64,000 nt of DNA from positions 992,001-1,056,000 of the forward strand of contig NZ_CP036515.1 in NCBI RefSeq assembly GCF_004323635.1. Direction: 5' to 3'. The notes under the pieces were generated by a model. The model searched no databases, had not been told where the DNA came from, and saw nothing but the letters and a program-made list of their open reading frames with translations. Below, one piece after another: positions 1 through 64,000 of the stretch. How positions within the stretch are numbered: position 1 is the stretch's first letter; each line of letters starts with the position of its first letter. A program made the position numbers and the translations under genes. The DNA is from Lichenihabitans psoromatis (lineage in GTDB: Bacteria > Pseudomonadota > Alphaproteobacteria > Rhizobiales > Beijerinckiaceae).

Positions 1-648
1 GGCGAGCGGCCACACGATCTTTCGCATGATGGCCCATCGGTCGGCATAGAGGTCGTAAGCCGCCTCGATCAGGCGCGGATCGACCTTCTCGAGCGCGCCA
101 TAGATCGGCAGCACCATGAAGGGCAGGCTCGAATAGATGAGGCCGAGCAGGATCGCGCCATCCGTATACAGGAAGGTGATGGGCTGTTTGATAAGGCCGA
201 TCGCCTGCAAGGCTTGGTTGACGAGGCCCTGATCCCTCAGCAGCAAAACCCAGCAATAGGTGCGGATCAGCAGGTTGGTCCAAAACGGAATGGTGACGAA
301 CAGCACCAGAATGGACCGCATCTTCGGCGGCCGCGTCGCCATATACCAGGCCAACGGAAGACCGATCAAAAAGCAACCGATGGTCGTCAGCACCGCCAGG
401 ATGATCGAGCGCGAGAAGATCTGAAGGTAAGTCGTGTCGAAGATCAGCGTCTCGTCGAGATCGCGATCGTAGAAAAACCTGACCCAGGAGGCTGGTGTGA
501 ATGGCTGCTGCACCCCGCCATAGGGGCTGGGACTCAGGAACGAATACACAAGCGCGATCGCCATGGGCAACAGCATGAAGACCACGATGGTGATCAACGC
601 CGGTGCGGCCAGCAGAAGCGCGCGATCTCGTTTCAAAGCGACAGCCAT
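1..648 (-). CDS. Spermidine/putrescine-type ABC transporter permease (PotB/PotH-like), 3' part cut by window edge
   Basis: Inner-membrane permease of a polyamine-type ABC importer. Reading leftwards from the ATG at 648, the frame is open to the window edge (about 216 residues). The N-terminus MAVALKRDRALLLAAPAL leads into a first hydrophobic segment. It is followed by the TIPFWTNLLIRTYCWV stretch typical of PotB/PotH and by an LEKVDPRLIEAAYDL segment like the EAA coupling loop that docks on the ATPase. It starts 3 bases after the stop of the ATPase gene (652-1737), so the two are one minus-strand operon. The second permease and the binding protein would lie to the left, outside the window. 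A close paralogue sits at 10422-11306. Family assignment is firm; the substrate is inferred. Confidence 0.9.
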   Translation of the reverse strand, partial: MAVALKRDRALLLAAPALITIVVFMLLPMAIALVYSFLSPSPYGGVQQPFTPASWVRFFYDRDLDETLIFDTTYLQIFSRSIILAVLTTIGCFLIGLPLAWYMATRPPKMRSILVLFVTIPFWTNLLIRTYCWVLLLRDQGLVNQALQAIGLIKQPITFLYTDGAILLGLIYSSLPFMVLPIYGALEKVDPRLIEAAYDLYADRWAIMRKIVWPLA

Positions 649-651
649 GAC

Positions 652-1737
652 TCAGGCCTCGAGCGGCAAGAGTGCGCCTGACGGGAACACGCAGGTCACG
701 GCTTGCTCGGGCGCGAGCGGCGGCAGATCGCCCCGCACGGTCTTGACCACGGTGCCGTCCGCCAGGGCGATCGCACAGGACGTGGTGGCACCGAGATAGG
801 TGATGTCGATCACCCGGCCGGCGAGGCCCGCTTGTCCAGGCCCGGTTTCGGCCGAAACCACCACATGTTCGGGCCGAATGGCCGCAAAGGCGCTCGAGAG
901 GCCGACGAGCGAACCGGGAAGTACGTTCGCCTCGCCGATAAAGTCGGCGACGAAGCGCGACACGGGACGCTTATAGATATCTTCGGGGCGGCCGAGTTGG
1001 AGCACGCGGCCGTGGTTCATCACCGCGATACGATCCGACATCGACAGCGCCTCCTCCTGATCGTGGGTCACGAGCACGAAGGTGATGCCTGTCTCACGCT
1101 GGATGCGCTTCAACTCGATCTGCATGCCGCGCCGAAGCTTCAGATCGAGGGCCGAAAGCGGCTCGTCGAGCAGCAGCAGGCGGGGCTGCGGGGCCAGGGC
1201 GCGAGCCAAGGCAACACGTTGCTGCTGGCCACCGGACAATTGATCCGGCCGGCGCTTGGCCAGGGCTTCGAGCCGCACGAGCCTCAGCATCGCGCCGACC
1301 TGGTCGGCGACCTTCGGGCCGCGCTGCCCTAGCCGCTGGAGGCCGAACGCCACATTCTCCTCGACGGTCATATGCGGGAACAGAGCGTAAGACTGGAACA
1401 CCGTATTGACCGGCCGCTTGTTCGGCGGATCGTCGGCCACATGCTTGTTGTCGAGAAGGATGACCCCGGAGGTCGGGTGCTCGAAGCCCGCCAACAGCCG
1501 CAACAACGTGGTCTTGCCGCAGCCGGAGGGACCGAGAAGCGTGAAAAACTCGTTGGTCTTGATGGTCAGCGACACGTCGTCGAGCGCCTTCAGCGCGAGA
1601 TCGCCCGTCCCGAAACTCTTGGTGACGTTCTGGACCTTGACCAGGACCATGGCGGCCTGTGTCGCAGCCTCGTCACGGAGCTCCATCGCGTCTAATGGAG
1701 CTGCCGAGACGGCGCGGTCGATCGCCGCCACACTCAT
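652..1737 (-). CDS. Polyamine-type ABC transporter ATP-binding protein (PotA-like)
   Basis: Energises the importer whose permease follows immediately. The 361-residue protein has Walker [14 protein letters not shown]-loop [13 protein letters not shown], signature [15 protein letters not shown], Walker [13 protein letters not shown], the H-loop VTHDQEEA, and a C-terminal TOBE-like regulatory domain, as in PotA/PotG. I chose the ATG at 1737 because AAGGTGG lies about 9 bases upstream. The frame stays open further upstream (to 1821), but that extension (Gly/His-rich) does not look like PotA. It is divergent from the aminotransferase at 2036, which suggests shared control of uptake and catabolism. 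ATPase role is certain; polyamine specificity rests on family resemblance and neighbours. Confidence 0.93.
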
Positions 1738-2035
1738 GCGCCCACCACCTTGCCAATGGCTCTGGTCGATCTGGACGCCCGTCGAAACATCGTGGCCCGC
1801 ATGCTGGTCGCCGCCTCCCATCCTGCTCGGATCGTGGGGTCCGTAGCAGAGATCGTGCCAGCGCTTCCGGCGGCTTCGATCCTTGTCGCAAGCCTATCCG
1901 GGTTGTGACAACAAGCAAGATTGGTTGGCGCTCCCCGCGCATAAATTAGTCGATTGACCAAAAATTTGACGCGACCTAGGCTGGACCAATCGGGCCTTCC
2001 GGTCCCATGGACGCCCCAACCGAGAGATCCCGGCC
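1738..2035. promoter_or_regulatory. Divergent promoter region with an imperfect palindrome
   Basis: This 298-base spacer separates two outward-reading genes (PotA-like ATPase and aminotransferase), so both promoters should lie here. It is locally AT-rich around 1940-1970. The sequence TAGTCGATTGACCA (1947-1960) matches its own reverse complement at 10 of 14 positions and has the TNGTC...GACNA look of GntR/FCD operators, although the spacing is longer than the classical one. No other gene or RNA was seen. The operator assignment is a guess from pattern only. Confidence 0.35.
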
Positions 2036-3412
2036 ATGACGATGCTCGCTCCATCCCGCCCCAACGACACGCTGACGCGGCACATGCTCTACCCGTTCAC
2101 CAATGCGAGTTATGCGGCCAAGAACCCGCCGCTGGTGATCGAGGGAGGCGAAGGCGTCTACATCATCGACAGCGAGGGACGGCGCTACATCGACGGACAG
2201 GCCGGCCTTTGGAACGTCAACGTCGGGCATGGCCGCGACGAGATCAAACAGGCGATCCGCGACCAACTCGAAAAGATCAGCTATTATTCGCAATTCGGCG
2301 GCACGACGACGACGCCATCGGTCGTCCTGGCCGAACGACTCTGCGCCATGGCATCCCATGAAGGAATGGCGCGGGCGTTCTATTCGTCCGGTGGTTCGGA
2401 GGCCAACGAAGCCGCCTTCAAGCTGGTGCGCCAATATTGGCGTCATGTCGGCGAACCCAATCGCCACAAGATCATCTCGCTGAAGCGCGCTTATCATGGC
2501 GTGACGCTCGGCGCCCTGTCGGCCAACGGAACGCCTGCCTACAAGGAGCATTTCGAGCCGCTGCTCGCCGGCTTCAGTCAGGTCGAGACGCCGCACGTCT
2601 ACCGCAATCCGTTCACCGAGGACCCGGAAGCACTCGGTCGCCTCTGCGCCGAACTGCTCGACCGCGAGATCACCTATCAAGGGCCGAAAAGCGTCGCGGC
2701 CTTCATCGCCGAACCCGTGCAGGGTGCCGGCGGCGTCATCGTGCCGCCCGCGAACTTCTGGCCGCTGATCCGCGCCGTCTGCGACAAGCATGGCGTGTTG
2801 CTCATCTCGGACGAGGTGGTAACCGGCTTCGGCCGTCTGGGATCGATGTTCGGCTCGCGCCACTGGGGCGTCAAACCGGACATCATGGTGTTCGCCAAAG
2901 GCATCAACAGCGGCTACGTGCCGCTCGGCGCGACCGTGATGAACAAGCGGGTGGCCGATGCCTTCGTGACCGAGGATGAGAGCCAGTTCACCATGGCGGC
3001 CTTCTGGCACGGCAACACCTATGCGGGGCATCCGCTGGCCTGCGCCGCAGCACTCGCCAATCTCGACATCGTCGAGAGGGAGCATTTGGATCGGAATGCC
3101 GGCGAGGTCGGGTCCCACCTCCTGGCACGCCTCAGGGATGTGCAGCAGCGCCATCCCACCATGGGCGACGTGCGCGGCCTCGGGTTGATGATCGGTATCG
3201 AGCTCGTCAAGAATCCGGACACGAAAGAGGCCTTCGCCGCCTCGGCAAATTACGGCTCTCGGATCGCCGAAAAGTGCAAGCAGCAAGGCGTGCTGCTCCG
3301 TAACCTCGGCGACACGTTCATCCTTTCGCCGCCACTGGTCCTGACCAAGGCGCAGGCCGATACGATCGCGGATACGTTCGAGAGCGCCATCACCGACGTC
3401 GGGCGGATCTGA
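2036..3412 (+). CDS. Class III PLP aminotransferase, putrescine/polyamine:pyruvate type (SpuC-like)
   Basis: Moves the terminal amino group of putrescine, cadaverine or a related omega-amine to pyruvate, giving an aminoaldehyde and alanine in the cytoplasm. The 458-residue length is normal for the family. Visible landmarks are GGSEANEAAFKL (cofactor phosphate region), AYHGVTLGA, the ISDEVVTGFGRLG aspartate motif that holds the PLP ring nitrogen, and VFAKGINSGYVPLG with the Schiff-base lysine K288. It is divergent from a PotA-type ATPase gene and 9 bases ahead of a GNAT gene, with agmatine deiminase beyond, so a polyamine substrate is the natural reading. Another omega-amino acid (beta-alanine, GABA) cannot be excluded. 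Confidence 0.9.
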   Translation: MTMLAPSRPNDTLTRHMLYPFTNASYAAKNPPLVIEGGEGVYIIDSEGRRYIDGQAGLWNVNVGHGRDEIKQAIRDQLEKISYYSQFGGTTTTPSVVLAERLCAMASHEGMARAFYSSGGSEANEAAFKLVRQYWRHVGEPNRHKIISLKRAYHGVTLGALSANGTPAYKEHFEPLLAGFSQVETPHVYRNPFTEDPEALGRLCAELLDREITYQGPKSVAAFIAEPVQGAGGVIVPPANFWPLIRAVCDKHGVLLISDEVVTGFGRLGSMFGSRHWGVKPDIMVFAKGINSGYVPLGATVMNKRVADAFVTEDESQFTMAAFWHGNTYAGHPLACAAALANLDIVEREHLDRNAGEVGSHLLARLRDVQQRHPTMGDVRGLGLMIGIELVKNPDTKEAFAASANYGSRIAEKCKQQGVLLRNLGDTFILSPPLVLTKAQADTIADTFESAITDVGRI

Positions 3413-3421
3413 GTCAGACGT

Positions 3422-3856
3422 ATGTCGACGGATCGCCCCAAACTCGTCATCCCGGCCGTTCCCGACCGGGCCGATCGCGAGATCCTGCTGTCGCGCCTCG
3501 CCGATTTCGAGGCCGAACAGGCAGGCCCGCTCGACATCAAGCATCTGGCGATCCTGCTGAAGGACGAGGCCGGAGCGACGATCGGCGGCCTCTGGGGCGT
3601 GTCGCTCTTCCGATGGCTGATCGTGGAACTCGTCTTCGTGCCGGCGCACCTGCGGGGCCAGGGTCTCGGCCGGGACATCATGGCGGAGGCCGAGCGCATC
3701 GCGATCGAACGCGGCTGTATCGGCATCTGGCTCGACACCTATGATTTTCAGGCGCCAGATTTCTACGAAAGCCTCGGCTTCGTGCCGTTCGGCGCGGTGT
3801 TCGATCAGCCGCCGGGACACAAGCGCATCTTCATGCAGAAGCGATTGGCGATCTGA
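3422..3856 (+). CDS. GNAT-family N-acetyltransferase
   Basis: A 144-residue single-domain acetyltransferase. The acetyl-CoA loop is seen as VPAHLRGQGLGRDIM (Q/RxxGxG/A motif), followed by the FYESLGFVPFG motif near the C-terminus, both standard for GNAT. It starts 9 bases after the aminotransferase stop, so it is probably cotranscribed. A role in acetylating an amine intermediate is plausible but inferred. Its last 26 bases overlap the 3' end of the convergent agmatine deiminase gene. Confidence 0.8.
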   Translation: MSTDRPKLVIPAVPDRADREILLSRLADFEAEQAGPLDIKHLAILLKDEAGATIGGLWGVSLFRWLIVELVFVPAHLRGQGLGRDIMAEAERIAIERGCIGIWLDTYDFQAPDFYESLGFVPFGAVFDQPPGHKRIFMQKRLAI

Positions 3857-4871
3857 GCACCGCTTTTGGCTGCTGCTGCGTGATGCAATGGATGTTGCCG
3901 CCGCCATCGGCGATGCCGTGGCCCGGTACGATCACGATCTCGCGGCCCGGAAAGACCGACGACAGGACCGTGGCCGCGTCATGATCAGTCGCCTCGTCGA
4001 AGCCTGGCATGACGAGGCCGCCGTTGGCGATGTAGAAATTCACGTAGGAGAGCGCCAGCACGTCACCGGCTTGATCGCGGCGACGCGGTGGCATCGGCAG
4101 GGTCGTGATGATCAGACTTCTCCCGCGCGCGTCGACCGCCGCTTCCAGCGCCGCTCGGGCCTCGATCAGGATGGCGTAATCCGGGTCGCTCGTATCGCCT
4201 GTCGCGGGCAGCAGCACGTGGCCGGGCGCGGCAAAGCAGCAGATATTGTCGACGTGGCCGCGCGTTTCATCGTTGGTGAGCCCCCGCTTCAGCCAAATCA
4301 CGGTGTCGACGCCGAGCATGGCGCGCAGATGCCGCTCGATATCCGGCTTCGACAGATGTGGGTTGCGTCGGGGATCGAAGAGACATTCCTCGGTGGTGAT
4401 CAGCGTGCCTTGTCCATCGACATGGATCGAGCCGCCTTCGAGGATCTGCGGCCCGACGATCCGGTGCGCGCCGGCGTGATCGATGATGTGCCGCGCCAGC
4501 CGAGCGTCGCGCGCGAATCCATCGTAGACGAGCCCCCAGGCATTGAAGCCCCAGTCGACGCCGGCAAGCGTGCCGTCGCCTGCGAGCACAAAGGTCGGGC
4601 CGGTGTCGCGTGTCCAGCTGTCGTCGAGTTCGGTTTGCACCAACGTCGCTGCGCTGCCAATCAGACCCCTCGCTTCGTCGAGATCGTCGACACGAACCAT
4701 GACGGTCACGGGCTCGAACCGGGCGATCGCCTGCACGACGGCCGCAAAAGCCATGCGGGCGGATCCGAGGCCATGGCGCCACGCCTCGGCGCGGCAGGGC
4801 CACGCCATCCAGCAGCGCTCGTGCGGCTCCCATTCGGCCGGCATTCGCAGGGCTGGCTCGGCGCTTCTCAT
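3831..4871 (-). CDS. aguA: Agmatine deiminase (peptidyl-arginine deiminase family)
   Basis: Hydrolyses agmatine to N-carbamoylputrescine and ammonia. The 346-residue protein carries the family's signatures in order: WTRDTGPTF, LEGGSIHVDGQGT, ETRGHVDN, and at the C-terminus GGGNIHCITQQQP with the nucleophile C329. I set the start at the ATG at 4871 because it overlaps the stop of the TetR gene as ATGA (4-base overlap) and gives the usual N-terminus just before MPAEWEPHERCWMAWP. It therefore forms an operon with its likely regulator. No N-carbamoylputrescine amidase of the usual kind was recognised beside it; the carbon-nitrogen hydrolase at 53471-54397 looks like a D-carbamoylase instead. Its 3' end overlaps the convergent GNAT gene by 26 bases. 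Confidence 0.93.
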   Translation of the reverse strand: MRSAEPALRMPAEWEPHERCWMAWPCRAEAWRHGLGSARMAFAAVVQAIARFEPVTVMVRVDDLDEARGLIGSAATLVQTELDDSWTRDTGPTFVLAGDGTLAGVDWGFNAWGLVYDGFARDARLARHIIDHAGAHRIVGPQILEGGSIHVDGQGTLITTEECLFDPRRNPHLSKPDIERHLRAMLGVDTVIWLKRGLTNDETRGHVDNICCFAAPGHVLLPATGDTSDPDYAILIEARAALEAAVDARGRSLIITTLPMPPRRRDQAGDVLALSYVNFYIANGGLVMPGFDEATDHDAATVLSSVFPGREIVIVPGHGIADGGGNIHCITQQQPKAVLRSPIASA

Positions 4872-5554
4872 GCGGCCGCAATCCTCTTCAGTCGCGCGCC
4901 GCGAGGCGACAGCCGTGCCGCACGTGCCTGCACGCCAACCGTCAAGGCTTCGACACTTGCCCGCAAATCGCATTCCGATGCGCCAGCCAGCGATTGAAGG
5001 ATCAGTCCATCAATGCCGGCGAGCATCAGCCGGGCCAAGTCCTCTGCATCCGCCGCCGCCAACTCCGGCGACGCACGGCCACCCGACAATAAATCCACAT
5101 AGGCGCCGACATAGGCTTGATACTGGCGCGCCGCGAGCCATTCGCACCCCTTCGTGCGGACGGCGTAGAGTGTCAGTTCATATTGAACGATCTGCTTGGC
5201 TCGGGTCTGCTCGACATAGCTCCAGGACGCCCGCAGAATATAGGCGATCCGCGCGTCAAGCGCGTCGGAGGAGCGGGTCCGCGCCGTCAGGGTCGCGGTC
5301 ATGTCGTCGATCATCATCTCGAGAACCGCGAGCAGCACCGCTTCCTTGCTGCTGAAATGATAATGCAGCGTCGCCAGCCGGATATCGCTCTCCTCCGCGA
5401 TCCGTCGCGTCGTGGTCTGGCCGAGCCCATGCGTTTCGAGCGCCCGAAGCGCCCCGGCGACGATACGGGCCCGCGTTTCGGCACTTTTCGCGGTCGGTCG
5501 GCTTGGGCCGTGCTCGTCAGGCACAGCGGGTTCGGTGCGGCGGTCGTCAGTCAT
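4868..5554 (-). CDS. TetR/AcrR-family transcriptional regulator
   Basis: A 228-residue repressor-type protein. The N-terminal helix-turn-helix is seen at about residues 25-75 (ETRARIVAGALRAL, then TTTRRIAEESDIR, then LHYHFSSKEAVL), and the rest is the helical ligand and dimer domain. Its TGA overlaps the ATG of agmatine deiminase, so the two genes are cotranscribed and the regulator very likely senses agmatine or a product. The divergent amidase gene at 5703 may share control. A perfect 12-base palindrome lies 13 bases upstream of its start (see 5568-5579). Confidence 0.88.
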   Translation of the reverse strand: MTDDRRTEPAVPDEHGPSRPTAKSAETRARIVAGALRALETHGLGQTTTRRIAEESDIRLATLHYHFSSKEAVLLAVLEMMIDDMTATLTARTRSSDALDARIAYILRASWSYVEQTRAKQIVQYELTLYAVRTKGCEWLAARQYQAYVGAYVDLLSGGRASPELAAADAEDLARLMLAGIDGLILQSLAGASECDLRASVEALTVGVQARAARLSPRGARLKRIAAA

Positions 5555-5567
5555 CGAAGGTCCAACA

Positions 5568-5579
5568 CGATCATGATCG
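5568..5579. promoter_or_regulatory. Perfect 12-bp palindrome, candidate TetR operator
   Basis: CGATCATGATCG is an exact inverted repeat just upstream of the TetR start codon (5554) and in the spacer shared with the divergent amidase gene. TetR-family proteins usually bind palindromes in their own promoter. A second, looser inverted repeat, CGTCTT (5598-5603) and AAGACG (5615-5620), is in the same spacer. Binding is inferred. Confidence 0.45.
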
Positions 5580-5702
5580 GATGATGCGGGCCGCCCACGT
5601 CTTGAGCAACCCCGAAGACGCGATGCGGCCGATCAGAATGGCTTCCGCGCCTCACGCACTCCCGCGTTGACATCACCGCGCCGGGTGCCGATCCTCCGGC
5701 GC

Positions 5703-7163
5703 ATGAATGACAAAGCTACTCCCTCAAACCCAAAGACCGACGACCTCGCGCGACGAAGCGCCACGGAGTTGGCACGGCTCATCGCGTCCCGCACCGTCAC
5801 GTCTCGGGCGGTCGTGTCGGCCTTTCTGTCGCGGATCGAGACGTTCAACCCGACCTATAACGCGATCGTGTCTTTGCGCCCGGCCGCCGATATTCTCGCC
5901 GAGGCCGAAAGGGCCGACGAGGCGGTCGCGCGTGGCCAAACGATCGGTCCACTTCATGGCCTGCCGATCGCCATCAAGGATCTCGCAGCCACCAAGGGAC
6001 TGCGGACGACCCTTGGATCGCCCCTCTACTCCGACAACGTGCCGGACGCCGACGCTCTGGCGGTGGCGCGGGTACGGGGGGCCGGCGCCATCATCATCGG
6101 CAAAACCAATACGCCGGAATTCGGCCTCGGCTCGCATACCTACAACCCGATCTTCGGCGCGACCCGGAACGCCTTCGACCCGAGCCGCAGCGCCGGCGGC
6201 TCCAGCGGCGGAGCGGCAGTGGCGCTGGCTCTCTCGATGCTGCCGATCGCAGACGGCAGCGATTTCGGCGGCTCGCTCCGCAATCCGGCAGCCTGGAACA
6301 ACGTCTTCGGCTTGCGGCCATCGCAAGGGCGCGTTCCCTCCACCGCTTCGCCCGACGCCTTCATGTCGCAGCTCTCGACCGACGGACCGATGGGGCGGCA
6401 TGTCGAGGATCTGGCGTTGTTGCTCTCGGTCCAGGCTGGCCATGATGCAAGGGCGCCCCTCTCGCTGGACGGCACCGGCTTCCGCTACGAGCAGCATCTG
6501 GAGGGGTTCGGCCCGGCCCGGATCGCTTGGCTCGGCGACTTCGGTGGACATTTGCCGATGGAGAACGGGGTGCTCGACCTCTGCCGCAGTGGCCTGGCGC
6601 GCCTCGAAGCGCTCGGCTGCACGATCGTGCCGCTCGTCCCGGACTTCGATGCGGAAGCGCTGTGGCAAGCCTTCGTGGTGCTGCGGCAATTCTCCACCGG
6701 CGGCAAATTCATGGAGCATTATCGCGATCCCGCCAAACGGGCGCTGCTCAAGCCCGAGGCGCTGTGGGAATGCGAGGGATATTTGGCTTTGACGGCGCAG
6801 GACGTCTACGAGGCGGCCGTGGTCCGGTCGTCATGGTACGCCACCCTGCAGCAGATTTTTTTGGACGTCGACTTTCTGGCTCTCCCGGCCGCTCAGATGT
6901 TTCCGTTTCCGGTCGAGACCACATGGCCTCGCTCCATCGCGGGTCGCCCGATGGACAGTTATCATCGCTGGATGGAGGTGGTGGCGCCCGTCACTCTGTC
7001 GGGTTTGCCGGCCATCAGCCTCCCGGTCGGCTTCGGCGGCGAGGGAGGCCATCTCCCGATGGGTGTGCAGATCGTGGGGCGCCCGCGCGACGATCTCTCG
7101 GTGCTGCGGCTTGCCTACGCCTATGAGCGCGCCAATCCGTGGATCGCAGCCGCGCGGGGCTGA
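5703..7163 (+). CDS. Amidase, amidase-signature family
   Basis: Hydrolyses a carboxamide to acid and ammonia through a Ser-cisSer-Lys triad. The 486-residue protein shows the lysine in AIKDLAATKG, the glycine/serine-rich signature GGSSGGAAVALAL, and the nucleophile serine in DFGGSLRNPAA. The ATG at 5703 gives a family-typical N-terminus; the frame also opens from a TTG at 5667, and neither has a clear ribosome site. It is divergent from the TetR-agmatine deiminase pair. An indoleacetamide, nicotinamide or aliphatic amide substrate cannot be told apart from sequence; the nitrogen-scavenging context is the only clue. Confidence 0.88.
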   Translation: MNDKATPSNPKTDDLARRSATELARLIASRTVTSRAVVSAFLSRIETFNPTYNAIVSLRPAADILAEAERADEAVARGQTIGPLHGLPIAIKDLAATKGLRTTLGSPLYSDNVPDADALAVARVRGAGAIIIGKTNTPEFGLGSHTYNPIFGATRNAFDPSRSAGGSSGGAAVALALSMLPIADGSDFGGSLRNPAAWNNVFGLRPSQGRVPSTASPDAFMSQLSTDGPMGRHVEDLALLLSVQAGHDARAPLSLDGTGFRYEQHLEGFGPARIAWLGDFGGHLPMENGVLDLCRSGLARLEALGCTIVPLVPDFDAEALWQAFVVLRQFSTGGKFMEHYRDPAKRALLKPEALWECEGYLALTAQDVYEAAVVRSSWYATLQQIFLDVDFLALPAAQMFPFPVETTWPRSIAGRPMDSYHRWMEVVAPVTLSGLPAISLPVGFGGEGGHLPMGVQIVGRPRDDLSVLRLAYAYERANPWIAAARG

Positions 7164-7167
7164 CGTC

Positions 7168-8298
7168 TTACATCAGGGTTGCGAGCAGGCCGGCCAGCAA
7201 GCGGCCGCGCTGCAGCGTCGCCGCAATCGCGATATGCTCGTCGAGCCGATGCAGACCATCGCCGACGGCTCCGAGCCCATCGAGCGTCGGAATGCCGAGC
7301 GCGCCCGTAAAATTGCCGTCCGATCCGCCGCCCGCGCTGCCATGGCCGATCGTCAGCCCCATCTCGGAGGCAAGCCGCTGCACGGTCGCCACCATGGCGA
7401 GCGTTCCCGCCTTCGGCTCCCAAACCGGCCGCGTCACACCGCGCGTGACATCGAACGACACGCCGTTCCGCGATCCCGCCATCGCCAGCATCGCGGCGAC
7501 GCCGCGATCGAGATCCTCCTGGCGCTTGGCCATGCTGAGCACTTCGGCCACGCAGGTCGTGGCGACGCAATTGACCCATTGGCCGCCCCGCACCACGCCG
7601 ACGCTGAAGGTGCAATCCTCGGTCGTCATCTCCTCGATCGCGATGATCCGGTCGGCCATCGCCCGGATCGCAGATCGCCCTTCGGCCAGGCGGGCTCCGG
7701 CATGGCTCGGACGCCCCGTCGTGGTGACCACGAACCGCGCGATCGCATAGCGTCCTGTGACAAGGTCGCCGTTGAGCCGCGCGGGTTCGGGGACCAGCAC
7801 GAAACGATGCCGGCGCGCTTCGGCTTCGATGAGATCGCGGGTGCTCGGCGTCCCGACCTCTTCGTCGCCCGTGAACAGGATCGTGACCGGCAAAGGCGTC
7901 GCGATGCCGGCAGCCGCGAGCTCCTCCATCGCCTGCACGGCGAGGCAGGCGCCCGCCTTCATATCGAGAATGCCCGGCCCTTCGCATCGGTCACCGTCGC
8001 GGCGCCAGGGTAGCGTCCCCAACGTGCCAACGGGGTGGACCGTATCGAGATGGGCTAAAACGAGAAGGCCGGGCTCAGCCGCCTTCGGGTGCGGAAACCG
8101 GCCTCGCACGGCGCCCCCGAACCCCATCCGCCCGGCAATCCGCTCCACGCTCGCGCCCGCAAGCACGAGATCGCGGGCCGCGATGTCGAGCATGCGGTCG
8201 ATGGCCAATCCGTCCCAGGTGGGGCTCTCGCAGGTCGTCCACCGCTGCAGCCTTTCCAGAAAGGCGTCCTCCGCAAACGGCAAGTCAGCGCAATGCAT
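7168..8298 (-). CDS. M20-family metallopeptidase/deacylase (glutamate carboxypeptidase-like)
   Basis: A 376-residue zinc amidohydrolase of the ArgE/DapE/CPG2 group. The metal and catalytic residues are in order: His in LVLAHLDTVHPVG, Asp in GPGILDMKAG, the general base Glu in FTGDEEVGTPS, a metal Glu in LVPEPAR and the C-terminal His in DGLHRLDEH. The dimerisation domain lies between about residues 180 and 290. It probably removes an acyl or glutamyl group from an amino acid. It is convergent with the amidase (4 bases between the stops) and upstream of a GntR gene on the same strand, 39 bases away. Confidence 0.86.
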   Translation of the reverse strand: MHCADLPFAEDAFLERLQRWTTCESPTWDGLAIDRMLDIAARDLVLAGASVERIAGRMGFGGAVRGRFPHPKAAEPGLLVLAHLDTVHPVGTLGTLPWRRDGDRCEGPGILDMKAGACLAVQAMEELAAAGIATPLPVTILFTGDEEVGTPSTRDLIEAEARRHRFVLVPEPARLNGDLVTGRYAIARFVVTTTGRPSHAGARLAEGRSAIRAMADRIIAIEEMTTEDCTFSVGVVRGGQWVNCVATTCVAEVLSMAKRQEDLDRGVAAMLAMAGSRNGVSFDVTRGVTRPVWEPKAGTLAMVATVQRLASEMGLTIGHGSAGGGSDGNFTGALGIPTLDGLGAVGDGLHRLDEHIAIAATLQRGRLLAGLLATLM

Positions 8299-8337
8299 GG
8301 TGGCCTCGATGCTTCTTTAAGGTCAGGCTTGTTGCCT

Positions 8338-9063
8338 TCAGATCCCGAGCATCTTGAGCCGGACCTTCAGGAGATGATCGCGGATCGCGACAGCGCCGCC
8401 GACGGCATCGCGATTCGACAAGCTCAAAGCGATCCGGCGATGATCATCCTGGTAGCGCTTCCAGTGGTCCAGATCGGTGTGGCCCTGTTTGGTCAGCAGC
8501 CAGGGTTTTTCATGCCGGATGCCGATCACCGCGTCGTAAACGCTGATCGCGAGTCGATTATGGGACGCGGCCACCACCAAGCGATGGAACGCGCGGTCCC
8601 ACTCCTCCCATTCCTGCAGGCCACTGGCCCGATCGCCCTGGTTCACGCAATCGACGATTGCGGCGAGGTCGGCATCGCTCGCCTGCAGCGTGATCATGTC
8701 GGCTAACCCGGGCTCCAGCGCCAATCTGAAATCGAGCATGTCGGCCGGGCTCGTGTCGAGCAGGCGAAACGTATCGACGGGGCGCGGGAGTTGCGGGCTT
8801 TCCTGCACGATCGTGCCATGGCCGACCTTGCGGACGATCTTGCCGGCCTTGTGCAATTCGGCCAAGGCGCTCCGCACCACACTGCGCGACGCACCAAATT
8901 GCGCCGCGAGTGCCCGCTCGGTCGCGATCCGCTCGCCGGGTTTGATCCGACCTTGGTCGATCGTCCGCTCGATCATGGCATGCAGCTGATCGACCTGCTG
9001 CCGCGCCCGGGCGCGGACATTTGCGGCGGGTGCTGCACGTCCCGTTTCGTCCTTGCTGGGCAC
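8338..9063 (-). CDS. GntR-family regulator, FCD (FadR) subfamily
   Basis: A 241-residue regulator: winged helix at about residues 20-90 (GERIATERALAAQFGASRSVVRSAL, then a GHGTIV wing) and an all-helical FCD effector domain after that. I prefer the GTG at 9063, which has GAGGG 4 bases upstream. The frame extends to a TTG at 9147 with an ATG at 9114, but that N-terminal stretch is not GntR-like. It faces the pot-like operon that starts near 9301, so it probably controls that operon and the M20 gene behind it. Such regulators commonly sense small carboxylic acids or amino acids. Confidence 0.87.
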   Translation of the reverse strand: MPSKDETGRAAPAANVRARARQQVDQLHAMIERTIDQGRIKPGERIATERALAAQFGASRSVVRSALAELHKAGKIVRKVGHGTIVQESPQLPRPVDTFRLLDTSPADMLDFRLALEPGLADMITLQASDADLAAIVDCVNQGDRASGLQEWEEWDRAFHRLVVAASHNRLAISVYDAVIGIRHEKPWLLTKQGHTDLDHWKRYQDDHRRIALSLSNRDAVGGAVAIRDHLLKVRLKMLGI

Positions 9064-9300
9064 GCATCCCTCGCTGAATTCGATCGACACTAGACCAATT
9101 AAGGCGAATCCCATGTCGCGGCAAGCTGCAACATAACACAGTGTCAAACCGCCCTTTATTGCTGCATTGCGTCATGATATTGAGCAGTTCAGGTATAAAT
9201 TTGCGCTTTCGACGATCGAACAACTATGCCAATCTTGAACCAATTGCAGCCAATCGAGCCGTTTGGTTATGCGGGATTTGGGAGAGTGTTCTTGGGGGCT
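9064..9300. promoter_or_regulatory. Divergent spacer between GntR gene and polyamine-type transporter operon
   Basis: Holds the promoters of both outward-reading units. The spacer is more AT-rich than its surroundings (9160-9240). TAGACCAATTA (9091-9101) resembles half of an FCD-type operator, and TATAAAT (around 9196) could be a -10 element, but no complete palindrome was found. If the operon's first gene starts at the ATG at 9226 instead of the GTG at 9301, the spacer ends there. Confidence 0.3.
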
Positions 9301-10425
9301 GTGCATTCCGATCCGGTGACGTCGGTCGAACCTGGGCGCCCCTCGCGAGCCAGCAAGGGCATCGAGGCTGCCGTCGATTGCCGCGATCTCGTCAAGGCCT
9401 ATGGGGCCATGCGGGCGCTCGATCAGGTCTCGTTGACGATCCGGTCGAACGAGTTTTTCACCCTCCTCGGCCCCTCCGGTTGCGGCAAGACAACGCTGTT
9501 GCGGTCGATCGCCGGTTTCTCGACCCCCGACTCAGGCTCGATCAAAGTTCACGGTCAGGCGCTCGACGGGCTTCCGCCCTACCGCCGTCCGGTCAATACC
9601 GTGTTTCAAAGCTATGCGGTCTTCCCGCACCTGTCGGTGGAGCGGAACATCGCCTTCGGGCTCGAAATGAGCGGCCATCCAAAGGCGAAGATCGGGCCGC
9701 GCGTCGCCGAAATGCTGGCCCTGGTGCGGCTCGAGGGGCTGGGATCGCGGATGCCTTCCCAACTCTCCGGCGGCCAGCAACAACGCGTCGCCTTCGCCCG
9801 AGCGCTCGCACCCGGCCCCCGTGTGCTGCTTCTCGACGAACCGCTCTCGGCTCTCGACCAGAAGCTGCGAACCGAGATGCAGCTCGAGCTGAAACGTCTG
9901 CAGCGCGATGTCGGCATCACCTTCGTATTCGTGACCCACGATCAGCATGAGGCGCTGACGATGTCGGATCGGATCGCGGTCATGAGCGGCGGCAAGATCC
10001 TGCAGATCGGATCGCCGGAGGACATCTATGAGCGTCCGGCCGCGCGCTTCGTGGCCGATTTCATCGGCGACACCAATCTGATCGAAGCCACGCGCATCGC
10101 GCCGCAGGTCTACCGCACCGCGTCCGGCACGGATGTCAACGTGGTCGAGACAGATGCCGGCGCGGGTCCGATCGGGCAGACCGTCGCGCTCGTGATCCGT
10201 CCCGAGCGGACCTGGCTCAGCGAGCGGGGCCTCGGCGCCTTGCCAGGAACCGTCGATCAGGTCGTCTACGAGGGCGGAGACACGACCTATTACGTCGCGC
10301 TCCAGCAGGGTGGCCGGTTCCGCATCTGCGAGCAGAACCGCACGAATTCCAAACCGCGTTTCCCGCAAGGGGCGGCCGTCAGCGTGACGCTTCCGCCGGA
10401 CGCCATCAGGGTTCTTGGTGCATGA
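9301..10425 (+). CDS. Polyamine-type ABC transporter ATP-binding protein (PotA-like), second copy
   Basis: First gene of a full importer operon. About 374 residues from the GTG at 9301, which has GGGGG just upstream; an ATG at 9226 is the alternative. It carries [13 protein letters not shown] (Walker A), VFQSYAVFPHLSV, the signature [27 protein letters not shown] (Walker B) and VTHDQHEA, then a TOBE-type C-terminal domain. The stop overlaps the permease start as ATGA at 10422. It is closely similar in motifs to the ATPase at 652-1737, so the two transporters are paralogous and may differ in substrate. Confidence 0.92.
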   Translation: MHSDPVTSVEPGRPSRASKGIEAAVDCRDLVKAYGAMRALDQVSLTIRSNEFFTLLGPSGCGKTTLLRSIAGFSTPDSGSIKVHGQALDGLPPYRRPVNTVFQSYAVFPHLSVERNIAFGLEMSGHPKAKIGPRVAEMLALVRLEGLGSRMPSQLSGGQQQRVAFARALAPGPRVLLLDEPLSALDQKLRTEMQLELKRLQRDVGITFVFVTHDQHEALTMSDRIAVMSGGKILQIGSPEDIYERPAARFVADFIGDTNLIEATRIAPQVYRTASGTDVNVVETDAGAGPIGQTVALVIRPERTWLSERGLGALPGTVDQVVYEGGDTTYYVALQQGGRFRICEQNRTNSKPRFPQGAAVSVTLPPDAIRVLGA

Positions 10426-11306
10426 CCCTCAAACTCGAGCGCACGGCCCTGCTGTTTCCGGCCCTTTTCACGGTGGGCATCCTCTTCCTCGTGCCGCTCG
10501 GCTTCATGGCCTATGTGTCGACGCTGCAGCGCGGGCCCGATGGCGGCGTGCTCTGGGGCCAGCATACCGCCGATGCCTATCTGCAGTTTCTGTTCGAGCG
10601 CGACCTCGAAGACAATCTCGTCGTCAATACCGACTACATCCAGATTTTCCTACGCTCCATCGGTCTTGCGGCCATAACGGCCGCCTGCACGCTGATCTTG
10701 GCCTTCCCGACCGCGCTCTGGATGGCATTTCAACCACCCTCGCGCCGAACGCTTCTGCTTTTTCTGGTGACGGTTCCGTTCTGGACGAACCTTCTCGTGC
10801 GGAACTATTCATGGGTGCTGATGCTGCGGAGCGACGGGGTCGTCGATTGGGTCCTGATGGGCCTTCATCTCCGGACCCAATCGCTCGAGATCCTTTACAC
10901 GCCTCTGGCGACCGGCATCGGCCTTGTCTATTCGTTCCTGCCCTACATGATCCTGCCGATCTACGTCAGCATGGAGAAGATCGACCGCCGCTACGTCGAG
11001 GCGGCCTTTGATCTCGGCGCCAACCGCCTGCAGGCTGTCCGCCGCATCATCCTGCCGCTCGCGATGCCGGGCATCACCGGCGGCGTCATCCTGGTCTTCG
11101 TGCCCTGCCTCGGCTCCTTCGTCAGTCCGGAACTGCTCGGCGGCGCCAAATCGATGATGATCGGCAGTCTCATCCAGCAGCAGTTCGGGCAGGCGCGGAA
11201 CTGGCCCTTTGGCTCGGCGCTGGCTTTCGTGCTGCTCGGGCTCATCCTTCTGGCGCTCTGGTTGCACGCGATGCGTTACCGCCGCGGCGGCGAGGCCGCC
11301 TCATGA
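10422..11306 (+). CDS. Polyamine-type ABC transporter permease (PotB/PotH-like)
   Basis: A 294-residue inner-membrane permease with about six hydrophobic segments, starting with LLFPALFTVGILFLVPLGF. It contains TVPFWTNLLVRNYSW, nearly identical to the partial paralogue at 1-648, and the coupling loop MEKIDRRYVEAAFDLGAN. ATGA overlaps with the genes on both sides show tight translational coupling. It would form the channel with the permease at 11303. Confidence 0.92.
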   Translation: MTLKLERTALLFPALFTVGILFLVPLGFMAYVSTLQRGPDGGVLWGQHTADAYLQFLFERDLEDNLVVNTDYIQIFLRSIGLAAITAACTLILAFPTALWMAFQPPSRRTLLLFLVTVPFWTNLLVRNYSWVLMLRSDGVVDWVLMGLHLRTQSLEILYTPLATGIGLVYSFLPYMILPIYVSMEKIDRRYVEAAFDLGANRLQAVRRIILPLAMPGITGGVILVFVPCLGSFVSPELLGGAKSMMIGSLIQQQFGQARNWPFGSALAFVLLGLILLALWLHAMRYRRGGEAAS

Positions 11307-12094
11307 GCGAGGGTCAGGCTCTCTGGCGGTTTCCCGCCACACGCTTCACCGCCATGGCGGTGTTCACGTTCCTCTATGTGCCGATCATCGTCCTCATCGT
11401 GCTGTCGTTCAGCGCCGGCGACAGTTCCCTCTCGCGCTGGGAGGGGTTCAGCACGCGATGGTACGGCGTCGTGGCCGGCGACGCCGACATGTTGCGGGCC
11501 CTGAAGAACTCTCTCGTGGTCGCAAGCGTCGCAACGGTGGCCGGTACCGTGATCGCCATCATGGCGGGCCTGGCGACCAGCAAGGCTCGGTTTCGCGGCC
11601 AAGGTGTTGCGGAGGCCAGTCTCGCCATGCCGCTCATCGTTCCCGACATCGTCGCCGCCATCGCGATCCTTCTCTTCTTTGTCGCGATTGGTATTCCGCT
11701 CGGCCTGTTCAGCTTGATGCTGGCCCATACGGTCTTCGCGATCCCGATCGCCTATCTGCCGATCCGGGCGCGCCTGCAGGGGCTCGACGCCTCGCTGGCC
11801 GAAGCCGCCGCCGATCTCTACGCGCCGCCTTGGGCGACGTTCCGGCGCATCATCCTGCCGCTCATCTGGCCCGGCATCATCTCGGGCGCGATGCTAGCCT
11901 TCATCGGATCGCTCGGCGATGTGGTGGTCAGCTATTTCGTGTCTGGACCGGGCTCCACGACGCTGCCGGTCTACGTGTTCAGCATGGTCCGGATGGGCGT
12001 CACGCCCGCCGTCAATGCCATCTCGACCATTCTCATCGCCGTCTCCGTCACCTTGCTGACGGCGTCCTATCTCATCGGCCGACGCTTTCAATGA
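11303..12094 (+). CDS. Polyamine-type ABC transporter permease (PotC/PotI-like)
   Basis: A 263-residue permease, second half of the channel. The N-terminal segment FTAMAVFTFLYVPIIVLIVLSF is typical of PotC/PotI; the coupling loop reads LDASLAEAAADLYAPP. It starts inside the previous gene's stop (ATGA at 11303), and its own stop overlaps an upstream ATG (12091) of the binding-protein frame. Confidence 0.92.
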   Translation: MSEGQALWRFPATRFTAMAVFTFLYVPIIVLIVLSFSAGDSSLSRWEGFSTRWYGVVAGDADMLRALKNSLVVASVATVAGTVIAIMAGLATSKARFRGQGVAEASLAMPLIVPDIVAAIAILLFFVAIGIPLGLFSLMLAHTVFAIPIAYLPIRARLQGLDASLAEAAADLYAPPWATFRRIILPLIWPGIISGAMLAFIGSLGDVVVSYFVSGPGSTTLPVYVFSMVRMGVTPAVNAISTILIAVSVTLLTASYLIGRRFQ

Positions 12095-12126
12095 AGGCGG
12101 CGCCTATATCCTGGAGGGTCTTAGCC

Positions 12127-13176
12127 ATGCAAAGCCGGTTCATCGCAGCATATCTCGTGGCCGCCGCGACCCTGTCGCCGCACATCTCCGCCTTCGCCGA
12201 AACGAAGCAGATGGTGCTCTACAACTGGTCGAACTACATGTCGCCCGACCTGTTGAAGCGGTTCGAGGCCGAGACCGGAATTGCGGTCACGCTCGATACC
12301 TATGACACCAACGAGTCGATGCTGGCCAAGATCCAGGCGGGCGGCGGAGGCTATGATGTGGTGGTGCCGACCGGGCCGACCGTGCAAGCGATGATCCGCG
12401 ACGGCCTTGTGCTGAAGCTCGATGCATCGACCTTTACGAATTACAAGAACATCAAAGCCCCCTTCGATCATCCTGATTTCGACCCGGCCCGCGCCTATTC
12501 GGTGCCCTATATGTGGGGCACGACCGCCATTGCCTACGACACCGCCAAGGTGACGGGCGGCAAGATCGACAACAGCTGGAAGGAACTCTTCGAGCCCCGC
12601 CCCGAACTGGTCGGCAAGATCGGCATGTTGAAGGATTCAGGCGAGGTTTTCGGCGCGGCTGCTTATTATCTCGGTTACGATTACTGCACCGCAGACCCTA
12701 AGGAAGGTCAGAAGATCCTCGAATTGCTGGAAAAGCAGAAGCCGGCCGTCAAGGTCTATAACGCCGAAGGCACCGTGGATCGTGTCGCGAGCGGCGAAGT
12801 CGCCATGCAGCAAATGTGGAACGGCTCGTTTCACCGCGCCCATAAAAAGCTGCCGACCGTCGCTTATGTCTTCCCGAAAGAGGGCGTGAACCTGTGGGGC
12901 GACAACCTCGTCATCCCCAAGGGGGCCAAGAATGTCGAAAACGCCAAGATCTTCCTGAACTGGATGCTCGAGCCGAAGAACGCCGCGGAAGCCACAAATT
13001 TCACCGGCTATAACAATGCGATCACCGGCTCCGATCAATTTATGGATGCCAGCCTGAAGGATGACCCGGCCGTCAATGTCTCGAAGGAGACGATCGCGCT
13101 GTTCCGTCCGGTCAAGGATTGCTCGAAAGCCGCGCTCGACCTGCGCGACAAGATCTGGACGCGGCTCCTACGCTGA
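12127..13176 (+). CDS. Periplasmic polyamine-type substrate-binding protein (PotD/PotF-like)
   Basis: Captures the ligand in the periplasm and delivers it to the permeases at 10422-12094. A 349-residue precursor with a signal peptide (MQSRFIAAYLVAAATLSP, cleavage probably after HISAFA), then the PotD/PotF opening LYNWSNYMSPDLLKRFEAE. I chose the ATG at 12127 because GGAGG lies about 10 bases upstream and the signal peptide starts there. The in-frame ATG at 12091, overlapping the permease stop, is an alternative that would add 12 residues. The ligand (spermidine, putrescine or a related amine) is not decided by sequence alone. Confidence 0.92.
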   Translation: MQSRFIAAYLVAAATLSPHISAFAETKQMVLYNWSNYMSPDLLKRFEAETGIAVTLDTYDTNESMLAKIQAGGGGYDVVVPTGPTVQAMIRDGLVLKLDASTFTNYKNIKAPFDHPDFDPARAYSVPYMWGTTAIAYDTAKVTGGKIDNSWKELFEPRPELVGKIGMLKDSGEVFGAAAYYLGYDYCTADPKEGQKILELLEKQKPAVKVYNAEGTVDRVASGEVAMQQMWNGSFHRAHKKLPTVAYVFPKEGVNLWGDNLVIPKGAKNVENAKIFLNWMLEPKNAAEATNFTGYNNAITGSDQFMDASLKDDPAVNVSKETIALFRPVKDCSKAALDLRDKIWTRLLR

Positions 13177-13210
13177 TGTCGCGGCCACACCGTCTTCCGA
13201 GGGATCATCG

Positions 13211-13552
13211 ATGACCGAAATGACCGACCCTGTCCGCCCGATCCGTTTCGACGCGGGACAGCAGCCAGATGGTCAGGGCACGACCACGACGAAGCAATGG
13301 TACGCCGACCCGACCGGCCGTTTTCAGGCCGGGTTCTGGTCGAGCGAGCCGAGCCGATCCGAGGTGACCTACGCGATCGACGAGATTTGCTTCCTGCTCG
13401 AGGGCACCGTCCGATTGACGGATGCCGGCGGCCATGCCGAAATCTTCCGAAGCGGTGACAGCTTCGTGGTTCCGGCCGGCTTCAAGGGCACGTGGGAGAA
13501 TCTCGAGCCCGTGCGGAAATTCTACGCGATCCACAAGCCGGCCACGGGCTGA
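13211..13552 (+). CDS. Small cupin-domain protein (Cupin_3 type)
   Basis: A 113-residue single-cupin protein. The start at 13211 has GAGGG 6 bases upstream. It shows the GFWSSEPSRSEVTYAIDEIC opening and the barrel strand motifs LLEGTVRLTDAGG and FRSGDSFVVPAGFKGTWE found in (S)-ureidoglycine aminohydrolase-like and other DUF861 cupins. Proteins of this type are common beside PuuB-like oxidoreductases. It sits between the binding-protein gene and an FAD oxidoreductase on the same strand. Exact function is unknown. Confidence 0.8.
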   Translation: MTEMTDPVRPIRFDAGQQPDGQGTTTTKQWYADPTGRFQAGFWSSEPSRSEVTYAIDEICFLLEGTVRLTDAGGHAEIFRSGDSFVVPAGFKGTWENLEPVRKFYAIHKPATG

Positions 13553-13625
13553 TCGACAACCCGGCGCAGTCCGCTGAAACGAAGCGCTGCGCCGGCCAAC
13601 ATCTGACGAAGGATCTTCGATCGCC

Positions 13626-14906
13626 ATGGCGGATGTCGACAGCTATTATTCCCGCACGCGAACCGAAACGCGCGACTATCCACCTCTCGACGGCGACCTC
13701 GACGTCGAGACGCTGGTGATCGGTGGCGGGCTGGCCGGCTGCGCGACGGCGCTCGATCTCGCCGAGCGTGGGCATTCGGTTGCGCTGATCGAGGCCGAGC
13801 GGATCGGCTGGGGCGCCTCAGGGCGCAACGGCGGCTTTGCGTCCGAGATCTTCCCCAATGGCGGCGAGGCGCTCGTCGACCGGGTCGGCCTGTCGCGCGC
13901 ACGGGAATTTCAGGCCATCGCCAGCCATGGCCTCGCGCTGGTCCGGAAGCGCATCACCGATTACGGCATCGATTGCGGGCCTGTCCAGACGGGAGCGCTG
14001 AAGTGCAATATCGCGACCAAGAGCGAAGATCTGCGAAAAACACAGGCCTATATGGCCGACAAGTTCGGCCTAACCTACGATTATTGGCCGGCCGACAAAC
14101 TGCGTGACGCGCTGTCGACCACACAATATTCGGATGCGCTGTTCGTGCCCTCGACACTCGCGCTGCATCCCCTCAACCTCACCTGCGGTTTGGCGCGGGC
14201 CGGCGCGGAGCGTGGCGTGAAATTGTTTGAGCGCACCCCGGCGCTCGACCTCAAGACCGGCCCAGGCCGCAAGACGGTTCGCACCGCGCGAGGGACGATT
14301 CGGGCGGATCGCATCGTGATCACCTGCGGCGGCTATATCAACGGTCTGCAATCCGCGATCTCCGGCGCCACCGTGCCGATCGCCACCTTCGTGATGGCGA
14401 CAGAACGGCTCGGCGAGCGGCTCAAGGATGCGATCCGGGTTCCCTACGCGATCTTCGACAATACGGTGGCGGTAAATTACTACCGCCCGCTTGCCGATAC
14501 CCGATTGCTCTGGGGCGGCCGTGTCCTTGCCTGGCAGCCCGATCCGAAGCGGATCGCCGCCCTTCTGCGGCGCGACATGGTGAAATTCTATCCGGCTCTG
14601 GCAGAGGCGCATGTCGAGGTCGCTTGGGGCGGCATGATGCCGTTCACCCGGCACAAGATGCCGGTCATCGGGCAGATCGAGCCGGACGTCTGGTATGCCA
14701 CCGGCTTCGGTGGCCTCGGCGTCTCGCTGACGTCGGCGGTCGGGAACGTGATCGCCAAGGCGATTGTCGAAGGCGACGAGACATGGACGCTCTTCGAGGC
14801 GTTCGGCCTGCCCTATGCGGGCGGCAAACTCGGCAAAATTCCAGCCCAGATGATCTACTGGACGCATCAGATGAAAGCTGCGGCCGGCTTCCCCTCGACC
14901 CACTGA
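13626..14906 (+). CDS. FAD-dependent amine oxidoreductase (DAO family, PuuB-like)
   Basis: A 426-residue flavoenzyme. The FAD dinucleotide fold is near the N-terminus (TLVIGGGLAGCATALDLAERG), followed by the IGWGASGRNGGF motif typical of gamma-glutamylputrescine oxidases and related amine oxidases. A C-terminal WYATGFGGLGVSLTSAVGN segment contacts the cofactor. In this operon, after a polyamine-type importer, it likely oxidises an amine or gamma-glutamyl-amine to an aldehyde with release of ammonia or a small amine. A second, differently arranged relative is at 16248-17555. Confidence 0.87.
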   Translation: MADVDSYYSRTRTETRDYPPLDGDLDVETLVIGGGLAGCATALDLAERGHSVALIEAERIGWGASGRNGGFASEIFPNGGEALVDRVGLSRAREFQAIASHGLALVRKRITDYGIDCGPVQTGALKCNIATKSEDLRKTQAYMADKFGLTYDYWPADKLRDALSTTQYSDALFVPSTLALHPLNLTCGLARAGAERGVKLFERTPALDLKTGPGRKTVRTARGTIRADRIVITCGGYINGLQSAISGATVPIATFVMATERLGERLKDAIRVPYAIFDNTVAVNYYRPLADTRLLWGGRVLAWQPDPKRIAALLRRDMVKFYPALAEAHVEVAWGGMMPFTRHKMPVIGQIEPDVWYATGFGGLGVSLTSAVGNVIAKAIVEGDETWTLFEAFGLPYAGGKLGKIPAQMIYWTHQMKAAAGFPSTH

Positions 14907-14945
14907 CGTTTCAGACTGACGGCGACAAGACAGATAAGGCGCTCC

Positions 14946-16247
14946 ATGCCCGATCCCGACCTGATGGCCCGCTTGTCGGCCGCCATTGACGCAAATTTCG
15001 ACCAGCAGACGGCCTGGCTGCAAACCCTCGTGGCATTCCCGAGCATCAGAGGCGAAGAGGCCCCCTGCCAGGATTGGCTGGCGCGCGATTTCGCTTCACG
15101 CGGCTGGAGCGTCGATCGTTATACGCTGAGCGAGGTCGCGATGAGCCACCTGCCCGGCTTCTCGCCGGTGATGGATACCGATTACACCAAGGCGGTGCAG
15201 GTGGTGGCGGCGCTGCGTGCACCCGATGCTGTTGGCAAAAGCCTCATCCTGCAGGGGCATGTCGATGTGGTGCCGCCCGGCCCGGCCGGCATGTGGTCGA
15301 CCCCGGCGTTCGAGCCCGCGATCAGCAACGGCCGCATGAACGGGCGCGGCGCGCAGGATATGAAATCGGGCGTGTCATGCCTCGTCTTTGCGCTGCAGGC
15401 GTTGCACGACGCGGGCTACGCGCCCGGCTCGGACGTCTACCTGCAGACCGTCACGGAGGAGGAATGCACCGGCAACGGGGCTCTCTCGACCCTGGCGCGC
15501 GGCTATCGCGCCGATGCGGTGCTGATCCCCGAGCCGACCGGCCAGACCATCACGCGTGGCCATGTCGGAGTGATGTGGTTCCGCATCCGCGTGCAAGGCG
15601 CGCCTGTCCATGTGATGAACAGCCAGACCGGAACCAATGCGATCATGTCGGCCTATCGCGTGTTGACGGCGCTGGAAGCCCTGACGGCGCGGATCAATGC
15701 GCGAGCCAAGGACGATCTCGTCTTCCAGGGGGTCGACAACCCGGTCAAGTTCAATCCCGGCGTCATCCGGGGCGGCGATTGGCCGAGTTCGACGCCGGCG
15801 TGGTGCGAGGTCGATTGCCGGATCGGTCTGATGCCCGGCACGGCGCTGTCGGAGGCGCGAGCCGAGGTGCTGGAGGCGATCGCCGAGGCCGCCGGGCAGG
15901 ATAGGTTCATGGCCGATCACCCGCCCGAGGTCACCTGGAACGGCTTTCAGGCGGACGGTTACGTGTTGGAGCCGGGCGGCGAAGCCGAGGCGGTCCTCGG
16001 CGCGGCGCATCACGGCGTATTCGGCGATGCCATGGAGCAGCGGGCTTCGACCGGCGTCAACGACACGCGATTCTATGGTCTCTACTACGGCATTCCCGGC
16101 CTCTGCTACGGCCCCAGCGGGTCGGGCCTGCACGGCTTCGACGAATGGTCCGACCTCGACAGCGTCCGCAAGACCACGCTGGTGATTGCGACCTTCGTGG
16201 CGGACTGGTGCGGCCTCGTCCCTCTCGACGGGAGCAAGGCCGCCTGA
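14946..16247 (+). CDS. M20-family deacylase (ArgE/DapE-like)
   Basis: Last gene of the importer operon, 433 residues. Metal-site motifs are LILQGHVDVVPPGP (His), NGRGAQDMKSGVS (Asp), TVTEEECTGNGAL (catalytic Glu-Glu), LIPEPTGQT (Glu) and a C-terminal GLHGFDEW (His). It should hydrolyse an N-acyl amino acid or related amide. The predecessor at 7168 is a distinct subgroup. Its TGA directly abuts the reverse-strand stop of the next gene (TGATCA at 16245-16250), leaving no intergenic base. Confidence 0.87.
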   Translation: MPDPDLMARLSAAIDANFDQQTAWLQTLVAFPSIRGEEAPCQDWLARDFASRGWSVDRYTLSEVAMSHLPGFSPVMDTDYTKAVQVVAALRAPDAVGKSLILQGHVDVVPPGPAGMWSTPAFEPAISNGRMNGRGAQDMKSGVSCLVFALQALHDAGYAPGSDVYLQTVTEEECTGNGALSTLARGYRADAVLIPEPTGQTITRGHVGVMWFRIRVQGAPVHVMNSQTGTNAIMSAYRVLTALEALTARINARAKDDLVFQGVDNPVKFNPGVIRGGDWPSSTPAWCEVDCRIGLMPGTALSEARAEVLEAIAEAAGQDRFMADHPPEVTWNGFQADGYVLEPGGEAEAVLGAAHHGVFGDAMEQRASTGVNDTRFYGLYYGIPGLCYGPSGSGLHGFDEWSDLDSVRKTTLVIATFVADWCGLVPLDGSKAA

Positions 16248-17555
16248 TCAGAGGCCGAGCGCCATGCGGGCTCGCCCGTAGGCGATCCGCGCCTTGACGG
16301 CGACGGGCCACAGCGCATGCAGGCGCATCGGCTTGATGGGCGTCACCGGCATGGTGAGATCGGCCGCCGCCGTTCCCGTGACGCGCCGGGCGATCTCCCC
16401 GCCCATGGCGGTCGCCATCGCGATGCCGCGTCCATTATAGCCGAGGCAGGCGATCAGGTGCGGCGCCGGCTCGTGCAGATGCGGGTAGTGATCCGGCGTG
16501 ATCGCGAGTTGTCCGTTCCATCCATGCGACCAGGCGGGGTCGCCGATGAACGGATAGAGCCGCTTCGCGTAAGCCGTGAGGTCGCGAAAGCCGTCCGGTC
16601 CTTCGAGATTTCGCAAACGGCTGCGGCCCCCCATCAACAGGCGGTTCTGTGCATCGAGGCGGAAATAGACCGTGACGGACTCATGCTCGTAGAGCACAGA
16701 GCGATGCGGCAGGATCCGATCGGCGATCGCGGCGGGGAGAGGCTCGGTCGCCACGATGCCGCTATAGACCGGCACGATCGATTGGCGAAGGCCGGGCCAG
16801 AGGTCGTCCGTGTAGCCGTTGGTGGCCAACACGACCCAGGTGGCGGTCACGACACCGTTCGGGGTCGAAACGCTCCAGCCGTCGCCCTGACGCGACAGCG
16901 CCGTCACCTTCGTCTGTCCGTGGATCGCGGCCCCGGCTTTGATCGCGGCATCGGCGAGCCCCCGCGCAAAGCCGAGCGGATTGACCGAGCCGCCGCGTCG
17001 ATCGAGCGCCCCGAACTGATATCGATCGGTGCCCGACGCCCTTGCGACAGCATCGCGATCGAGCCCCTCGACCGGGAGGCCGCGCCGCTGCCACCCCTCG
17101 GTGGCGCGGCGAAGATAATCCGCCGAGCCTCGGGTGAAGGCGGCCCGGATGGTGCCGGATTGATTGGCCTCGCAGCGAATCTGATGGGTACGGATCAGGT
17201 CGAAGACGAGGTTGGGAGCGTCGCCCGAGAACGCCACCATGCGCCGCCCCCGCTCGGCGCCAAAATCGGACTCGATCTGATCCGGCTCGTATTTCAGGCC
17301 CGAATTGACCTGCCCGCCATTGCGACCCGACGCGCCCCAGCCGGGCTCGTTGGCCTCCAGCACCGCGACATCGACCCCGCGTTGCGCGAGATGCAACGCG
17401 GTCGACAAGCCCGTGAAGCCACCGCCAATCACCGCGACATCGACGCGTTTGGGTGCGACGACCGGGCCGGTGTCGGCCCGCTCACGCGCCGTCTCGGCGT
17501 AAAGGCTGCGCGGCAGCCGGCTTCTGGTCTCTGTCATTGCCGTATCGGTCGACAT
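16248..17555 (-). CDS. FAD-dependent gamma-glutamylputrescine oxidoreductase-like protein (PuuB-like)
   Basis: A 435-residue DAO-family flavoenzyme with N-terminal PRSLYAETA, typical of PuuB-type proteins. The FAD fold is VAVIGGGFTGLSTALHLAQRG, with PGWGASGRNGGQVNSGLKY next to it, where PuuB-like enzymes bind FAD. The C-terminal end has CLGYNGRGIAMATAMGGEIA. I chose the ATG at 17555 (GGGGA upstream); in-frame ATGs at 17582, 17564 and 17537 are possible. It is divergent from a GNAT gene and close to an aldehyde dehydrogenase, the enzyme expected to act next. Confidence 0.87.
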   Translation of the reverse strand: MSTDTAMTETRSRLPRSLYAETARERADTGPVVAPKRVDVAVIGGGFTGLSTALHLAQRGVDVAVLEANEPGWGASGRNGGQVNSGLKYEPDQIESDFGAERGRRMVAFSGDAPNLVFDLIRTHQIRCEANQSGTIRAAFTRGSADYLRRATEGWQRRGLPVEGLDRDAVARASGTDRYQFGALDRRGGSVNPLGFARGLADAAIKAGAAIHGQTKVTALSRQGDGWSVSTPNGVVTATWVVLATNGYTDDLWPGLRQSIVPVYSGIVATEPLPAAIADRILPHRSVLYEHESVTVYFRLDAQNRLLMGGRSRLRNLEGPDGFRDLTAYAKRLYPFIGDPAWSHGWNGQLAITPDHYPHLHEPAPHLIACLGYNGRGIAMATAMGGEIARRVTGTAAADLTMPVTPIKPMRLHALWPVAVKARIAYGRARMALGL

Positions 17556-17652
17556 CGTCCCCATCCGATCATTGCCCGTCATGCCGTCCCCGATGCCCGT
17601 TCGATCGATCCGCGCCAGCCCTCAAACGCCGGAGGCTTTTGGATGCAAAATC

Positions 17653-17669
17653 GGATACAATTTTCGTGC
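17653..17669. promoter_or_regulatory. Possible second site for the GntR regulator at 19709-20512
   Basis: The 184-base divergent spacer (17556-17739) contains GGATACAATTTTCGTGC, which shares GGATAC and TTTCGT with the palindrome at 20547-20560 (GGATACGATTTCGTATAC) with one extra spacer base. That would link the PuuB-like gene to the GntR regulator. It is not itself a good palindrome, so this is weak. Confidence 0.25.
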
Positions 17670-17739
17670 TAGAGCGCGTTCCTTCGAGCGAAACTGCCGT
17701 TCGCCTGTCGAGCCGCTCCACCGTAGCCTTGGATTGACC

Positions 17740-18297
17740 ATGGAAGACCTGTACCAGCCCGTCCACGAGATCGAAACGGGATGGTGTCGTGACCCCGCCA
17801 TCGCGAGTGACATCGCGCGGCTCTTCGTGGCCGGTGCGGACCCCTCTTATATTTCCCATTCCGAGCTTCAGTTCGGCCGCGCGGAAACGCCCGATCGCTG
17901 GGCCTCCGACCTCGGCGCCATCATCCTCTCCTCGGCCACCAAAGCCATCGCGGACGCGGCCCGCCCGACCACGGACCCGCATACGAAACTGGCGGTCGCG
18001 ACCGCGAATGGCACCATCGTCGGCTTCGCCTTCGTGTCCTTCATGCCGGGCGTCAGGACGCCGTTCGCGACCCTCGAGGATCTGCTGGTCACGGGCGCTC
18101 GTGGCCAGGGCGCCGGGCGCGCCATGCTGGATTGGATCGCAAGGACCTGCCGGACGGCCGGATTTTTGCGGCTGTTTCTGGAAAGCGGTGCCCGCAACGA
18201 CCGTGCGCACCACTTTTTCGAGCGTCACGGCTTCGAGCAGGTGTCGATCGTCATGAAGCGAGACCTTCCAGGCCTGGACGATCAATCCTCGCCATAG
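17740..18297 (+). CDS. GNAT-family N-acetyltransferase
   Basis: A 185-residue acetyltransferase starting at the ATG at 17740. The acetyl-CoA region is LEDLLVTGARGQGAGRAMLDWIA, and the C-terminal part has HHFFERHGFEQVSIVM, the usual last GNAT motif. It lies between a PuuB-like gene and an aldehyde dehydrogenase gene; its last 16 bases overlap the latter's 3' end. Acetylation of an amine intermediate is possible but not shown. Confidence 0.8.
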   Translation: MEDLYQPVHEIETGWCRDPAIASDIARLFVAGADPSYISHSELQFGRAETPDRWASDLGAIILSSATKAIADAARPTTDPHTKLAVATANGTIVGFAFVSFMPGVRTPFATLEDLLVTGARGQGAGRAMLDWIARTCRTAGFLRLFLESGARNDRAHHFFERHGFEQVSIVMKRDLPGLDDQSSP

Positions 18298-19712
18298 CCC
18301 GCGATCCCCTTCGTCTCGACGAAATCATGGATGCCGAAATCCGCATATTCGCGGCCGTTGCCCGATTGCTTGTAGCCGCCGAACGGAGCGCGCGTGTCCC
18401 AATCGGGATAGTTGATGTTGACGAGCCCGGCGCGCAACCGGCCGGCGACGCGACGGGCCGCAGCAAGATCGCCGCCCTGAACGTAAGCCGCCAGACCATA
18501 GACCGTGTCGTTGGCGAGCCGGATCGCGTCCGCCTCGTCTGTATAGGACAGGATCGACAGAACCGGACCGAAGATTTCCTCGCGGGAGATCCGCATGTCG
18601 GGTTTGACGTGGCCGAACACGGTAGGCTTGACATAATAGCCGTGATCGAGACCCTCGGGACGCCCCAATCCGCCCGTCACCAGCGTGGCGCCTTCGGCGA
18701 TGCCGGCTTCGATCATTCCCTGGATCTTGTCATATTGGGTCTGGCTGACGACCGGGCCGAGATCGGTGCCGGCGTCCAGCGGCGGACCCACCCGCAGCGC
18801 TTCGGCGGCCGCTTTGGCGAAGGCCAGCGCCTCGGTCTCGCGATCGGCCGGCACGAACATCCGGGTCGGCGCGTCGCAGGATTGCCCGCTATTGCCGAAA
18901 CATGCGTCAACCCCCTTACGGACGGCACTTTCGAGATCGGCATCCGGCAGGATGATATTGGCCGATTTGCCGCCGAGCTCTTGGCTGACCCGCTTGACCG
19001 TATCGGCCGCCGTCTTCGCAACGATGATACCGGCGCGGGTCGAGCCCGTGAACGACACCATGTCAATGCCGGGATGACCCGCCATGACCTGCCCGACGTC
19101 CGGGCCGGTTCCGTTCACGAGATTGAAGACACCCTTGGGCAGAGCTGCTGCATCGATCACTTCGGCGAAGATGATGCCGCTGATTGGCGCGATCTCGCTC
19201 GGCTTCAGGACCATCGTGCAGCCCGCCGCGAGCGCCGGCGCGACCTTGCACATGATCTGATTGAGGGGCCAGTTCCACGGCGTGATCAGACCGACCACGC
19301 CGATCGGCTCCTTGACGACCCGGGTGGAGCCGCGCGTCTCGTCGAACGTGAAGGCCTCGAGCGCCTCGATCGTGGCTTCGAGATGGGCGCGGCCCACATA
19401 GGCCTGCGATCCGCGGGCGAACTCGATCGGCGCCCCCATCTCCTGGCTGACTGCCTGAGCGATATCCTCGTAGCGGGCGTTGTAGGCATCGAGCAGGCGG
19501 CGAAGCAGCGCGAGGCGATCGGCCCGGCTGGTCTGTGAGAAGGTCTCGAACGCCACTTGCGCCGCCGCGACGGCCCGGTCGACATCCGCGGTCGCGCCGC
19601 CCGAAATGCTCGTGTAGGGCCGCTCGGTCGAAGGGTCGATCACCTCGATCGGATTGGGCGTGATCGGATCGACCCAAGCGCCATCGATGTAGAACTGCAG
19701 ATGATGGGTCAT
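18282..19712 (-). CDS. NAD(P)-dependent aldehyde dehydrogenase
   Basis: Oxidises an aldehyde to the acid, most likely a gamma-glutamyl-aminoaldehyde, aminobutyraldehyde or similar amine-derived aldehyde given the neighbours. The 476-residue protein has the WNWPLNQI motif, SFTGSTRAG (NAD loop), the general base in SQELGGKSANI, and the nucleophile C279 in GNSGQSCDAP. It ends with GGYKQSGNGREYADFG. The start at 19712 has AAGGAGG 5 bases upstream and overlaps the stop of the GntR gene as ATGA. Confidence 0.92.
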   Translation of the reverse strand: MTHHLQFYIDGAWVDPITPNPIEVIDPSTERPYTSISGGATADVDRAVAAAQVAFETFSQTSRADRLALLRRLLDAYNARYEDIAQAVSQEMGAPIEFARGSQAYVGRAHLEATIEALEAFTFDETRGSTRVVKEPIGVVGLITPWNWPLNQIMCKVAPALAAGCTMVLKPSEIAPISGIIFAEVIDAAALPKGVFNLVNGTGPDVGQVMAGHPGIDMVSFTGSTRAGIIVAKTAADTVKRVSQELGGKSANIILPDADLESAVRKGVDACFGNSGQSCDAPTRMFVPADRETEALAFAKAAAEALRVGPPLDAGTDLGPVVSQTQYDKIQGMIEAGIAEGATLVTGGLGRPEGLDHGYYVKPTVFGHVKPDMRISREEIFGPVLSILSYTDEADAIRLANDTVYGLAAYVQGGDLAAARRVAGRLRAGLVNINYPDWDTRAPFGGYKQSGNGREYADFGIHDFVETKGIAGYGED

Positions 19713-20512
19713 GAGGCCTCCTTCGATCCAGCCGGGGCTCGATCGCCCCGCCGCTGCCGACGATGATTGTAGATGTCCCGCACCTTGGCCATGTTGCGCA
19801 ACGAGCTTTGCACATGGGCGCGGGCGGCTGCGGCTGCCGCCACGGCATCGCGCGCTAGAATGGCGTCCGCGATGGCCTCGTGTTCCGACAAGCCGACGTC
19901 TTCCCAATCGACCCACAGCACTTCGAGCCAAAGAGCGAGCCGCAGCTTCTGATAGATTTGGCCCGTCACCGTGATGAGCGCCTCGTTGCGGGTCGCGACC
20001 ACGATCACCTCATGGATCAGCAATCCCAGATCGAGGTCGCGCGCGGCATCGGACGGCGTCGATTTGTTGGTCGCATGCAGAACGCGCATCTGCTCGACCA
20101 GCGCCCGAATGTGCTGCAGATCGGTCTCGGTTGCGTTGACGCAGGCGAGTTCCGCCGCGCAAACATCGAGAGCCTCGCGCACCGCGAGAAGATCGCAGAC
20201 AGCCGCGACGTCGAGATCGAGCACTGTGTAGCCGACGTTGCGCCGGCCGACCACGAGGCCCTCTTGTTCGAGCTTCATCAAGGCTTCGCGCAGCGGCGTG
20301 CGGCTGACCCCGAGACGGGCCGCAAGCCGACTTTCGGAGAGATGTTCGGCCGAGCGGAGCTGGCCGCTGAGGATCATCTCCTTCAGGTCCAAATAGGTCG
20401 TTTCCCGAACCGACGGGCTCGACGCGACCGGCTTGATGGGCGCCGCACGGCCCGACGGCCGAGCCGGAGACGTCTTTGGCGGCGCTGCTCGCACGCTCCG
20501 CGTGACCGTCAT
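19709..20512 (-). CDS. GntR-family regulator, FCD (FadR) subfamily
   Basis: A 267-residue regulator; the ATG at 20512 (AAGGA about 11 bases upstream) is preferred over longer in-frame starts up to 20632. The first ~40 residues are Pro/Ala/Arg-rich and disordered-looking. Then comes a winged helix (RETTYLDLKEMILSGQL, SESRLAARLGVSRTPLREALM) and a C-terminal FCD helical domain. It is cotranscribed with the aldehyde dehydrogenase through an ATGA overlap and faces the gamma-glutamyltransferase gene. A perfect palindrome between them is its likely operator. Confidence 0.88.
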   Translation of the reverse strand: MTVTRSVRAAPPKTSPARPSGRAAPIKPVASSPSVRETTYLDLKEMILSGQLRSAEHLSESRLAARLGVSRTPLREALMKLEQEGLVVGRRNVGYTVLDLDVAAVCDLLAVREALDVCAAELACVNATETDLQHIRALVEQMRVLHATNKSTPSDAARDLDLGLLIHEVIVVATRNEALITVTGQIYQKLRLALWLEVLWVDWEDVGLSEHEAIADAILARDAVAAAAAARAHVQSSLRNMAKVRDIYNHRRQRRGDRAPAGSKEAS

Positions 20513-20546
20513 GGTCGAAACATCCTTGTGGTGCGCCCGTAATTGG

Positions 20547-20560
20547 ATACGATTTCGTAT
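20547..20560. promoter_or_regulatory. 14-bp palindrome, candidate GntR operator
   Basis: ATACGATTTCGTAT has perfect 6-base arms (ATACGA and TCGTAT) with a 2-base centre. It sits in the spacer between the divergent GntR gene (start 20512) and the gamma-glutamyltransferase (start 20635). The length and placement fit an autoregulatory GntR operator that would also control the transferase. A related sequence occurs at 17653-17669. Confidence 0.5.
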
Positions 20561-20634
20561 ACTGGCATGTCTCGCAGTGTCGATCGAGTATGCTTTCTGC
20601 AAATCATGGGCCGGTGCAGCCGGGCGGAGCACAC

Positions 20635-22227
20635 ATGCGCGATTATGAAAAACCGGGCCGATCCTTGGTCATGGCCCGTTATGGCATGGCGGCCACATCG
20701 CATTCGTCCGCCAGTCTCGCCGCCGTCAATATGCTGCAGGCCGGGGGCAATGCGATCGACGCCGCCATTGCGGCCTGCGCGGTCCAATGCGTCGTCGAGC
20801 CCGGTTCGACCGGGATCGGCGGCGATTGTTTCGCGCTGATCTCGCCGGACGGCAGCGATCGCATCGTCGCCTATAACGGCTCGGGCCGCGCGCCCGCCGC
20901 CGCCACGACCGATTGGTACACACAGCAGGGCTTCACGACGATCCCGCGTCAATCGCCACATGCCGTCACTGTGCCGGGAGCGGTCGAGGCCTGGGCGCGC
21001 TTGCTGCAGGATCATGGCACGCGCAGCCTGGGTGAGGTTGTGGCGCCCGCCGTCGCACTGGCGCGGGACGGTTATGCCGTGAGTTCACGCGTCGGGCGCG
21101 ACTGGATCAACCAGGAGGCGCTGCTGCGGGCCGATCCGGATGCGGCGCGGATCTTCCTGCCGGACGGCCATGCGCCGAAGGCCGGAACCGTGCATCGCCA
21201 ACCCGAACTCGCCGCGACGCTGGAGGCCATCGGACGGGACGGCCCGGACGCCTTCTACAAGGGCGAACGCGCCGCCGACATGGTGGCGCATCTGCGGGGG
21301 CTTGGCGGCCTGCATACAGCCGAGGATTTCGCCTCCGCGCGCGGCACCTACGAGACGCCGATCAAGACCAGTTTTCGCGGCCACGACATTTTTGAATGTC
21401 CGCCCGGCGGCCAGGGCGTGATCGCCTTGATGATCCTGAACATCCTCTCGGGGTTCGAGGGTCGTGGCGACCCGCTCTCGCCTGATCGACTGCACATCGA
21501 GATCGAGGCCACGAAGTTGGCGTACTCGATCCGCGACGCCGTGCTGGCCGACCCGGCCAAGGCCGACGTGCCGATCGAGTGGCTCTTGTCGGACACGCTT
21601 GCGGCAGAGTTGCGGAGCCGCATCGATCTCACCTCATGCCTCGACGACATCCCGGCCTTCTTACCGCCGGACCACAAGGACACGGTTTATATCTGCGTCG
21701 TTGACAAGAACCGCATGGCGGTCAGTTTCATCAACTCGATCTTTCATCCGTTCGGTAGCGGCATCGTGGAGCCGAACAGCGGTGTGTTGTTCCACAATCG
21801 CGGCCAGAGTTTCGTCGTGGAGGCAGGGCACCCGAACGCCATCGCGCCCAGCAAGCGGCCGTTACACACCATCATCCCCGGCATGATGGCGCGCGAGGGG
21901 CGCGTCGAGATGCCGTTTGGCGTGATGGGCGGCCATTATCAGGCGATGGGGCACGCGCATTTCGTCTCGAAGCTGCTCGACTATGGCCTGAACATGCAGG
22001 CCGCGATCGATCTGCCGCGCCTATTCCCGAAGCCCGGCACACGCGAGGTCGAAGCGGAAGCAACGCTGCCGGCCGCAACCCGGATCGAGCTCGAACGGCG
22101 CGGCTTTAGAATCGTGCCGCCGTCCTGGGCGATCGGCGGGGCGCAAGCTATTTCGATCGACTGGGACACCGGTGTGCTGATCGGCGCCTCCGACCATCGC
22201 AAGGACGGCGCCGCGCTCGGCTATTGA
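20635..22227 (+). CDS. ggt: Gamma-glutamyltransferase (GGT), N-terminal nucleophile hydrolase
   Basis: Transfers or hydrolyses gamma-glutamyl groups. The 530-residue precursor is cleaved before the nucleophile threonine, seen as T350 in DHKDTVYICVVDK. Other family marks are LQAGGNAIDAAIAA near the N-terminus, GSTGIGGDCFA, and NSIFHPFGSGIV and GVMGGHYQAMGH in the small subunit. I see no signal peptide from the ATG at 20635 (GGAG 6 bases upstream), so a cytoplasmic enzyme is likely. That fits hydrolysis of gamma-glutamyl-amines made inside the cell instead of glutathione turnover in the periplasm. The agmatinase gene follows after 33 bases. Confidence 0.9.
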   Translation: MRDYEKPGRSLVMARYGMAATSHSSASLAAVNMLQAGGNAIDAAIAACAVQCVVEPGSTGIGGDCFALISPDGSDRIVAYNGSGRAPAAATTDWYTQQGFTTIPRQSPHAVTVPGAVEAWARLLQDHGTRSLGEVVAPAVALARDGYAVSSRVGRDWINQEALLRADPDAARIFLPDGHAPKAGTVHRQPELAATLEAIGRDGPDAFYKGERAADMVAHLRGLGGLHTAEDFASARGTYETPIKTSFRGHDIFECPPGGQGVIALMILNILSGFEGRGDPLSPDRLHIEIEATKLAYSIRDAVLADPAKADVPIEWLLSDTLAAELRSRIDLTSCLDDIPAFLPPDHKDTVYICVVDKNRMAVSFINSIFHPFGSGIVEPNSGVLFHNRGQSFVVEAGHPNAIAPSKRPLHTIIPGMMAREGRVEMPFGVMGGHYQAMGHAHFVSKLLDYGLNMQAAIDLPRLFPKPGTREVEAEATLPAATRIELERRGFRIVPPSWAIGGAQAISIDWDTGVLIGASDHRKDGAALGY

Positions 22228-22260
22228 GCCGTTTCAAACACAATCCGGGAGGAACCGACT

Positions 22261-23304
22261 ATGTTCGATGCCGACAAACTCGCCGCGCTCAGGGCCCGAT
22301 ACGCGAACGCGACCGGCAGCGACATCTTCGATCCGACGTTTAAGCGCGTCGCCGATCTCGTGTTCAAGGAGGGCGACAAACGCCCCGCACCCTATGCCGG
22401 TGTTCCGACGCTCCTTCGTGCGCCTTACCGGCCCGACCGCGACCTGTCGGATCTCGACATCGCGCTGCTCGGCGTGCCGATGGACCTCGGCGTGACGCAC
22501 CGCTCTGGCGCGCGGTTCGGCCCCAAAGCGATCCGCAATGTCGAGCGGATCGGCCCCTACGAACATGTTCTGAAGGCGGTGCCGGCCGGTGACGTCCGGG
22601 TCGCCGACATCGGAGACGTGCCGTTCCGCAGCCGCTTCGATCTCGCAGCCTCCCATGAGGATATCGAAACCTGCGTGGCGCGCATCGTGGCGGCGGGGGT
22701 CGTCCCGCTGTCGGTCGGCGGCGATCATTCGATCAGCCTTCCCGTGTTGCGCGCCGTGGGCCGAGATCGCCCGGTCGGGCTGATCCACATCGACGCCCAT
22801 TGCGACACGAGCGGGTCGTTCGAAGACTGCAAGTTCCATCATGGTGGCCCGTTCCGTCAGGCCGTTCTCGATGGCGTGCTCGATCCGGAACGGACCATCC
22901 AGATCGGGATCCGCGGCAATTCGGAATTCCTGTGGGAGTTCTCGTATGCGAGCGGCATGACCGTGATCCACGCCGAAGAGGTCGATCGGATGGGTCTAGA
23001 AGCCGTGATCAAGCAGGCCCGTGCCATCACGGGGGATGGGCCGACCTATGTGACGTTCGACGTCGACAGTCTCGACCCAGCTTTTGCGCCTGGCACCGGC
23101 ACGCCGGAGGTGGGCGGCCTTACGTCGAGCCAAGCGCTGGCGATCCTGCGCGGCCTGATCGGGCACGATATCGTGGGCGGCGACGTGGTCGAGGTAGCGC
23201 CGCAATATGATCCGACCACCAACACGGCCCAGATCGCGGCCCAGGTGTTGTTCGAACTCCTTTGCCTCAGTGCGGCGGCCGTGCAGAAACGACGCCGCAT
23301 CTGA
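22261..23304 (+). CDS. speB: Ureohydrolase, agmatinase-like
   Basis: Hydrolyses agmatine (or a related guanidino compound) to putrescine and urea with two manganese ions. In the 347-residue protein the metal motifs are complete: GGDHS at 153-157, DAHCD at 178-182, and DVDSLDPAFAPG from D267. GGAGG precedes the ATG by 8 bases. It follows the gamma-glutamyltransferase on the same strand. The N-terminal ~50 residues before the conserved core resemble guanidinobutyrase and guanidinopropionase relatives, so the exact guanidino substrate is open. Confidence 0.9.
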   Translation: MFDADKLAALRARYANATGSDIFDPTFKRVADLVFKEGDKRPAPYAGVPTLLRAPYRPDRDLSDLDIALLGVPMDLGVTHRSGARFGPKAIRNVERIGPYEHVLKAVPAGDVRVADIGDVPFRSRFDLAASHEDIETCVARIVAAGVVPLSVGGDHSISLPVLRAVGRDRPVGLIHIDAHCDTSGSFEDCKFHHGGPFRQAVLDGVLDPERTIQIGIRGNSEFLWEFSYASGMTVIHAEEVDRMGLEAVIKQARAITGDGPTYVTFDVDSLDPAFAPGTGTPEVGGLTSSQALAILRGLIGHDIVGGDVVEVAPQYDPTTNTAQIAAQVLFELLCLSAAAVQKRRRI

Positions 23305-23316
23305 AGCACGCGACGA

Positions 23317-24654
23317 TCAGGCGACCTGCTTCAGCACGTCGCCCAGCATCGACACGAGGGTCGTGATCTGCTCCCGCTCGATGATGAGCGGCGGTGACAA
23401 CGCGATGATGTCGCCGGTGGTGCGGACCAGCAGCCCCTTCTCGAAGGCCTTCACAAACGCCTCGTAGGCGCGCGTGCCCGGCGCGCCGGCCCGGGGTGCA
23501 AGCTCGATCCCGGCGATCAGGCCGATGGTGCGGATGTCGATCACGTTCGGCAGCCCTTTGAGGCTGTGGATCGCGTCGTGCCACGTTTCGGCCAAGTCGG
23601 CGCCCCGGGTCAGCAGGCCCTCCTCGGCATAGATGTCGAGCGTGGCGATGCCGGCCGCGCAGCCGACGGGATGGCCCGAGTAGGTGTAGCCGTGGAAGAG
23701 CTCGATGGCATTCTCCGGCCCCCGCATCAGCGCGTCATGCACGGTGCGGCTTGCGAAGACCGCGCCCATCGGAATGCAGCCGTTGGTCAGGCCTTTGGCT
23801 GTTGTCATCATGTCGGGTTTCACGCCGAAGTATTCCGCCCCGAACGGGGTGCCGAGGCGTCCGAACCCGCTGATGACTTCGTCGAAGATCAACAGAATGC
23901 CGTGTTGATCGCAGATGGCGCGCAAGCGTTCCAGGTAGCCGTTCGGTGCGATCAGAACCCCGGTCGACCCTGCGACGGGCTCGACGATCACGGCCGCGAT
24001 GGTTTCGGCGCCATGCAGCGCCACCAGCCGTTCGAGATCCTCGGCGAGGTCCGCCCCATGCTCGGGCTGGCCTCTGACATAGGCGTTGCGCGCCAGATCA
24101 TGGGTATGCCGCAGGTGGTCGGTGCCCGGCAACTGCGGGAAAACCCGGCGGTTGTTGAGGATGCCGCCGACCGAGATGCCGCCGAACCCGACCCCGTGGT
24201 AACCACGCTCGCGACCGATGAACCGGGTGCGGGTGCCCTGCCCGATGGCACGCTGATACGCGATCGCGATCTTGAGCGCCGTATCGACCGATTCCGACCC
24301 CGAGCCGGTGAAGAAAACCCGATCGAGCCCGGCGGGCGCGATCTTGGCGAGACGCTCGGCGAAGTCGAACACGATGGGATGCGCCATCTGGAAAGTCGGC
24401 GCAAAATCGAGATCCATCAATTGCCGTTCGACCGCTTCGGCGATCTGGCGTCGGCCATGCCCGGCATTGACGCACCACAGCCCCGCCGTCCCATCGAGCA
24501 CCGTGCGCCCATCGGCGCTCTCGTAATACATACCCTTGGCCGAGGTCAGCATACGGGGCGCCGCCTTGAATTGGCGGTTTGCCGTAAACGGCATCCAGAA
24601 ATTTTCGAGATTCGGCTCGTTCGAGCCCGGGCGGTCGATGGCGTCGAGGGTCAT
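23317..24654 (-). CDS. Class III PLP aminotransferase, omega-amino acid:pyruvate type
   Basis: A 445-residue omega-transaminase with the FWMPFTANRQFK opening characteristic of beta-alanine/omega-amino acid:pyruvate aminotransferases. Other landmarks are FFTGSGSESVDTALKIA, LIFDEVISGFGRLG and TTAKGLTNGCIPMG with the Schiff-base lysine K287. I prefer the ATG at 24654; the frame also extends to a TTG at 24708. It is convergent with the agmatinase (12 bases between) and divergent from an XRE-cupin regulator that probably controls it. It should act on beta-alanine, GABA or the amines released upstream. Confidence 0.9.
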   Translation of the reverse strand: MTLDAIDRPGSNEPNLENFWMPFTANRQFKAAPRMLTSAKGMYYESADGRTVLDGTAGLWCVNAGHGRRQIAEAVERQLMDLDFAPTFQMAHPIVFDFAERLAKIAPAGLDRVFFTGSGSESVDTALKIAIAYQRAIGQGTRTRFIGRERGYHGVGFGGISVGGILNNRRVFPQLPGTDHLRHTHDLARNAYVRGQPEHGADLAEDLERLVALHGAETIAAVIVEPVAGSTGVLIAPNGYLERLRAICDQHGILLIFDEVISGFGRLGTPFGAEYFGVKPDMMTTAKGLTNGCIPMGAVFASRTVHDALMRGPENAIELFHGYTYSGHPVGCAAGIATLDIYAEEGLLTRGADLAETWHDAIHSLKGLPNVIDIRTIGLIAGIELAPRAGAPGTRAYEAFVKAFEKGLLVRTTGDIIALSPPLIIEREQITTLVSMLGDVLKQVA

Positions 24655-24808
24655 GCGGTTGGGTTCCGGTTCGGACCCAACAATGCGCGGGGCCGGACGC
24701 CTCAACAAGATGGTTTCTGCTCATCGGCAACATGCTTCAATCGTAGAGACGCAGCTTCATGTGTTAGTCGATACGCACCACTTGCACCACGCGGAGGCGA
24801 GGCGAGGC

Positions 24809-25381
24809 ATGACGTTCGACCCGGATTTCGACCAGACCCTCAAACTCGGGGCCCGTCTCAAAGCGGTCCGACAGTCGCACCAGCTCTCGCAGCGCGCACT
24901 CGCCAAGCGCGTCGGCCTTGCTCACTCGACCCTGTCGCTGATCGAATCGAACCAGATGAATCCATCGGTCGGCGCGCTCAAGCGCATTCTCGACGGCATC
25001 CCAATCGGACTCGCGGCCTTCTTCAGCTTCGAGCCGGAGCCGAGCCGGACCGTGTTCTATGCGGCCGAGGATCTGGTCGAGATCGGCAAGGGTCCGATCT
25101 CGTTCCGGCAGGTCGGCGACACGCTATTCGGACGCGCGCTGCAGATCCTCAAGGAACGCTATGAGCCGGGTGCCGATACCGGACGCGTCCCCCTGACCCA
25201 TAAGGGCGAGGAAGGCGGGATCGTGCTGAGCGGCCGGCTCGAGGTCACGGTCGGTGACGAGCGGAAGATTCTGGGGGCGGGCGACGCCTATTATTTCGAA
25301 AGCCACCGCCCGCACCGGTTTCGCTGCGTCGGCCCGCAGGCCTGTGAGGTGGTCAGCGCCTGCACACCGCCAACGTTTTAA
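24809..25381 (+). CDS. XRE-family regulator with C-terminal cupin domain (PuuR-like)
   Basis: A 190-residue regulator: helix-turn-helix at about residues 10-65 (LGARLKAVRQSHQLSQRALAKRVG, then STLSLIESNQMNPSVGALKRIL) and a cupin sensor from about 110 (GIVLSGRLEVTVGDERKILG, AYYFESHRPHRFRC). This is the layout of PuuR, the putrescine-utilisation repressor. It is divergent from an omega-aminotransferase with a 154-base spacer. The start at 24809 has GGAGGCGAGGCGAGG just upstream; the frame extends further but without domain content. Confidence 0.88.
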   Translation: MTFDPDFDQTLKLGARLKAVRQSHQLSQRALAKRVGLAHSTLSLIESNQMNPSVGALKRILDGIPIGLAAFFSFEPEPSRTVFYAAEDLVEIGKGPISFRQVGDTLFGRALQILKERYEPGADTGRVPLTHKGEEGGIVLSGRLEVTVGDERKILGAGDAYYFESHRPHRFRCVGPQACEVVSACTPPTF

Positions 25382-25514
25382 ACATGAGCCCGCTTTGTTC
25401 AATCAACGCGGTTCGATCCGTCGTCGGAGCGGCCTCGGCTCTATGATAAGCCGCTCGCGCTCGTTACGATCGAGTCGCGACGACGTCGATCGAGGCGAGC
25501 GCGGGAGCAAATCG

Positions 25515-25727
25515 ATGGCAGGCCTGGTGACGGCATCCGCGACGATCCAATGCGAACTCGGCCATCCGGTCGTGGTCCAGATCGTCGATGGGTTGGTCGA
25601 AAAAGACATGCACCGCGACGTCGTCGAGGTGAACACCGAAACGGGCGAAGAGACGATCACCTATTGCCCGAAATGTATCGAGGCCGCCGATCTCCTCCTG
25701 GCGAGTGGCCTCCAGCCCGCAGGGTGA
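25515..25727 (+). CDS. Small hypothetical protein with paired cysteines
   Basis: I do not recognise this 70-residue protein. The start at 25515 has GGGAG upstream. One cysteine lies in IQCELGHP and two in TYCPKCIEAAD near the C-terminus, so a small zinc-ribbon-like fold is possible. The C-terminal half is acidic. It stands alone between the XRE-cupin regulator and another small gene. Confidence 0.6.
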   Translation: MAGLVTASATIQCELGHPVVVQIVDGLVEKDMHRDVVEVNTETGEETITYCPKCIEAADLLLASGLQPAG

Positions 25728-25842
25728 GGCCAGCCGAGAGCTGTGAGGCCTTGCAACAAGCCGGGTGCGTCCTCCGTTTGCACATGCCGGGCCGCGACAA
25801 TGCGGTTCAATGTTGTGGACTGAAACGATCGGGAGATCTTCG

Positions 25843-26133
25843 ATGGTCGATTATACGCTGGCGGTCGGGACTCATGATCCGCAGGTCGTCTCGGCCGAGA
25901 ACGATGGCGATGCGATCAGCCGCAGCGTTGGCTTCGTCGTCGGCCAATATGCCGACGACATGCAGAATTTCGGGCAGGAGGTCGTGACACTGCTCGGGCC
26001 AAGCGGTTTGCTGACGCGCCCGAGCGAGCGCCTGGATGAATTCGTGCACCGCATCCCCTCGGTCGCTGCCGCGATCGAGACCGACCGCCTGCAAACGGGC
26101 GATACCAACACACCGGATTGCAACGGCGATTGA
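25843..26133 (+). CDS. Small hypothetical protein, 96 residues
   Basis: Not recognised. The ATG at 25843 has GGGAGA about 8 bases upstream. The protein is acidic, with no membrane segment or signal peptide, and has GFVVGQYADDMQNFGQEVV in the middle and a Thr/Asn/Asp-rich tail. It is 115 bases after the previous small gene. The ribosome site and uninterrupted frame favour a real gene, but nothing in it gives a function. Confidence 0.5.
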   Translation: MVDYTLAVGTHDPQVVSAENDGDAISRSVGFVVGQYADDMQNFGQEVVTLLGPSGLLTRPSERLDEFVHRIPSVAAAIETDRLQTGDTNTPDCNGD

Positions 26134-26157
26134 TCCCGAAGCAGTGTCGTCGCTCGC

Positions 26158-26616
26158 CTAGTTGAGCAGCGAGACCGGCTCGGCGATGATGATGTCGGCC
26201 GTGCTATAGGCGCACATGAACGCGTAGGTCGCCTTCAGATCGGCGACATCGACCGTGATGGTGACACTGCCTGAGCCGGACACCCGTGGCAGAAACGCGT
26301 CGATGATCGCTTGTCGCGCCGCATAATCGTTATGGGCCGCGATAAAGCCGTCAATCTGCTCGCTGACGGCGCTGCTCCCGAGGATCGCGAAGGTCTCGTC
26401 GAGGTTGCGGGCCGCCGCTTGCGCGGTTCGAAAGCTCCCGACGATCTGCGACACCGCCATCGCGTCGACGGCTGGTGCCACCGTCATGCCGAGGATCTTG
26501 AGGCCGGGGATCGGCGGCAGACGTTGCGCCGCCGCCAGCAGACAGGCTTTATCCTCGAGCGATCCGGCCCAGGCCGGGCCTGCGAGAAGAAGCATCATTG
26601 CGACAATCACGCGCAC
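26158..26616 (-). CDS. Secreted/periplasmic hypothetical protein
   Basis: A 152-residue protein beginning with a clear signal peptide (MRVIVAMMLLLAGPAWAG, probable cleavage after AWA). The mature part holds only two cysteines (in DKACLLAAAQ and AFMCAYS), which could form one disulphide. It is helical, alanine-rich, and of no family I recognise. It is convergent with the 96-residue gene to its left. Confidence 0.65.
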   Translation of the reverse strand: MRVIVAMMLLLAGPAWAGSLEDKACLLAAAQRLPPIPGLKILGMTVAPAVDAMAVSQIVGSFRTAQAAARNLDETFAILGSSAVSEQIDGFIAAHNDYAARQAIIDAFLPRVSGSGSVTITVDVADLKATYAFMCAYSTADIIIAEPVSLLN

Positions 26617-26739
26617 GGCAGACCCTTCCGAGGGCCGAGCCCCCTTATGGTCTGACTCTTGCCATAATCGACCTGGGCTGCCTAGCTGTGGGCCTCCAGC
26701 GATGCTGATCTAACACGAAAGATCCAGAGGCGCGACGCG

Positions 26740-28146
26740 CTAGAGGTGGCCAGACGCCCCGCGCGCAATGAAAGCGCCGCCATTCCGCTCGTCCGTGACC
26801 TTGCCATCGGCGAAGACGGTCGTGCCCCGGACGATCGTCGTGACCGGCCAGCCTGTCACCTCTAAGCCCTCATAGGGAGTGTAGTCGGCCCCGTGGTGCA
26901 TCAGATCCTGCGTGATCGTCACCCGCTTGTCGGCGTCCCACAGTGCCAGATCGGCATCCGCACCGATCGCGATCGAGCCTTTCCGAGGATAGAGGCCGTA
27001 CATCTTGGCATGGTTGGTCGACGTCAGGGCGACGAACTCCTGCAGCGAGAGACGCCCCGTCTTGACGCCTTCCGAGAACAGGATCGGAAGGCGCGTCGCG
27101 ATGCCCGGAATGCCGTTCGGCACCCAACGAAACGACGTGCGCGCCTTCGGCCCGGTCTTGCCCGCGTCGTCGTCGTATCGGAACGGGCAATGGTCCGACG
27201 AAAAGGTCTGGAACACGCCGGTCTGCAGCCCGCGCCAAATCGCGTCCTGTGAGGCCTTGTCGCGCGGTGGCGGAGAACAGACATATTTCGCGCCGCTCAT
27301 GTCCATGTTGAGGCCTTTGAGATCGTCGGCCGTCAGCACGAGATATTGCGGGCAGGTTTCGGCGAAGATCTTCAGGCCGCGGCGACGCGCCCATTCGATC
27401 TGCTCCATCGCCTCCCGACCGGACACATGGACGATCATGATCGGAATACCGACCAGTTCGGCATGCGAGATGGCGCGGTGGGCGGCCTCCCGCTCGACCA
27501 GTTCGGGACGGGAGACGGCATGATAATAAGGCGCGGTTTCGCCACCCTGCTCCAGACGCTCCGCCATGAATTTGATCTGGTCGTAGCCTTCGGCATGGAC
27601 CATCACGAGCGCGCCTTCGCGCCGCGCGACGTCGAACACCTCGAGCAGTTGCCGGTCGGTCAGCACCATGTCGTCATAGGTCATGAAGACCTTGAACGAG
27701 GTGTAGCCATCCTTCACCAAGGCCGGGAGTTCCTGGCCGAGCACCTGCGGCGTCGGGTCGGTGATGATGAGGTGCATGCTGTAGTCGATCAGCGACTGCC
27801 CCTCGGCCTTGGCCCGATAGGCTTCGACGCTGGCGCGCAAGGATTCCCCGCGACGCTGCAGCGCGAAGGGGATGACGCAGGTATTGCCGCCCGCCGCCGC
27901 CGAGCGCGTGCCACTGGCAAAGCCATCCGCCATGACGATGCCATCACCGGAAAACTGGTCGAGATGGACATGGCTGTCGATACCGCCGGGCATCACCAAA
28001 AGGCCGGTCGCGTCGATCGTGCGGGTCGCGGGGCCGACATCCTCGCCGAGCGACACGATGCGTCCATCGCGGACGCCGACATCGCAGCGCGCCACATCGG
28101 CCGCCGTCACGATGGTGCCGCCACGAATGGCGAGGTCGAGGGTCAT
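26740..28146 (-). CDS. Hydantoinase/dihydropyrimidinase-type cyclic amidohydrolase
   Basis: Opens a cyclic diamide ring (hydantoin or dihydropyrimidine) with a binuclear zinc site. The 468-residue protein keeps all ligands: HVHLD near residue 60, the carboxylated lysine in YTSFKVFMTYD, His in VMVHAEGYD, His in IMIVHVSG and Asp in FSSDHCPF. The ETCPQYLVLTADDL segment is diagnostic of hydantoinases. The start at 28146 has GGAG 6 bases upstream. It is the last gene of an operon with a class V PLP enzyme and an amino-acid ABC importer, so it may act on an imported hydantoin or on one made from an amino acid. A second hydantoinase is at 54382-55812. Confidence 0.9.
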   Translation of the reverse strand: MTLDLAIRGGTIVTAADVARCDVGVRDGRIVSLGEDVGPATRTIDATGLLVMPGGIDSHVHLDQFSGDGIVMADGFASGTRSAAAGGNTCVIPFALQRRGESLRASVEAYRAKAEGQSLIDYSMHLIITDPTPQVLGQELPALVKDGYTSFKVFMTYDDMVLTDRQLLEVFDVARREGALVMVHAEGYDQIKFMAERLEQGGETAPYYHAVSRPELVEREAAHRAISHAELVGIPIMIVHVSGREAMEQIEWARRRGLKIFAETCPQYLVLTADDLKGLNMDMSGAKYVCSPPPRDKASQDAIWRGLQTGVFQTFSSDHCPFRYDDDAGKTGPKARTSFRWVPNGIPGIATRLPILFSEGVKTGRLSLQEFVALTSTNHAKMYGLYPRKGSIAIGADADLALWDADKRVTITQDLMHHGADYTPYEGLEVTGWPVTTIVRGTTVFADGKVTDERNGGAFIARGASGHL

Positions 28147-28160
28147 CGCGATCTCCAAAG

Positions 28161-29375
28161 TCAGCTCGGCAGACGATCGAGACTACCGATGAGTCGATCG
28201 ACCTCGTCGAGCGTGTTGTAATGCACCAAGGAGACGCGCACCACACCACCATTGTCGGCTAATCCGAGATGCTCGATCAAGCGACGCGAGTGGAAGTCGC
28301 CGAACCGAATGCCGATCGAATCCTGGTCGGTGTGCTGGACAACCGCTTGGGACTCCCGGCCCTCCATCTTGAACGCGATGGTGGGGACACGAACGGCCGC
28401 GTCGCTCGTGCGATGACCGATGACGCGTGTGTCGTTCCGGGTGCGGAGATAAGCCAACAGCCGCTCGGCCAGTACCGCCTCGTGCGCCGCGATATCGTCG
28501 AAGGCGCGCGTGATGGCGGCGCGATCGCCGGTCCCCCCGCCAAGGTCGTCGAGATAATCGACGATCCCGGCTGCGCCCCAGGCAAGTTCGTAATTGGTGT
28601 TGCCGGGCTCGAGCTTCATGGGCACTTTGTCTTTGCCGTAGAAGTAGTGATAGAGCCCGTCCAACTCCAAAAGCTTGTCGTATTTGCCGTACAGCACCGC
28701 GAAATGCGGCCCATACGTCTTGTAGAAGCTGAACACGTAGTAATCGACGTCCCAGGCCTGAACGTCGACGGCGCGATGGGGCGCATAAGCCACGGCGTCG
28801 ACCGCGATTTCGGCGCCCCGCGCGTGGACGCGGGCCGCGATTTCGGCCACCGGGTTGATGGTGCCGAGGATGTTCGACGTATGGGTGACGGCGACGAGCC
28901 GCGTCCGGTCGGTCATCAGCGCATCGAGCGCATCGAGATCGATCGTCAGCGTATCGGGGTCGAGGCTCCACGTCTTGATGACGATGCCGCGCTTTTCGAG
29001 GGCGCGCCACGGACCGATGTTCGATTCATGATCGAAGTCAGTCACGACGATCTCGTCGCCCGGCTGAAGCCTACCCTCCATCGAACGCGCCAGAAACTGG
29101 CAGAGGATCGTGCTCGACGGTCCGAGCACGATCTCCTCCGGCCGAGCCGCATTCAGCAGCAAGGCAATCCGGCGGCGGGCTTCGGCCAGGCGCTCCACGG
29201 CGCGTCGGGAGGCAGGATAGCTCGCCCCGGTCTGGACGCTGGTGGTCAGCAGATAGTCGCGAATGCGATCGGCCACGGAGCCGAGCACGAGCGAGCCGCC
29301 CGCATTGTCGAAATAAGCAAAGCCGTCGGCGAGAGCCGGAAACCGGCTGCGGACGGTGTCGAGATCAAGGGCCAT
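28161..29375 (-). CDS. Class V PLP enzyme, cysteine desulfurase-like
   Basis: A 404-residue fold-type I PLP enzyme of the cysteine desulfurase/isopenicillin N epimerase group. It begins VRSRFPALADGFAYFDNAGG and contains DFDHESNIGPW, the PLP aspartate region IAVDAVAYAPH and the Schiff-base lysine in FSFYKTYGPH. No SufS-type RxGxHCA active-site loop is seen; the matching region reads RFGDFHSRRL, without the usual cysteine. A true iron-sulphur sulphur donor is therefore unlikely. It sits between an amino-acid ABC importer and a hydantoinase, 14 bases ahead of the latter, so a C-S lyase, racemase or epimerase role on the imported compound is a fair inference. Confidence 0.85.
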   Translation of the reverse strand: MALDLDTVRSRFPALADGFAYFDNAGGSLVLGSVADRIRDYLLTTSVQTGASYPASRRAVERLAEARRRIALLLNAARPEEIVLGPSSTILCQFLARSMEGRLQPGDEIVVTDFDHESNIGPWRALEKRGIVIKTWSLDPDTLTIDLDALDALMTDRTRLVAVTHTSNILGTINPVAEIAARVHARGAEIAVDAVAYAPHRAVDVQAWDVDYYVFSFYKTYGPHFAVLYGKYDKLLELDGLYHYFYGKDKVPMKLEPGNTNYELAWGAAGIVDYLDDLGGGTGDRAAITRAFDDIAAHEAVLAERLLAYLRTRNDTRVIGHRTSDAAVRVPTIAFKMEGRESQAVVQHTDQDSIGIRFGDFHSRRLIEHLGLADNGGVVRVSLVHYNTLDEVDRLIGSLDRLPS

Positions 29376-29407
29376 GAAACATGCTTTCGAAAACGGCAGG
29401 GTTTAGA

Positions 29408-30142
29408 TCAGTGGGACAAGACGGCTTGTAGGAAGCCGCGCAGACGCGGGTCCTTCGGCGCATCGAACATCGCGGCGGGCGGTCCCTGTTCGACGATACG
29501 CCCCTCGCACATGAAGAGAATACGGTCCGCCACGCGGCGGGCAAAGCCCATCTCATGCGTCACAACAACCATCGTGACGCCGGTGCGCGCCAAACCTTGC
29601 ATGACGTCGAGCACCTCGCCGACCATTTCGGGGTCGAGCGCCGAGGTGGGCTCGTCGAATAAGAGCACCTTCGGCTCCATGGCAAGCGCGCGGGCGATGC
29701 CGACCCGCTGCTGCTGGCCGCCCGAGAGTTGCGTCGGATATTTGTCGACATGGGCCTCGAGCCCGACGCGGACCAGCAGCTTGCGGGCGCGCGCCTCAGC
29801 TTGCGCCCAGGTCAGGCCCCGCACCCGCACCGGACCGATCGCGACATTGCGGAGCACGCTGAGATGCGGAAACAGATTGAAATTCTGGAACACCATCCCG
29901 GTTTCGGCCCGGATGGCGGTGAGTTGGCGCGTGTCCCCGACCGTAAACCCATCGACGACGATGTCGCCGGCGTCATGCCGCTCGAGGCGATTGATGCAGC
30001 GGATCAAGGTCGATTTTCCAGACCCGGACGGGCCGATCACGACGAGTGTTTCACCGGCTTCGACGTCCAGCGTCACGTCGTTCAGTGCGCGATATTGCCC
30101 GAAGAGTTTGCTGACGCCGCGCAGGCTGATGATCGACGTCAT
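29408..30142 (-). CDS. Polar amino-acid ABC transporter ATP-binding protein (GlnQ/HisP-like)
   Basis: A 244-residue ATPase with [18 protein letters not shown] (Walker A), [15 protein letters not shown], the signature [29 protein letters not shown] (Walker B) and [15 protein letters not shown], all typical of the PAAT family. Its ATG overlaps the permease stop by one base (TAATG at 30140-30144). It powers the importer formed with 30142-30813 and 30955-31767. Confidence 0.94.
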
Positions 30143-30813
30143 TAACGCCCCCGTCGGTTGAGGCGCGACTCGAGCAGGCCGACGGAGCGCACGAAGGGCA
30201 GCAGCAGGATCACATAGATGACCGCCGCGCCGATGAGAGGCGTCGGATTAGCCGCAAGCGCCTGCGCCTGCGTGGCCTGTTTCAAAAGATCCGGCATCGC
30301 CACGACCGAGGCGAGCGCCGTATCCTTCATGACGTTGATCGAATTCGAGGTCAGCGGCGGAATCACGAGCTTGATGGCCTGTGGCAGCACGATGTCGATC
30401 ATCTGACGGATCGGTCCGAGCCCCAGCGCGCGAGCCGCCTCGAACTGGCCTTGCGGCACGCCCTCGATGCCGGCGCGCAGAATTTCGGCCGAATAGGCGG
30501 CAGAGACGAGGCTGAGCGCGGTTGTGGCGGCCCAGAACGGCGACAGGCGAAGCCCGACGAAGGGCAGCGCATAATAGATGACGATCAGCAAAACCAGCAC
30601 CGGAATCGACCGGAACACGTCGATATAGGCGATGCCGAGCGGCGACAGCGGCATGCCCCCATAGAGCCGCACCATCACCAGGATCAAACCACCGACGAAC
30701 CCGATCACGATCGCGGTGAGCCCGAGCCCGACCGTGATCCACAACCCCTTGAGCAGCATGGGGAGCGCTTCGACGAACACGGACCAGTTCAGGAATGTGT
30801 CAAAGATCGACAT
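30142..30813 (-). CDS. Polar amino-acid ABC transporter permease
   Basis: A 223-residue permease of the His/Glu/Gln/Arg/opine family. It has about five hydrophobic segments, the EAA-like loop [14 protein letters not shown] and the [19 protein letters not shown] segment typical of this family. It is the only permease in the operon, so a homodimer channel is expected. It is translationally coupled to the ATPase and separated from the binding-protein gene by a strong hairpin. Confidence 0.93.
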
Positions 30814-30885
30814 AAAGCAGCTTCGAACCCCAACTCGCCAAGTGTCGGATCATGCGCGACCTGGGCCTTCTTGTCAGCAAAGCAA

Positions 30886-30921
30886 GAACGGCAGAGGTCG
30901 CCGACGCGACCCCTGCCGTTC
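30886..30921 (-). terminator. Strong intergenic hairpin between binding-protein and permease genes
   Basis: GAACGGCAG-A-GGTCG (30886-30900), a 6-base loop and CGACC-C-CTGCCGTTC (30907-30921) form a stem of 14 pairs with one mismatch. There is no T-run after it on the minus strand. A partial terminator or mRNA-stabilising hairpin that keeps binding-protein expression above that of the membrane genes is therefore more likely than a full stop. Confidence 0.7.
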
Positions 30922-30954
30922 CGACGACCCGCCGATCGCGGGATGACGCCCTCG

Positions 30955-31767
30955 TCAGAGCTTCGGGATATCGGCCTTCATGACCGTGCTGGTGGTGTCT
31001 TCAGGTTTCGCGCCGAACCACTTTTCGTGAAGCTTGGCGATGAAACCGTCCTGCTTCAGCTTGGTGATCTCGTCGTTCACCTTGGTCAGCAACGGGCTGT
31101 TTTTCGCGAACATCATGGAATAGCGCTCGCCGGTCGGGATCCGCTCGACCACCTTATAGATCGGCTTATCCTTGACGTAATATTGCAGCGCCGGGATATC
31201 GCTGATGTAGCCGTCGATGCGGCCCGCCGCGAGGTCGAGCATCGCGGGCGCGAGGCCCTCGTATTTGCGGACGTCGCTGAACTTGTCCTCGTCCATATGC
31301 TTGGTCGCATACATGTCGCCGGTCGAGCCGGTATCGACGCCCACGACCTTGCCGGCCATGCCCTTGAGGTTGGTGATGCCCGAGTCGGCCTTGACGGTCA
31401 GCGACTGGTCGCTGTCGTAATAGGGTTGGGCGAAGGCGACGCTTTCGAGCCGCTTCGGCGTGATCGTGATGGACGAGACCGCCGCGTCGATCTGGCCCGA
31501 TTGCACGGCCGCGAACAGGCCCGTGAACGGGATGTTGACGAACGTGACATCCATGCCGAGACGCTTGCCGATTTCATTTGCGAGATCGACCTCGAACCCG
31601 ACGGTGTCGCCTTTAGCGTCCTGAAACTCCCACGGCACGTTGCCGATGTTGGCCCCGACCTTCATCTCGGCCGCGTGAGCCGCGAACGAGGCGCTGAACG
31701 CCATTGCTGCGAGGGCGGCTCCGAGCGCACACCGCTGCAACCATCCTGAGACTTTGTTACGCGACAT
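30955..31767 (-). CDS. Periplasmic amino-acid-binding protein (family 3 solute-binding)
   Basis: First gene of the operon and the ligand receptor. A 270-residue precursor with a signal peptide (RCALGAALAAMAFSASFAAHA), followed by VPWEFQDAKGDTVGFEVDLA, typical of His/Gln/Arg/opine-binding proteins, and SSITITPKRLESVAFAQPYY in the first lobe. The exact ligand is not visible; a polar amino acid or derivative is likely. It faces a GntR regulator across a 187-base spacer containing a FadR-like operator. Confidence 0.93.
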   Translation of the reverse strand: MSRNKVSGWLQRCALGAALAAMAFSASFAAHAAEMKVGANIGNVPWEFQDAKGDTVGFEVDLANEIGKRLGMDVTFVNIPFTGLFAAVQSGQIDAAVSSITITPKRLESVAFAQPYYDSDQSLTVKADSGITNLKGMAGKVVGVDTGSTGDMYATKHMDEDKFSDVRKYEGLAPAMLDLAAGRIDGYISDIPALQYYVKDKPIYKVVERIPTGERYSMMFAKNSPLLTKVNDEITKLKQDGFIAKLHEKWFGAKPEDTTSTVMKADIPKL

Positions 31768-31795
31768 GCAGAACCCCTGAAATGGAAATGGACCA

Positions 31796-31812
31796 AATTG
31801 GCCAGACCGGTT
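31796..31812. promoter_or_regulatory. FadR/PdhR-like operator candidate
   Basis: AATTGGCCAGACCGGTT is an imperfect palindrome (arms AATTGGCC and GACCGGTT, three transition mismatches) that resembles the AATTGGTNNNACCAATT operator class of FadR-type GntR proteins such as PdhR. It is 29 bases upstream of the binding-protein start and within the spacer shared with the divergent GntR gene at 31955. Confidence 0.5.
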
Positions 31813-31954
31813 TGACCAGATGGAGTTTGGAGCAGATAACGAAATGGCGCAACCGAAGACGAGGCTTTGTCACGACAATGAATCGGCAGGGTAGCTGAAA
31901 GGATGGGCAGTCAGGTCATGACCTGGGCAGCACGACCGAAAGGACCATGTCGCG

Positions 31955-32683
31955 ATGGTTGACCTTGCCGCGCTACGACGCTCCGAGCCGCCGACCGGCG
32001 ACATGTTCGCGGGCGACCGTCCCCTCGTACCGCGCGCCGTTTCCGATCATCTCCAGGCCATGATTCTGCGCGGCGGACTGAAGCCGGGAGAAAAATTACC
32101 GTCCCAGCGCGATCTTGCCGAACAGCTCGGCGTCAGTCGCCCATCGCTGCGCGAGGCGATCTCGGTTCTGGAGGCGATGGGGCTCGTCAACGTGCGGATC
32201 GGCAGCGGCGTCTATGTGACCCAGCCCGCCACCCGTGCGCCGTTGTGGCGATTTTCGGAACGCTGCAGCCCGCAAGACGTCTACGAAGCGCGTTACGGGC
32301 TTGAAAGTCATGCGGCACGACTTGCGGCCCTGCGGTGCGACGAGGCCGGCGTGGCCCGGCTGCGCGAGGCGACGGACGCGATGCGCGAGGCACTCGCGCT
32401 CGACGACATCCCCGCAATGGCGGGCGCCGACGCGACCTTCCACGATCTAGTCTTCGACCTGACAGCCAATCCGGTGCTGGCCGGCATGTATCGGCCGGTT
32501 CGCGACATGATGGTGGAGACGCAGCGGCTGCCGATGACGCTTCGGATCCGCCTTGGCGATACGCTGCGCGAGCATGAGAACGTCTGCAAGACGATCGCGT
32601 CGCGCGATGGCGATGGCGCCGAGGCGGCGATGCGGCATCACATTCGCGCCGCAGCCAACCGCTACGGGCTGACGATCGGCTGA
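31955..32683 (+). CDS. GntR-family regulator, FadR/FCD subfamily
   Basis: A 242-residue regulator with a textbook winged helix (LKPGEKLPSQRDLAEQLG, SRPSLREAISVLEAMGLV, then the IGSGVYV wing) and a C-terminal FCD domain with the metal/effector-type residues in DATFHDLVFDLTANPVL and DTLREHENV. It is divergent from the amino-acid importer and hydantoinase operon and presumably represses it until the substrate or a product is bound. It is convergent with the MAPEG gene, 2 bases away. Confidence 0.9.
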   Translation: MVDLAALRRSEPPTGDMFAGDRPLVPRAVSDHLQAMILRGGLKPGEKLPSQRDLAEQLGVSRPSLREAISVLEAMGLVNVRIGSGVYVTQPATRAPLWRFSERCSPQDVYEARYGLESHAARLAALRCDEAGVARLREATDAMREALALDDIPAMAGADATFHDLVFDLTANPVLAGMYRPVRDMMVETQRLPMTLRIRLGDTLREHENVCKTIASRDGDGAEAAMRHHIRAAANRYGLTIG

Positions 32684-32685
32684 CG

Positions 32686-33114
32686 TCACGCCATGCTGAC
32701 CAGCACCGCTCCGATCGTCACGGTCGCGCAAGCGCCGACCAGGAACGCAAGGGTTCTGATCACCGGAATGCCGGCCGCGTAGATGACGTAATGGACAAAC
32801 CGCGCTCCGACATAGGTCCAGGCCGCGATGACGGTCGCGGGGGTGCTGATGCCGACGATCGCCGCGATCAGCACCAAAGGCGCGAAAACCGCAAGATTTT
32901 CGATCGCGTTGAGATGGGCCCGCCTCGCCCGGTCCATCCAAGGCCGGTCGACCGGATAGCCCGGCCCGGGATTGCCGATCGGCGCGAGCACGCCGAACGT
33001 CGCCATTCTGCCCACCACATAAGGAACCCACATCAGCGCGGTCGCGGTGGCGACGATCGTCAGGGCACGAAGCTCCGGCGTAAAGGTCACTGAAACATCT
33101 CCAAACAGGGCCAT
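32686..33114 (-). CDS. MAPEG-family membrane protein
   Basis: A 142-residue protein with about four membrane segments. The RARRAHLNAIENLAVFAPLVL motif between the first and second segments is the hallmark of the MAPEG family (membrane-associated proteins in eicosanoid and glutathione metabolism), where the Arg/Asn/Glu residues bind glutathione. The bacterial members are mostly uncharacterised. It stands alone, divergent from the MscS gene. Confidence 0.85.
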   Translation of the reverse strand: MALFGDVSVTFTPELRALTIVATATALMWVPYVVGRMATFGVLAPIGNPGPGYPVDRPWMDRARRAHLNAIENLAVFAPLVLIAAIVGISTPATVIAAWTYVGARFVHYVIYAAGIPVIRTLAFLVGACATVTIGAVLVSMA

Positions 33115-33379
33115 GAGGGTCTTCTCCCGGCGGGCGGCGGCGCGGCCTACCCCAGTCGCCTGCGAGACTCCCGGAGCCGAAAGCTCCGATCGTGGACCAG
33201 GACGTCAGGCGCCGCTTGGGATATCACGTGGTATGAAACGTCGGCACCGATGGCGCCAGCGCCTATCAATGCGCGTCCTCGTGGGCCCGGGTCTCGTACC
33301 CGGACCGACACGTTGGACGCGCGATGACGCGCCTGGAAAGATGCACTTGGAATGAACGACCCGCGATGACGGACGCGCG

Positions 33380-34858
33380 ATGACCCACCAAACCTTACTC
33401 CTGATCGCGACGCTTGTGCTGTGCTGCGGCGTTGCGGTCCCGCGTCTTCTGCGACGATGGTCGCCCTTGGCGAAAGTCGGTTGGCGGGTTGTCCTGTTAA
33501 TCATCTTCACGGTCCTGATGCATCGCATCGTCGGCTCGCCACTCCAGCCGACCTTCCATTCGGATCTCGGCGGTCAACGCTTATGGGAGCAATTGCTCGA
33601 GGCCGGCTGGTGGATGGTGACCGCGAGAGGCATCGTCGGGCTGGCCCGCCTCATCGTCGTCCTCGAGAATCGGCCGCGCGAGACTCAGATCATCTCGGAC
33701 CTGATGGCCGCCACCATCTATCTTGCGACCGCGCTCGCGGTCGTCGATCTCGTCTTCGACGTCTCGATCGGCGGGTTATTGGCAACCTCGGGCGTGATCG
33801 CGATCGTGCTCGGCTTGGCGCTCCAGAGTACCTTGTCGGACGTGTTCTCCGGCATCGCGGTGGGGATCGAGCGGCCCTACAAGGCCGGCGATCTGCTGTG
33901 GGTGGAAGGCGGCATCGAGGGCCACGTTCTGCAGGTCAATTGGCGATCGACGCAGATCGCCACCGGCAACGGCAATATCGCGATCGTGCCCAATAGCGTC
34001 ATCGCCAAAGCGCGGCTCATCAATCACAGCCGCCCAACACCGGTGCGCGGCGACGCGATCGAGATCCGGCTCGATCCGGGCGCATCCCCCGAGCTTTGTA
34101 TCGCGACCTTGCATGCCGCCATCCTGGCCTGCCGCCTGCCGCTGACGACGCCGCCACCCAGTATCGCCAGAACGCAGCTCCGCGGCGACGGCGTCGTCTA
34201 CGAGATCTATTTTTCGGTGCCGTCGACGGAGAAGCTCGGCGCGGCGCGCAGCGAGGTCTTCGGCCAGGTGCAACGGCATCTCCGCCACGCCGGCCTCTCG
34301 CTGGCGGTGGCCGGCATCGCAACGGTGCCGCGGCTCGCGGTTCCGACGCCGGCGGAACTCCTGGCCCAATCCGACCTGTTCGGAGCGATCGACCCCGAGG
34401 AGCGCGACCTTCTCGCCCGACACCTGACCCAGATCCATCTGGCGCGCGGCGACATGCTGATCCGGCAGGATGACGAGCCGCGAGCCTTGTTCATCGTCGC
34501 GTCCGGGACCGTGGAAATCACCCGGCGCACGCCGACCGGCGAAACCCCGGTGATTTTCCGCATGAGCCCGGGTGGGAGCCTGGGCGCGATCGGCCTCATC
34601 ACCGGCGCTCCTTATGGCGCCACGGCGACGGCGCTGACGCAGGTGACGGCCTACCGCCTCGACAAGGCGGCCATCGCCGCCGCCGTCAAAATCAGGCCGG
34701 AGCTCGCAGCTGGCCTAGAAGCCGTCGCGGCGCGCGGTCAAGCGGCTTTGGCGGTTGATGTCGTGGCGCACCGCGCCGAGGATGTCACCCATCCCGAGCA
34801 GTTCCTGGACCGTATGCGGAGCTTCCTGCGAAAACTGGCGGTTCAGGACGCCGCGTAA
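33380..34858 (+). CDS. MscS-type mechanosensitive channel with C-terminal cyclic-nucleotide-binding domain
   Basis: A 492-residue inner-membrane protein. The N-terminal part has four hydrophobic segments. The pore helix and beta-domain follow at about residues 130-215 (IAIVLGLALQSTLSDVFSG, VEGGIEGHVLQVNWRST, VPNSVI), and a cyclic-nucleotide-binding/Crp-like domain lies at about 340-460 (LFGAIDPEERDLLARHL, LFIVASGTVEITRR). Channels of this bCNG type are known, with gating that may respond to nucleotides more than to tension. No clear ribosome site precedes the ATG. Its last 16 bases overlap the convergent AraC-family gene. Confidence 0.88.
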   Translation: MTHQTLLLIATLVLCCGVAVPRLLRRWSPLAKVGWRVVLLIIFTVLMHRIVGSPLQPTFHSDLGGQRLWEQLLEAGWWMVTARGIVGLARLIVVLENRPRETQIISDLMAATIYLATALAVVDLVFDVSIGGLLATSGVIAIVLGLALQSTLSDVFSGIAVGIERPYKAGDLLWVEGGIEGHVLQVNWRSTQIATGNGNIAIVPNSVIAKARLINHSRPTPVRGDAIEIRLDPGASPELCIATLHAAILACRLPLTTPPPSIARTQLRGDGVVYEIYFSVPSTEKLGAARSEVFGQVQRHLRHAGLSLAVAGIATVPRLAVPTPAELLAQSDLFGAIDPEERDLLARHLTQIHLARGDMLIRQDDEPRALFIVASGTVEITRRTPTGETPVIFRMSPGGSLGAIGLITGAPYGATATALTQVTAYRLDKAAIAAAVKIRPELAAGLEAVAARGQAALAVDVVAHRAEDVTHPEQFLDRMRSFLRKLAVQDAA

Positions 34859-35781
34859 CCCGACACCCGGGCGTCGCGCCCCCTGCGCCCGTAATGCCGC
34901 GGCGGACAGCCCATCACGCGCTTAAAGGCCGTGCTGAACGCGCTTTCGGATTCGTAGCCCAGGGCCGGAGCGATGACCGAAATGGAATCGCGCGATGTCG
35001 AGAGCCGATCTCCCGCGAGCAGCATCCGCCATCGCGTCAGGTACTCCATCGAAGACACGCCGACCATCGTCTTAAATCTCAAAGCGAAGCTCGACCGGGA
35101 CATACCCGCCACCGCGGCGAGCGCCTGCAGAGTCCAGCGGCGCGCCGGCTCGCGATGCATGGCCGATATCGCCGCGCTGATCTGGTGATCGGCCAGAGCG
35201 AACAGCCAGCCGACGCCACCGCTCGACCCTTCGGCGATATGCAGCCGCAAAGCCTGCAAGAGCAGCATGTGGACGAGGTGTTCGGCGATCAGCGCTCCCC
35301 CCGGCTGAGGTTCACGCAATTCCTGCCTGATCCGGTCGAGGCACCAACGGAGTGCCGCCTTGTCGTCTTCTTTCTTGATGTGGACGATGGGCGGCAGCGC
35401 GCCCAACAGCAGGTCGGCATGATTACCGGCAAATTCGAAATAGCCGCCGACGCCGAAACACTCGCCACCGCCGTTGATCGAGGCGACGCCCCCGGCTTGC
35501 ACCTGAGGGAACACCGCCATCACGTCCACGGGTTGCATCGTCAAGTCGCTCGCAAAGCGGAACCAAAGCGGTCTCGGCAGCAGGAGGCAATCGCCCGCCG
35601 TCAGCCACAAGGGCTCGGCGGCGCCTTCGAGCTCAAACCAACATTGGCCCGACAGGAGCGCGTAGCATTTCAGGCCCTCGCCACGCGGAACTTGGAAGCT
35701 CCAACGGCCGCCGGCGTCCAAAGCGCGGCTCATGAAGGAGCGTGGTTTCAGAAGAGCAAGGATGTCTGAGAGGGGGTCCAT
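34843..35781 (-). CDS. AraC-family transcriptional regulator with N-terminal cupin
   Basis: A 312-residue activator-type protein. The N-terminal cupin-like sensor (GLKCYALLSGQCWFELEG, GDCLLLPRPLWFRFA) spans about 1-180. The double helix-turn-helix is at about 205-305 (WTLQALAAVAGMSRSSFALRFK and ISVIAPALGYESESAFSTAFKR). It is divergent from the MDR dehydrogenase at 35939, its probable target, with a long inverted repeat between them. Confidence 0.88.
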   Translation of the reverse strand: MDPLSDILALLKPRSFMSRALDAGGRWSFQVPRGEGLKCYALLSGQCWFELEGAAEPLWLTAGDCLLLPRPLWFRFASDLTMQPVDVMAVFPQVQAGGVASINGGGECFGVGGYFEFAGNHADLLLGALPPIVHIKKEDDKAALRWCLDRIRQELREPQPGGALIAEHLVHMLLLQALRLHIAEGSSGGVGWLFALADHQISAAISAMHREPARRWTLQALAAVAGMSRSSFALRFKTMVGVSSMEYLTRWRMLLAGDRLSTSRDSISVIAPALGYESESAFSTAFKRVMGCPPRHYGRRGRDARVSGYAAS

Positions 35782-35809
35782 CGGCGTCCGGGACGTTCGC
35801 GAAGATATA

Positions 35810-35836
35810 GCGGACGCTAGAGCATGGATCGTCCGC
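35810..35836. promoter_or_regulatory. Inverted repeat GCGGACG-N13-CGTCCGC, candidate operator
   Basis: Two perfect 7-base arms (35810-35816 and 35830-35836) lie in the 157-base spacer between the AraC-type gene and the dehydrogenase. The arms are 20 bases apart centre to centre, about two helical turns. That suits a dimer, or an AraC-type protein using two half sites. Alternatively it may fold as an mRNA hairpin. Confidence 0.4.
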
Positions 35837-35938
35837 CATCAATCACCTACTTGTCCCGCCATCAGCGCGGGTTCGGTCAGCCCGGCCGCTCGATCCCGCA
35901 CTCCCTATCCCGCTCTGCTCACGCAAAGGTCGGTCAAG

Positions 35939-37057
35939 ATGCCTAGCAACACGGCCCTATGGTTGGTCGCGCAACGCGGCCCGTTCGAGCTCCGTTCCGC
36001 GCCCTACCCGGTTCCGCTCGACCGTGAGATCGTGATCAAGACGCGAGCGGTCGCGATCAATCCCGTCGATTGGCTCTTCCCCATCATCGGAAATTTCGCC
36101 TTTCCTTGGCTGAAATATCCCTTTGTCATCGGCTCGGATGCGGCGGGTGAGGTGGTCGAGGTCGGGACCGGCGTCACGCGCTTCAAAGTCGGAGACCGGG
36201 TGCTCGGCCATGCGGTCGGCGCCGATAAATCTCGCAATAATCCGGCCGAGGGCGCTTTTCAGGACTATACGCTTCTGCTCGAGCACATGACGGCCCCGAT
36301 CCCTGACGCCTTGTCTTACGAACGTGCTGCGGTTCTGCCCTTGGGACTGTCGACGGCGGCCTGTGGCTTGTTCCAGAACGATCAGCTGGCGCTCGACCAT
36401 CCGTCGGCGACCTCCAAGCCGACCGGAAAAACCCTTCTGGTCTGGGGCGGTTCGACGAGCGTCGGCAGCAATGCGATCCAGCTCGCGGTCGCGGCCGGCT
36501 ATGACGTCATCACGACGGCGTCGCCGAAAAACTTCGACTATGTCCGACGGCTCGGTGCGGTCGCGGCCTTCGACTACAAGAGCAAGACCGTCGTTCGGGA
36601 CATCATCCAGGCCTTCAGCGGGCGGACCTGCGCGGGCGCTCTCGCGATCGGCGTGGCATCGACCGCCCCGTGCGTCGACATCGTCCACGCGTGCAAAGGC
36701 GCGAAGGTAGTCTCCTTCGCCAGTCCTCCCGTTTCGTTCGATGACGCACCTCAGGGGCGCGGCAGGACCGTGTGGTTGGTGCCGAAGATCGCACGCATGC
36801 TGGCCTCGAACGTCGGCTTGATGCTGAAGACGCGGACACGGCGGATCCGCACCCAATTCATCTTCGGCAGTTCCCTGTTGGCCAACGAGGTCGGCCCGAT
36901 GATCTATGTCGACTTTCTTCCGCAAGCCCTGGCGGACGGGCGCTATGTCACGGCGCCAGAACCCGTCGTCGTCGGACATGGGCTCGGGGAAATTCAACGC
37001 GGATTGGCGGCTCAGAAACAGGGCATGTCGGCCCAGAAAGTCGTGGTGTCGATCTAG
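35939..37057 (+). CDS. MDR-superfamily oxidoreductase (enoyl reductase/alcohol dehydrogenase-like)
   Basis: A 372-residue NAD(P)H-dependent medium-chain dehydrogenase. GroES-like N-terminal domain with AINPVDWLF and YPFVIGSDAAGEVVEVG. The usual catalytic zinc ligands are absent (no GHE), so it belongs with zinc-independent quinone/enoyl reductases. The Rossmann nucleotide site is LLVWGGSTSVGSNAIQLAVA. The ATG at 35939 has AAGG upstream; the longer frame overlaps the AraC gene. Probably controlled by the divergent AraC protein. Substrate unknown. Confidence 0.85.
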   Translation: MPSNTALWLVAQRGPFELRSAPYPVPLDREIVIKTRAVAINPVDWLFPIIGNFAFPWLKYPFVIGSDAAGEVVEVGTGVTRFKVGDRVLGHAVGADKSRNNPAEGAFQDYTLLLEHMTAPIPDALSYERAAVLPLGLSTAACGLFQNDQLALDHPSATSKPTGKTLLVWGGSTSVGSNAIQLAVAAGYDVITTASPKNFDYVRRLGAVAAFDYKSKTVVRDIIQAFSGRTCAGALAIGVASTAPCVDIVHACKGAKVVSFASPPVSFDDAPQGRGRTVWLVPKIARMLASNVGLMLKTRTRRIRTQFIFGSSLLANEVGPMIYVDFLPQALADGRYVTAPEPVVVGHGLGEIQRGLAAQKQGMSAQKVVVSI

Positions 37058-37229
37058 CCGCCTCGATCCTGCAGCCTGTCCCGCGATCGCCATCCGGTGG
37101 GTTGTCTCGCGCGCTCCACCGCTTCGATCACGCCTGTGGCAGCGGCTCGATCCCGATGAAGCCCCTCCGCCAACTCCGATGTTGGCAAGGATCGTGCTTC
37201 ATGTAGGTTGGGTTGCAGTCCACACGCGA

Positions 37230-38213
37230 ATGCGAGGGACGGAGCGATCGAGGAGAGCCGCCATCCTGCCTTTGCTGATCCGTCGCTTGTTGCTCTCGCT
37301 GGTCACGTTGGGTGTCTTGAGCATCCTGGTATTCGCCGGTGGCCAATTGCTGCCCGGCGACGTGGGACGGTCCATCCTCGGTCCGCTCGCCGACGAGCGG
37401 TCGGTCGCGGCTCTCAACCATCAGCTTGGGGTCGACCGGCCCGTCCTCGTGCAATATTGGGATTGGATCAGCCATTTCGTTCGTGGCGACATGAGCCAAT
37501 CCTACGCCTATCGCAGCCCGGTCGCGCCCTTCGTCGCGGCGGCCCTGGCCAATTCGCTCAAGCTTGCGGCCATCGCGTTCGTGATCGTGGTGCCGCTCGG
37601 CATCGCGGGCGGCGTCCTGGCGGCCCTTAAACGCGGCAGTGTCATCGACCGCACGATCACACTGGCGGGTCTGTCCGCAACTGTGATCCCGGAATTCGTG
37701 TCCGGCATCGTGCTGATCCTGTTGTTCGGGATCACGATCCGCCTATTCCCGATCTCGGCCACCCCGCCGCCGGGCGCTGGACCACTCGAGCAGATCTACT
37801 GCCTCATTCTGCCCTCGCTGCCGCTCGTGTTCCTGCTGTTCGGCTACATCGCTCGCATGGCGCGGGCCGGTACCGTGGAGGCGCTCGACAGCGATTATGC
37901 CCGTACGGCCGTGCTCAAGGGGTTGCCGTGGCGCACGGTGATTTGGCGCCATGTGCTTCGCAATGCTCTGCTGCCGACCATCACGGTCGTGGCCTCGCAG
38001 ACCGGCTATCTCATCGGCGGCCTCGTCGTCATCGAAACGCTGTTCCATTATCAGGGGATCGGCAGCCTGATCTACGCGGCGGCGCGCGGCCATGATTTCC
38101 CCATGCTGGAGGCCGGCGTTCTGGTGGTCGGCGCGGTCTATGTCGTGGCAACCTTCGGGGCGGACCTTCTCTACACGACGCTGAACCCCCGCCTCAGGCG
38201 GTCGGCCTCATGA
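37230..38213 (+). CDS. Dipeptide/oligopeptide-type ABC transporter permease (DppB-like)
   Basis: A permease of about 327 residues. The first hydrophobic segment LLSLVTLGVLSILVFAGG follows the arginine pair in LLIRRLLL. The family-typical segment WDWISHFVRGDMSQSYAYR lies in the periplasmic loop, and YARTAVLKGLPWRTVIWRHVLRNALLPTI is the EAA coupling loop plus following helix (shown here in two parts on the protein, about residues 228-257). The start is uncertain: the ATG at 37230 is used, but GAGGAG at 37250-37255 suggests initiation slightly later. It is coupled by ATGA to the next permease. No binding-protein gene precedes it. Confidence 0.88.
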   Translation: MRGTERSRRAAILPLLIRRLLLSLVTLGVLSILVFAGGQLLPGDVGRSILGPLADERSVAALNHQLGVDRPVLVQYWDWISHFVRGDMSQSYAYRSPVAPFVAAALANSLKLAAIAFVIVVPLGIAGGVLAALKRGSVIDRTITLAGLSATVIPEFVSGIVLILLFGITIRLFPISATPPPGAGPLEQIYCLILPSLPLVFLLFGYIARMARAGTVEALDSDYARTAVLKGLPWRTVIWRHVLRNALLPTITVVASQTGYLIGGLVVIETLFHYQGIGSLIYAAARGHDFPMLEAGVLVVGAVYVVATFGADLLYTTLNPRLRRSAS

Positions 38214-39072
38214 GCCTCCCCGCAACCCTCTCGACCGTCGCGGCCGCGCCGCCCCGGACGATCCGCTTCGAACGAACCCGGCTGTTGTTTCGGACCCCGA
38301 CCTTTCTTGTCGGCTTCGTCATCGTGCTGTTCTGGATTTTCTGCGCCACGATCGGCCAGACGCTGGTCGACCCCCTTTCCGACGACATCTTGAATTCGCT
38401 GACGCCGCCGTCGGCCGATCACTGGTTCGGCACCGACCAACTCGGCCGCGACATGTTCGCCCGCGTGATCGCCGGCTCGCGCGACATTCTCGTCGTCGCG
38501 CCTCTGGCGACCCTGCTCGGCATCGTGGGCGGCACCATTCTCGGCCTCATCATGGGGTTCTTCCCCGGCGTCGTCGACGACATCCTGAGCCGCATCATCG
38601 AAGCGGTGCTGGCCCTGCCGCTGCTGATCCTTGCGCTGGTGGCCTTGACGGCGCTCGGCGCCTCCAACGCCACCGTGATCCTGTCGATCGGCCTCGCCTT
38701 CACGCCCCAAGTGGCGCGCGTCGTGCGCTCCGCCGTGATGAGCGAACGCCATCTCGACTATGTGGCGGCGGCGCGACTGCGCGGCGAAAATGCCATCTAC
38801 ATCATGGTGGCCGAAATCCTTCCCAACGTGCTGGCACCGATCACGGTCGAGCTGACGGTCCGGCTCGGCTATTCGATCTTCACGGTCGCGACGCTGAGCT
38901 TTCTCGGCGTCGGCCTGCAACCGCCCTCCCCCGATTGGGGCCTCGCGATCTCCGAAAATTACGCGCTGATCGGCGGCGGATATTGGTGGACCGTGTTGTT
39001 CGACGCCATCGCGATCGCCTCGCTGGTGATCGCCATCAACCTCATCGCCGACGCGCTGCATGGAGTGAGCGA

Positions 39073-39076
<4 letters not shown>
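38210..39076 (+). CDS. Dipeptide/oligopeptide-type ABC transporter permease (DppC-like)
   Basis: A 288-residue permease. It has the N-terminal cytoplasmic tail and single first helix (FLVGFVIVLFWIFCATIG), the DppC signature HWFGTDQLGRDMFARVIAGS, and the coupling loop VAAARLRGENAIYIMV. It ends with LSFLGVGLQPPSPDWG, a DppC hallmark. Start and stop overlap the neighbours as ATGA, so the transporter is one translational unit. Confidence 0.93.
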
Positions 39077-41130
<2,054 letters not shown>

Positions 41131-41176
41131 GTAGGGGGGTGTTCGCGTCGAACTCATCGCCGGATGGCTGCTGTCG

Positions 41177-41472
41177 ACCCGACTAGAACATTCGCGCGTT
41201 CGGCCGCCTACGCCCCATTATCCCGCAGCAGCGACCGCTCGGCTTAGTCCGAAATTCAGCAGTTTTACACGCGCCTCCGGCTGTGCCGATGCCGGGGTCT
41301 CGGTTCGTCCAGAGCCGCGCAGGGCGCTTCTCAGCCCATTCGGGTCACAATCCTCACGCGCAACATACCGGCCGCCAACGCGGCCGTGCTGCCTCGCTCG
41401 GCCGCGCCCTCAATGACCATCCCTGCCTGAGCGATCTCGGCTCCTAATCGCCCGCTTCTCACTAAAAACCGA
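41177..41472. other. Non-coding spacer after the left repeat
   Basis: About 300 bases with no convincing open frame, ribosome site or hairpin with a T-run. It joins the repeated gene end to the convergent membrane-protein gene. It may be decayed coding DNA, but I could not match it to any of the genes in the window. Confidence 0.4.
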
Positions 41473-41967
41473 TCACGGGCCGGATGCCCTACGTCCGGCA
41501 ACCAGCAGCCTGAAGATCATGAGGTGCGAAACAACAACGAGGGGAGCGTAGAACGTATAGACATACCAAAAGGTCGCTAGATTGAAGCTCGGCACATTCA
41601 GCTGCAATACCCCGCGTACCCCGTTCAGCAGGTCCACGAATCCCCATGTGTTGGTCACCCACACAAGAGGAATGGCAAAGCGCCAACTACTCCGCAGGGC
41701 AAAGATGGAAACGAGAGCCAACGCCGCTGCCACAAGATCGCCGTAAGCCGCGCCGGACAGGAATTCTCGCGGCAATTTGGGATCGACCATGCCGGTAACC
41801 AAAAGGGTCATTCCCACATAGCGGGGTACATGCACCCAGAGCAGCGGAACTAAAGCGGAATTACGAGGCATCCTCGTCAGTGATGGCCAAACGTACCACG
41901 CCGTGACGATGGCGAAGACGACGCAACTCACAAGAAGCTGCATCCAGAATATTGCGGTGTCTTCCAT
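41473..41967 (-). CDS. Hypothetical integral membrane protein
   Basis: A 164-residue protein of unknown function with about five hydrophobic segments (IFWMQLLVSCVVFAIVTAWY at the N-terminus, LVAAALALVSIFAL in the middle, YTFYAPLVVVSHLMIFRLL at the end). The ATG at 41967 is chosen because the membrane segment starts directly after it; the longer frame runs into the upstream gene. It follows the Old Yellow Enzyme gene on the same strand, 37 bases downstream, and is probably cotranscribed. Confidence 0.7.
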   Translation of the reverse strand: MEDTAIFWMQLLVSCVVFAIVTAWYVWPSLTRMPRNSALVPLLWVHVPRYVGMTLLVTGMVDPKLPREFLSGAAYGDLVAAALALVSIFALRSSWRFAIPLVWVTNTWGFVDLLNGVRGVLQLNVPSFNLATFWYVYTFYAPLVVVSHLMIFRLLVAGRRASGP

Positions 41968-42004
41968 TTTGACTATCCAATTTAAGCCATGGTGATCCCT
42001 GCCG

Positions 42005-43108
42005 TCACATCGCCAGCTCAGACTCCTTGATGTTGGCGATGGGTCCAAGGATCGTCGGATCGAAGTCGTTCAGGGCGCCTCGATCGAGCAGCCGCTTTGG
42101 CAAGTCGGGATTGGCCAGGGCCCCGCGAGCGATGGCGATGATATCGGCGCCGTCGTTCAGCGCCGCCACCGCCTGCTCGACATTGTGCAGACTGCCGTTG
42201 GCGAGGATCACGGCCTTGGGCGCGTAACGCCTAGCGAGGTTCATCAATGAAGGACCACCCGAAGCAAATGCCGGCTTCCAGGCCTCAAATTCGGTCACAT
42301 GGATGAAGTCTGCGCCTGCATCGGCGAGGCCGCCGAAGATGATTTCGGCATCACGCTCCGCGTCGGCCCACTTGTGATGGTAGTCGTTCACCTTCCCTTG
42401 CGAAATGCGGACCCCGACTGGCGTCTTGGCCCCGAGCTTCCCACGAACCGCCTTGAAGGTTTCGAGGATTAATCGCACGCGGTTCTCTGTGACGCCGCCC
42501 CAGCGGTCCGCTCTGGTGTTGGTGTAGTCAGTCAAAAACTGGTCGAGCAAGTAGCCGTTGGCGCCATGGATTTCGATGGCGTCAAATCCGGCAACTTCGA
42601 TTGCGCGCGCCGCCGACGCCGCCATGCCGGCGATGGCGTCGGCGATCTGCTCGTCCGTTATTGCGGCCGGCAGAGCGTAGCCACCATTCCCATGATAGAA
42701 CGTCATCTGTTCGCCTTTTGGCTGAACTGACGACGGCCCAACGGTGGTGTCGCGAAAGCGGTTTGCCTGGCTTATGGCGCCGGCATGCATCATCTGGGCG
42801 ATAGCAAACGCACCGTGTGACTTGATGTTTTTGACGACCGGCTTCCAGGCATTGGCCTGGACCTCATCAGTCATGCCGGGCTGCTGGACGTAACCCTGCG
42901 AGAACGCCTGGTCGGTATAGATGCCTTCAGTGATCACCGTCCCGAAGCCGCCACGCGCGAAACGCTCATAGTAGTGGCTCATTGTTTCGGTCGCCCGACC
43001 ATCCTCAGTCGCTGAAATGCGCGTCATCGGCGCAACAGAGAGGCGGTTCTTCACGGCATGGCCGTTTATAATGATGGGCGCGAAAAGCGCTTCTGTATCA
43101 ATGTCCAT
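42005..43108 (-). CDS. Old Yellow Enzyme-family NADH:flavin oxidoreductase (alkene reductase)
   Basis: FMN enzyme that reduces activated double bonds with NAD(P)H. The 367-residue barrel shows KNRLSVAPMTRISATEDG at the N-terminus, QMMHAGAISQANRF (FMN and substrate contacts), and DAIEIHGANGYLLDQFL followed by NTRADRWGG, the OYE signature. Late strands carry ILANGSLHNVEQA for FMN phosphate binding. The start at 43108 has GGAG about 10 bases upstream. It is part of the module bracketed by the duplicated gene end. Confidence 0.9.
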   Translation of the reverse strand: MDIDTEALFAPIIINGHAVKNRLSVAPMTRISATEDGRATETMSHYYERFARGGFGTVITEGIYTDQAFSQGYVQQPGMTDEVQANAWKPVVKNIKSHGAFAIAQMMHAGAISQANRFRDTTVGPSSVQPKGEQMTFYHGNGGYALPAAITDEQIADAIAGMAASAARAIEVAGFDAIEIHGANGYLLDQFLTDYTNTRADRWGGVTENRVRLILETFKAVRGKLGAKTPVGVRISQGKVNDYHHKWADAERDAEIIFGGLADAGADFIHVTEFEAWKPAFASGGPSLMNLARRYAPKAVILANGSLHNVEQAVAALNDGADIIAIARGALANPDLPKRLLDRGALNDFDPTILGPIANIKESELAM

Positions 43109-43143
43109 CTTCGAGTGCTCCAGAAGCATGCGATGAGGCGTTT

Positions 43144-43178
43144 CAGCCTAAAAAAAGGAAAAACACCCGGCTGGCGGG
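43144..43178 (-). terminator. Intrinsic terminator after the peroxiredoxin-like gene
   Basis: On the minus strand, CCCG-CCAGC-CGGG is followed by TGTTTTTCCTTTTTTT. A short GC stem plus a T-rich run is the standard rho-independent layout. It separates the peroxiredoxin-like gene (ends 43287) from the Old Yellow Enzyme gene (starts 43108), which must then have its own promoter in 43109-43143 or rely on read-through. Confidence 0.65.
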
Positions 43179-43286
43179 CACCGTGTGCAAATCTCAGGGT
43201 GAGTGGCCAAGACCCCCTCCCCACCGTCAGACCCGATCGTCGGCGCGCAAGGCGCCGACGATCCGATCGAGGATTGTTGGAAGAGA

Positions 43287-43991
43287 TCAGGCGACCTGCC
43301 GGCGCCCCAGTTGCTCGAGCACCGGGTACATGGCCGACGGCTCGGGACGCCGGGTATAATCGGCGTTGACCTCGGCGTAAGCGATCGCGCCGTCCTGCGC
43401 GACGACGTACCGGGCCGGCATCGGCAGCGTCCAGCTATCCTCGCCATTGAACTGCGTGAGGTCCGCGCTGAGCGCTTTTTGGACCTCTCGCAGGTAGGCC
43501 GGCAGAGTCCAGCGAACGCCGAACTGAGCGGCAATTGCGCCGCCGTGGTCAACCAGGATCGGGAACCCGAGCCCGTTCTGCCGCTGCGATTTGCGGCTGT
43601 TGGGCGCTGTCTGTTGCGAGATGGCGACCAGGCTCGCACCGCGCGCCTCAAGTTGCGAGCGACCTTCTTCCAGCGCGCTCAGGTCGAAGTTACAGAAAGA
43701 GCACCAGGCGCCGCGGTAGAAAGTTACGACGAGCGGCCCTCTGGCGAGCAGGGTCTTGGAAGAGACGGGATTGCCGTCTGCGTCAGGAAGGGTGAATTTC
43801 GGCGCGATATCCCCCGCCTTCAGCGCCCGGTTCTGGGCGCCCGATGCGATCAATTCATCTGTGGCGCGATGCAGCGCCTCGACGGCTGCGGGCGGAGCAC
43901 CAGCGTCAAAAGCGGCCCTTAGCGCATCCAGCTTACCTTGCAGCGGCAGACCGGATTTGGCGATTGAGGCGATGGTTTCCTGAGGGGACAT
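43287..43991 (-). CDS. Peroxiredoxin-like AhpC/TSA-family protein
   Basis: A 234-residue thioredoxin-fold protein. An N-terminal helical extension of about 55 residues precedes the AhpC/TSA domain (GDIAPKFTLPDADGNPV). The active site reads FYRGAWCSFCNFDLSAL, with two cysteines three apart (CxxC) where a classical peroxiredoxin has Thr-Pro-x-Cys. It may therefore act as a thiol reductase or an atypical peroxidase. It is divergent from the LysR gene, its likely regulator, and belongs to the redox module. Confidence 0.85.
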   Translation of the reverse strand: MSPQETIASIAKSGLPLQGKLDALRAAFDAGAPPAAVEALHRATDELIASGAQNRALKAGDIAPKFTLPDADGNPVSSKTLLARGPLVVTFYRGAWCSFCNFDLSALEEGRSQLEARGASLVAISQQTAPNSRKSQRQNGLGFPILVDHGGAIAAQFGVRWTLPAYLREVQKALSADLTQFNGEDSWTLPMPARYVVAQDGAIAYAEVNADYTRRPEPSAMYPVLEQLGRRQVA

Positions 43992-44010
43992 TGGTATCTC
44001 CTGGTTGTCA

Positions 44011-44024
44011 CAACGAGTGCGTTG
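44011..44024. promoter_or_regulatory. Inverted repeat CAACG-N4-CGTTG in the LysR/peroxiredoxin spacer
   Basis: A 5-base perfect inverted repeat with a 4-base centre, flanked by TGT and ACA, lies in the 102-base divergent spacer. It could be the LysR recognition site, although it is not the exact T-N11-A layout. Confidence 0.3.
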
Positions 44025-44093
44025 ACAGGAAATCGGCCCATTTGTCCGAATAGACTAGCCGGAGGGCGTGGCTTTAACTTATCCATTTCTGCT

Positions 44094-44975
44094 ATGAGCG
44101 ACCACCTCGAAGCCCTCCGACTGTTTATCCGCGTTGCGCGTCTCGGGAGTTTTTCCGCCGCTGGCCGGGAGCTAGGCGTGCCCCAATCCACGGTTTCGCG
44201 CACGATCGCCGCCCTAGAGCGGGAGATCGGGGCGTCGCTTCTTGTCCGGACTACGCGGGAGGTCACTGTAACGGATGCAGGATCTGACTTTCTGGCTCGA
44301 ATTGAGCCGATCCTCGCCGATCTGGAAGAAGCGGAACACTCGGCGCGCCACTCCGACGAGCTGCGCGGCACATTGCGCATTGGCATCGGGACCAGCCTGG
44401 CGGCGCGCATCGTCATTCCCCATCTAAAGCCCTTTATCGATCGTCATCCGGCGCTGCACGTCGACCTGTTGCTCGATGACGAAAAGCAGGATCTGGTGAA
44501 GGAGGGCGTGGATGTTGCATTCCGTTTCGGAGCGCTCGTGGACTCCACCGCGACCGCTCGAAAGCTGGTAACTTGGCCGCGCGCGCTTGCCGCCGCCCCA
44601 AGCTATCTGAAGACAGCGCCAGCCCTGAATGTACCAGCCGACTTAGCCGCCCACGCGATCATTGTCGGTCCTCAGGGCGTCGGGGACTGGACATTCCGCA
44701 AAGGGGGAACGGCCGCTTCGGTGAGGCTTGAGGGACGACTTAGGATCACCGTCCTACAGGGCGCTTACCTAGCCGCGGTCGAGGGCATGGGAATTGTATT
44801 GACGACTCTACCGGCCTTCCGCCGGGAGTTCGGCAGCGGCGCCCTCGTGCAAGTCTTGCCCGAATGGGACCTGGGCTCCGTGGATGTCCATGCCGTGTTC
44901 ACGAGTGGCCGAGCGGCCAAACCCTCAGCGCGGGCGATTGTGGACTATTTTGCGGACATCCTGCCGCGCGCCTGA
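44094..44975 (+). CDS. LysR-family transcriptional regulator
   Basis: A 293-residue regulator. The winged helix is at about 5-65 (LRLFIRVARLGSFSAAGRELG, STVSRTIAALEREIGASLLVRTTRE), and the effector domain starts near 90 (LRGTLRIGIGTSLAARIVIP). The ATG at 44094 places the helix-turn-helix at the usual distance from the N-terminus. It is divergent from the peroxiredoxin-like gene and probably senses an electrophile or oxidant and switches on the module to its left. Confidence 0.9.
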   Translation: MSDHLEALRLFIRVARLGSFSAAGRELGVPQSTVSRTIAALEREIGASLLVRTTREVTVTDAGSDFLARIEPILADLEEAEHSARHSDELRGTLRIGIGTSLAARIVIPHLKPFIDRHPALHVDLLLDDEKQDLVKEGVDVAFRFGALVDSTATARKLVTWPRALAAAPSYLKTAPALNVPADLAAHAIIVGPQGVGDWTFRKGGTAASVRLEGRLRITVLQGAYLAAVEGMGIVLTTLPAFRREFGSGALVQVLPEWDLGSVDVHAVFTSGRAAKPSARAIVDYFADILPRA

Positions 44976-45048
44976 ACCGACGAAGAAGGCTGAGGCGCAG
45001 GCCTCTCCCGCGGTGGAGGGATCCGGGCGGCGGCGAAGATGAAGCGCC

Positions 45049-45363
45049 GCCCCGGACGGCACACTGCGGCGTGTCAAGCTGAAGGGACGCCGCCGAGCGC
45101 CATCATCAAGCCGCAAGGCTGCGTCTTCCACACCCGCTGCCCGCGCCACATCGGGCCGATCTGCGACACGCAGGAGCCGCCGCTGCTCGAACGCGACCTC
45201 GGCCACGCCATCCGCTGCCACCTGCCGGTCGAGGCGCTCGGCCGCGCGGCAATGTTTCGAGTGACGGAGTTCCGGCGGGCGCGCGGCAGGAGCCGCAGGG
45301 GGTTGTGGCGATGCAGGCGTAGAGGTGTTCGCGTCGAGAGTATCGCCGGACTAGCTGCTGTCG
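45049..45363 (+). pseudogene. Duplicated, frameshifted 3' fragment of the DppD/F-type ATPase gene
   Basis: Right copy of the repeat at 40861-41176. It lacks the first ~1790 bases of the gene, a start codon and a ribosome site. Single-base deletions near 45086 (AAGGG for AAGGGG) and after ATGTT near 45255 break the frame. Up to that ATG I count six substitutions against the intact gene, five of them synonymous. So most of the divergence arose while the sequence still coded for protein, before it became a fragment. Confidence 0.85.
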
Positions 45364-45478
45364 TTTCGTTACGGACACTGAGCTAGATGCCGATGTGGCA
45401 CCGCTCCTGACGCGGAAAACGACGTTATGGTCGTGCGTCATTTAAGAATTCTGCATCAAGGGACGACTGGTTTCGACC

Positions 45479-45493
45479 GATTGTGTTGAAAAA
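45479..45493 (+). repeat. Left terminal inverted repeat of the IS
   Basis: GATTGTGTTGAAAAA, exact inverse of the right end at 46990-47004. Confidence 0.85.
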
Positions 45494-45557
45494 GGCGTGG
45501 TTGCAGTAGTTGTGATTGCCTGATTCAGTTCTCCTGGGCGAAGGGGAGAACGCGGAC

Positions 45558-46928
45558 ATGATGGGCAGACAGTCGATCCCGCAGGAGCCGCTATTTTACG
45601 GGTTCAACCTGGAGCGGCATGTTCCGGCCGGTCATCTGCTTCGCTCTGTCGATCGTTTCGTCGACCTGGAGGGCGTGCGGGAGCATCTTCGACCCTTCTA
45701 CAGCACGACCGGGCGGCCATCGATCGATCCGGAACTGCTGCTCCGGATGCTAATCGTGGGCTATTGCTCCGGCATCCGCTCAGAGAGGCGGCTCTGTGAA
45801 GAGGTCCACCTCAATCTGGCTTACCGTTGGTTTTGCGGGCTCGGCTTGGATGGCGCGGTGCCCGATCACTCGACCTTCTCGAAGAACCGTCACGGCCGGT
45901 TCAGAGAGAGCGACGTCCTACGCAAGCTTTTTGAGGACGTGCTCGGTCGCTGCATAGCGGAAGGCCTGGTCGGCGGTGAAGGCTTTGCCGTTGATGGCAG
46001 CCTGATCGCGGCCGATGCCCATCGTCAGCGCGGCGTGCCGAAGGCAGAGGACCTCGACCCGACTGCGAACAGGGCCGTGGCGGAGTACCTTGCCACCCTG
46101 GACGATGCTGCTTTCGGGGCCGCCACACCGGTCGAGCCGAAGTTCATTTCACCGGTCGATCCGGCGGCACGCTGGACCGCCTCCTGGGGTGGACCTGCGT
46201 TCTACGCTTACTGCACGAACTATCTCGTCGACGTGCAACATGCTGTCATTGTCGATGTAGAGCCCTCGACCGCCGTGCGTCAGGCCGAGGTCACTGCCGC
46301 CAGAACCATGATCGAACGGGCTTACGACCGCCTTGCGTTGTGGCCGCAGCGGCTGATCGCCGACACGGGGTACGGCTCAGCCGAGATGCTTGAGTGGCTG
46401 GTCCACGAGCGTGGGATCGAGCCGCACATTCCCGTGTTCGACAAATCCGCGCGCAAGGACGGCACCTTCAGTCGTTCAGAATTCACGTACGATCGTCATG
46501 CCGATGCCTACACCTGCCCCGCCGGGAAGCCGCTGCGGCAGCGACAAAAGACGTCTCTGAAGACGCGCCCGCTTGTGGATCAGGACGGCATGATGCGCTA
46601 CCGCGCCAGCAAGCGCGATTGCGAGATCTGCTCACTGAAGCCGCGATGCTGCCCCAACACCCCCGCCCGCAAGATCCCACGTTCCATCTCCGAAGGCGCT
46701 CGCGACATGGCACGCGATATCGCCAAGACCGACGCCTATCAGACCTCGCGTCGTGAAAGGAAGAAGGTCGAAATGCTGTTCGCGCACCTCAAACGCATTC
46801 TGAAGCTCGATCGATTACGGCTCCGCGGTCCAAACGGTGCCAGAGACGAGTTCCACCTCGCCGCTACAGCCCAGAACCTCCGCAAGCTCGCCAAGCTCAT
46901 CCCGCTGCAAATGCCAGCGACAGCGTGA
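45558..46928 (+). CDS. IS1182-type transposase
   Basis: A 456-residue DDE transposase. The N-terminal DUF772-type domain (PSIDPELLLRMLIVGYCSG, HLNLAYRWFCGLGLDG, PDHSTFSKNRHGRF) is followed by the catalytic part: first Asp in AVDGSLIAADAHRQ, second Asp in LIADTGYGSAE, and Glu in KKVEMLFAHLKR. A cysteine cluster CEICSLKPRCC before the last motif is typical of this family. The ATG at 45558 has AAGGGGAGA upstream. The frame is complete, so the element may be active. Confidence 0.9.
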   Translation: MMGRQSIPQEPLFYGFNLERHVPAGHLLRSVDRFVDLEGVREHLRPFYSTTGRPSIDPELLLRMLIVGYCSGIRSERRLCEEVHLNLAYRWFCGLGLDGAVPDHSTFSKNRHGRFRESDVLRKLFEDVLGRCIAEGLVGGEGFAVDGSLIAADAHRQRGVPKAEDLDPTANRAVAEYLATLDDAAFGAATPVEPKFISPVDPAARWTASWGGPAFYAYCTNYLVDVQHAVIVDVEPSTAVRQAEVTAARTMIERAYDRLALWPQRLIADTGYGSAEMLEWLVHERGIEPHIPVFDKSARKDGTFSRSEFTYDRHADAYTCPAGKPLRQRQKTSLKTRPLVDQDGMMRYRASKRDCEICSLKPRCCPNTPARKIPRSISEGARDMARDIAKTDAYQTSRRERKKVEMLFAHLKRILKLDRLRLRGPNGARDEFHLAATAQNLRKLAKLIPLQMPATA

Positions 46929-46989
46929 AGACCACCTAAAAGCTTCAAGACTGACTGAGCGACGAGAGCCTCGGGGCTGGAACAATGAG

Positions 46990-47004
46990 TTTTTCAACAC
47001 AATC
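46990..47004 (-). repeat. Right terminal inverted repeat of the IS
   Basis: TTTTTCAACACAATC, the reverse complement of the left end. The 235 bases that follow, up to the gene at 47240, contain no other feature I can support. Confidence 0.85.
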
Positions 47005-47239
47005 CACCCATGCCGGACATGGCATAGGCACCCCGCACACCGACCCTCATCGAACCGTGACGTGCGACGATCGGTCCAAACGGGCTCGAAACGCCCCGCA
47101 CCCATCCCGCGACCTCGTCTCGCCCACTTCGCAACTCAACCCCAACACCCGAAGGCGCGGCAAAGTGCGCCGGCAACATTCCGTCGCGCCTTGGGCTTGT
47201 TGATTTTGCTGAGACACAAACAGCGAAATGGAGAGCGAC

Positions 47240-47569
47240 ATGCCGCAATTCGATTCGACCATCAAGCACATCAAGGATGGCGTGAAGGGGTTCACGATCG
47301 CCGCAGCGGTCAAGAACATCGAAGGCTGGGAAGCCACACTCGAGAAGGTCGAGGCGCCTGCCGCCAAGGCCATCGTCAAGGATCTCGAGAACCTGAAAAA
47401 GCACCTGCAGGCCGATCCGATCAATGGCGGGCAGGTCAAAAAGCTCGTGCTGAAACTCGGCAAGGAGACGGCAGCATTCGCGGGTAAGTCCGAGAGCAAG
47501 AACGCCGACAAAATCAAGGCGCTCGGCGAAGCGCTGAGCCATGCGGCCGAAAGCGCGCCGGACGAGTGA
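47240..47569 (+). CDS. Small helical hypothetical protein
   Basis: A 109-residue, lysine- and alanine-rich, fully helical-looking protein with no signal peptide or membrane segment and no family I recognise. The ATG at 47240 has GGAGAG at the right distance; an in-frame ATG 12 bases earlier (47228) is the alternative. Heptad-like spacing in WEATLEKVEAPAAKAIVKDL suggests a bundle or coiled coil. It stands alone next to the IS. Confidence 0.6.
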   Translation: MPQFDSTIKHIKDGVKGFTIAAAVKNIEGWEATLEKVEAPAAKAIVKDLENLKKHLQADPINGGQVKKLVLKLGKETAAFAGKSESKNADKIKALGEALSHAAESAPDE

Positions 47570-47584
47570 CATCAAGGCCTGAAC

Positions 47585-47610
47585 CCGCGACGCCCGTGAG
47601 AGCGTCGCGG
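47585..47610. terminator. Hairpin between convergent genes
   Basis: CCGCGACGC, an 8-base loop, and GCGTCGCGG form a perfect 9-pair stem in the 48-base space between two convergent stops. There is no T-run on either side, so it may act as a weak bidirectional terminator or protect the 3' ends. Confidence 0.5.
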
Positions 47611-47617
47611 ATCGGTC

Positions 47618-48517
47618 TCAGTGGTTCGGCACCGCGTAGACCTTGCCATGGTAGGGCGCTTGATCGATCTGATCGAGCGCCATCACATAGAGTGTCGTCT
47701 CGCCGGGTCCGAAGGCGAGATTGGGCATCGAGACCGATGGGACATCGATCGTCCGCAGCAGTTTGGCGTCGGCGTCGACCACGATGATCTTGCCCGGGTG
47801 GTCGAGCGAGCGCGGGCTTTGCCCGATGTAAAGCTCGCCCTTGGCGTCGATCTTGACGCCATCGGGATAGATGTGAGCTTGGCCAGGAAACAGGTCATCC
47901 AGCTTGAGGAAGACGCGCCGGCCACTGAGGCTGCCATCCTCGGCGATGTCAAAGGCCAACAACCGACTGTCCTCCGTTTCGATCAGATAGAGGATCTTGC
48001 CGTCGTTGGAGACCGCCAGGCCGTTGCCATTATGCAGGTCGGTGCCCTCACGGATGACCGCGCCGGCCGGCGTGATGTAATAAACCGACGCGTCGATGAC
48101 CGCGCCTTCGTGGCCGGATCCCGTAAAGTAGATGCCGCCCTTCCGGTCGGGTGCAAAATCGTTCGGACCGATGAAAGGACGGCCCTCGCTATCCTTGGTG
48201 TAGGGCGGCAAGGTTTTGCCGTCGGCGGAGATGCGCCCGATCGTCTGGTTATCGTAGCAGGTCACGACGAATTCGCCGGTGCTGGTGGGCAGCACCGCCG
48301 AGGGGCCACACCCGTCCTGCTTCCAGAACGTCTCGTTCGTCTTGCCATCCCATGTCGTGACGGTGTTGCGGCCATATTCCACGTAATACAGCTTGTCGTG
48401 ATACCAGATCGGCCCTTCGGGGAACCACGCATCGGGGTTGATGACTTTGACGTCTGCGGCGGACGCCGAGCCGATCAGAGACAAGGCGAGCATCAGGCCG
48501 GCGAGCGTTGTCTTCAT
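47618..48517 (-). CDS. Exported SMP-30/gluconolactonase-type beta-propeller protein
   Basis: A 299-residue protein beginning with a signal peptide (MKTTLAGLMLALSLIGSASA). The mature part is a six-bladed propeller of the SMP-30/LRE family: FPEGPIWYHDKLYYVEYG at the start, GPNDFAPDRKGGIYFTGSG and NGLAVSNDGKILYLIETED with the metal-binding Asn/Asp residues. The start at 48517 has GGAGGGA upstream; the longer frame runs into the epimerase gene. It likely hydrolyses a sugar-acid lactone in the periplasm. An epimerase/dehydrogenase gene lies just upstream on the same strand. Confidence 0.85.
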   Translation of the reverse strand: MKTTLAGLMLALSLIGSASAADVKVINPDAWFPEGPIWYHDKLYYVEYGRNTVTTWDGKTNETFWKQDGCGPSAVLPTSTGEFVVTCYDNQTIGRISADGKTLPPYTKDSEGRPFIGPNDFAPDRKGGIYFTGSGHEGAVIDASVYYITPAGAVIREGTDLHNGNGLAVSNDGKILYLIETEDSRLLAFDIAEDGSLSGRRVFLKLDDLFPGQAHIYPDGVKIDAKGELYIGQSPRSLDHPGKIIVVDADAKLLRTIDVPSVSMPNLAFGPGETTLYVMALDQIDQAPYHGKVYAVPNH

Positions 48518-48605
48518 GGGGCATCCCTCCGCGAACGGGGCGCAACGGGCACGCACGCCTTCCGTCGCCATGTCGATGCAAGGACAACGCCAGAGGCGTC
48601 CTCGC

Positions 48606-49655
48606 TTAAACGACCGAGCTGGAGAGACCCGCCCGCTCGTCGGCGACGATCCAGTCCATATAGGCGTGGAAGGCCTCGCGCATCGGGCGTGGGCGCCAGC
48701 CCGTGTCGGCCACGATGCGGCTGATGTCGTAGGCGCCCCACATGCCATCGCGGGAGGGCGAATCCTGCAGGATGTCGGCATCGGCCGGAGCCGTGACTTC
48801 GGCCCGAACAGCCGGCACCTTCTCGGCCGCCCAGCCAATCATATCGCCGATCGTCACGGTTCGCCCGAGCGCGATGTTATAGACCGCGTGGGTCAGGCTT
48901 TCTGCATCGAGCAGCGCAATGATACCATGCGCGACATCTTCGGCGTGGAGATAATCGCCGACGCCATCGAGCGTGTTGGTGCGAATCGGGCCGGGGCGAT
49001 CGAGCGCCAGATGCGCGATGCGGTTCGGCAGGTGACGGAAATCTCGGCTCGCCGTGGTCCGGTCCATGGTGCCGTAGACCGAGGACAAGCGCACCGACAC
49101 GGTCGAGAGGCCGAACAACACGCCGAACCGCTCGGCCACGAGTTCGGCCGCCTGCTTCGAGATGCCGTAGAGCCGCTTCGGCGCGACATAGCCATCCTCA
49201 GGCAGTGGCGCGCCGGCCGTATCCGGGCCATGGTGCCGATAGACCGCCCCTGACGAGACATAGACGAAACGCGTCATGCCGGGCTGCTGCCGGGCCCAGT
49301 CGAGCAGATGGACCGTACCCATCAGGTTGACGTTCATGATCTCGACCGGCATTACGGCCTCGGGCTCGCGCGCCGCCTCGGCGACGCTGCCGCGCGAGAT
49401 CGGCGTGATGGTCGCGCCATGCACCACGACGGTGATGCCGTGCGGTGCAAGAGCCGCGTGCCATGTGGACGGATCGGTCACGTCGCCGATTACTACCGAC
49501 AATCGATCTGCCACGGGAGCGAAATAGGCTCGCGCGGCAACATCGAGGGGGGCTCGATCGAGGATGACGGCTCGGCGGGTCGGGTCGGCGTCGAGCCACA
49601 CCCGCGCCAGCACACTCATGGCGAAGCCGGTCGCGCCGGTGATCAGAAGCGTCAT
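48606..49655 (-). CDS. NAD-dependent epimerase/dehydratase-family protein (extended SDR)
   Basis: A 349-residue extended short-chain dehydrogenase. The Rossmann motif is LLITGATGFAMSVLARV, the catalytic pair is in LYGISKQAAE (YxxxK) after VYVSSGAVYR, and a C-terminal substrate lobe follows. Sugar-acid or erythronate-type dehydrogenases look similar, and the gluconolactonase-like gene downstream (88 bases) would fit such a path. It is divergent from the SDR operon at 49743. Confidence 0.85.
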   Translation of the reverse strand: MTLLITGATGFAMSVLARVWLDADPTRRAVILDRAPLDVAARAYFAPVADRLSVVIGDVTDPSTWHAALAPHGITVVVHGATITPISRGSVAEAAREPEAVMPVEIMNVNLMGTVHLLDWARQQPGMTRFVYVSSGAVYRHHGPDTAGAPLPEDGYVAPKRLYGISKQAAELVAERFGVLFGLSTVSVRLSSVYGTMDRTTASRDFRHLPNRIAHLALDRPGPIRTNTLDGVGDYLHAEDVAHGIIALLDAESLTHAVYNIALGRTVTIGDMIGWAAEKVPAVRAEVTAPADADILQDSPSRDGMWGAYDISRIVADTGWRPRPMREAFHAYMDWIVADERAGLSSSVV

Positions 49656-49742
49656 GGGAGCGGCCCTTTGTCGTAAATCGCGTGACGATCGCGCCGGCTG
49701 CGCCTAACAGGGATCGATCGTCCCCAACACACCCGGCTCCTC

Positions 49743-50516
49743 ATGATCGTTCTGACCGACAAGACCGCGATTGTCACCGGGTCGAGTTCCGGCATCGGAC
49801 GCGCCATCGCGCTGCGCTTCGCCGCCGCCGGCGCGCGTCTCGTACTGGCCGACCTGACCGAAGCAGCGTTGGACGGCGGCGCGACCACCAGCGCGCTCAT
49901 CGCCGAAGCCGGCGGCACCGCGTTGTTCTACCGAACGGACGTCGCGGTCTGGGCCGAGGTCGATGCGCTCGTCGGCAAGGCTGTGGCCGACTTCGGCCGG
50001 CTCGACGTGATGGTCAATAATGCCGCGACCTATTCGGGCACGGCACTGCTCGACACGTCCGAAGCGCAATGGGCCAAAGTGCTGGGCGTCAACCTCACCG
50101 GCCTGTTCCATGGCTGCAAGCGCGCCGTGCAGCAGATGATCGGCCAAGAGCCGCGCGCCGAGGTTCGCGGGCGCATCATCAATCTCGGATCGCAGCAGGG
50201 CATCGTCACGGCGCCGCGCGATTGCGCCTATGGGGTCAGCAAGGCAGGTGCCATCTACCTGACCAAACAGATCGCAGTCGATTATGCAGCCGACCTCATC
50301 GTGTGCAACACGCTGTCGCCCGGCAAGATCGAGACGGGCGCGCCCGGCCTGCCGACCGATCCGGCCTTGCTCGACAACGCCCGCCGACGCACGCCGTGGC
50401 CGCGCCTTGGCCGCCCGGACGACATCGCCAATGCGGCGCTGTTTCTCGCCAGCGACCTGTCGACCTATATGACGGGCAGCAATCTCGTGGTCGACGGCGG
50501 ATGGCTCGCCCGATGA
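49743..50516 (+). CDS. Classical short-chain dehydrogenase/reductase (SDR)
   Basis: A 257-residue NAD(P)-dependent oxidoreductase. It has [13 protein letters not shown] (cofactor), NNAATYSGT, and the catalytic tyrosine and lysine in [13 protein letters not shown]. It ends with [15 protein letters not shown]. First gene of a plus-strand operon of SDR, SDR, amidohydrolase and SDR; its stop overlaps the next start as ATGA. Substrate unknown. Confidence 0.9.
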
Positions 50517-51283
50517 GCGCCGTCGACACCGCCAAGCGGCTCGTGGATCGCCGCATCCTGGTCAGTGGAGCCGCCAGCGGCATCGGCGCGGCGCTGGTCC
50601 ATCGCCTCGTGGCGGAAGGCGCGCGGGTCGTCGCGGCCGATCTCGATCGGACGCGGGTCGCCGAACTCGCCGCGACATGCCCGCCAGGCCGGGTGCTGCC
50701 GGTCGCCTGCGACGTCACCGATGCGGCCGCAGGCCAGGCGGCTGTCGCGGTCGCGATGTCGCACTGGGGCGGGCTCGACGGCTTCGTGCATAATGCGGCG
50801 GCGCGCTCGGTCGACGGCACGGTGGTGACGCTCGATGCGGCCGACTGGCGCGCCGAAATGGCCGTGACGCTGGATGGCGCCTTTCTGATGAGCAAGGCGG
50901 TGGTGCCGGCGCTTGTGCAAGCGGGCGGCGGGTCGATCGTGCTGATCGCCTCGCAACTCGGTCACGTCGCGGTCGGTCAGGCCGTTGCCTATTGCGTCGC
51001 CAAAGCGGGCCTCATTCATCTGGCGAAACTGATGGCGGTCGATCACGCCGGCGACAACATCCGCGTCAACAGCCTGTCGCCGGGCGCGGTCGGTACCGCC
51101 CGCCTGCTGCAACGCTGGCCCGACCTCGCTGCGGCCGATGCGGGCCTCGGGCCGGCGCATCTGCTCGGGCGTATCGGCCGGCCTGACGAGATCGCGGCCG
51201 CGATCGCGTTTCTGCTCTCGGACGATGCGGGCTTCGTGACCGGAACGGATCTGTTGGTCGACGGCGGATATACGACGCGATGA
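50513..51283 (+). CDS. Classical short-chain dehydrogenase/reductase (SDR)
   Basis: A 256-residue SDR. The start at 50513 is fixed by the ATGA overlap with the previous gene. Cofactor motif [26 protein letters not shown], catalytic [14 protein letters not shown] (Tyr and Lys present), and [15 protein letters not shown] at the end. Coupled by ATGA to the amidohydrolase. Two SDRs in tandem suggest successive or stereo-complementary oxidations of one substrate. Confidence 0.9.
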
Positions 51284-52635
51284 CGGCACCGAGCCAGCAC
51301 CCGTTCGACCTCGTGCTGCGCGGCGGTACTGTCGTCGAGGCGACCGGTCGGGCCAGAGTCGATCTGGCGATCCGCGACGGACGGATCGCGGCGCAGCTCC
51401 GGCCGGGGGAACCCGCCGAAGCAACGATGATGCTGGATATGAGCGGGCGGCTTTTGCTGCCGGGGCTTGTCGACGCGCATGCCCATCTGCGTGAGCCGGG
51501 GTTGACCCATAAGGAGGATTTCGCCTCCGGCACCCAGGCCGCAGCCGCCGGCGGCGTTACGACCATCCTCGACATGCCGACCGACGAGCCCTGGACCGAC
51601 ACGCCGGAGTTGCTTCGCGCCAAAATGGCGATGACGATGGGACGCCTGCATGTCGATGTGGGATTTCAGGTCGCGATGCGGCGCGACACCACGGATTGCC
51701 GTGCGTTGCGGGATGCCGGAGCCGTATCGTTCGAGGTGTTCACCGCCGATGTGCCAGCGATCTACCGCCATGACACGATCGACGCCCTTGCGGCGGCGGT
51801 CGGCCGCATCGCCGCGGTCGACGGGCTGATCGGCCTATCGCCCGGCGATCAATCCTTGATCGACGCCGCCAATCGGGACCCGACGGGCAGCATCGCGGCC
51901 TATCTGGCTAGCCGCCCGCCCCTGGCCGAAGCCAACGGCATCGCGCGCGCCATCCTGGTGGCGGCCGATCGCGGCGGTCGGGTCCACATCCGACAGAGCA
52001 ATTCGGCCCTCGGTCTCGACACGTGGCAGCGCATGCGCGACTTGGCCGACGTCACCATCGAGACGACCGTGCAATGCCTGCTGCTGACGGCCGAGCGCTA
52101 TACCGACCTCGGAGCCGCCATCAAGGCGTCGCCACCGTTCCGAACCGACGCCGGTCGCCTCGCTCTGCTGGCGGCGGTCCGCGACGGCACAGTCGATATC
52201 GTCGCGACCGATCACGCCCCTCATACGCCTGCCGAAAAAGCCGCTCCGGTCGCGCATTTTGCCGATATACCGGGCGGCCTGCCCGGGCTGCAGACGCTTC
52301 TGCCCTGCATGCTGCATCTCGTCGGGCGTGGCGATCTCACGCTCGGCGATGTCGTTCGGGTCTGCGCCACTAATCCTGCTGTCCGGTTCGGCCTTCTCGG
52401 GCGCAAGGGCGCGCTGACGGTCGGCCATGACGCCGACATTCTGGTGCTCGATCCCGCCATCACGAGCACCATCAGGAACGAGGATCAACGATCCAAAGCC
52501 GGACCGACCCCATTCGCGGGCTTGACGTTTCCATTCCGGCTCGACCGCGTCTTGCTGCGCGGCCGAAGCATTTTCACCCATGACGGCGTGTCGACCTCGG
52601 CGACCGGCCTCGTGCAACGACCCAACAGCGGCTGA
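51280..52635 (+). CDS. Dihydroorotase/hydantoinase-like amidohydrolase lacking several metal ligands
   Basis: A 451-residue amidohydrolase-superfamily protein. It keeps HAHLREPG (H67, H69), [16 protein letters not shown] and the late aspartate in [13 protein letters not shown] (D311). The usual carboxylated lysine is replaced by E152 (SFEVFTADV), the HAE histidine is missing (the matching segment reads GLSPGDQS), and the HxxHxS histidine is Q239 (VHIRQSNS). It may use one metal, or have another function such as a scaffold for a partner. It is the third gene of the SDR operon. The two hydantoinases of the window keep all ligands. Confidence 0.85.
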
Positions 52636-52663
52636 CGCCGCTTTCACAAAAGGATTTCGGCTC

Positions 52664-53449
52664 ATGGATCTCGGATTGTCGGACAAGCGCGTTCTCGTGC
52701 TGGGCGCCAGCAAGGGGCTCGGCCAAGCCATCGCGCTCGCCATGGTGGCCGAAGGCGCAACCGTCATGGCGGCGGCCCGTTCGGTCGAGCGGATCGAGGC
52801 TTGGCGCGCGGCGCTGCCCCCGGATGCAGCGGCCCGCGTAAGCGTCCATGAGGTTGACTTGGCCGAGATGGCCAGCGTCGATCGCCTGGTCGACGCGGTG
52901 CTGGCCGCGGGTGGCGCCGACGTGCTCATCAACAATGGCGGCGGACCGGCCCCGGGCGGCGTGGTCGGCACACCGACAGACGCGTGGAACAAGGGGTTTG
53001 CCAGCATGGCGGCGTCGTTGTTCCACCTGACCGACCGGCTCATCACGCCGATGATCGAAAAGCGGTGGGGCCGCATCGTCACGATCGGCTCGTCCGGCAT
53101 CGAGCAGCCGATCCCCAACCTCGCGATCTCCAACGCGATTCGCGCCAGCGTCGCCGGTTGGTCGAAAAGCCTCGCGAACGAGGTCGCCGAGCATGGCATC
53201 ACGGTCAATATGGTGCTGCCCGGCCGCGTCGCGACCGAGCGGGTCGATAGCCTCGACCAGAACCGCGCCAGCAAGACCAATCAATCCATCGACGCCGTGC
53301 GGCAGCAATCGCGCGCCGAGATCCCGGCCAAGCGCTACGGGACGCCGGAGGAATTTGCGGCCGTCGTGACGTTCCTGGCCGGCACACCCGCCTCCTACGT
53401 GACCGGCAGCATGATCCGCGTCGATGGTGGCGCCATCCGCAGTATCTGA
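52664..53449 (+). CDS. SDR-family protein with non-canonical catalytic motif
   Basis: A 261-residue SDR with VLVLGASKGLGQAIALAMVA (cofactor site), INNGGGPAPGG and a C-terminal VTGSMIRVDGGAIRSI. Where the YxxxK motif should be, it reads PIPNLAISNAIRAS, with Ser and Arg at the Tyr and Lys positions. An SDR subgroup with this sequence (NLALSNxLR) is known, but its reactions are poorly described. AAAAGGA precedes the ATG at 52664. It follows the amidohydrolase by 28 bases. Confidence 0.85.
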   Translation: MDLGLSDKRVLVLGASKGLGQAIALAMVAEGATVMAAARSVERIEAWRAALPPDAAARVSVHEVDLAEMASVDRLVDAVLAAGGADVLINNGGGPAPGGVVGTPTDAWNKGFASMAASLFHLTDRLITPMIEKRWGRIVTIGSSGIEQPIPNLAISNAIRASVAGWSKSLANEVAEHGITVNMVLPGRVATERVDSLDQNRASKTNQSIDAVRQQSRAEIPAKRYGTPEEFAAVVTFLAGTPASYVTGSMIRVDGGAIRSI

Positions 53450-53470
53450 CGCAACCGCAGCGACCGGGCT

Positions 53471-54397
53471 TCAGTCTTCAGGCGGCCCGGCACGCTCTGC
53501 GATCAGCCGGTACTCCGCCGGGCGGCGATAGCGAGCAAAGTCGAAATTGACGCGTCGGCAGGCGGAGATCAGGTCGAGGTCGGCGCGATACACCACCACC
53601 TCGTCGCCGATCGACAGGGCCTGCGCGGCGATTTCGCCCGTCGGCGCGATGATGCAGGAGCCGCCGATCAGCGCCTGCCCGTCCTCGCTCCCGGCTTTCG
53701 CGGCGGCCGCGACCCAGAGCGTGTTCTGGTAGGCGCCGGCCTGCATCGGCAGGTGATTGTGGAACATGCGAAGGTGGGCGAGCGCCGGCGCCTCATCGAG
53801 CAACATCGGCGTGTTGTAGCCGATCAACGCCACCTCGGCGCCACCGAGGCACAACATCCGATAGGTTTCCGGCCAGCGCCTGTCGTTGCACAAAGCCAGA
53901 CCCACCCGTACGTCGCCGAACCGGAACACCGGAAACCCGACATTACCCGGCTCGAAGTAGCGCCGCTCGAGATGCACGGTGGTTCCGGGCTCCGGCGTCT
54001 CCTGGCCGGGCACGTGCATCTTGCGATACCGCCCGACCAGAGCCCCGTCGCGTCCGATCAGGTCCATCGTGTTGAAGCGCCGCACGCGGCCATTCTCGAC
54101 CACGCGTTCCGCATAGCCGAGTGCGAAACCGACGCTGAGCCGCCGCGCCGCATCATAAAGCGGCTGGGTCTCTGGCCCGGGACAGGACGTCTCGTAAAAC
54201 GCCTCGATCTCATCGTCGTCGAGCATCCATCGCGGAAAGAAAGTGGTGAGGGCCAATTCGGGAAACACCGCGAGGTCCGCACCAGCAGCGGCGGCCTGCT
54301 CCAACAGATGTACCAACCGCCCCACCGTTTCGGCGCGCGAAGCGGCGCGCTGCACCGGCCCGGTCTGACAGACCGCGAGCGTTAGGCTTCGAGCCAT
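53471..54397 (-). CDS. N-carbamoyl-D-amino acid hydrolase (carbon-nitrogen hydrolase family)
   Basis: Releases ammonia and carbon dioxide from an N-carbamoyl amino acid to give the free, usually D-, amino acid. The 308-residue length and the triad positions match characterised D-carbamoylases: E47 in FPELALTTFFPRW, K126 in YRKMHVPG and C170 in ALCNDRRWPE. The FFPRW and NDRRWPE stretches are specific to this subgroup within the nitrilase superfamily. It overlaps the 3' end of the hydantoinase gene by 16 bases, so the two act in sequence: ring opening, then decarbamoylation. Confidence 0.9.
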   Translation of the reverse strand: MARSLTLAVCQTGPVQRAASRAETVGRLVHLLEQAAAAGADLAVFPELALTTFFPRWMLDDDEIEAFYETSCPGPETQPLYDAARRLSVGFALGYAERVVENGRVRRFNTMDLIGRDGALVGRYRKMHVPGQETPEPGTTVHLERRYFEPGNVGFPVFRFGDVRVGLALCNDRRWPETYRMLCLGGAEVALIGYNTPMLLDEAPALAHLRMFHNHLPMQAGAYQNTLWVAAAAKAGSEDGQALIGGSCIIAPTGEIAAQALSIGDEVVVYRADLDLISACRRVNFDFARYRRPAEYRLIAERAGPPED

Positions 54398-55812
54398 GGC
54401 GTCGTCTCCTCGATGGGGCGGCGCGCCGGATCGGCCGGAACCGCATGACGGGGCAAAAATTGCCCGGTCGGGGTCGCGTCATGCAGGATGCCGTCGCGGA
54501 TTACGAAGCGACCCCGGACCAGCACGTCGGTTGGCTTGCCGGTGAGCCATAGCCCCTCATAGGGCGTGAAATCGACCGCCGAATGCTGCGCTTCATGGCG
54601 AACCTGCCATCGCGCGTCCGGGTCCCAGAGTACCAGATCGGCATCGAGCCCGACCGCGATCCGGCCTTTCCGGTCATCGAGGCCATACAGCATCGCGGCT
54701 GCCTGCCCGGCCAAGGCGAGGTAACGCGCGAGCGTCAGGCGCCCGCTCAGCAAGCCCTCGGAGAACAGGATCGGCAATCGGGTTTCGAGCCCCGGAACGC
54801 CATTCGCGGCAGTGGTGAAGGACGGCTCGGAGGCCGGCGCGATTTTGTCGGCCATGCGATAAGGCGAATGATCGGACGACCAGAGCGCAATGTCGCCCGT
54901 CGAGAGAGCTTGCCACAGCGCGTCCTGGCTGGCGCGGGCGCGCGGAGGCGGCGAGAAGATGAAGCGGGCCGCCTCCTGCGGCGGCCCGTCGAGGTCGGCG
55001 GCGGTCGAGAGAAGATATTGCGGGCAGGTTTCCGCGATCACATCGGCCCCCCGCCCCCGGGCGCGACGCACCTCCTCGGCCGATTGCGCGCAGGAGACAT
55101 GGACGATGACGAGGCGCGCGCCGGTGATTTCGGCGAGGGTCGCGGCCCGGTGGGTCGCCTCGCGCTCGAAGGCTTCGGCATGCGCCACGGCATGGTAGCG
55201 GAACCCGGTGCGGCCGAGCGCCACCAGACGCCCAGTGGTGCGGCGAATGCCGGCATCATTCTCGGCATGGACCATCACGGTCATGCCGCGAGGACGAGCC
55301 CCATCCATGATGGCGAGCATCAGGTCGTCGGAGACCGCGAAGCCCCGATAGGTCATGAACGCTTTGACGGACGGCACGCCGCGCGCGGCCAACCGGTCCA
55401 ATTGCGCCTCGACGTCGGAGCCGGTGGCTTCGGTGAACACGCCGTGCAGGCCGTAATCGACGACGGAGCGGCCGCCCGCGCAAGCCAACGACCGATCGAG
55501 CGCCGCCAGCGTCGTCATGCCCGGTCCCGGCATGGCGAAAGGCACGATGCAGGTCGTGCCGCCGAAGGCGGCGCTGATCGAACCGGTCGAGAAGTCATCG
55601 GCGGTATCGACTCCGCCCCAAGTCGGCTGATCGAGATGGCAATGGGCGTCGATGCCGCCCGGCATCACCCACCGGCCGGCCGCCTCGATGACCCTGCGTC
55701 CCGTCAGGCCCTGGCCGAGTGCCGCGATGCGGCCGTTCGCGATGCCGATGTCGCAGTCGGCCCATCCCTCGTCGAGGGCGACGCGGCCGCCTGTGATGAC
55801 GATATCATACAT
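54382..55812 (-). CDS. D-hydantoinase/dihydropyrimidinase
   Basis: Opens 5-substituted hydantoins to N-carbamoyl amino acids. The 476-residue protein has all ligands: HCHLDQP near residue 60, Lys in SVKAFMTYRG, His in MVHAENDAG, His in LVIVHVSCA and Asp in WSSDHSPY; ETCPQYLLST is present. The start at 55812 gives MYDIVITGG, typical for the family. It precedes and overlaps the carbamoylase gene, and is divergent from the cupin-lyase fusion gene. It is paralogous to 26740-28146. Confidence 0.92.
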   Translation of the reverse strand: MYDIVITGGRVALDEGWADCDIGIANGRIAALGQGLTGRRVIEAAGRWVMPGGIDAHCHLDQPTWGGVDTADDFSTGSISAAFGGTTCIVPFAMPGPGMTTLAALDRSLACAGGRSVVDYGLHGVFTEATGSDVEAQLDRLAARGVPSVKAFMTYRGFAVSDDLMLAIMDGARPRGMTVMVHAENDAGIRRTTGRLVALGRTGFRYHAVAHAEAFEREATHRAATLAEITGARLVIVHVSCAQSAEEVRRARGRGADVIAETCPQYLLSTAADLDGPPQEAARFIFSPPPRARASQDALWQALSTGDIALWSSDHSPYRMADKIAPASEPSFTTAANGVPGLETRLPILFSEGLLSGRLTLARYLALAGQAAAMLYGLDDRKGRIAVGLDADLVLWDPDARWQVRHEAQHSAVDFTPYEGLWLTGKPTDVLVRGRFVIRDGILHDATPTGQFLPRHAVPADPARRPIEETTPWLEA

Positions 55813-56007
55813 GGCGATCAGCCGGTGGCGTGGCGATGAAGCACCAGCTTTCGTGCTGGGGGACGACGACGAACGCGAAACCCGCAATCTCACAAGCGGC
55901 TCCGGCGCGATCGATGATGATTCGAGGCTCGGTCAGCAAACGGTCTCCTGGCGTTAAGGCCGGACAGGTCTTAGGCTCGGCATGACAGGCGTCCCTCCGG
56001 AGACCGC

Positions 56008-58170
56008 ATGACGACCGTGACCGATCCTAGCGCCGCTGCGGAGGTTTTGACCATCGTGGCGCTCGCTTATGGCCTGCTCGACACCATGCCGACCGCGCAA
56101 CCTTTTCTTGCAGCGTGGCCGGACCAGTACGACGGTCGGCCGTTCGCCCCGCAGGGTTGCCCCGTCTTGACATGGCTCGACGAGATCGCCGCCAACACCA
56201 CGCCCGCCACCGCGCCTCTGGTCGCTGCTCTCTCGACCGCCGCCGCGGCCCTGGCCTGGCGTCAATCCTACACGGCCGCCGATTTCGGCGCCGCCTTCCT
56301 TGATGGCTACGGCTGGACCGAATTGATCGGCACCAAGGGGCCGGTCCCAAGCGCGACCATCGCCTGCGGCTTTCTCATGCTCGGCCCGTGGACGCAGTAT
56401 CCCGCTCACGCGCATGCGGCCGAAGAGCTTTACGTGCCGCTTTCGGGCACGGCTCTCTGGACACGGGGCGACGAGGCTCCCGTCCGCCATCGTCCCGGCG
56501 CGCCGATCCACCACCCGGCCTGGATCTCGCATGCCATGTCGACCGAAGCCGAGCCTCTCCTGGCGCTTTACCTGTGGCGGGGCGGCGATCTTGCCGCGAA
56601 ACCGCAGATCACCGGCCGCTCGTCTCCCTTCTCTTACCCCCCGAAAGCCTCCGGCATGCCCATCGCGCTTGGACGAGACCGCCTCACCGTCGCCGACGTC
56701 AGACAGGTGGCCCGAGACGGGGTCGTGGCCACACTCGATCCGGACGCCGCGCGCACCATGCTGGCGTCGCAAGCCGTGCTGCAGGACTGGCTTCAGGCGG
56801 ATCGGCCGGTTTACGGTCTGACGCGCGGCCTCGGCAATCAAGCCACGATCGCGATTCCCTCCGAGGATCGCCGCCTGTTCAGCGAAGCGATGCTGAAGGC
56901 GAGAGCCTCGGGCGCGGGTGGCTCGTTCGCGCCCGACATCGTTCGGGCGGCCCTTTTCGTTCGCGCCGCGACGCTAGCGCGGGGCGGCGCGGGTGCTCGG
57001 CCTCTCATCGTCGAGACCCAACTCGCGATGCTGAACCAGAACGTCACGCCGCGCGTGCCGCAAATTGGCTCGATCGGCACATCGGATCTCATGCTCTGCG
57101 CCAATATGGGCCTGCCGCTGATCGGACTCGGCGAGGCAACATTCGAGGGCAAGCTGCTGCCGGGTGCCGAGGCGATGCGGCGCGCCGGGATCGGCACCGT
57201 GCAACTGACCGAAAAGGAAGGTCTGGCGCTCTGTAGTTCGAATGCCGTGTCGATCGGCTATGGCGCGCTGGTGATCGCCGATCTCCTCGATCTTCTGGAT
57301 CTCGCCGATGCCGTGTTGGCCATGACCTACGAGGCATTCATGGGCAACCCGAGCCCGTTCGATGCGCGGGTCGCGGCCCATCATCCGGCGCCCGGGCAGG
57401 TCGAGGCGGCCGAGCGGCTGCGTCGGATGTTGGCCGGATCGGCCCTGTTCGAGCCGGGCGTTCCCCGTCGCGTGCAAGACCCGATCAGCCTGCGCTGCGC
57501 CACCCACGTGCATGGCGCCGCCCGAACCGCGCTGCGCTGGGCGCAGGACGCTGTCGATGCCGAACTGAACGCGGCGGCCGACAATCCGCTGATCCTGATC
57601 GACGATGCGGAGATCCTGTCGACGGGCAATTTTCACACGGCCGCCATGGCGGTCGCGTTCGACGCCCTTCGCCTGGCGCTGGCGCAACTCGGCACGATCG
57701 CGTCCCAGCGCACCGCGCGTCTGCTCGATCCGGAGGTGTCCGGGCTCGGCGGTCTGCTGACCCGGATCGGGGTCACCAAATCCGGCGTGGGTCTCCTCAG
57801 CCTCGTCAGTCACACGCTGGATCGCGAGTCGCGGGCTTGCTCGGCCCCCGTATCGAACGATGGGGCGACACCATTCGGCGTCGAGGATCAGGCTCCTATG
57901 ACCCTGTCGGCGGTGCGACGGACGGCTGATCAGATCGGTTTTCTGCAGCAGATCCTCGCCTGCGAAATGATGGTGGCGGCCCAGGCGCTCGACATACGGC
58001 CGTTGCGGCCCTCCGCGCCGGTCGTCGCGGCGCTTTATGGCTTCGTTCGGCGTCATGTCACGGTTCTCGACGAGGATCGCAGCACGACGGCCGATCTCGA
58101 AAACCTGCATCACGCGATCCGCGACGGCGGCGCTCTCGCCGTTGTCCGCACCAGCCTCGATATGGCGTGA
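56008..58170 (+). CDS. Fusion of DMSP-lyase-like cupin and aromatic ammonia-lyase-like domain with altered active site
   Basis: A 720-residue two-domain protein. Residues ~1-205 resemble the DddL/DMSP-lyase cupin family, with the metal site YPAHAHAAEELYVPLSG (H134, H136, E140) and HHPAWISHAM (H168, H169, H175) and the LALYLWRGGDL ending. Residues ~215-720 have the histidine/phenylalanine ammonia-lyase fold: VYGLTRGLGNQ (loop Y269), GEATFEGKLLPGAEAM, EKEGLALCSSNAV, QDPISLRC (R496), LNAAADNPL and GVEDQAPM (E626). The MIO-forming Ala-Ser-Gly is Thr-Ser-Asp (T358-D360), the usual active-site Asn is Ser (S410), and the usual Tyr of QDxYSLRC is I493. A MIO-free lyase is therefore likely. GGAG precedes the ATG. 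Substrate unknown; the binding-protein gene follows. Confidence 0.85.
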   Translation: MTTVTDPSAAAEVLTIVALAYGLLDTMPTAQPFLAAWPDQYDGRPFAPQGCPVLTWLDEIAANTTPATAPLVAALSTAAAALAWRQSYTAADFGAAFLDGYGWTELIGTKGPVPSATIACGFLMLGPWTQYPAHAHAAEELYVPLSGTALWTRGDEAPVRHRPGAPIHHPAWISHAMSTEAEPLLALYLWRGGDLAAKPQITGRSSPFSYPPKASGMPIALGRDRLTVADVRQVARDGVVATLDPDAARTMLASQAVLQDWLQADRPVYGLTRGLGNQATIAIPSEDRRLFSEAMLKARASGAGGSFAPDIVRAALFVRAATLARGGAGARPLIVETQLAMLNQNVTPRVPQIGSIGTSDLMLCANMGLPLIGLGEATFEGKLLPGAEAMRRAGIGTVQLTEKEGLALCSSNAVSIGYGALVIADLLDLLDLADAVLAMTYEAFMGNPSPFDARVAAHHPAPGQVEAAERLRRMLAGSALFEPGVPRRVQDPISLRCATHVHGAARTALRWAQDAVDAELNAAADNPLILIDDAEILSTGNFHTAAMAVAFDALRLALAQLGTIASQRTARLLDPEVSGLGGLLTRIGVTKSGVGLLSLVSHTLDRESRACSAPVSNDGATPFGVEDQAPMTLSAVRRTADQIGFLQQILACEMMVAAQALDIRPLRPSAPVVAALYGFVRRHVTVLDEDRSTTADLENLHHAIRDGGALAVVRTSLDMA

Positions 58171-58284
58171 ATCGTCACGCGTGTGGCCCGCTTCCTGCTA
58201 AGGTCGAGCCGCTCAGAGCCGAGCCGCTTCAAAGGTCGAGCGTCTCCGAAGGTCGCGTCAAGAACTCAACAAGGTGGGATCGCC

Positions 58285-59946
58285 ATGAACCGGATTTCGA
58301 ACGCCTATAGCCGCTTGCGCGGACAGCTCGGTGCCGTCGAGAACGATCTGATTGATGAATTCGTAAGCGGTAAGATCGATCGCCGCACATTTCTGCGCCA
58401 CGGCAGCATGTTGGGGCTTTCGCTTCCCCTCTTGGGCGGTATGGCGGGCGGGGTCGGTCTGCTGTCGGGATCGACGTCGGCGCGGGCCGAGCCGAAGGCT
58501 GGCGCCACGATCCGGGTCGCGGCGGTTACTCCCGCCGCAGCCATGAACCCGGTCAGCATCGCCGATCAGGGCGGCCTGACGCTGCTGATTCAGACCGGAG
58601 AATTTCTGTGCGTCACGCAGCCCGATCTGACGCTGAAACCCTCTCTTGCGCTCAGCTGGTCGCATAACGAGGATAGTTCGGTCTGGACGTTCAAGCTCCG
58701 CAGCGGCGTGACATACCACACCGGGCAGACCTTCAAGGCCGATGACGTGATCGCGACGATCGATCGTTTGGCCGACCCCAAAAACGCATCCAATGCGCTG
58801 TCGGCCTTCAAGGGCATCCTGTCCAAGGGCAATACCAAGAAGGTCGATGACCTGACGGTCGAGTTCCACCTCGATGCGCCCTATGGCAGCTTCCCTTACG
58901 TGGTGTCGTCGGACAATTACAATTGCATCATGCTGCCGGCCGATTTCGCCGGCGATTTCGAGAAGGACTGGACCGGCACGGGGCCGTTCAAGCTCGAAAA
59001 ATATACGCCGAAGGTCGGGGCGAATTTCGTCCGGTTCGACGGCTATTGGGGTGAAAAGTCTCTGCCCGATCGGGTCGAATTCGTGTTCTACGACGCGCTC
59101 CAGCCGCGGGTGCTCGCACTGCAGGGCGGCCAAGCCGACATGATCGATCAGGTTCCGGTCGCGGGCGGCCAAGCGCTGCTGAACGATCCGAACTTCACGG
59201 TCATTCGCGAGAAGAGCGCCGCGCATGAGCAAGTCCATATGCGCTGCGACACCGGGCCGTTCCAGGACAAGCGCGTGCGTCAAGCCATGGCGCTCAGCAT
59301 CGATCGCACCAAGCTTGTGGCGGGCCTGTTCCGGGGCTTTGCGGCGGTCGGCAACGACAGCCCGTTCGCGCCCGCTTTCCCGTCCACCGATACGACTGTT
59401 CCGCAACGCAAGCAGGACCTGCAGAAGGCCAAGCAGCTGATGGAAGCGGCCGGCGTCGGCAAGGGCTTCAAGGTGACCCTGACGACCGAGCGCTATATCG
59501 AAATCCCCGATTACGCCATTCTGCTGCAAAATTTCGCACGGCCGCTCGGGATCGACATCACGCTCAACGTCGAGTCGCAGGACGCCTATTACGGCAAGGC
59601 GGTGTTCGGGCAGTCGGATTGGCTCGACAGCACCATGGGCATCACCGACTATGGCCAGCGCGGCGTGCCGAACGTCTACTTGCGGGCCCCGCTGCTGAGC
59701 GATGGAACCTGGAACGGCGCGCATTTCAAGAACCCCGAATACGACACCCTGGTGACCCAATTCGGCAAAACCGGCGACATCGGCGGTCAACGCGAAGTCG
59801 CGGGCAAGATCCAGAACCTGCTGCTCGACGAAACGCCGATCATCTTCGCTTATTTCTACGACTATCTCGTCGTGACCAAGAAGACGCTGGTCGGCATCCC
59901 GCCGATCGCCAACCGTCTGTTCCTGGATCGCGCCGGCTTCGCTTGA
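58285..59946 (+). CDS. Dipeptide/oligopeptide-type periplasmic binding protein with Tat signal
   Basis: A 553-residue family 5 solute-binding protein. The N-terminus carries a twin-arginine signal (KIDRRTFLRHGSMLGLSLPL) with an unusually long n-region of about 36 residues, so it is probably exported folded. The mature part has WTFKLRSGVTYHTGQTFKADD and TGTGPFKLEKYTP, both family signatures. No permease or ATPase genes accompany it; the DppBC-D/F genes at 37230-41130 lack a binding protein and could be its partners. It is 114 bases downstream of the cupin-lyase fusion, probably one transcript, ending at the terminator at 59958. Confidence 0.9.
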   Translation: MNRISNAYSRLRGQLGAVENDLIDEFVSGKIDRRTFLRHGSMLGLSLPLLGGMAGGVGLLSGSTSARAEPKAGATIRVAAVTPAAAMNPVSIADQGGLTLLIQTGEFLCVTQPDLTLKPSLALSWSHNEDSSVWTFKLRSGVTYHTGQTFKADDVIATIDRLADPKNASNALSAFKGILSKGNTKKVDDLTVEFHLDAPYGSFPYVVSSDNYNCIMLPADFAGDFEKDWTGTGPFKLEKYTPKVGANFVRFDGYWGEKSLPDRVEFVFYDALQPRVLALQGGQADMIDQVPVAGGQALLNDPNFTVIREKSAAHEQVHMRCDTGPFQDKRVRQAMALSIDRTKLVAGLFRGFAAVGNDSPFAPAFPSTDTTVPQRKQDLQKAKQLMEAAGVGKGFKVTLTTERYIEIPDYAILLQNFARPLGIDITLNVESQDAYYGKAVFGQSDWLDSTMGITDYGQRGVPNVYLRAPLLSDGTWNGAHFKNPEYDTLVTQFGKTGDIGGQREVAGKIQNLLLDETPIIFAYFYDYLVVTKKTLVGIPPIANRLFLDRAGFA

Positions 59947-59957
59947 GCCGCAACGTC

Positions 59958-59990
59958 GGAGGCCGCGCATTCTCGCGGCCTCCTCTTTCT
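59958..59990 (+). terminator. Rho-independent terminator
   Basis: GGAGGCCGCG (59958-59967), a 6-base loop, CGCGGCCTCC (59974-59983), then TCTTTCT. A perfect 10-pair GC-rich stem with a T-rich tail, 11 bases after the binding-protein stop. It closes the cupin-lyase and binding-protein unit. Confidence 0.85.
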
Positions 59991-60025
59991 ATCTCGCAAG
60001 AAGCATATGAGCGGAAGTCTGCCCT

Positions 60026-60940
60026 GTGATCTCCTCGCCGCGTGACCTCGTCGGATACGGGTCGGAACCGCCGCATCCGCAATGGCCGAACAGGGCGCGC
60101 CTCGCGCTCAATGTCGTGGTCAATTACGAGGAAGGCGCCGAATATACGCTGCTGAACGGTGATGATCGGCCCGAGACGATCCTATCAGAGGTCGGTTCTG
60201 GCGCTCCCGCGATGGGCACCCGGGACCTCGCGATGGAGTCGATGTATGATTATGGCGGCCGTGCCGGGGTGTGGCGGCTTCTGCGCGCGCTGACGGATCG
60301 TGGCATCGTGCCGACCTGCTACGCCATCGGGCTGGCGTTTGAGCAGAACCCGCGCGTCGCGGAGGCCTTCGCGAAAGCGGGTTGCGATTTTGTCGGACAT
60401 GGCTGGCGCTGGATCGACTATGCGAGGGTATCGATCGATGAGGAGCGCGACCATATCGGCCGCTGCCTCGAGACGATCGAGCGGCTGACCGGTGAGCGAC
60501 CCGCCGGCTGGTACACGGGGCGGATGAGCCTCGACACGCGGCGCCTCGCAGTCGAGCACGGCATTCTTTACGACAGCGACGCTTATTGTGACGACCTGCC
60601 GTTCTGGACGCCGGTCGGCCGCACAAGCCATCTCGTCGTGCCGCATGCCTTCGACACCAACGACAGTCGCATGGCGCGCAACCAGGATCTCGCAGCCGGA
60701 TCGGACTTCTTCGACTATCTCCGCGACAGTTTCGACGTGCTCTACGCTGAAGGCCTGACTGCCCCGAAGATGATGACCGTCAGCCTTCATTGCAGGCTGG
60801 CCGGCAGGCCGGGGCGCATCGCAGCCCTGACCCGGTTTCTGGAGCATGTGTTGGCTCACGACCGGGTCTGGATCTGTCGCCGCATCGAGATCGCACGGCA
60901 TTGGCGGGCGACGTTTCCGCCGCCAGCCGAGACGCCTTAA
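60026..60940 (+). CDS. puuE: PuuE-type allantoinase (polysaccharide-deacetylase-fold)
   Basis: Metal-independent allantoinase family of the polysaccharide deacetylase fold, which opens the allantoin hydantoin ring to allantoate. The 304-residue protein starts RDLVGYGSEPPHPQWPNRAR and continues NVVVNYEEGAEYTLLNGD, both hallmarks of PuuE. FVGHGWRWIDY holds the active-site His/Trp region, and PAGWYTGRMSLDTRRL follows. The start is a GTG at 60026. A related N-carbamoyl or amide substrate cannot be excluded. Its TAA shares the TTAA at 60937-60940 with the stop of the convergent molybdenum hydroxylase gene. Confidence 0.86.
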   Translation: MISSPRDLVGYGSEPPHPQWPNRARLALNVVVNYEEGAEYTLLNGDDRPETILSEVGSGAPAMGTRDLAMESMYDYGGRAGVWRLLRALTDRGIVPTCYAIGLAFEQNPRVAEAFAKAGCDFVGHGWRWIDYARVSIDEERDHIGRCLETIERLTGERPAGWYTGRMSLDTRRLAVEHGILYDSDAYCDDLPFWTPVGRTSHLVVPHAFDTNDSRMARNQDLAAGSDFFDYLRDSFDVLYAEGLTAPKMMTVSLHCRLAGRPGRIAALTRFLEHVLAHDRVWICRRIEIARHWRATFPPPAETP

Positions 60941-63177
60941 AGCAGTTTCTCCAAGCGGATCGGAGTTTCGCGGGCACGAATCCCGGTCGCATGCCAGACT
61001 GCATTGCCGATCGCGCCTGCCGTGCCGGTCACGCCGATCTCGCCGACGCCCTTGATGCCGAGCGCATTGACGTGGGAATCATGTTCCTCGATCAGAATGG
61101 CCTCGAGCGACGGCACGTCGGCATTCACCGGCACGTGATATTCGGCGAGATTGGCGTTGACGATGCGGCCCGTGCGACGATCCATGGTGGCTCGCTCCTG
61201 CAGCGCGAACGAAATCCCCCAGATCATACCGCCGAAATATTGGCTGCGAACCATGCGGGGATTGATGACCCGGCCGGCCGCGAACGCCCCGACCAGACGC
61301 GATACGCGCACCTGACCAAGATCGGGGTCGACCTTTACCTCTGCGAAGACCGCGCCATGCGCGTGCATCGCATAATCCTTCTGGGTCGCGGGGTCGGCTG
61401 CAGCCTGCCCCTTGCCCTGGATCGAGGCCTGCCCAGCACGGGTGAGAATCGTCTCGTAACTCTCACTCCGGCTTTCGTCATCGCGTCGGAAGAGACGACC
61501 ATCGCGGGCCACGACACCCGTATTCCCAGCGCCATAGAGCGGCGAGCGGTCATCGTTGGTGGCAAGTTCCGCAAGTGCAGCGATCACGGCCCCACCCGCG
61601 TTATGGATCGCCGTGCCGGCCGTCGCCGTATGGGCCGATCCCCCCGCAATCCCGGCGTTGGGCAGGTCGGACGTCCCCATGTTGAACGTCAGCTTCTCGA
61701 GCGGCAGGCCAACCCCGTCAGCCGCGATCTGCGCCAGAGCGGTCCAGGCGCCCTGCCCCATGTCCTGGGCGCCGATATCGACCGTTCCGGTCCCATCGGC
61801 GCGAAGTTCGGCGCGCGCCTCGGCTTGAAACATCAGAGCCGGGAAGGTCGCGGTGCCGACTCCCCAGCCAACCAGAAGGCCGGCCTCGTCGCGCATCTGC
61901 CGTGAAGCGAGCGGTCGCCCCGCCCAACCAAAACGTTTCGCACCCTGCTCATAGCATTCACGCAGCGCCTTCGAGGAGAACGGCTTGCCCGACAGCGGCT
62001 CGGCCTCGGCATAGTTCTTAAGGCGAAATTCCAGCGGGTCCATGCCGCAGGCAAAGGCCATTTCGTCGATCGCGCCTTCCAGCGCCACGCTGCCCGACGC
62101 CTCGCCCGGTGCGCGCATGAACAGCGGCGTGCCGGTATCGAGGCGCACGGCCTCGTAGGTGGTCGACAGCGCCGGGGTGGCATACAGCGTGTGCGTGACG
62201 CCGCCGGCCGGTTCGAAGAAATCATCGAAGCTGCTGGAGGCCGCGACCGTGTGGTGATCGATCGCGGTCAACGATCCATCCGCCATGGCGCCCATTTTTA
62301 GCGTCTGTCGGGTCGGCGACCGATGGCCCACAGGCCCGTACATCTGGTCGCGGCGCAGCACCAGCTTGACCGGCTTGCCCACCAGCTTCGCCGCCATGAT
62401 GCCGAGAATTTGCGGCCCTGAAATCAAGCCCTTCGACCCGAAACCGCCACCCAGGAAGGGGCTGCGGATGAAGATGTCGGCGGCATCGATGCCGAACAAT
62501 CCGGCGATGCGGGCCTGAGCCATCGCCATGCCCTGGCTCGGCGTATCGATGGTGAGGTGATCGCCGTCCCATGCCGCGACGATCGCATGCGGCTCCATGG
62601 CATTGTGATATTGCGCCGGCGTATCGTAGGTCGCTTCGATGCGACGATCGGCCGACGCCAGTCCCGCTTCGACGTCGCCATGCGTGTCCTTGGAGGGCGA
62701 GCCGACCCCAACCGAATCCGGCACGAACCGAGGCGCGTCGTCGAAGTCGACCCGGGCGGTCTCGACGTCATAGGTGGGGTGAAGCAGCGCCGCGCCTTCG
62801 GTTGCGGCCTCGAGCGAGGTGGCGACCACGACCGCGATCGACTGATTGGCGTAACGAACCTGATCGTTCTGCAACAATTCCATTCTGAACGTGAAGGGCG
62901 TGCCCTTCAGGTCCGGATCCTGCGCAAGCGTCGGTGCATTAGCCGGCGTCATGACGTCGACGACGCCCGGATGAGCCTTGGCGGCCGCGAGATCGAGGGC
63001 GACGACCCGTCCCCGCGCGGTCGTGCTGGTGGCGATCACGGCATAGAGCATATCGGCGGGGTGATGGTCGGCCGCATAACGGGCGCGGCCCGTGACCTTG
63101 AGCATGCCTTCGGCACGGGTCAGCGATTGGCCGATGCTGGAGCCATGGCGAACGTGGACGGGAGCGGTGTCAGACAT
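60937..63177 (-). CDS. Molybdenum hydroxylase large subunit (PaoC/xanthine dehydrogenase family)
   Basis: Large, molybdopterin-binding subunit of an oxidoreductase that hydroxylates an aldehyde or N-heterocycle with water. The 746-residue protein has GKVTGRARYAADH-type N-terminal sequence (here LKVTGRARYAADHH), FLGGGFGSKG and MRAPGEASGSVALEG for the cofactor, VDIGAQDMGQG, and the catalytic glutamate in IKGVGEIGVTGTAGAIGN. AAGGAG lies 9 bases before the ATG at 63177. The order (this gene last, FAD subunit before it) matches PaoABC-type aldehyde oxidoreductases; an N-heterocycle substrate is equally possible in this ring-opening neighbourhood. Confidence 0.9.
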   Translation of the reverse strand: MSDTAPVHVRHGSSIGQSLTRAEGMLKVTGRARYAADHHPADMLYAVIATSTTARGRVVALDLAAAKAHPGVVDVMTPANAPTLAQDPDLKGTPFTFRMELLQNDQVRYANQSIAVVVATSLEAATEGAALLHPTYDVETARVDFDDAPRFVPDSVGVGSPSKDTHGDVEAGLASADRRIEATYDTPAQYHNAMEPHAIVAAWDGDHLTIDTPSQGMAMAQARIAGLFGIDAADIFIRSPFLGGGFGSKGLISGPQILGIMAAKLVGKPVKLVLRRDQMYGPVGHRSPTRQTLKMGAMADGSLTAIDHHTVAASSSFDDFFEPAGGVTHTLYATPALSTTYEAVRLDTGTPLFMRAPGEASGSVALEGAIDEMAFACGMDPLEFRLKNYAEAEPLSGKPFSSKALRECYEQGAKRFGWAGRPLASRQMRDEAGLLVGWGVGTATFPALMFQAEARAELRADGTGTVDIGAQDMGQGAWTALAQIAADGVGLPLEKLTFNMGTSDLPNAGIAGGSAHTATAGTAIHNAGGAVIAALAELATNDDRSPLYGAGNTGVVARDGRLFRRDDESRSESYETILTRAGQASIQGKGQAAADPATQKDYAMHAHGAVFAEVKVDPDLGQVRVSRLVGAFAAGRVINPRMVRSQYFGGMIWGISFALQERATMDRRTGRIVNANLAEYHVPVNADVPSLEAILIEEHDSHVNALGIKGVGEIGVTGTAGAIGNAVWHATGIRARETPIRLEKLL

Positions 63178-64000
63178 GAAGGGCGGCTCCTTCGGGTTGG
63201 GCAAAGACGGAAGCCGGCAAGGCGGGCATGTGCTCCGGCGTGCCACGGGCAGCGAGACTGATGGCCCGCGCGACGACACGGCGCGCGAGTTCGATTTTGG
63301 CGGCGTTGTGGCCGGATGGTTTGGCATCGGCTAGCGCCGCCGCCGCCGCTTCGGTGAACGCTGCCTCGCCCACGGTCTTTCCGACGAGAACGCGCTCCGC
63401 GTCACGGGCGCGCCAGGGTTTCAGCGCCACACTGCCGAGCGCCACACGCGCCTCGACGATCGTCGATCCGTCGAGCTTGAGCGCCACGGCCGCCGACACG
63501 GCTGCGAATGCATAAGACGTGCGCTCGCGGACCTTGAGATAACGCGAATGATCGGCGAACCCGGCTGACGATGCCGGGATCCGAATCGCGACGACGAGAT
63601 CGCCGGGCTCGAGCACCGTCTCGCGCTGCGGCTCATCGCCGGGCAGGCGATAGAAGGCGTCGAGCGGAACGTCGCGGCGCCCGCCGCGCCCCTCAATTTC
63701 GACCACGGCATCGAGGGCGACGAGAGGCACACAGAAATCCGACGGATGGGTCGCGATACATTGGGGGCTCCACCCCAGCACCGCATGAAGATCGTTTTCA
63801 CCGCCCATGGCGTCGCAGCCTGATCCCGGCTCGCGTTTGTTGCAGGCGCTCGCAAGATCGAAGAAGTAGGCGCAGCGGGTGCGTTGCAGGAGATTACCGC
63901 CTGCGGTCGCCGCATTGCGAAGCTGCGCCGATGCGCCGGACAACAAAGCCTCCGCTACCGCGGGGTAGCGGGTCGAAACCTCGGGGTGATAGGCGATGTC
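63170..64000 (-). CDS. Molybdenum hydroxylase FAD-binding subunit (PaoB-like), 5' end outside the window
   Basis: Middle subunit of the same enzyme, open through the right edge (about 276 residues visible). The FAD site is ATAGGNLLQRTRC, followed by the cysteine set RCAYFFDLASACNKREPGSG with a further Cys, which in PaoB-type subunits binds a 4Fe-4S cluster. QCIATHPSDFCVPLVALDA and YLKVRERTSYAFAAVSAA follow. It overlaps the large-subunit start by 8 bases. The small 2Fe-2S subunit gene is expected just beyond position 64000. Confidence 0.9.
   Translation of the reverse strand, partial: DIAYHPEVSTRYPAVAEALLSGASAQLRNAATAGGNLLQRTRCAYFFDLASACNKREPGSGCDAMGGENDLHAVLGWSPQCIATHPSDFCVPLVALDAVVEIEGRGGRRDVPLDAFYRLPGDEPQRETVLEPGDLVVAIRIPASSAGFADHSRYLKVRERTSYAFAAVSAAVALKLDGSTIVEARVALGSVALKPWRARDAERVLVGKTVGEAAFTEAAAAALADAKPSGHNAAKIELARRVVARAISLAARGTPEHMPALPASVFAQPEGAALHV

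Follow-up and report, generated by a model that had tools for sequence, protein, structure and literature searches.

A DMSP-lyase-type cupin fused to a MIO-less HAL/PAL-fold domain in Lichenihabitans psoromatis, a candidate two-step onium/betaine eliminase

In histidine ammonia-lyase (HAL) the MIO cofactor is formed from an Ala-Ser-Gly loop, and Asn195 and Tyr280 are important residues. The PAL mutant S153A, which lacks MIO, is practically inactive (PMC3903478), and ergothionase is a MIO-free trimethylamine lyase and a functional precedent for MIO loss in the HAL fold (PMC13405746). The metal residues of cupin DMSP lyases are two His, one Glu and one His, accompanied by two motif-1 tyrosines that are special to these enzymes (PMC5395565). 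Here we describe a gene that joins both folds in one chain.

The gene lies in a 64,000-nucleotide stretch of the Lichenihabitans psoromatis chromosome (contig NZ_CP036515.1, positions 992,001 to 1,056,000), referred to as the window, where a single open reading frame (56008..58170, +) encodes 720 residues. Pfam places PF16867 (DMSP_lyase) at residues 48-186 and PF00221 (Lyase_aromatic) at residues 226-681, both well over cut-off. A twin protein named from the same species (P0002) is also 720 residues long, is 98% identical and carries both domains, and the two-domain layout in one frame given in the preliminary description is thereby confirmed. A search for other proteins with both domains in the same order, proposed at the same time, returned P0002 only: among the 120 listed of 154 relatives in the protein collection the remaining 119 have PF00221 alone, and when the cupin was sought in 6664 candidates of 396-1260 residues P0002 was the sole match and no other fusion appeared. 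The fused form is present in one of the six Lichenihabitans-genus genomes searched, the window's own. A literature search judged by titles, with most subscription papers outside its reach, yielded no cupin-lyase fusion and no title suggesting one; with P0002 alone in both protein searches, a cupin fused to a HAL/PAL fold is apparently undescribed, as had been supposed. Chance pairing or a frameshift artefact was considered as an origin and is ruled out by the 98% identical twin together with the overlapping unfused genes of Lichenifustis flavocetrariae discussed below.

The cupin half comprises residues 1-205 (56008..56622, +) and matches PF16867 with 106 bits against a gathering score of 27. 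The two His and one Glu of motif 1 (H134, H136, E140), the His of motif 2 (H175), and the motif-1 tyrosines Y131 and Y142 are kept in all 120 relatives listed. In the first whole-chain model this half was poor, with pLDDT <50 over residues 100-209, probably because the alignment misplaced the cupin relatives, and the cupin was then modelled alone. The nearest fold is that of the cupin DMSP lyase DddQ (PDB 4b29, 4la2, 5jso), to which the query is ∼32% identical; unlike DddQ, it is fused to another enzyme and has ureide genes around it. Of the original label, a DddL-like cupin, the DMSP-lyase type therefore stands on the domain match, ligands and tyrosines, whereas DddL specifically gives way to DddQ; the domain search that might have shown an N-terminal part of some other kind returned PF16867 instead.

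The HAL/PAL-fold half comprises residues 217-720 (56656..58167, +; PF00221 fold). In the alignment its MIO loop is shortened to T358-S359-D360 (57079..57087, +) instead of Ala-Ser-Gly-Asp, with one residue missing between S359 and D360. Of 121 aligned rows, 118 likewise have a short loop, two have the full triad and one is unreadable at this position. Relative to the histidine ammonia-lyase HutH of P. putida (PDB 1b8f), the query lacks the Ala-Ser-Gly triad, and His83, Asn195 and Tyr280 are replaced by R299, S410 and I493, Arg299 occurring in 116 of the 121 rows. Residues Y269, Q490, R496, F542 and E626 are kept; for Tyr269 (beta-proton removal) and Arg496 (carboxylate holding) we assume that the roles carry over from HAL. 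The catalytic residues of both halves of the fused protein are intact and invariant among aligned relatives. The score against the NCBIfam hutH equivalog, 366.5 bits, falls below the cut-off of 539. Since the MIO-loop residue, Asn195 and Tyr280 are lost, as they are in ergothionase, the sequence makes it unlikely that this half is an ammonia-lyase, and ammonia as a leaving group, one of the options named at the outset, is unsupported given the absent triad and the unreached hutH cut-off.

The query shares with the Treponema denticola ergothionase (PDB 6s7j) the HAL fold, the shortened MIO loop, Ser at position 195, the lack of Tyr at position 280 (Leu in ergothionase, Ile in the query) and the conserved Tyr, Gln, Arg, Phe and Glu. 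However, identity is only 27%, ergothionase has no cupin, position 83 is His in ergothionase and Arg in the query, and the GWNKD stretch of ergothionase is missing from the query. In the tree the T. denticola ergothionase groups with a lyase of S. meliloti (support 100/99), and the query falls in a separate 35-row clade (99/96). Membership as a plain ergothionase is rejected on the clade, the Arg at 83 and the missing GWNKD, so the substrate of the query must differ from that of ergothionase, which is retained as a model of mechanism. Against the ErtD models of the ergothioneine pathway, the amidohydrolases of the window reach 225 bits at best, a long way short of the cut-offs of 600-650.

The fused gene is followed by a family-5 solute-binding protein of an ABC importer (58183..59946, +; PF00496, E 5.2e-72; true start probably downstream of 58183) and a PuuE-type allantoinase-like enzyme (60026..60940, +), which at 401.4 bits lies just under the TIGR03212 cut-off of 424.6. 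On its other side are a D-hydantoinase/dihydropyrimidinase (54382..55893, -; probable true start near 55812), with 444.5 bits to TIGR02033 (cut-off 393) and E 9.6e-102 to the D-hydantoinase PDB 1nfg; an N-carbamoyl-D-amino-acid hydrolase (53471..54397, -), which matches PDB 6lei with E 3e-100 over residues 1-304 and reaches no cut-off among the eight NCBIfam families listed; and a second cyclic amidohydrolase of allantoinase/dihydroorotase-like type (51280..52635, +; PF01979), under the cut-off of every NCBIfam family among 25 listed of 49. Three short-chain dehydrogenases (49743..50516, 50537..51283 and 52580..53449, all +; PF13561, E 1.2e-60, 2.8e-60 and 2.1e-41) and an NAD-dependent epimerase/dehydratase (48606..49655, -; PF01370, E 1.8e-32) complete the cluster. 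The remaining importer genes, two ABC permeases (36906-38213 and 38210-39076, +; PF00528) and a double ATPase (38935-41130, +; PF00005, PF08352), stand apart from it at 36.9-41.1 kb. That the neighbouring binding protein imports the substrate, as first suggested, is supported as a reading. Elsewhere in the window, molybdenum hydroxylase subunits, including a FAD subunit, lie behind the PuuE-like gene (60937-63946, -; PaoC-like at 547 bits against a cut-off of 1180), the large subunit having no match of >50% identity in three stretches of the Lichenifustis contig. Another dihydropyrimidinase (26740-29375, -; 749.6 bits, cut-off 647) adjoins a cysteine-desulfurase-like class-V aminotransferase; a binding protein of amino-acid type is encoded at 30955-31767.

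The same cluster occurs in Lichenifustis flavocetrariae, where cupin and lyase are two genes overlapping by ATGA (TGA into ATG) and the orthologs of the window cluster form one block, 53-88% identical. Identities are 83% and 88% for the binding protein (two pieces), 76% for the PuuE-type enzyme, 72% for the D-hydantoinase, 79% for the carbamoyl hydrolase, 63% for the second amidohydrolase, 82% and 79% for the first two dehydrogenases, 79% for the epimerase and 81%, 85% and 77% for the importer genes; the counterpart of the third dehydrogenase matches in two pieces. The lyase is directly followed by the binding protein, the permeases and ATPase come after the binding protein and PuuE, and the interval from hydantoinase to cupin holds genes for a RidA-type protein and a DAO-type oxidoreductase. 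A DUF772/DDE transposase (45516-46928, +) lies between the permease/ATPase genes and the rest of the cluster in the window, and may be why the importer is split there but not in Lichenifustis. The fusion is explained by the unfused, overlapping pair in this conserved block, which also suggests a common process for the two halves.

Genes of trimethylamine metabolism are present in both organisms. In L. psoromatis they lie at ∼8-24 kb of the same chromosome, ∼1 Mb from the fused gene, and comprise Tmm (838 bits, cut-off 675), Tdm (1270, 1100), a TMAO permease (886, 690), DmmA (121, 60) and GmaS (668, 470), gmaS and the permease gene being direct neighbours; genes that Pfam assigns to Glu_synthase and GXGXG are presumably mgs. 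The Lichenifustis orthologs of tdm, tmm, dmm, gcvT and the permease stop ∼1.3 kb ahead of the epimerase of the block, with a carbon-nitrogen hydrolase gene in between, and gmaS/mgs lie ∼7.5 kb past the importer genes; a single 57-kb contig carries them all, so the block there sits inside a trimethylamine locus. The rough probability of so small a distance arising by chance in a 7.5-Mb genome is <1%, for one genome; because the corresponding loci of L. psoromatis are ∼1 Mb apart, the adjacency is seen in Lichenifustis only. Tdm exceeds its cut-off in 10 of 149 family genomes and in none of 14 controls, and both carriers of the block are among the ten; the other eight have no close lyase relative at E 1e-70. 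In 20 lyase-centred stretches (L065-L084; flanks up to ∼10 kb, some on short contigs), trimethylamine genes occur only in the two from the Lichenifustis contig, the others giving at best GcvT-type tdm matches of 27-34%. Separately, two PF16867 cupins and one MIO-less lyase (L092 on G425:C75, L086 on G328:C1 and L073 of G373) lie near NADH:flavin oxidoreductases, which are 59% (L086b-L092) and 60% (L086a-L073) identical; those of L086 and L092 are two-domain proteins (PF00724 + PF07992), and we presume that the oxidoreductases of these loci resemble trimethylamine dehydrogenases.

A comparable association is found in S. meliloti, where plasmid NZ_CP085526 carries a DMSP-lyase-type cupin (190 bits), a MIO-less lyase and a family-5 binding protein within ∼5 kb, with permeases and ATPase next after the latter, and where cupin and lyase are also ∼3 kb apart on NC_003037 and NC_018683. 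In contrast to the window, cupin and lyase are separate, the lyase groups with ergothionase, and no hydantoinase is annotated in the 18 kb examined. By eye this lyase (L099:4434-6074) has a signal-peptide-like N-terminal stretch, so it is possibly periplasmic, which would be unusual for the HAL fold. Among the window's genome and 62 other cupin-bearing genomes (49 of 50 plus 13 of 18 over cut-off, the own genome and the weak G311, G405, G410 and G416 being excluded from the 62), coordinates judged by eye place cupin and lyase side by side in just two, the window's genome and Lichenifustis. In 24 of the 62, many of whose assemblies are fragmented, no PF00221 match was obtained at 1e-30, and one pair ∼19 kb apart (G597) was not counted as adjacent. 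Longest contigs of 92878, 17311 and 24342 are common to the lists of cupin and lyase relatives, which is only suggestive of pairing on the same contig. In the stretches examined, the Ensifer adhaerens cupin has the same kind of importer genes and no annotated lyase, and the Gemmobacter and Phyllobacterium cupins have no annotated HAL-fold lyase or trimethylamine genes.

Glycine-betaine-type (OpuAC) binding proteins lie within 10 kb of MIO-less lyases in Neorhizobium, Rhizobium sp. CC-CFT758, R. ruizarguesonis and Sodalis, all in branches other than that of the query. Five annotated loci of MIO-bearing lyases have hut-type or amino-acid contexts, and where a binding protein is present, at three of them, it is SBP_bac_3. 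OpuAC is thus found at four of five MIO-less and none of five MIO-bearing loci (p 0.05), for ten hand-picked loci after a MIO-less Streptomyces locus without annotation was dropped. Against this pattern, a MIO-less lyase of the L. psoromatis genome itself (in L084) adjoins SBP_bac_3, and those of L075 and L076 adjoin family-5 proteins. The L084 lyase (G000:C1:1901461-1902840; L084:9417-11060, -) has its MIO loop cut to G-S-V-G-Y, unlike two other copies in the genome with full Ala-Ser-Gly. The same G-S-V-G-Y loop is seen in the Neorhizobium (L116:11895-13436) and Sodalis (L121:7983-9512) lyases, which are 63% identical to one another and have an OpuAC-type importer on one side and an annotated CoA-transferase, hydroxyacyl-CoA dehydrogenase and enoyl-CoA hydratase on the other, neighbourhoods that look like a betaine-to-CoA-thioester pathway.

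The explanation that we favour, at somewhat short of an even chance, is that the DddQ-type cupin and the MIO-less, ergothionase-like lyase constitute a two-step onium/betaine eliminase that releases trimethylamine and feeds a D-hydantoinase/D-carbamoylase pathway, and that the gene arose by fusion of two operon neighbours within a restricted lineage. What we infer is that trimethylamine leaves, which class the substrate belongs to, what the cupin does and in which order the steps run. The compound taken up by the ABC importer would be small, rich in nitrogen and of betaine type; lichen fungi probably supply betaines, hercynine and ergothioneine among them. In the C-terminal half Tyr269 would remove the beta proton while Arg496 grips the carboxylate, and a leaving group already good enough to need no MIO activation, most likely trimethylamine, would depart. 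A second elimination, or else a related transfer of a proton, may fall to the cupin with its metal and two tyrosines, acting on either the same molecule or its product. The leftover ureide could then have its ring opened by the D-hydantoinase and be decarbamoylated and deaminated (by DAO and RidA in Lichenifustis), and trimethylamine would pass to Tmm, Tdm, Dmm and GmaS. An eliminase acting on an onium or betaine compound had been proposed from the outset and is supported as a reading of the sequences, the trimethylamine idea being strengthened by the MIO loss common with ergothionase and by the trimethylamine genes around the Lichenifustis cluster. Counting against it, the trimethylamine genes of L. 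psoromatis itself are ∼1 Mb off, eight of the ten tdm-bearing family genomes have no close lyase relative at E 1e-70, the lyase-centred stretches outside Lichenifustis give at best GcvT-type matches, and the query stands apart from ergothionase in its clade, at position 83 and in the missing GWNKD. The proposal is weakest on substrate identity, on the cupin reaction and on a common origin of ureide and trimethylamine in one molecule.

Several rival explanations bear on individual parts of this proposal. The MIO-less half might instead expel urea, a carbamoyl-amine, water or a thiol within a ureide (hydantoin/N-carbamoyl) pathway and have no role in trimethylamine release. We consider this unlikely but deserving of attention, as the D-hydantoinase, D-carbamoylase, allantoinase-like amidohydrolase and PuuE-like enzyme are immediate neighbours in both genomes; a Neorhizobium plasmid has an annotated dihydropyrimidinase, N-carbamoyl-D-amino acid hydrolase and family-5 importer with a MIO-less 'hutH' ∼13 kb off; and the prevalence of Arg299 points to a side group that is anionic or resembles a ureide. 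Against these observations stand the trimethylamine genes surrounding the Lichenifustis cluster, the OpuAC importers at four of five annotated MIO-less loci, and the known functional precedent for MIO loss in this fold, a trimethylamine lyase (PMC13405746). Moreover, in the same genome the MIO-bearing lyase of L071 (L071:9075-12078, C2) has directly behind it an amidohydrolase of hydantoinase/allantoinase-like type with 28-31% identity to the window's own, so that the link to amidohydrolases is not special to MIO-less lyases.

The cupin might also be something other than a lyase: within the 'lyase-like' group it could serve as an isomerase, hydratase or oxygenase that takes what the other half produces. 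We hold this possibility to be real if doubtful, and it is compatible with the favoured explanation for the lyase half. The family reportedly includes enzymes without known function besides DMSP lyases (by title, Lei et al. 2018), and PF16867 cupins have widely varying gene contexts; nevertheless, DddQ is the nearest fold, and the residues that PMC5395565 gives for cupin DMSP lyases are kept in every relative listed. That one half is a non-catalytic scaffold, the fusion merely fixing stoichiometry, would accord with its occurrence in only two closely related proteins, but seems improbable given the intact and invariant catalytic residues of both halves. Least probable, and already disfavoured, is a true bifunctional DMSP lyase and aromatic ammonia-lyase as the Pfam labels would have it, considering the missing MIO triad, the hutH score, and the near inactivity of MIO-lacking PAL S153A (PMC3903478).

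More broadly, though with greater doubt than attaches to the two-step eliminase itself, the MIO-less branch of the HAL fold may be a large undescribed family of betaine (quaternary-ammonium) lyases with the DddQ-type cupin as partner in more than one lineage, fused in Lichenihabitans into a tandem onium eliminase. Were this so, 'DMSP-lyase-like cupins of unknown function' would gain a role in the breakdown of nitrogen onium compounds, and the Lichenihabitans fusion would send trimethylamine and hydantoin into separate pathways. In a number of proteobacteria, members of the MIO-less branch carry the label 'histidine ammonia-lyase' although they lack the cofactor triad for ammonia release; if they release trimethylamine, soil, rhizosphere and lichens would contain a source of it that has gone uncounted. 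The natural fusion shows which enzyme is the physiological partner of a DddQ-type cupin, whose family includes members with unknown reactions, and because it joins both unknowns, cupin and lyase become testable with one protein.
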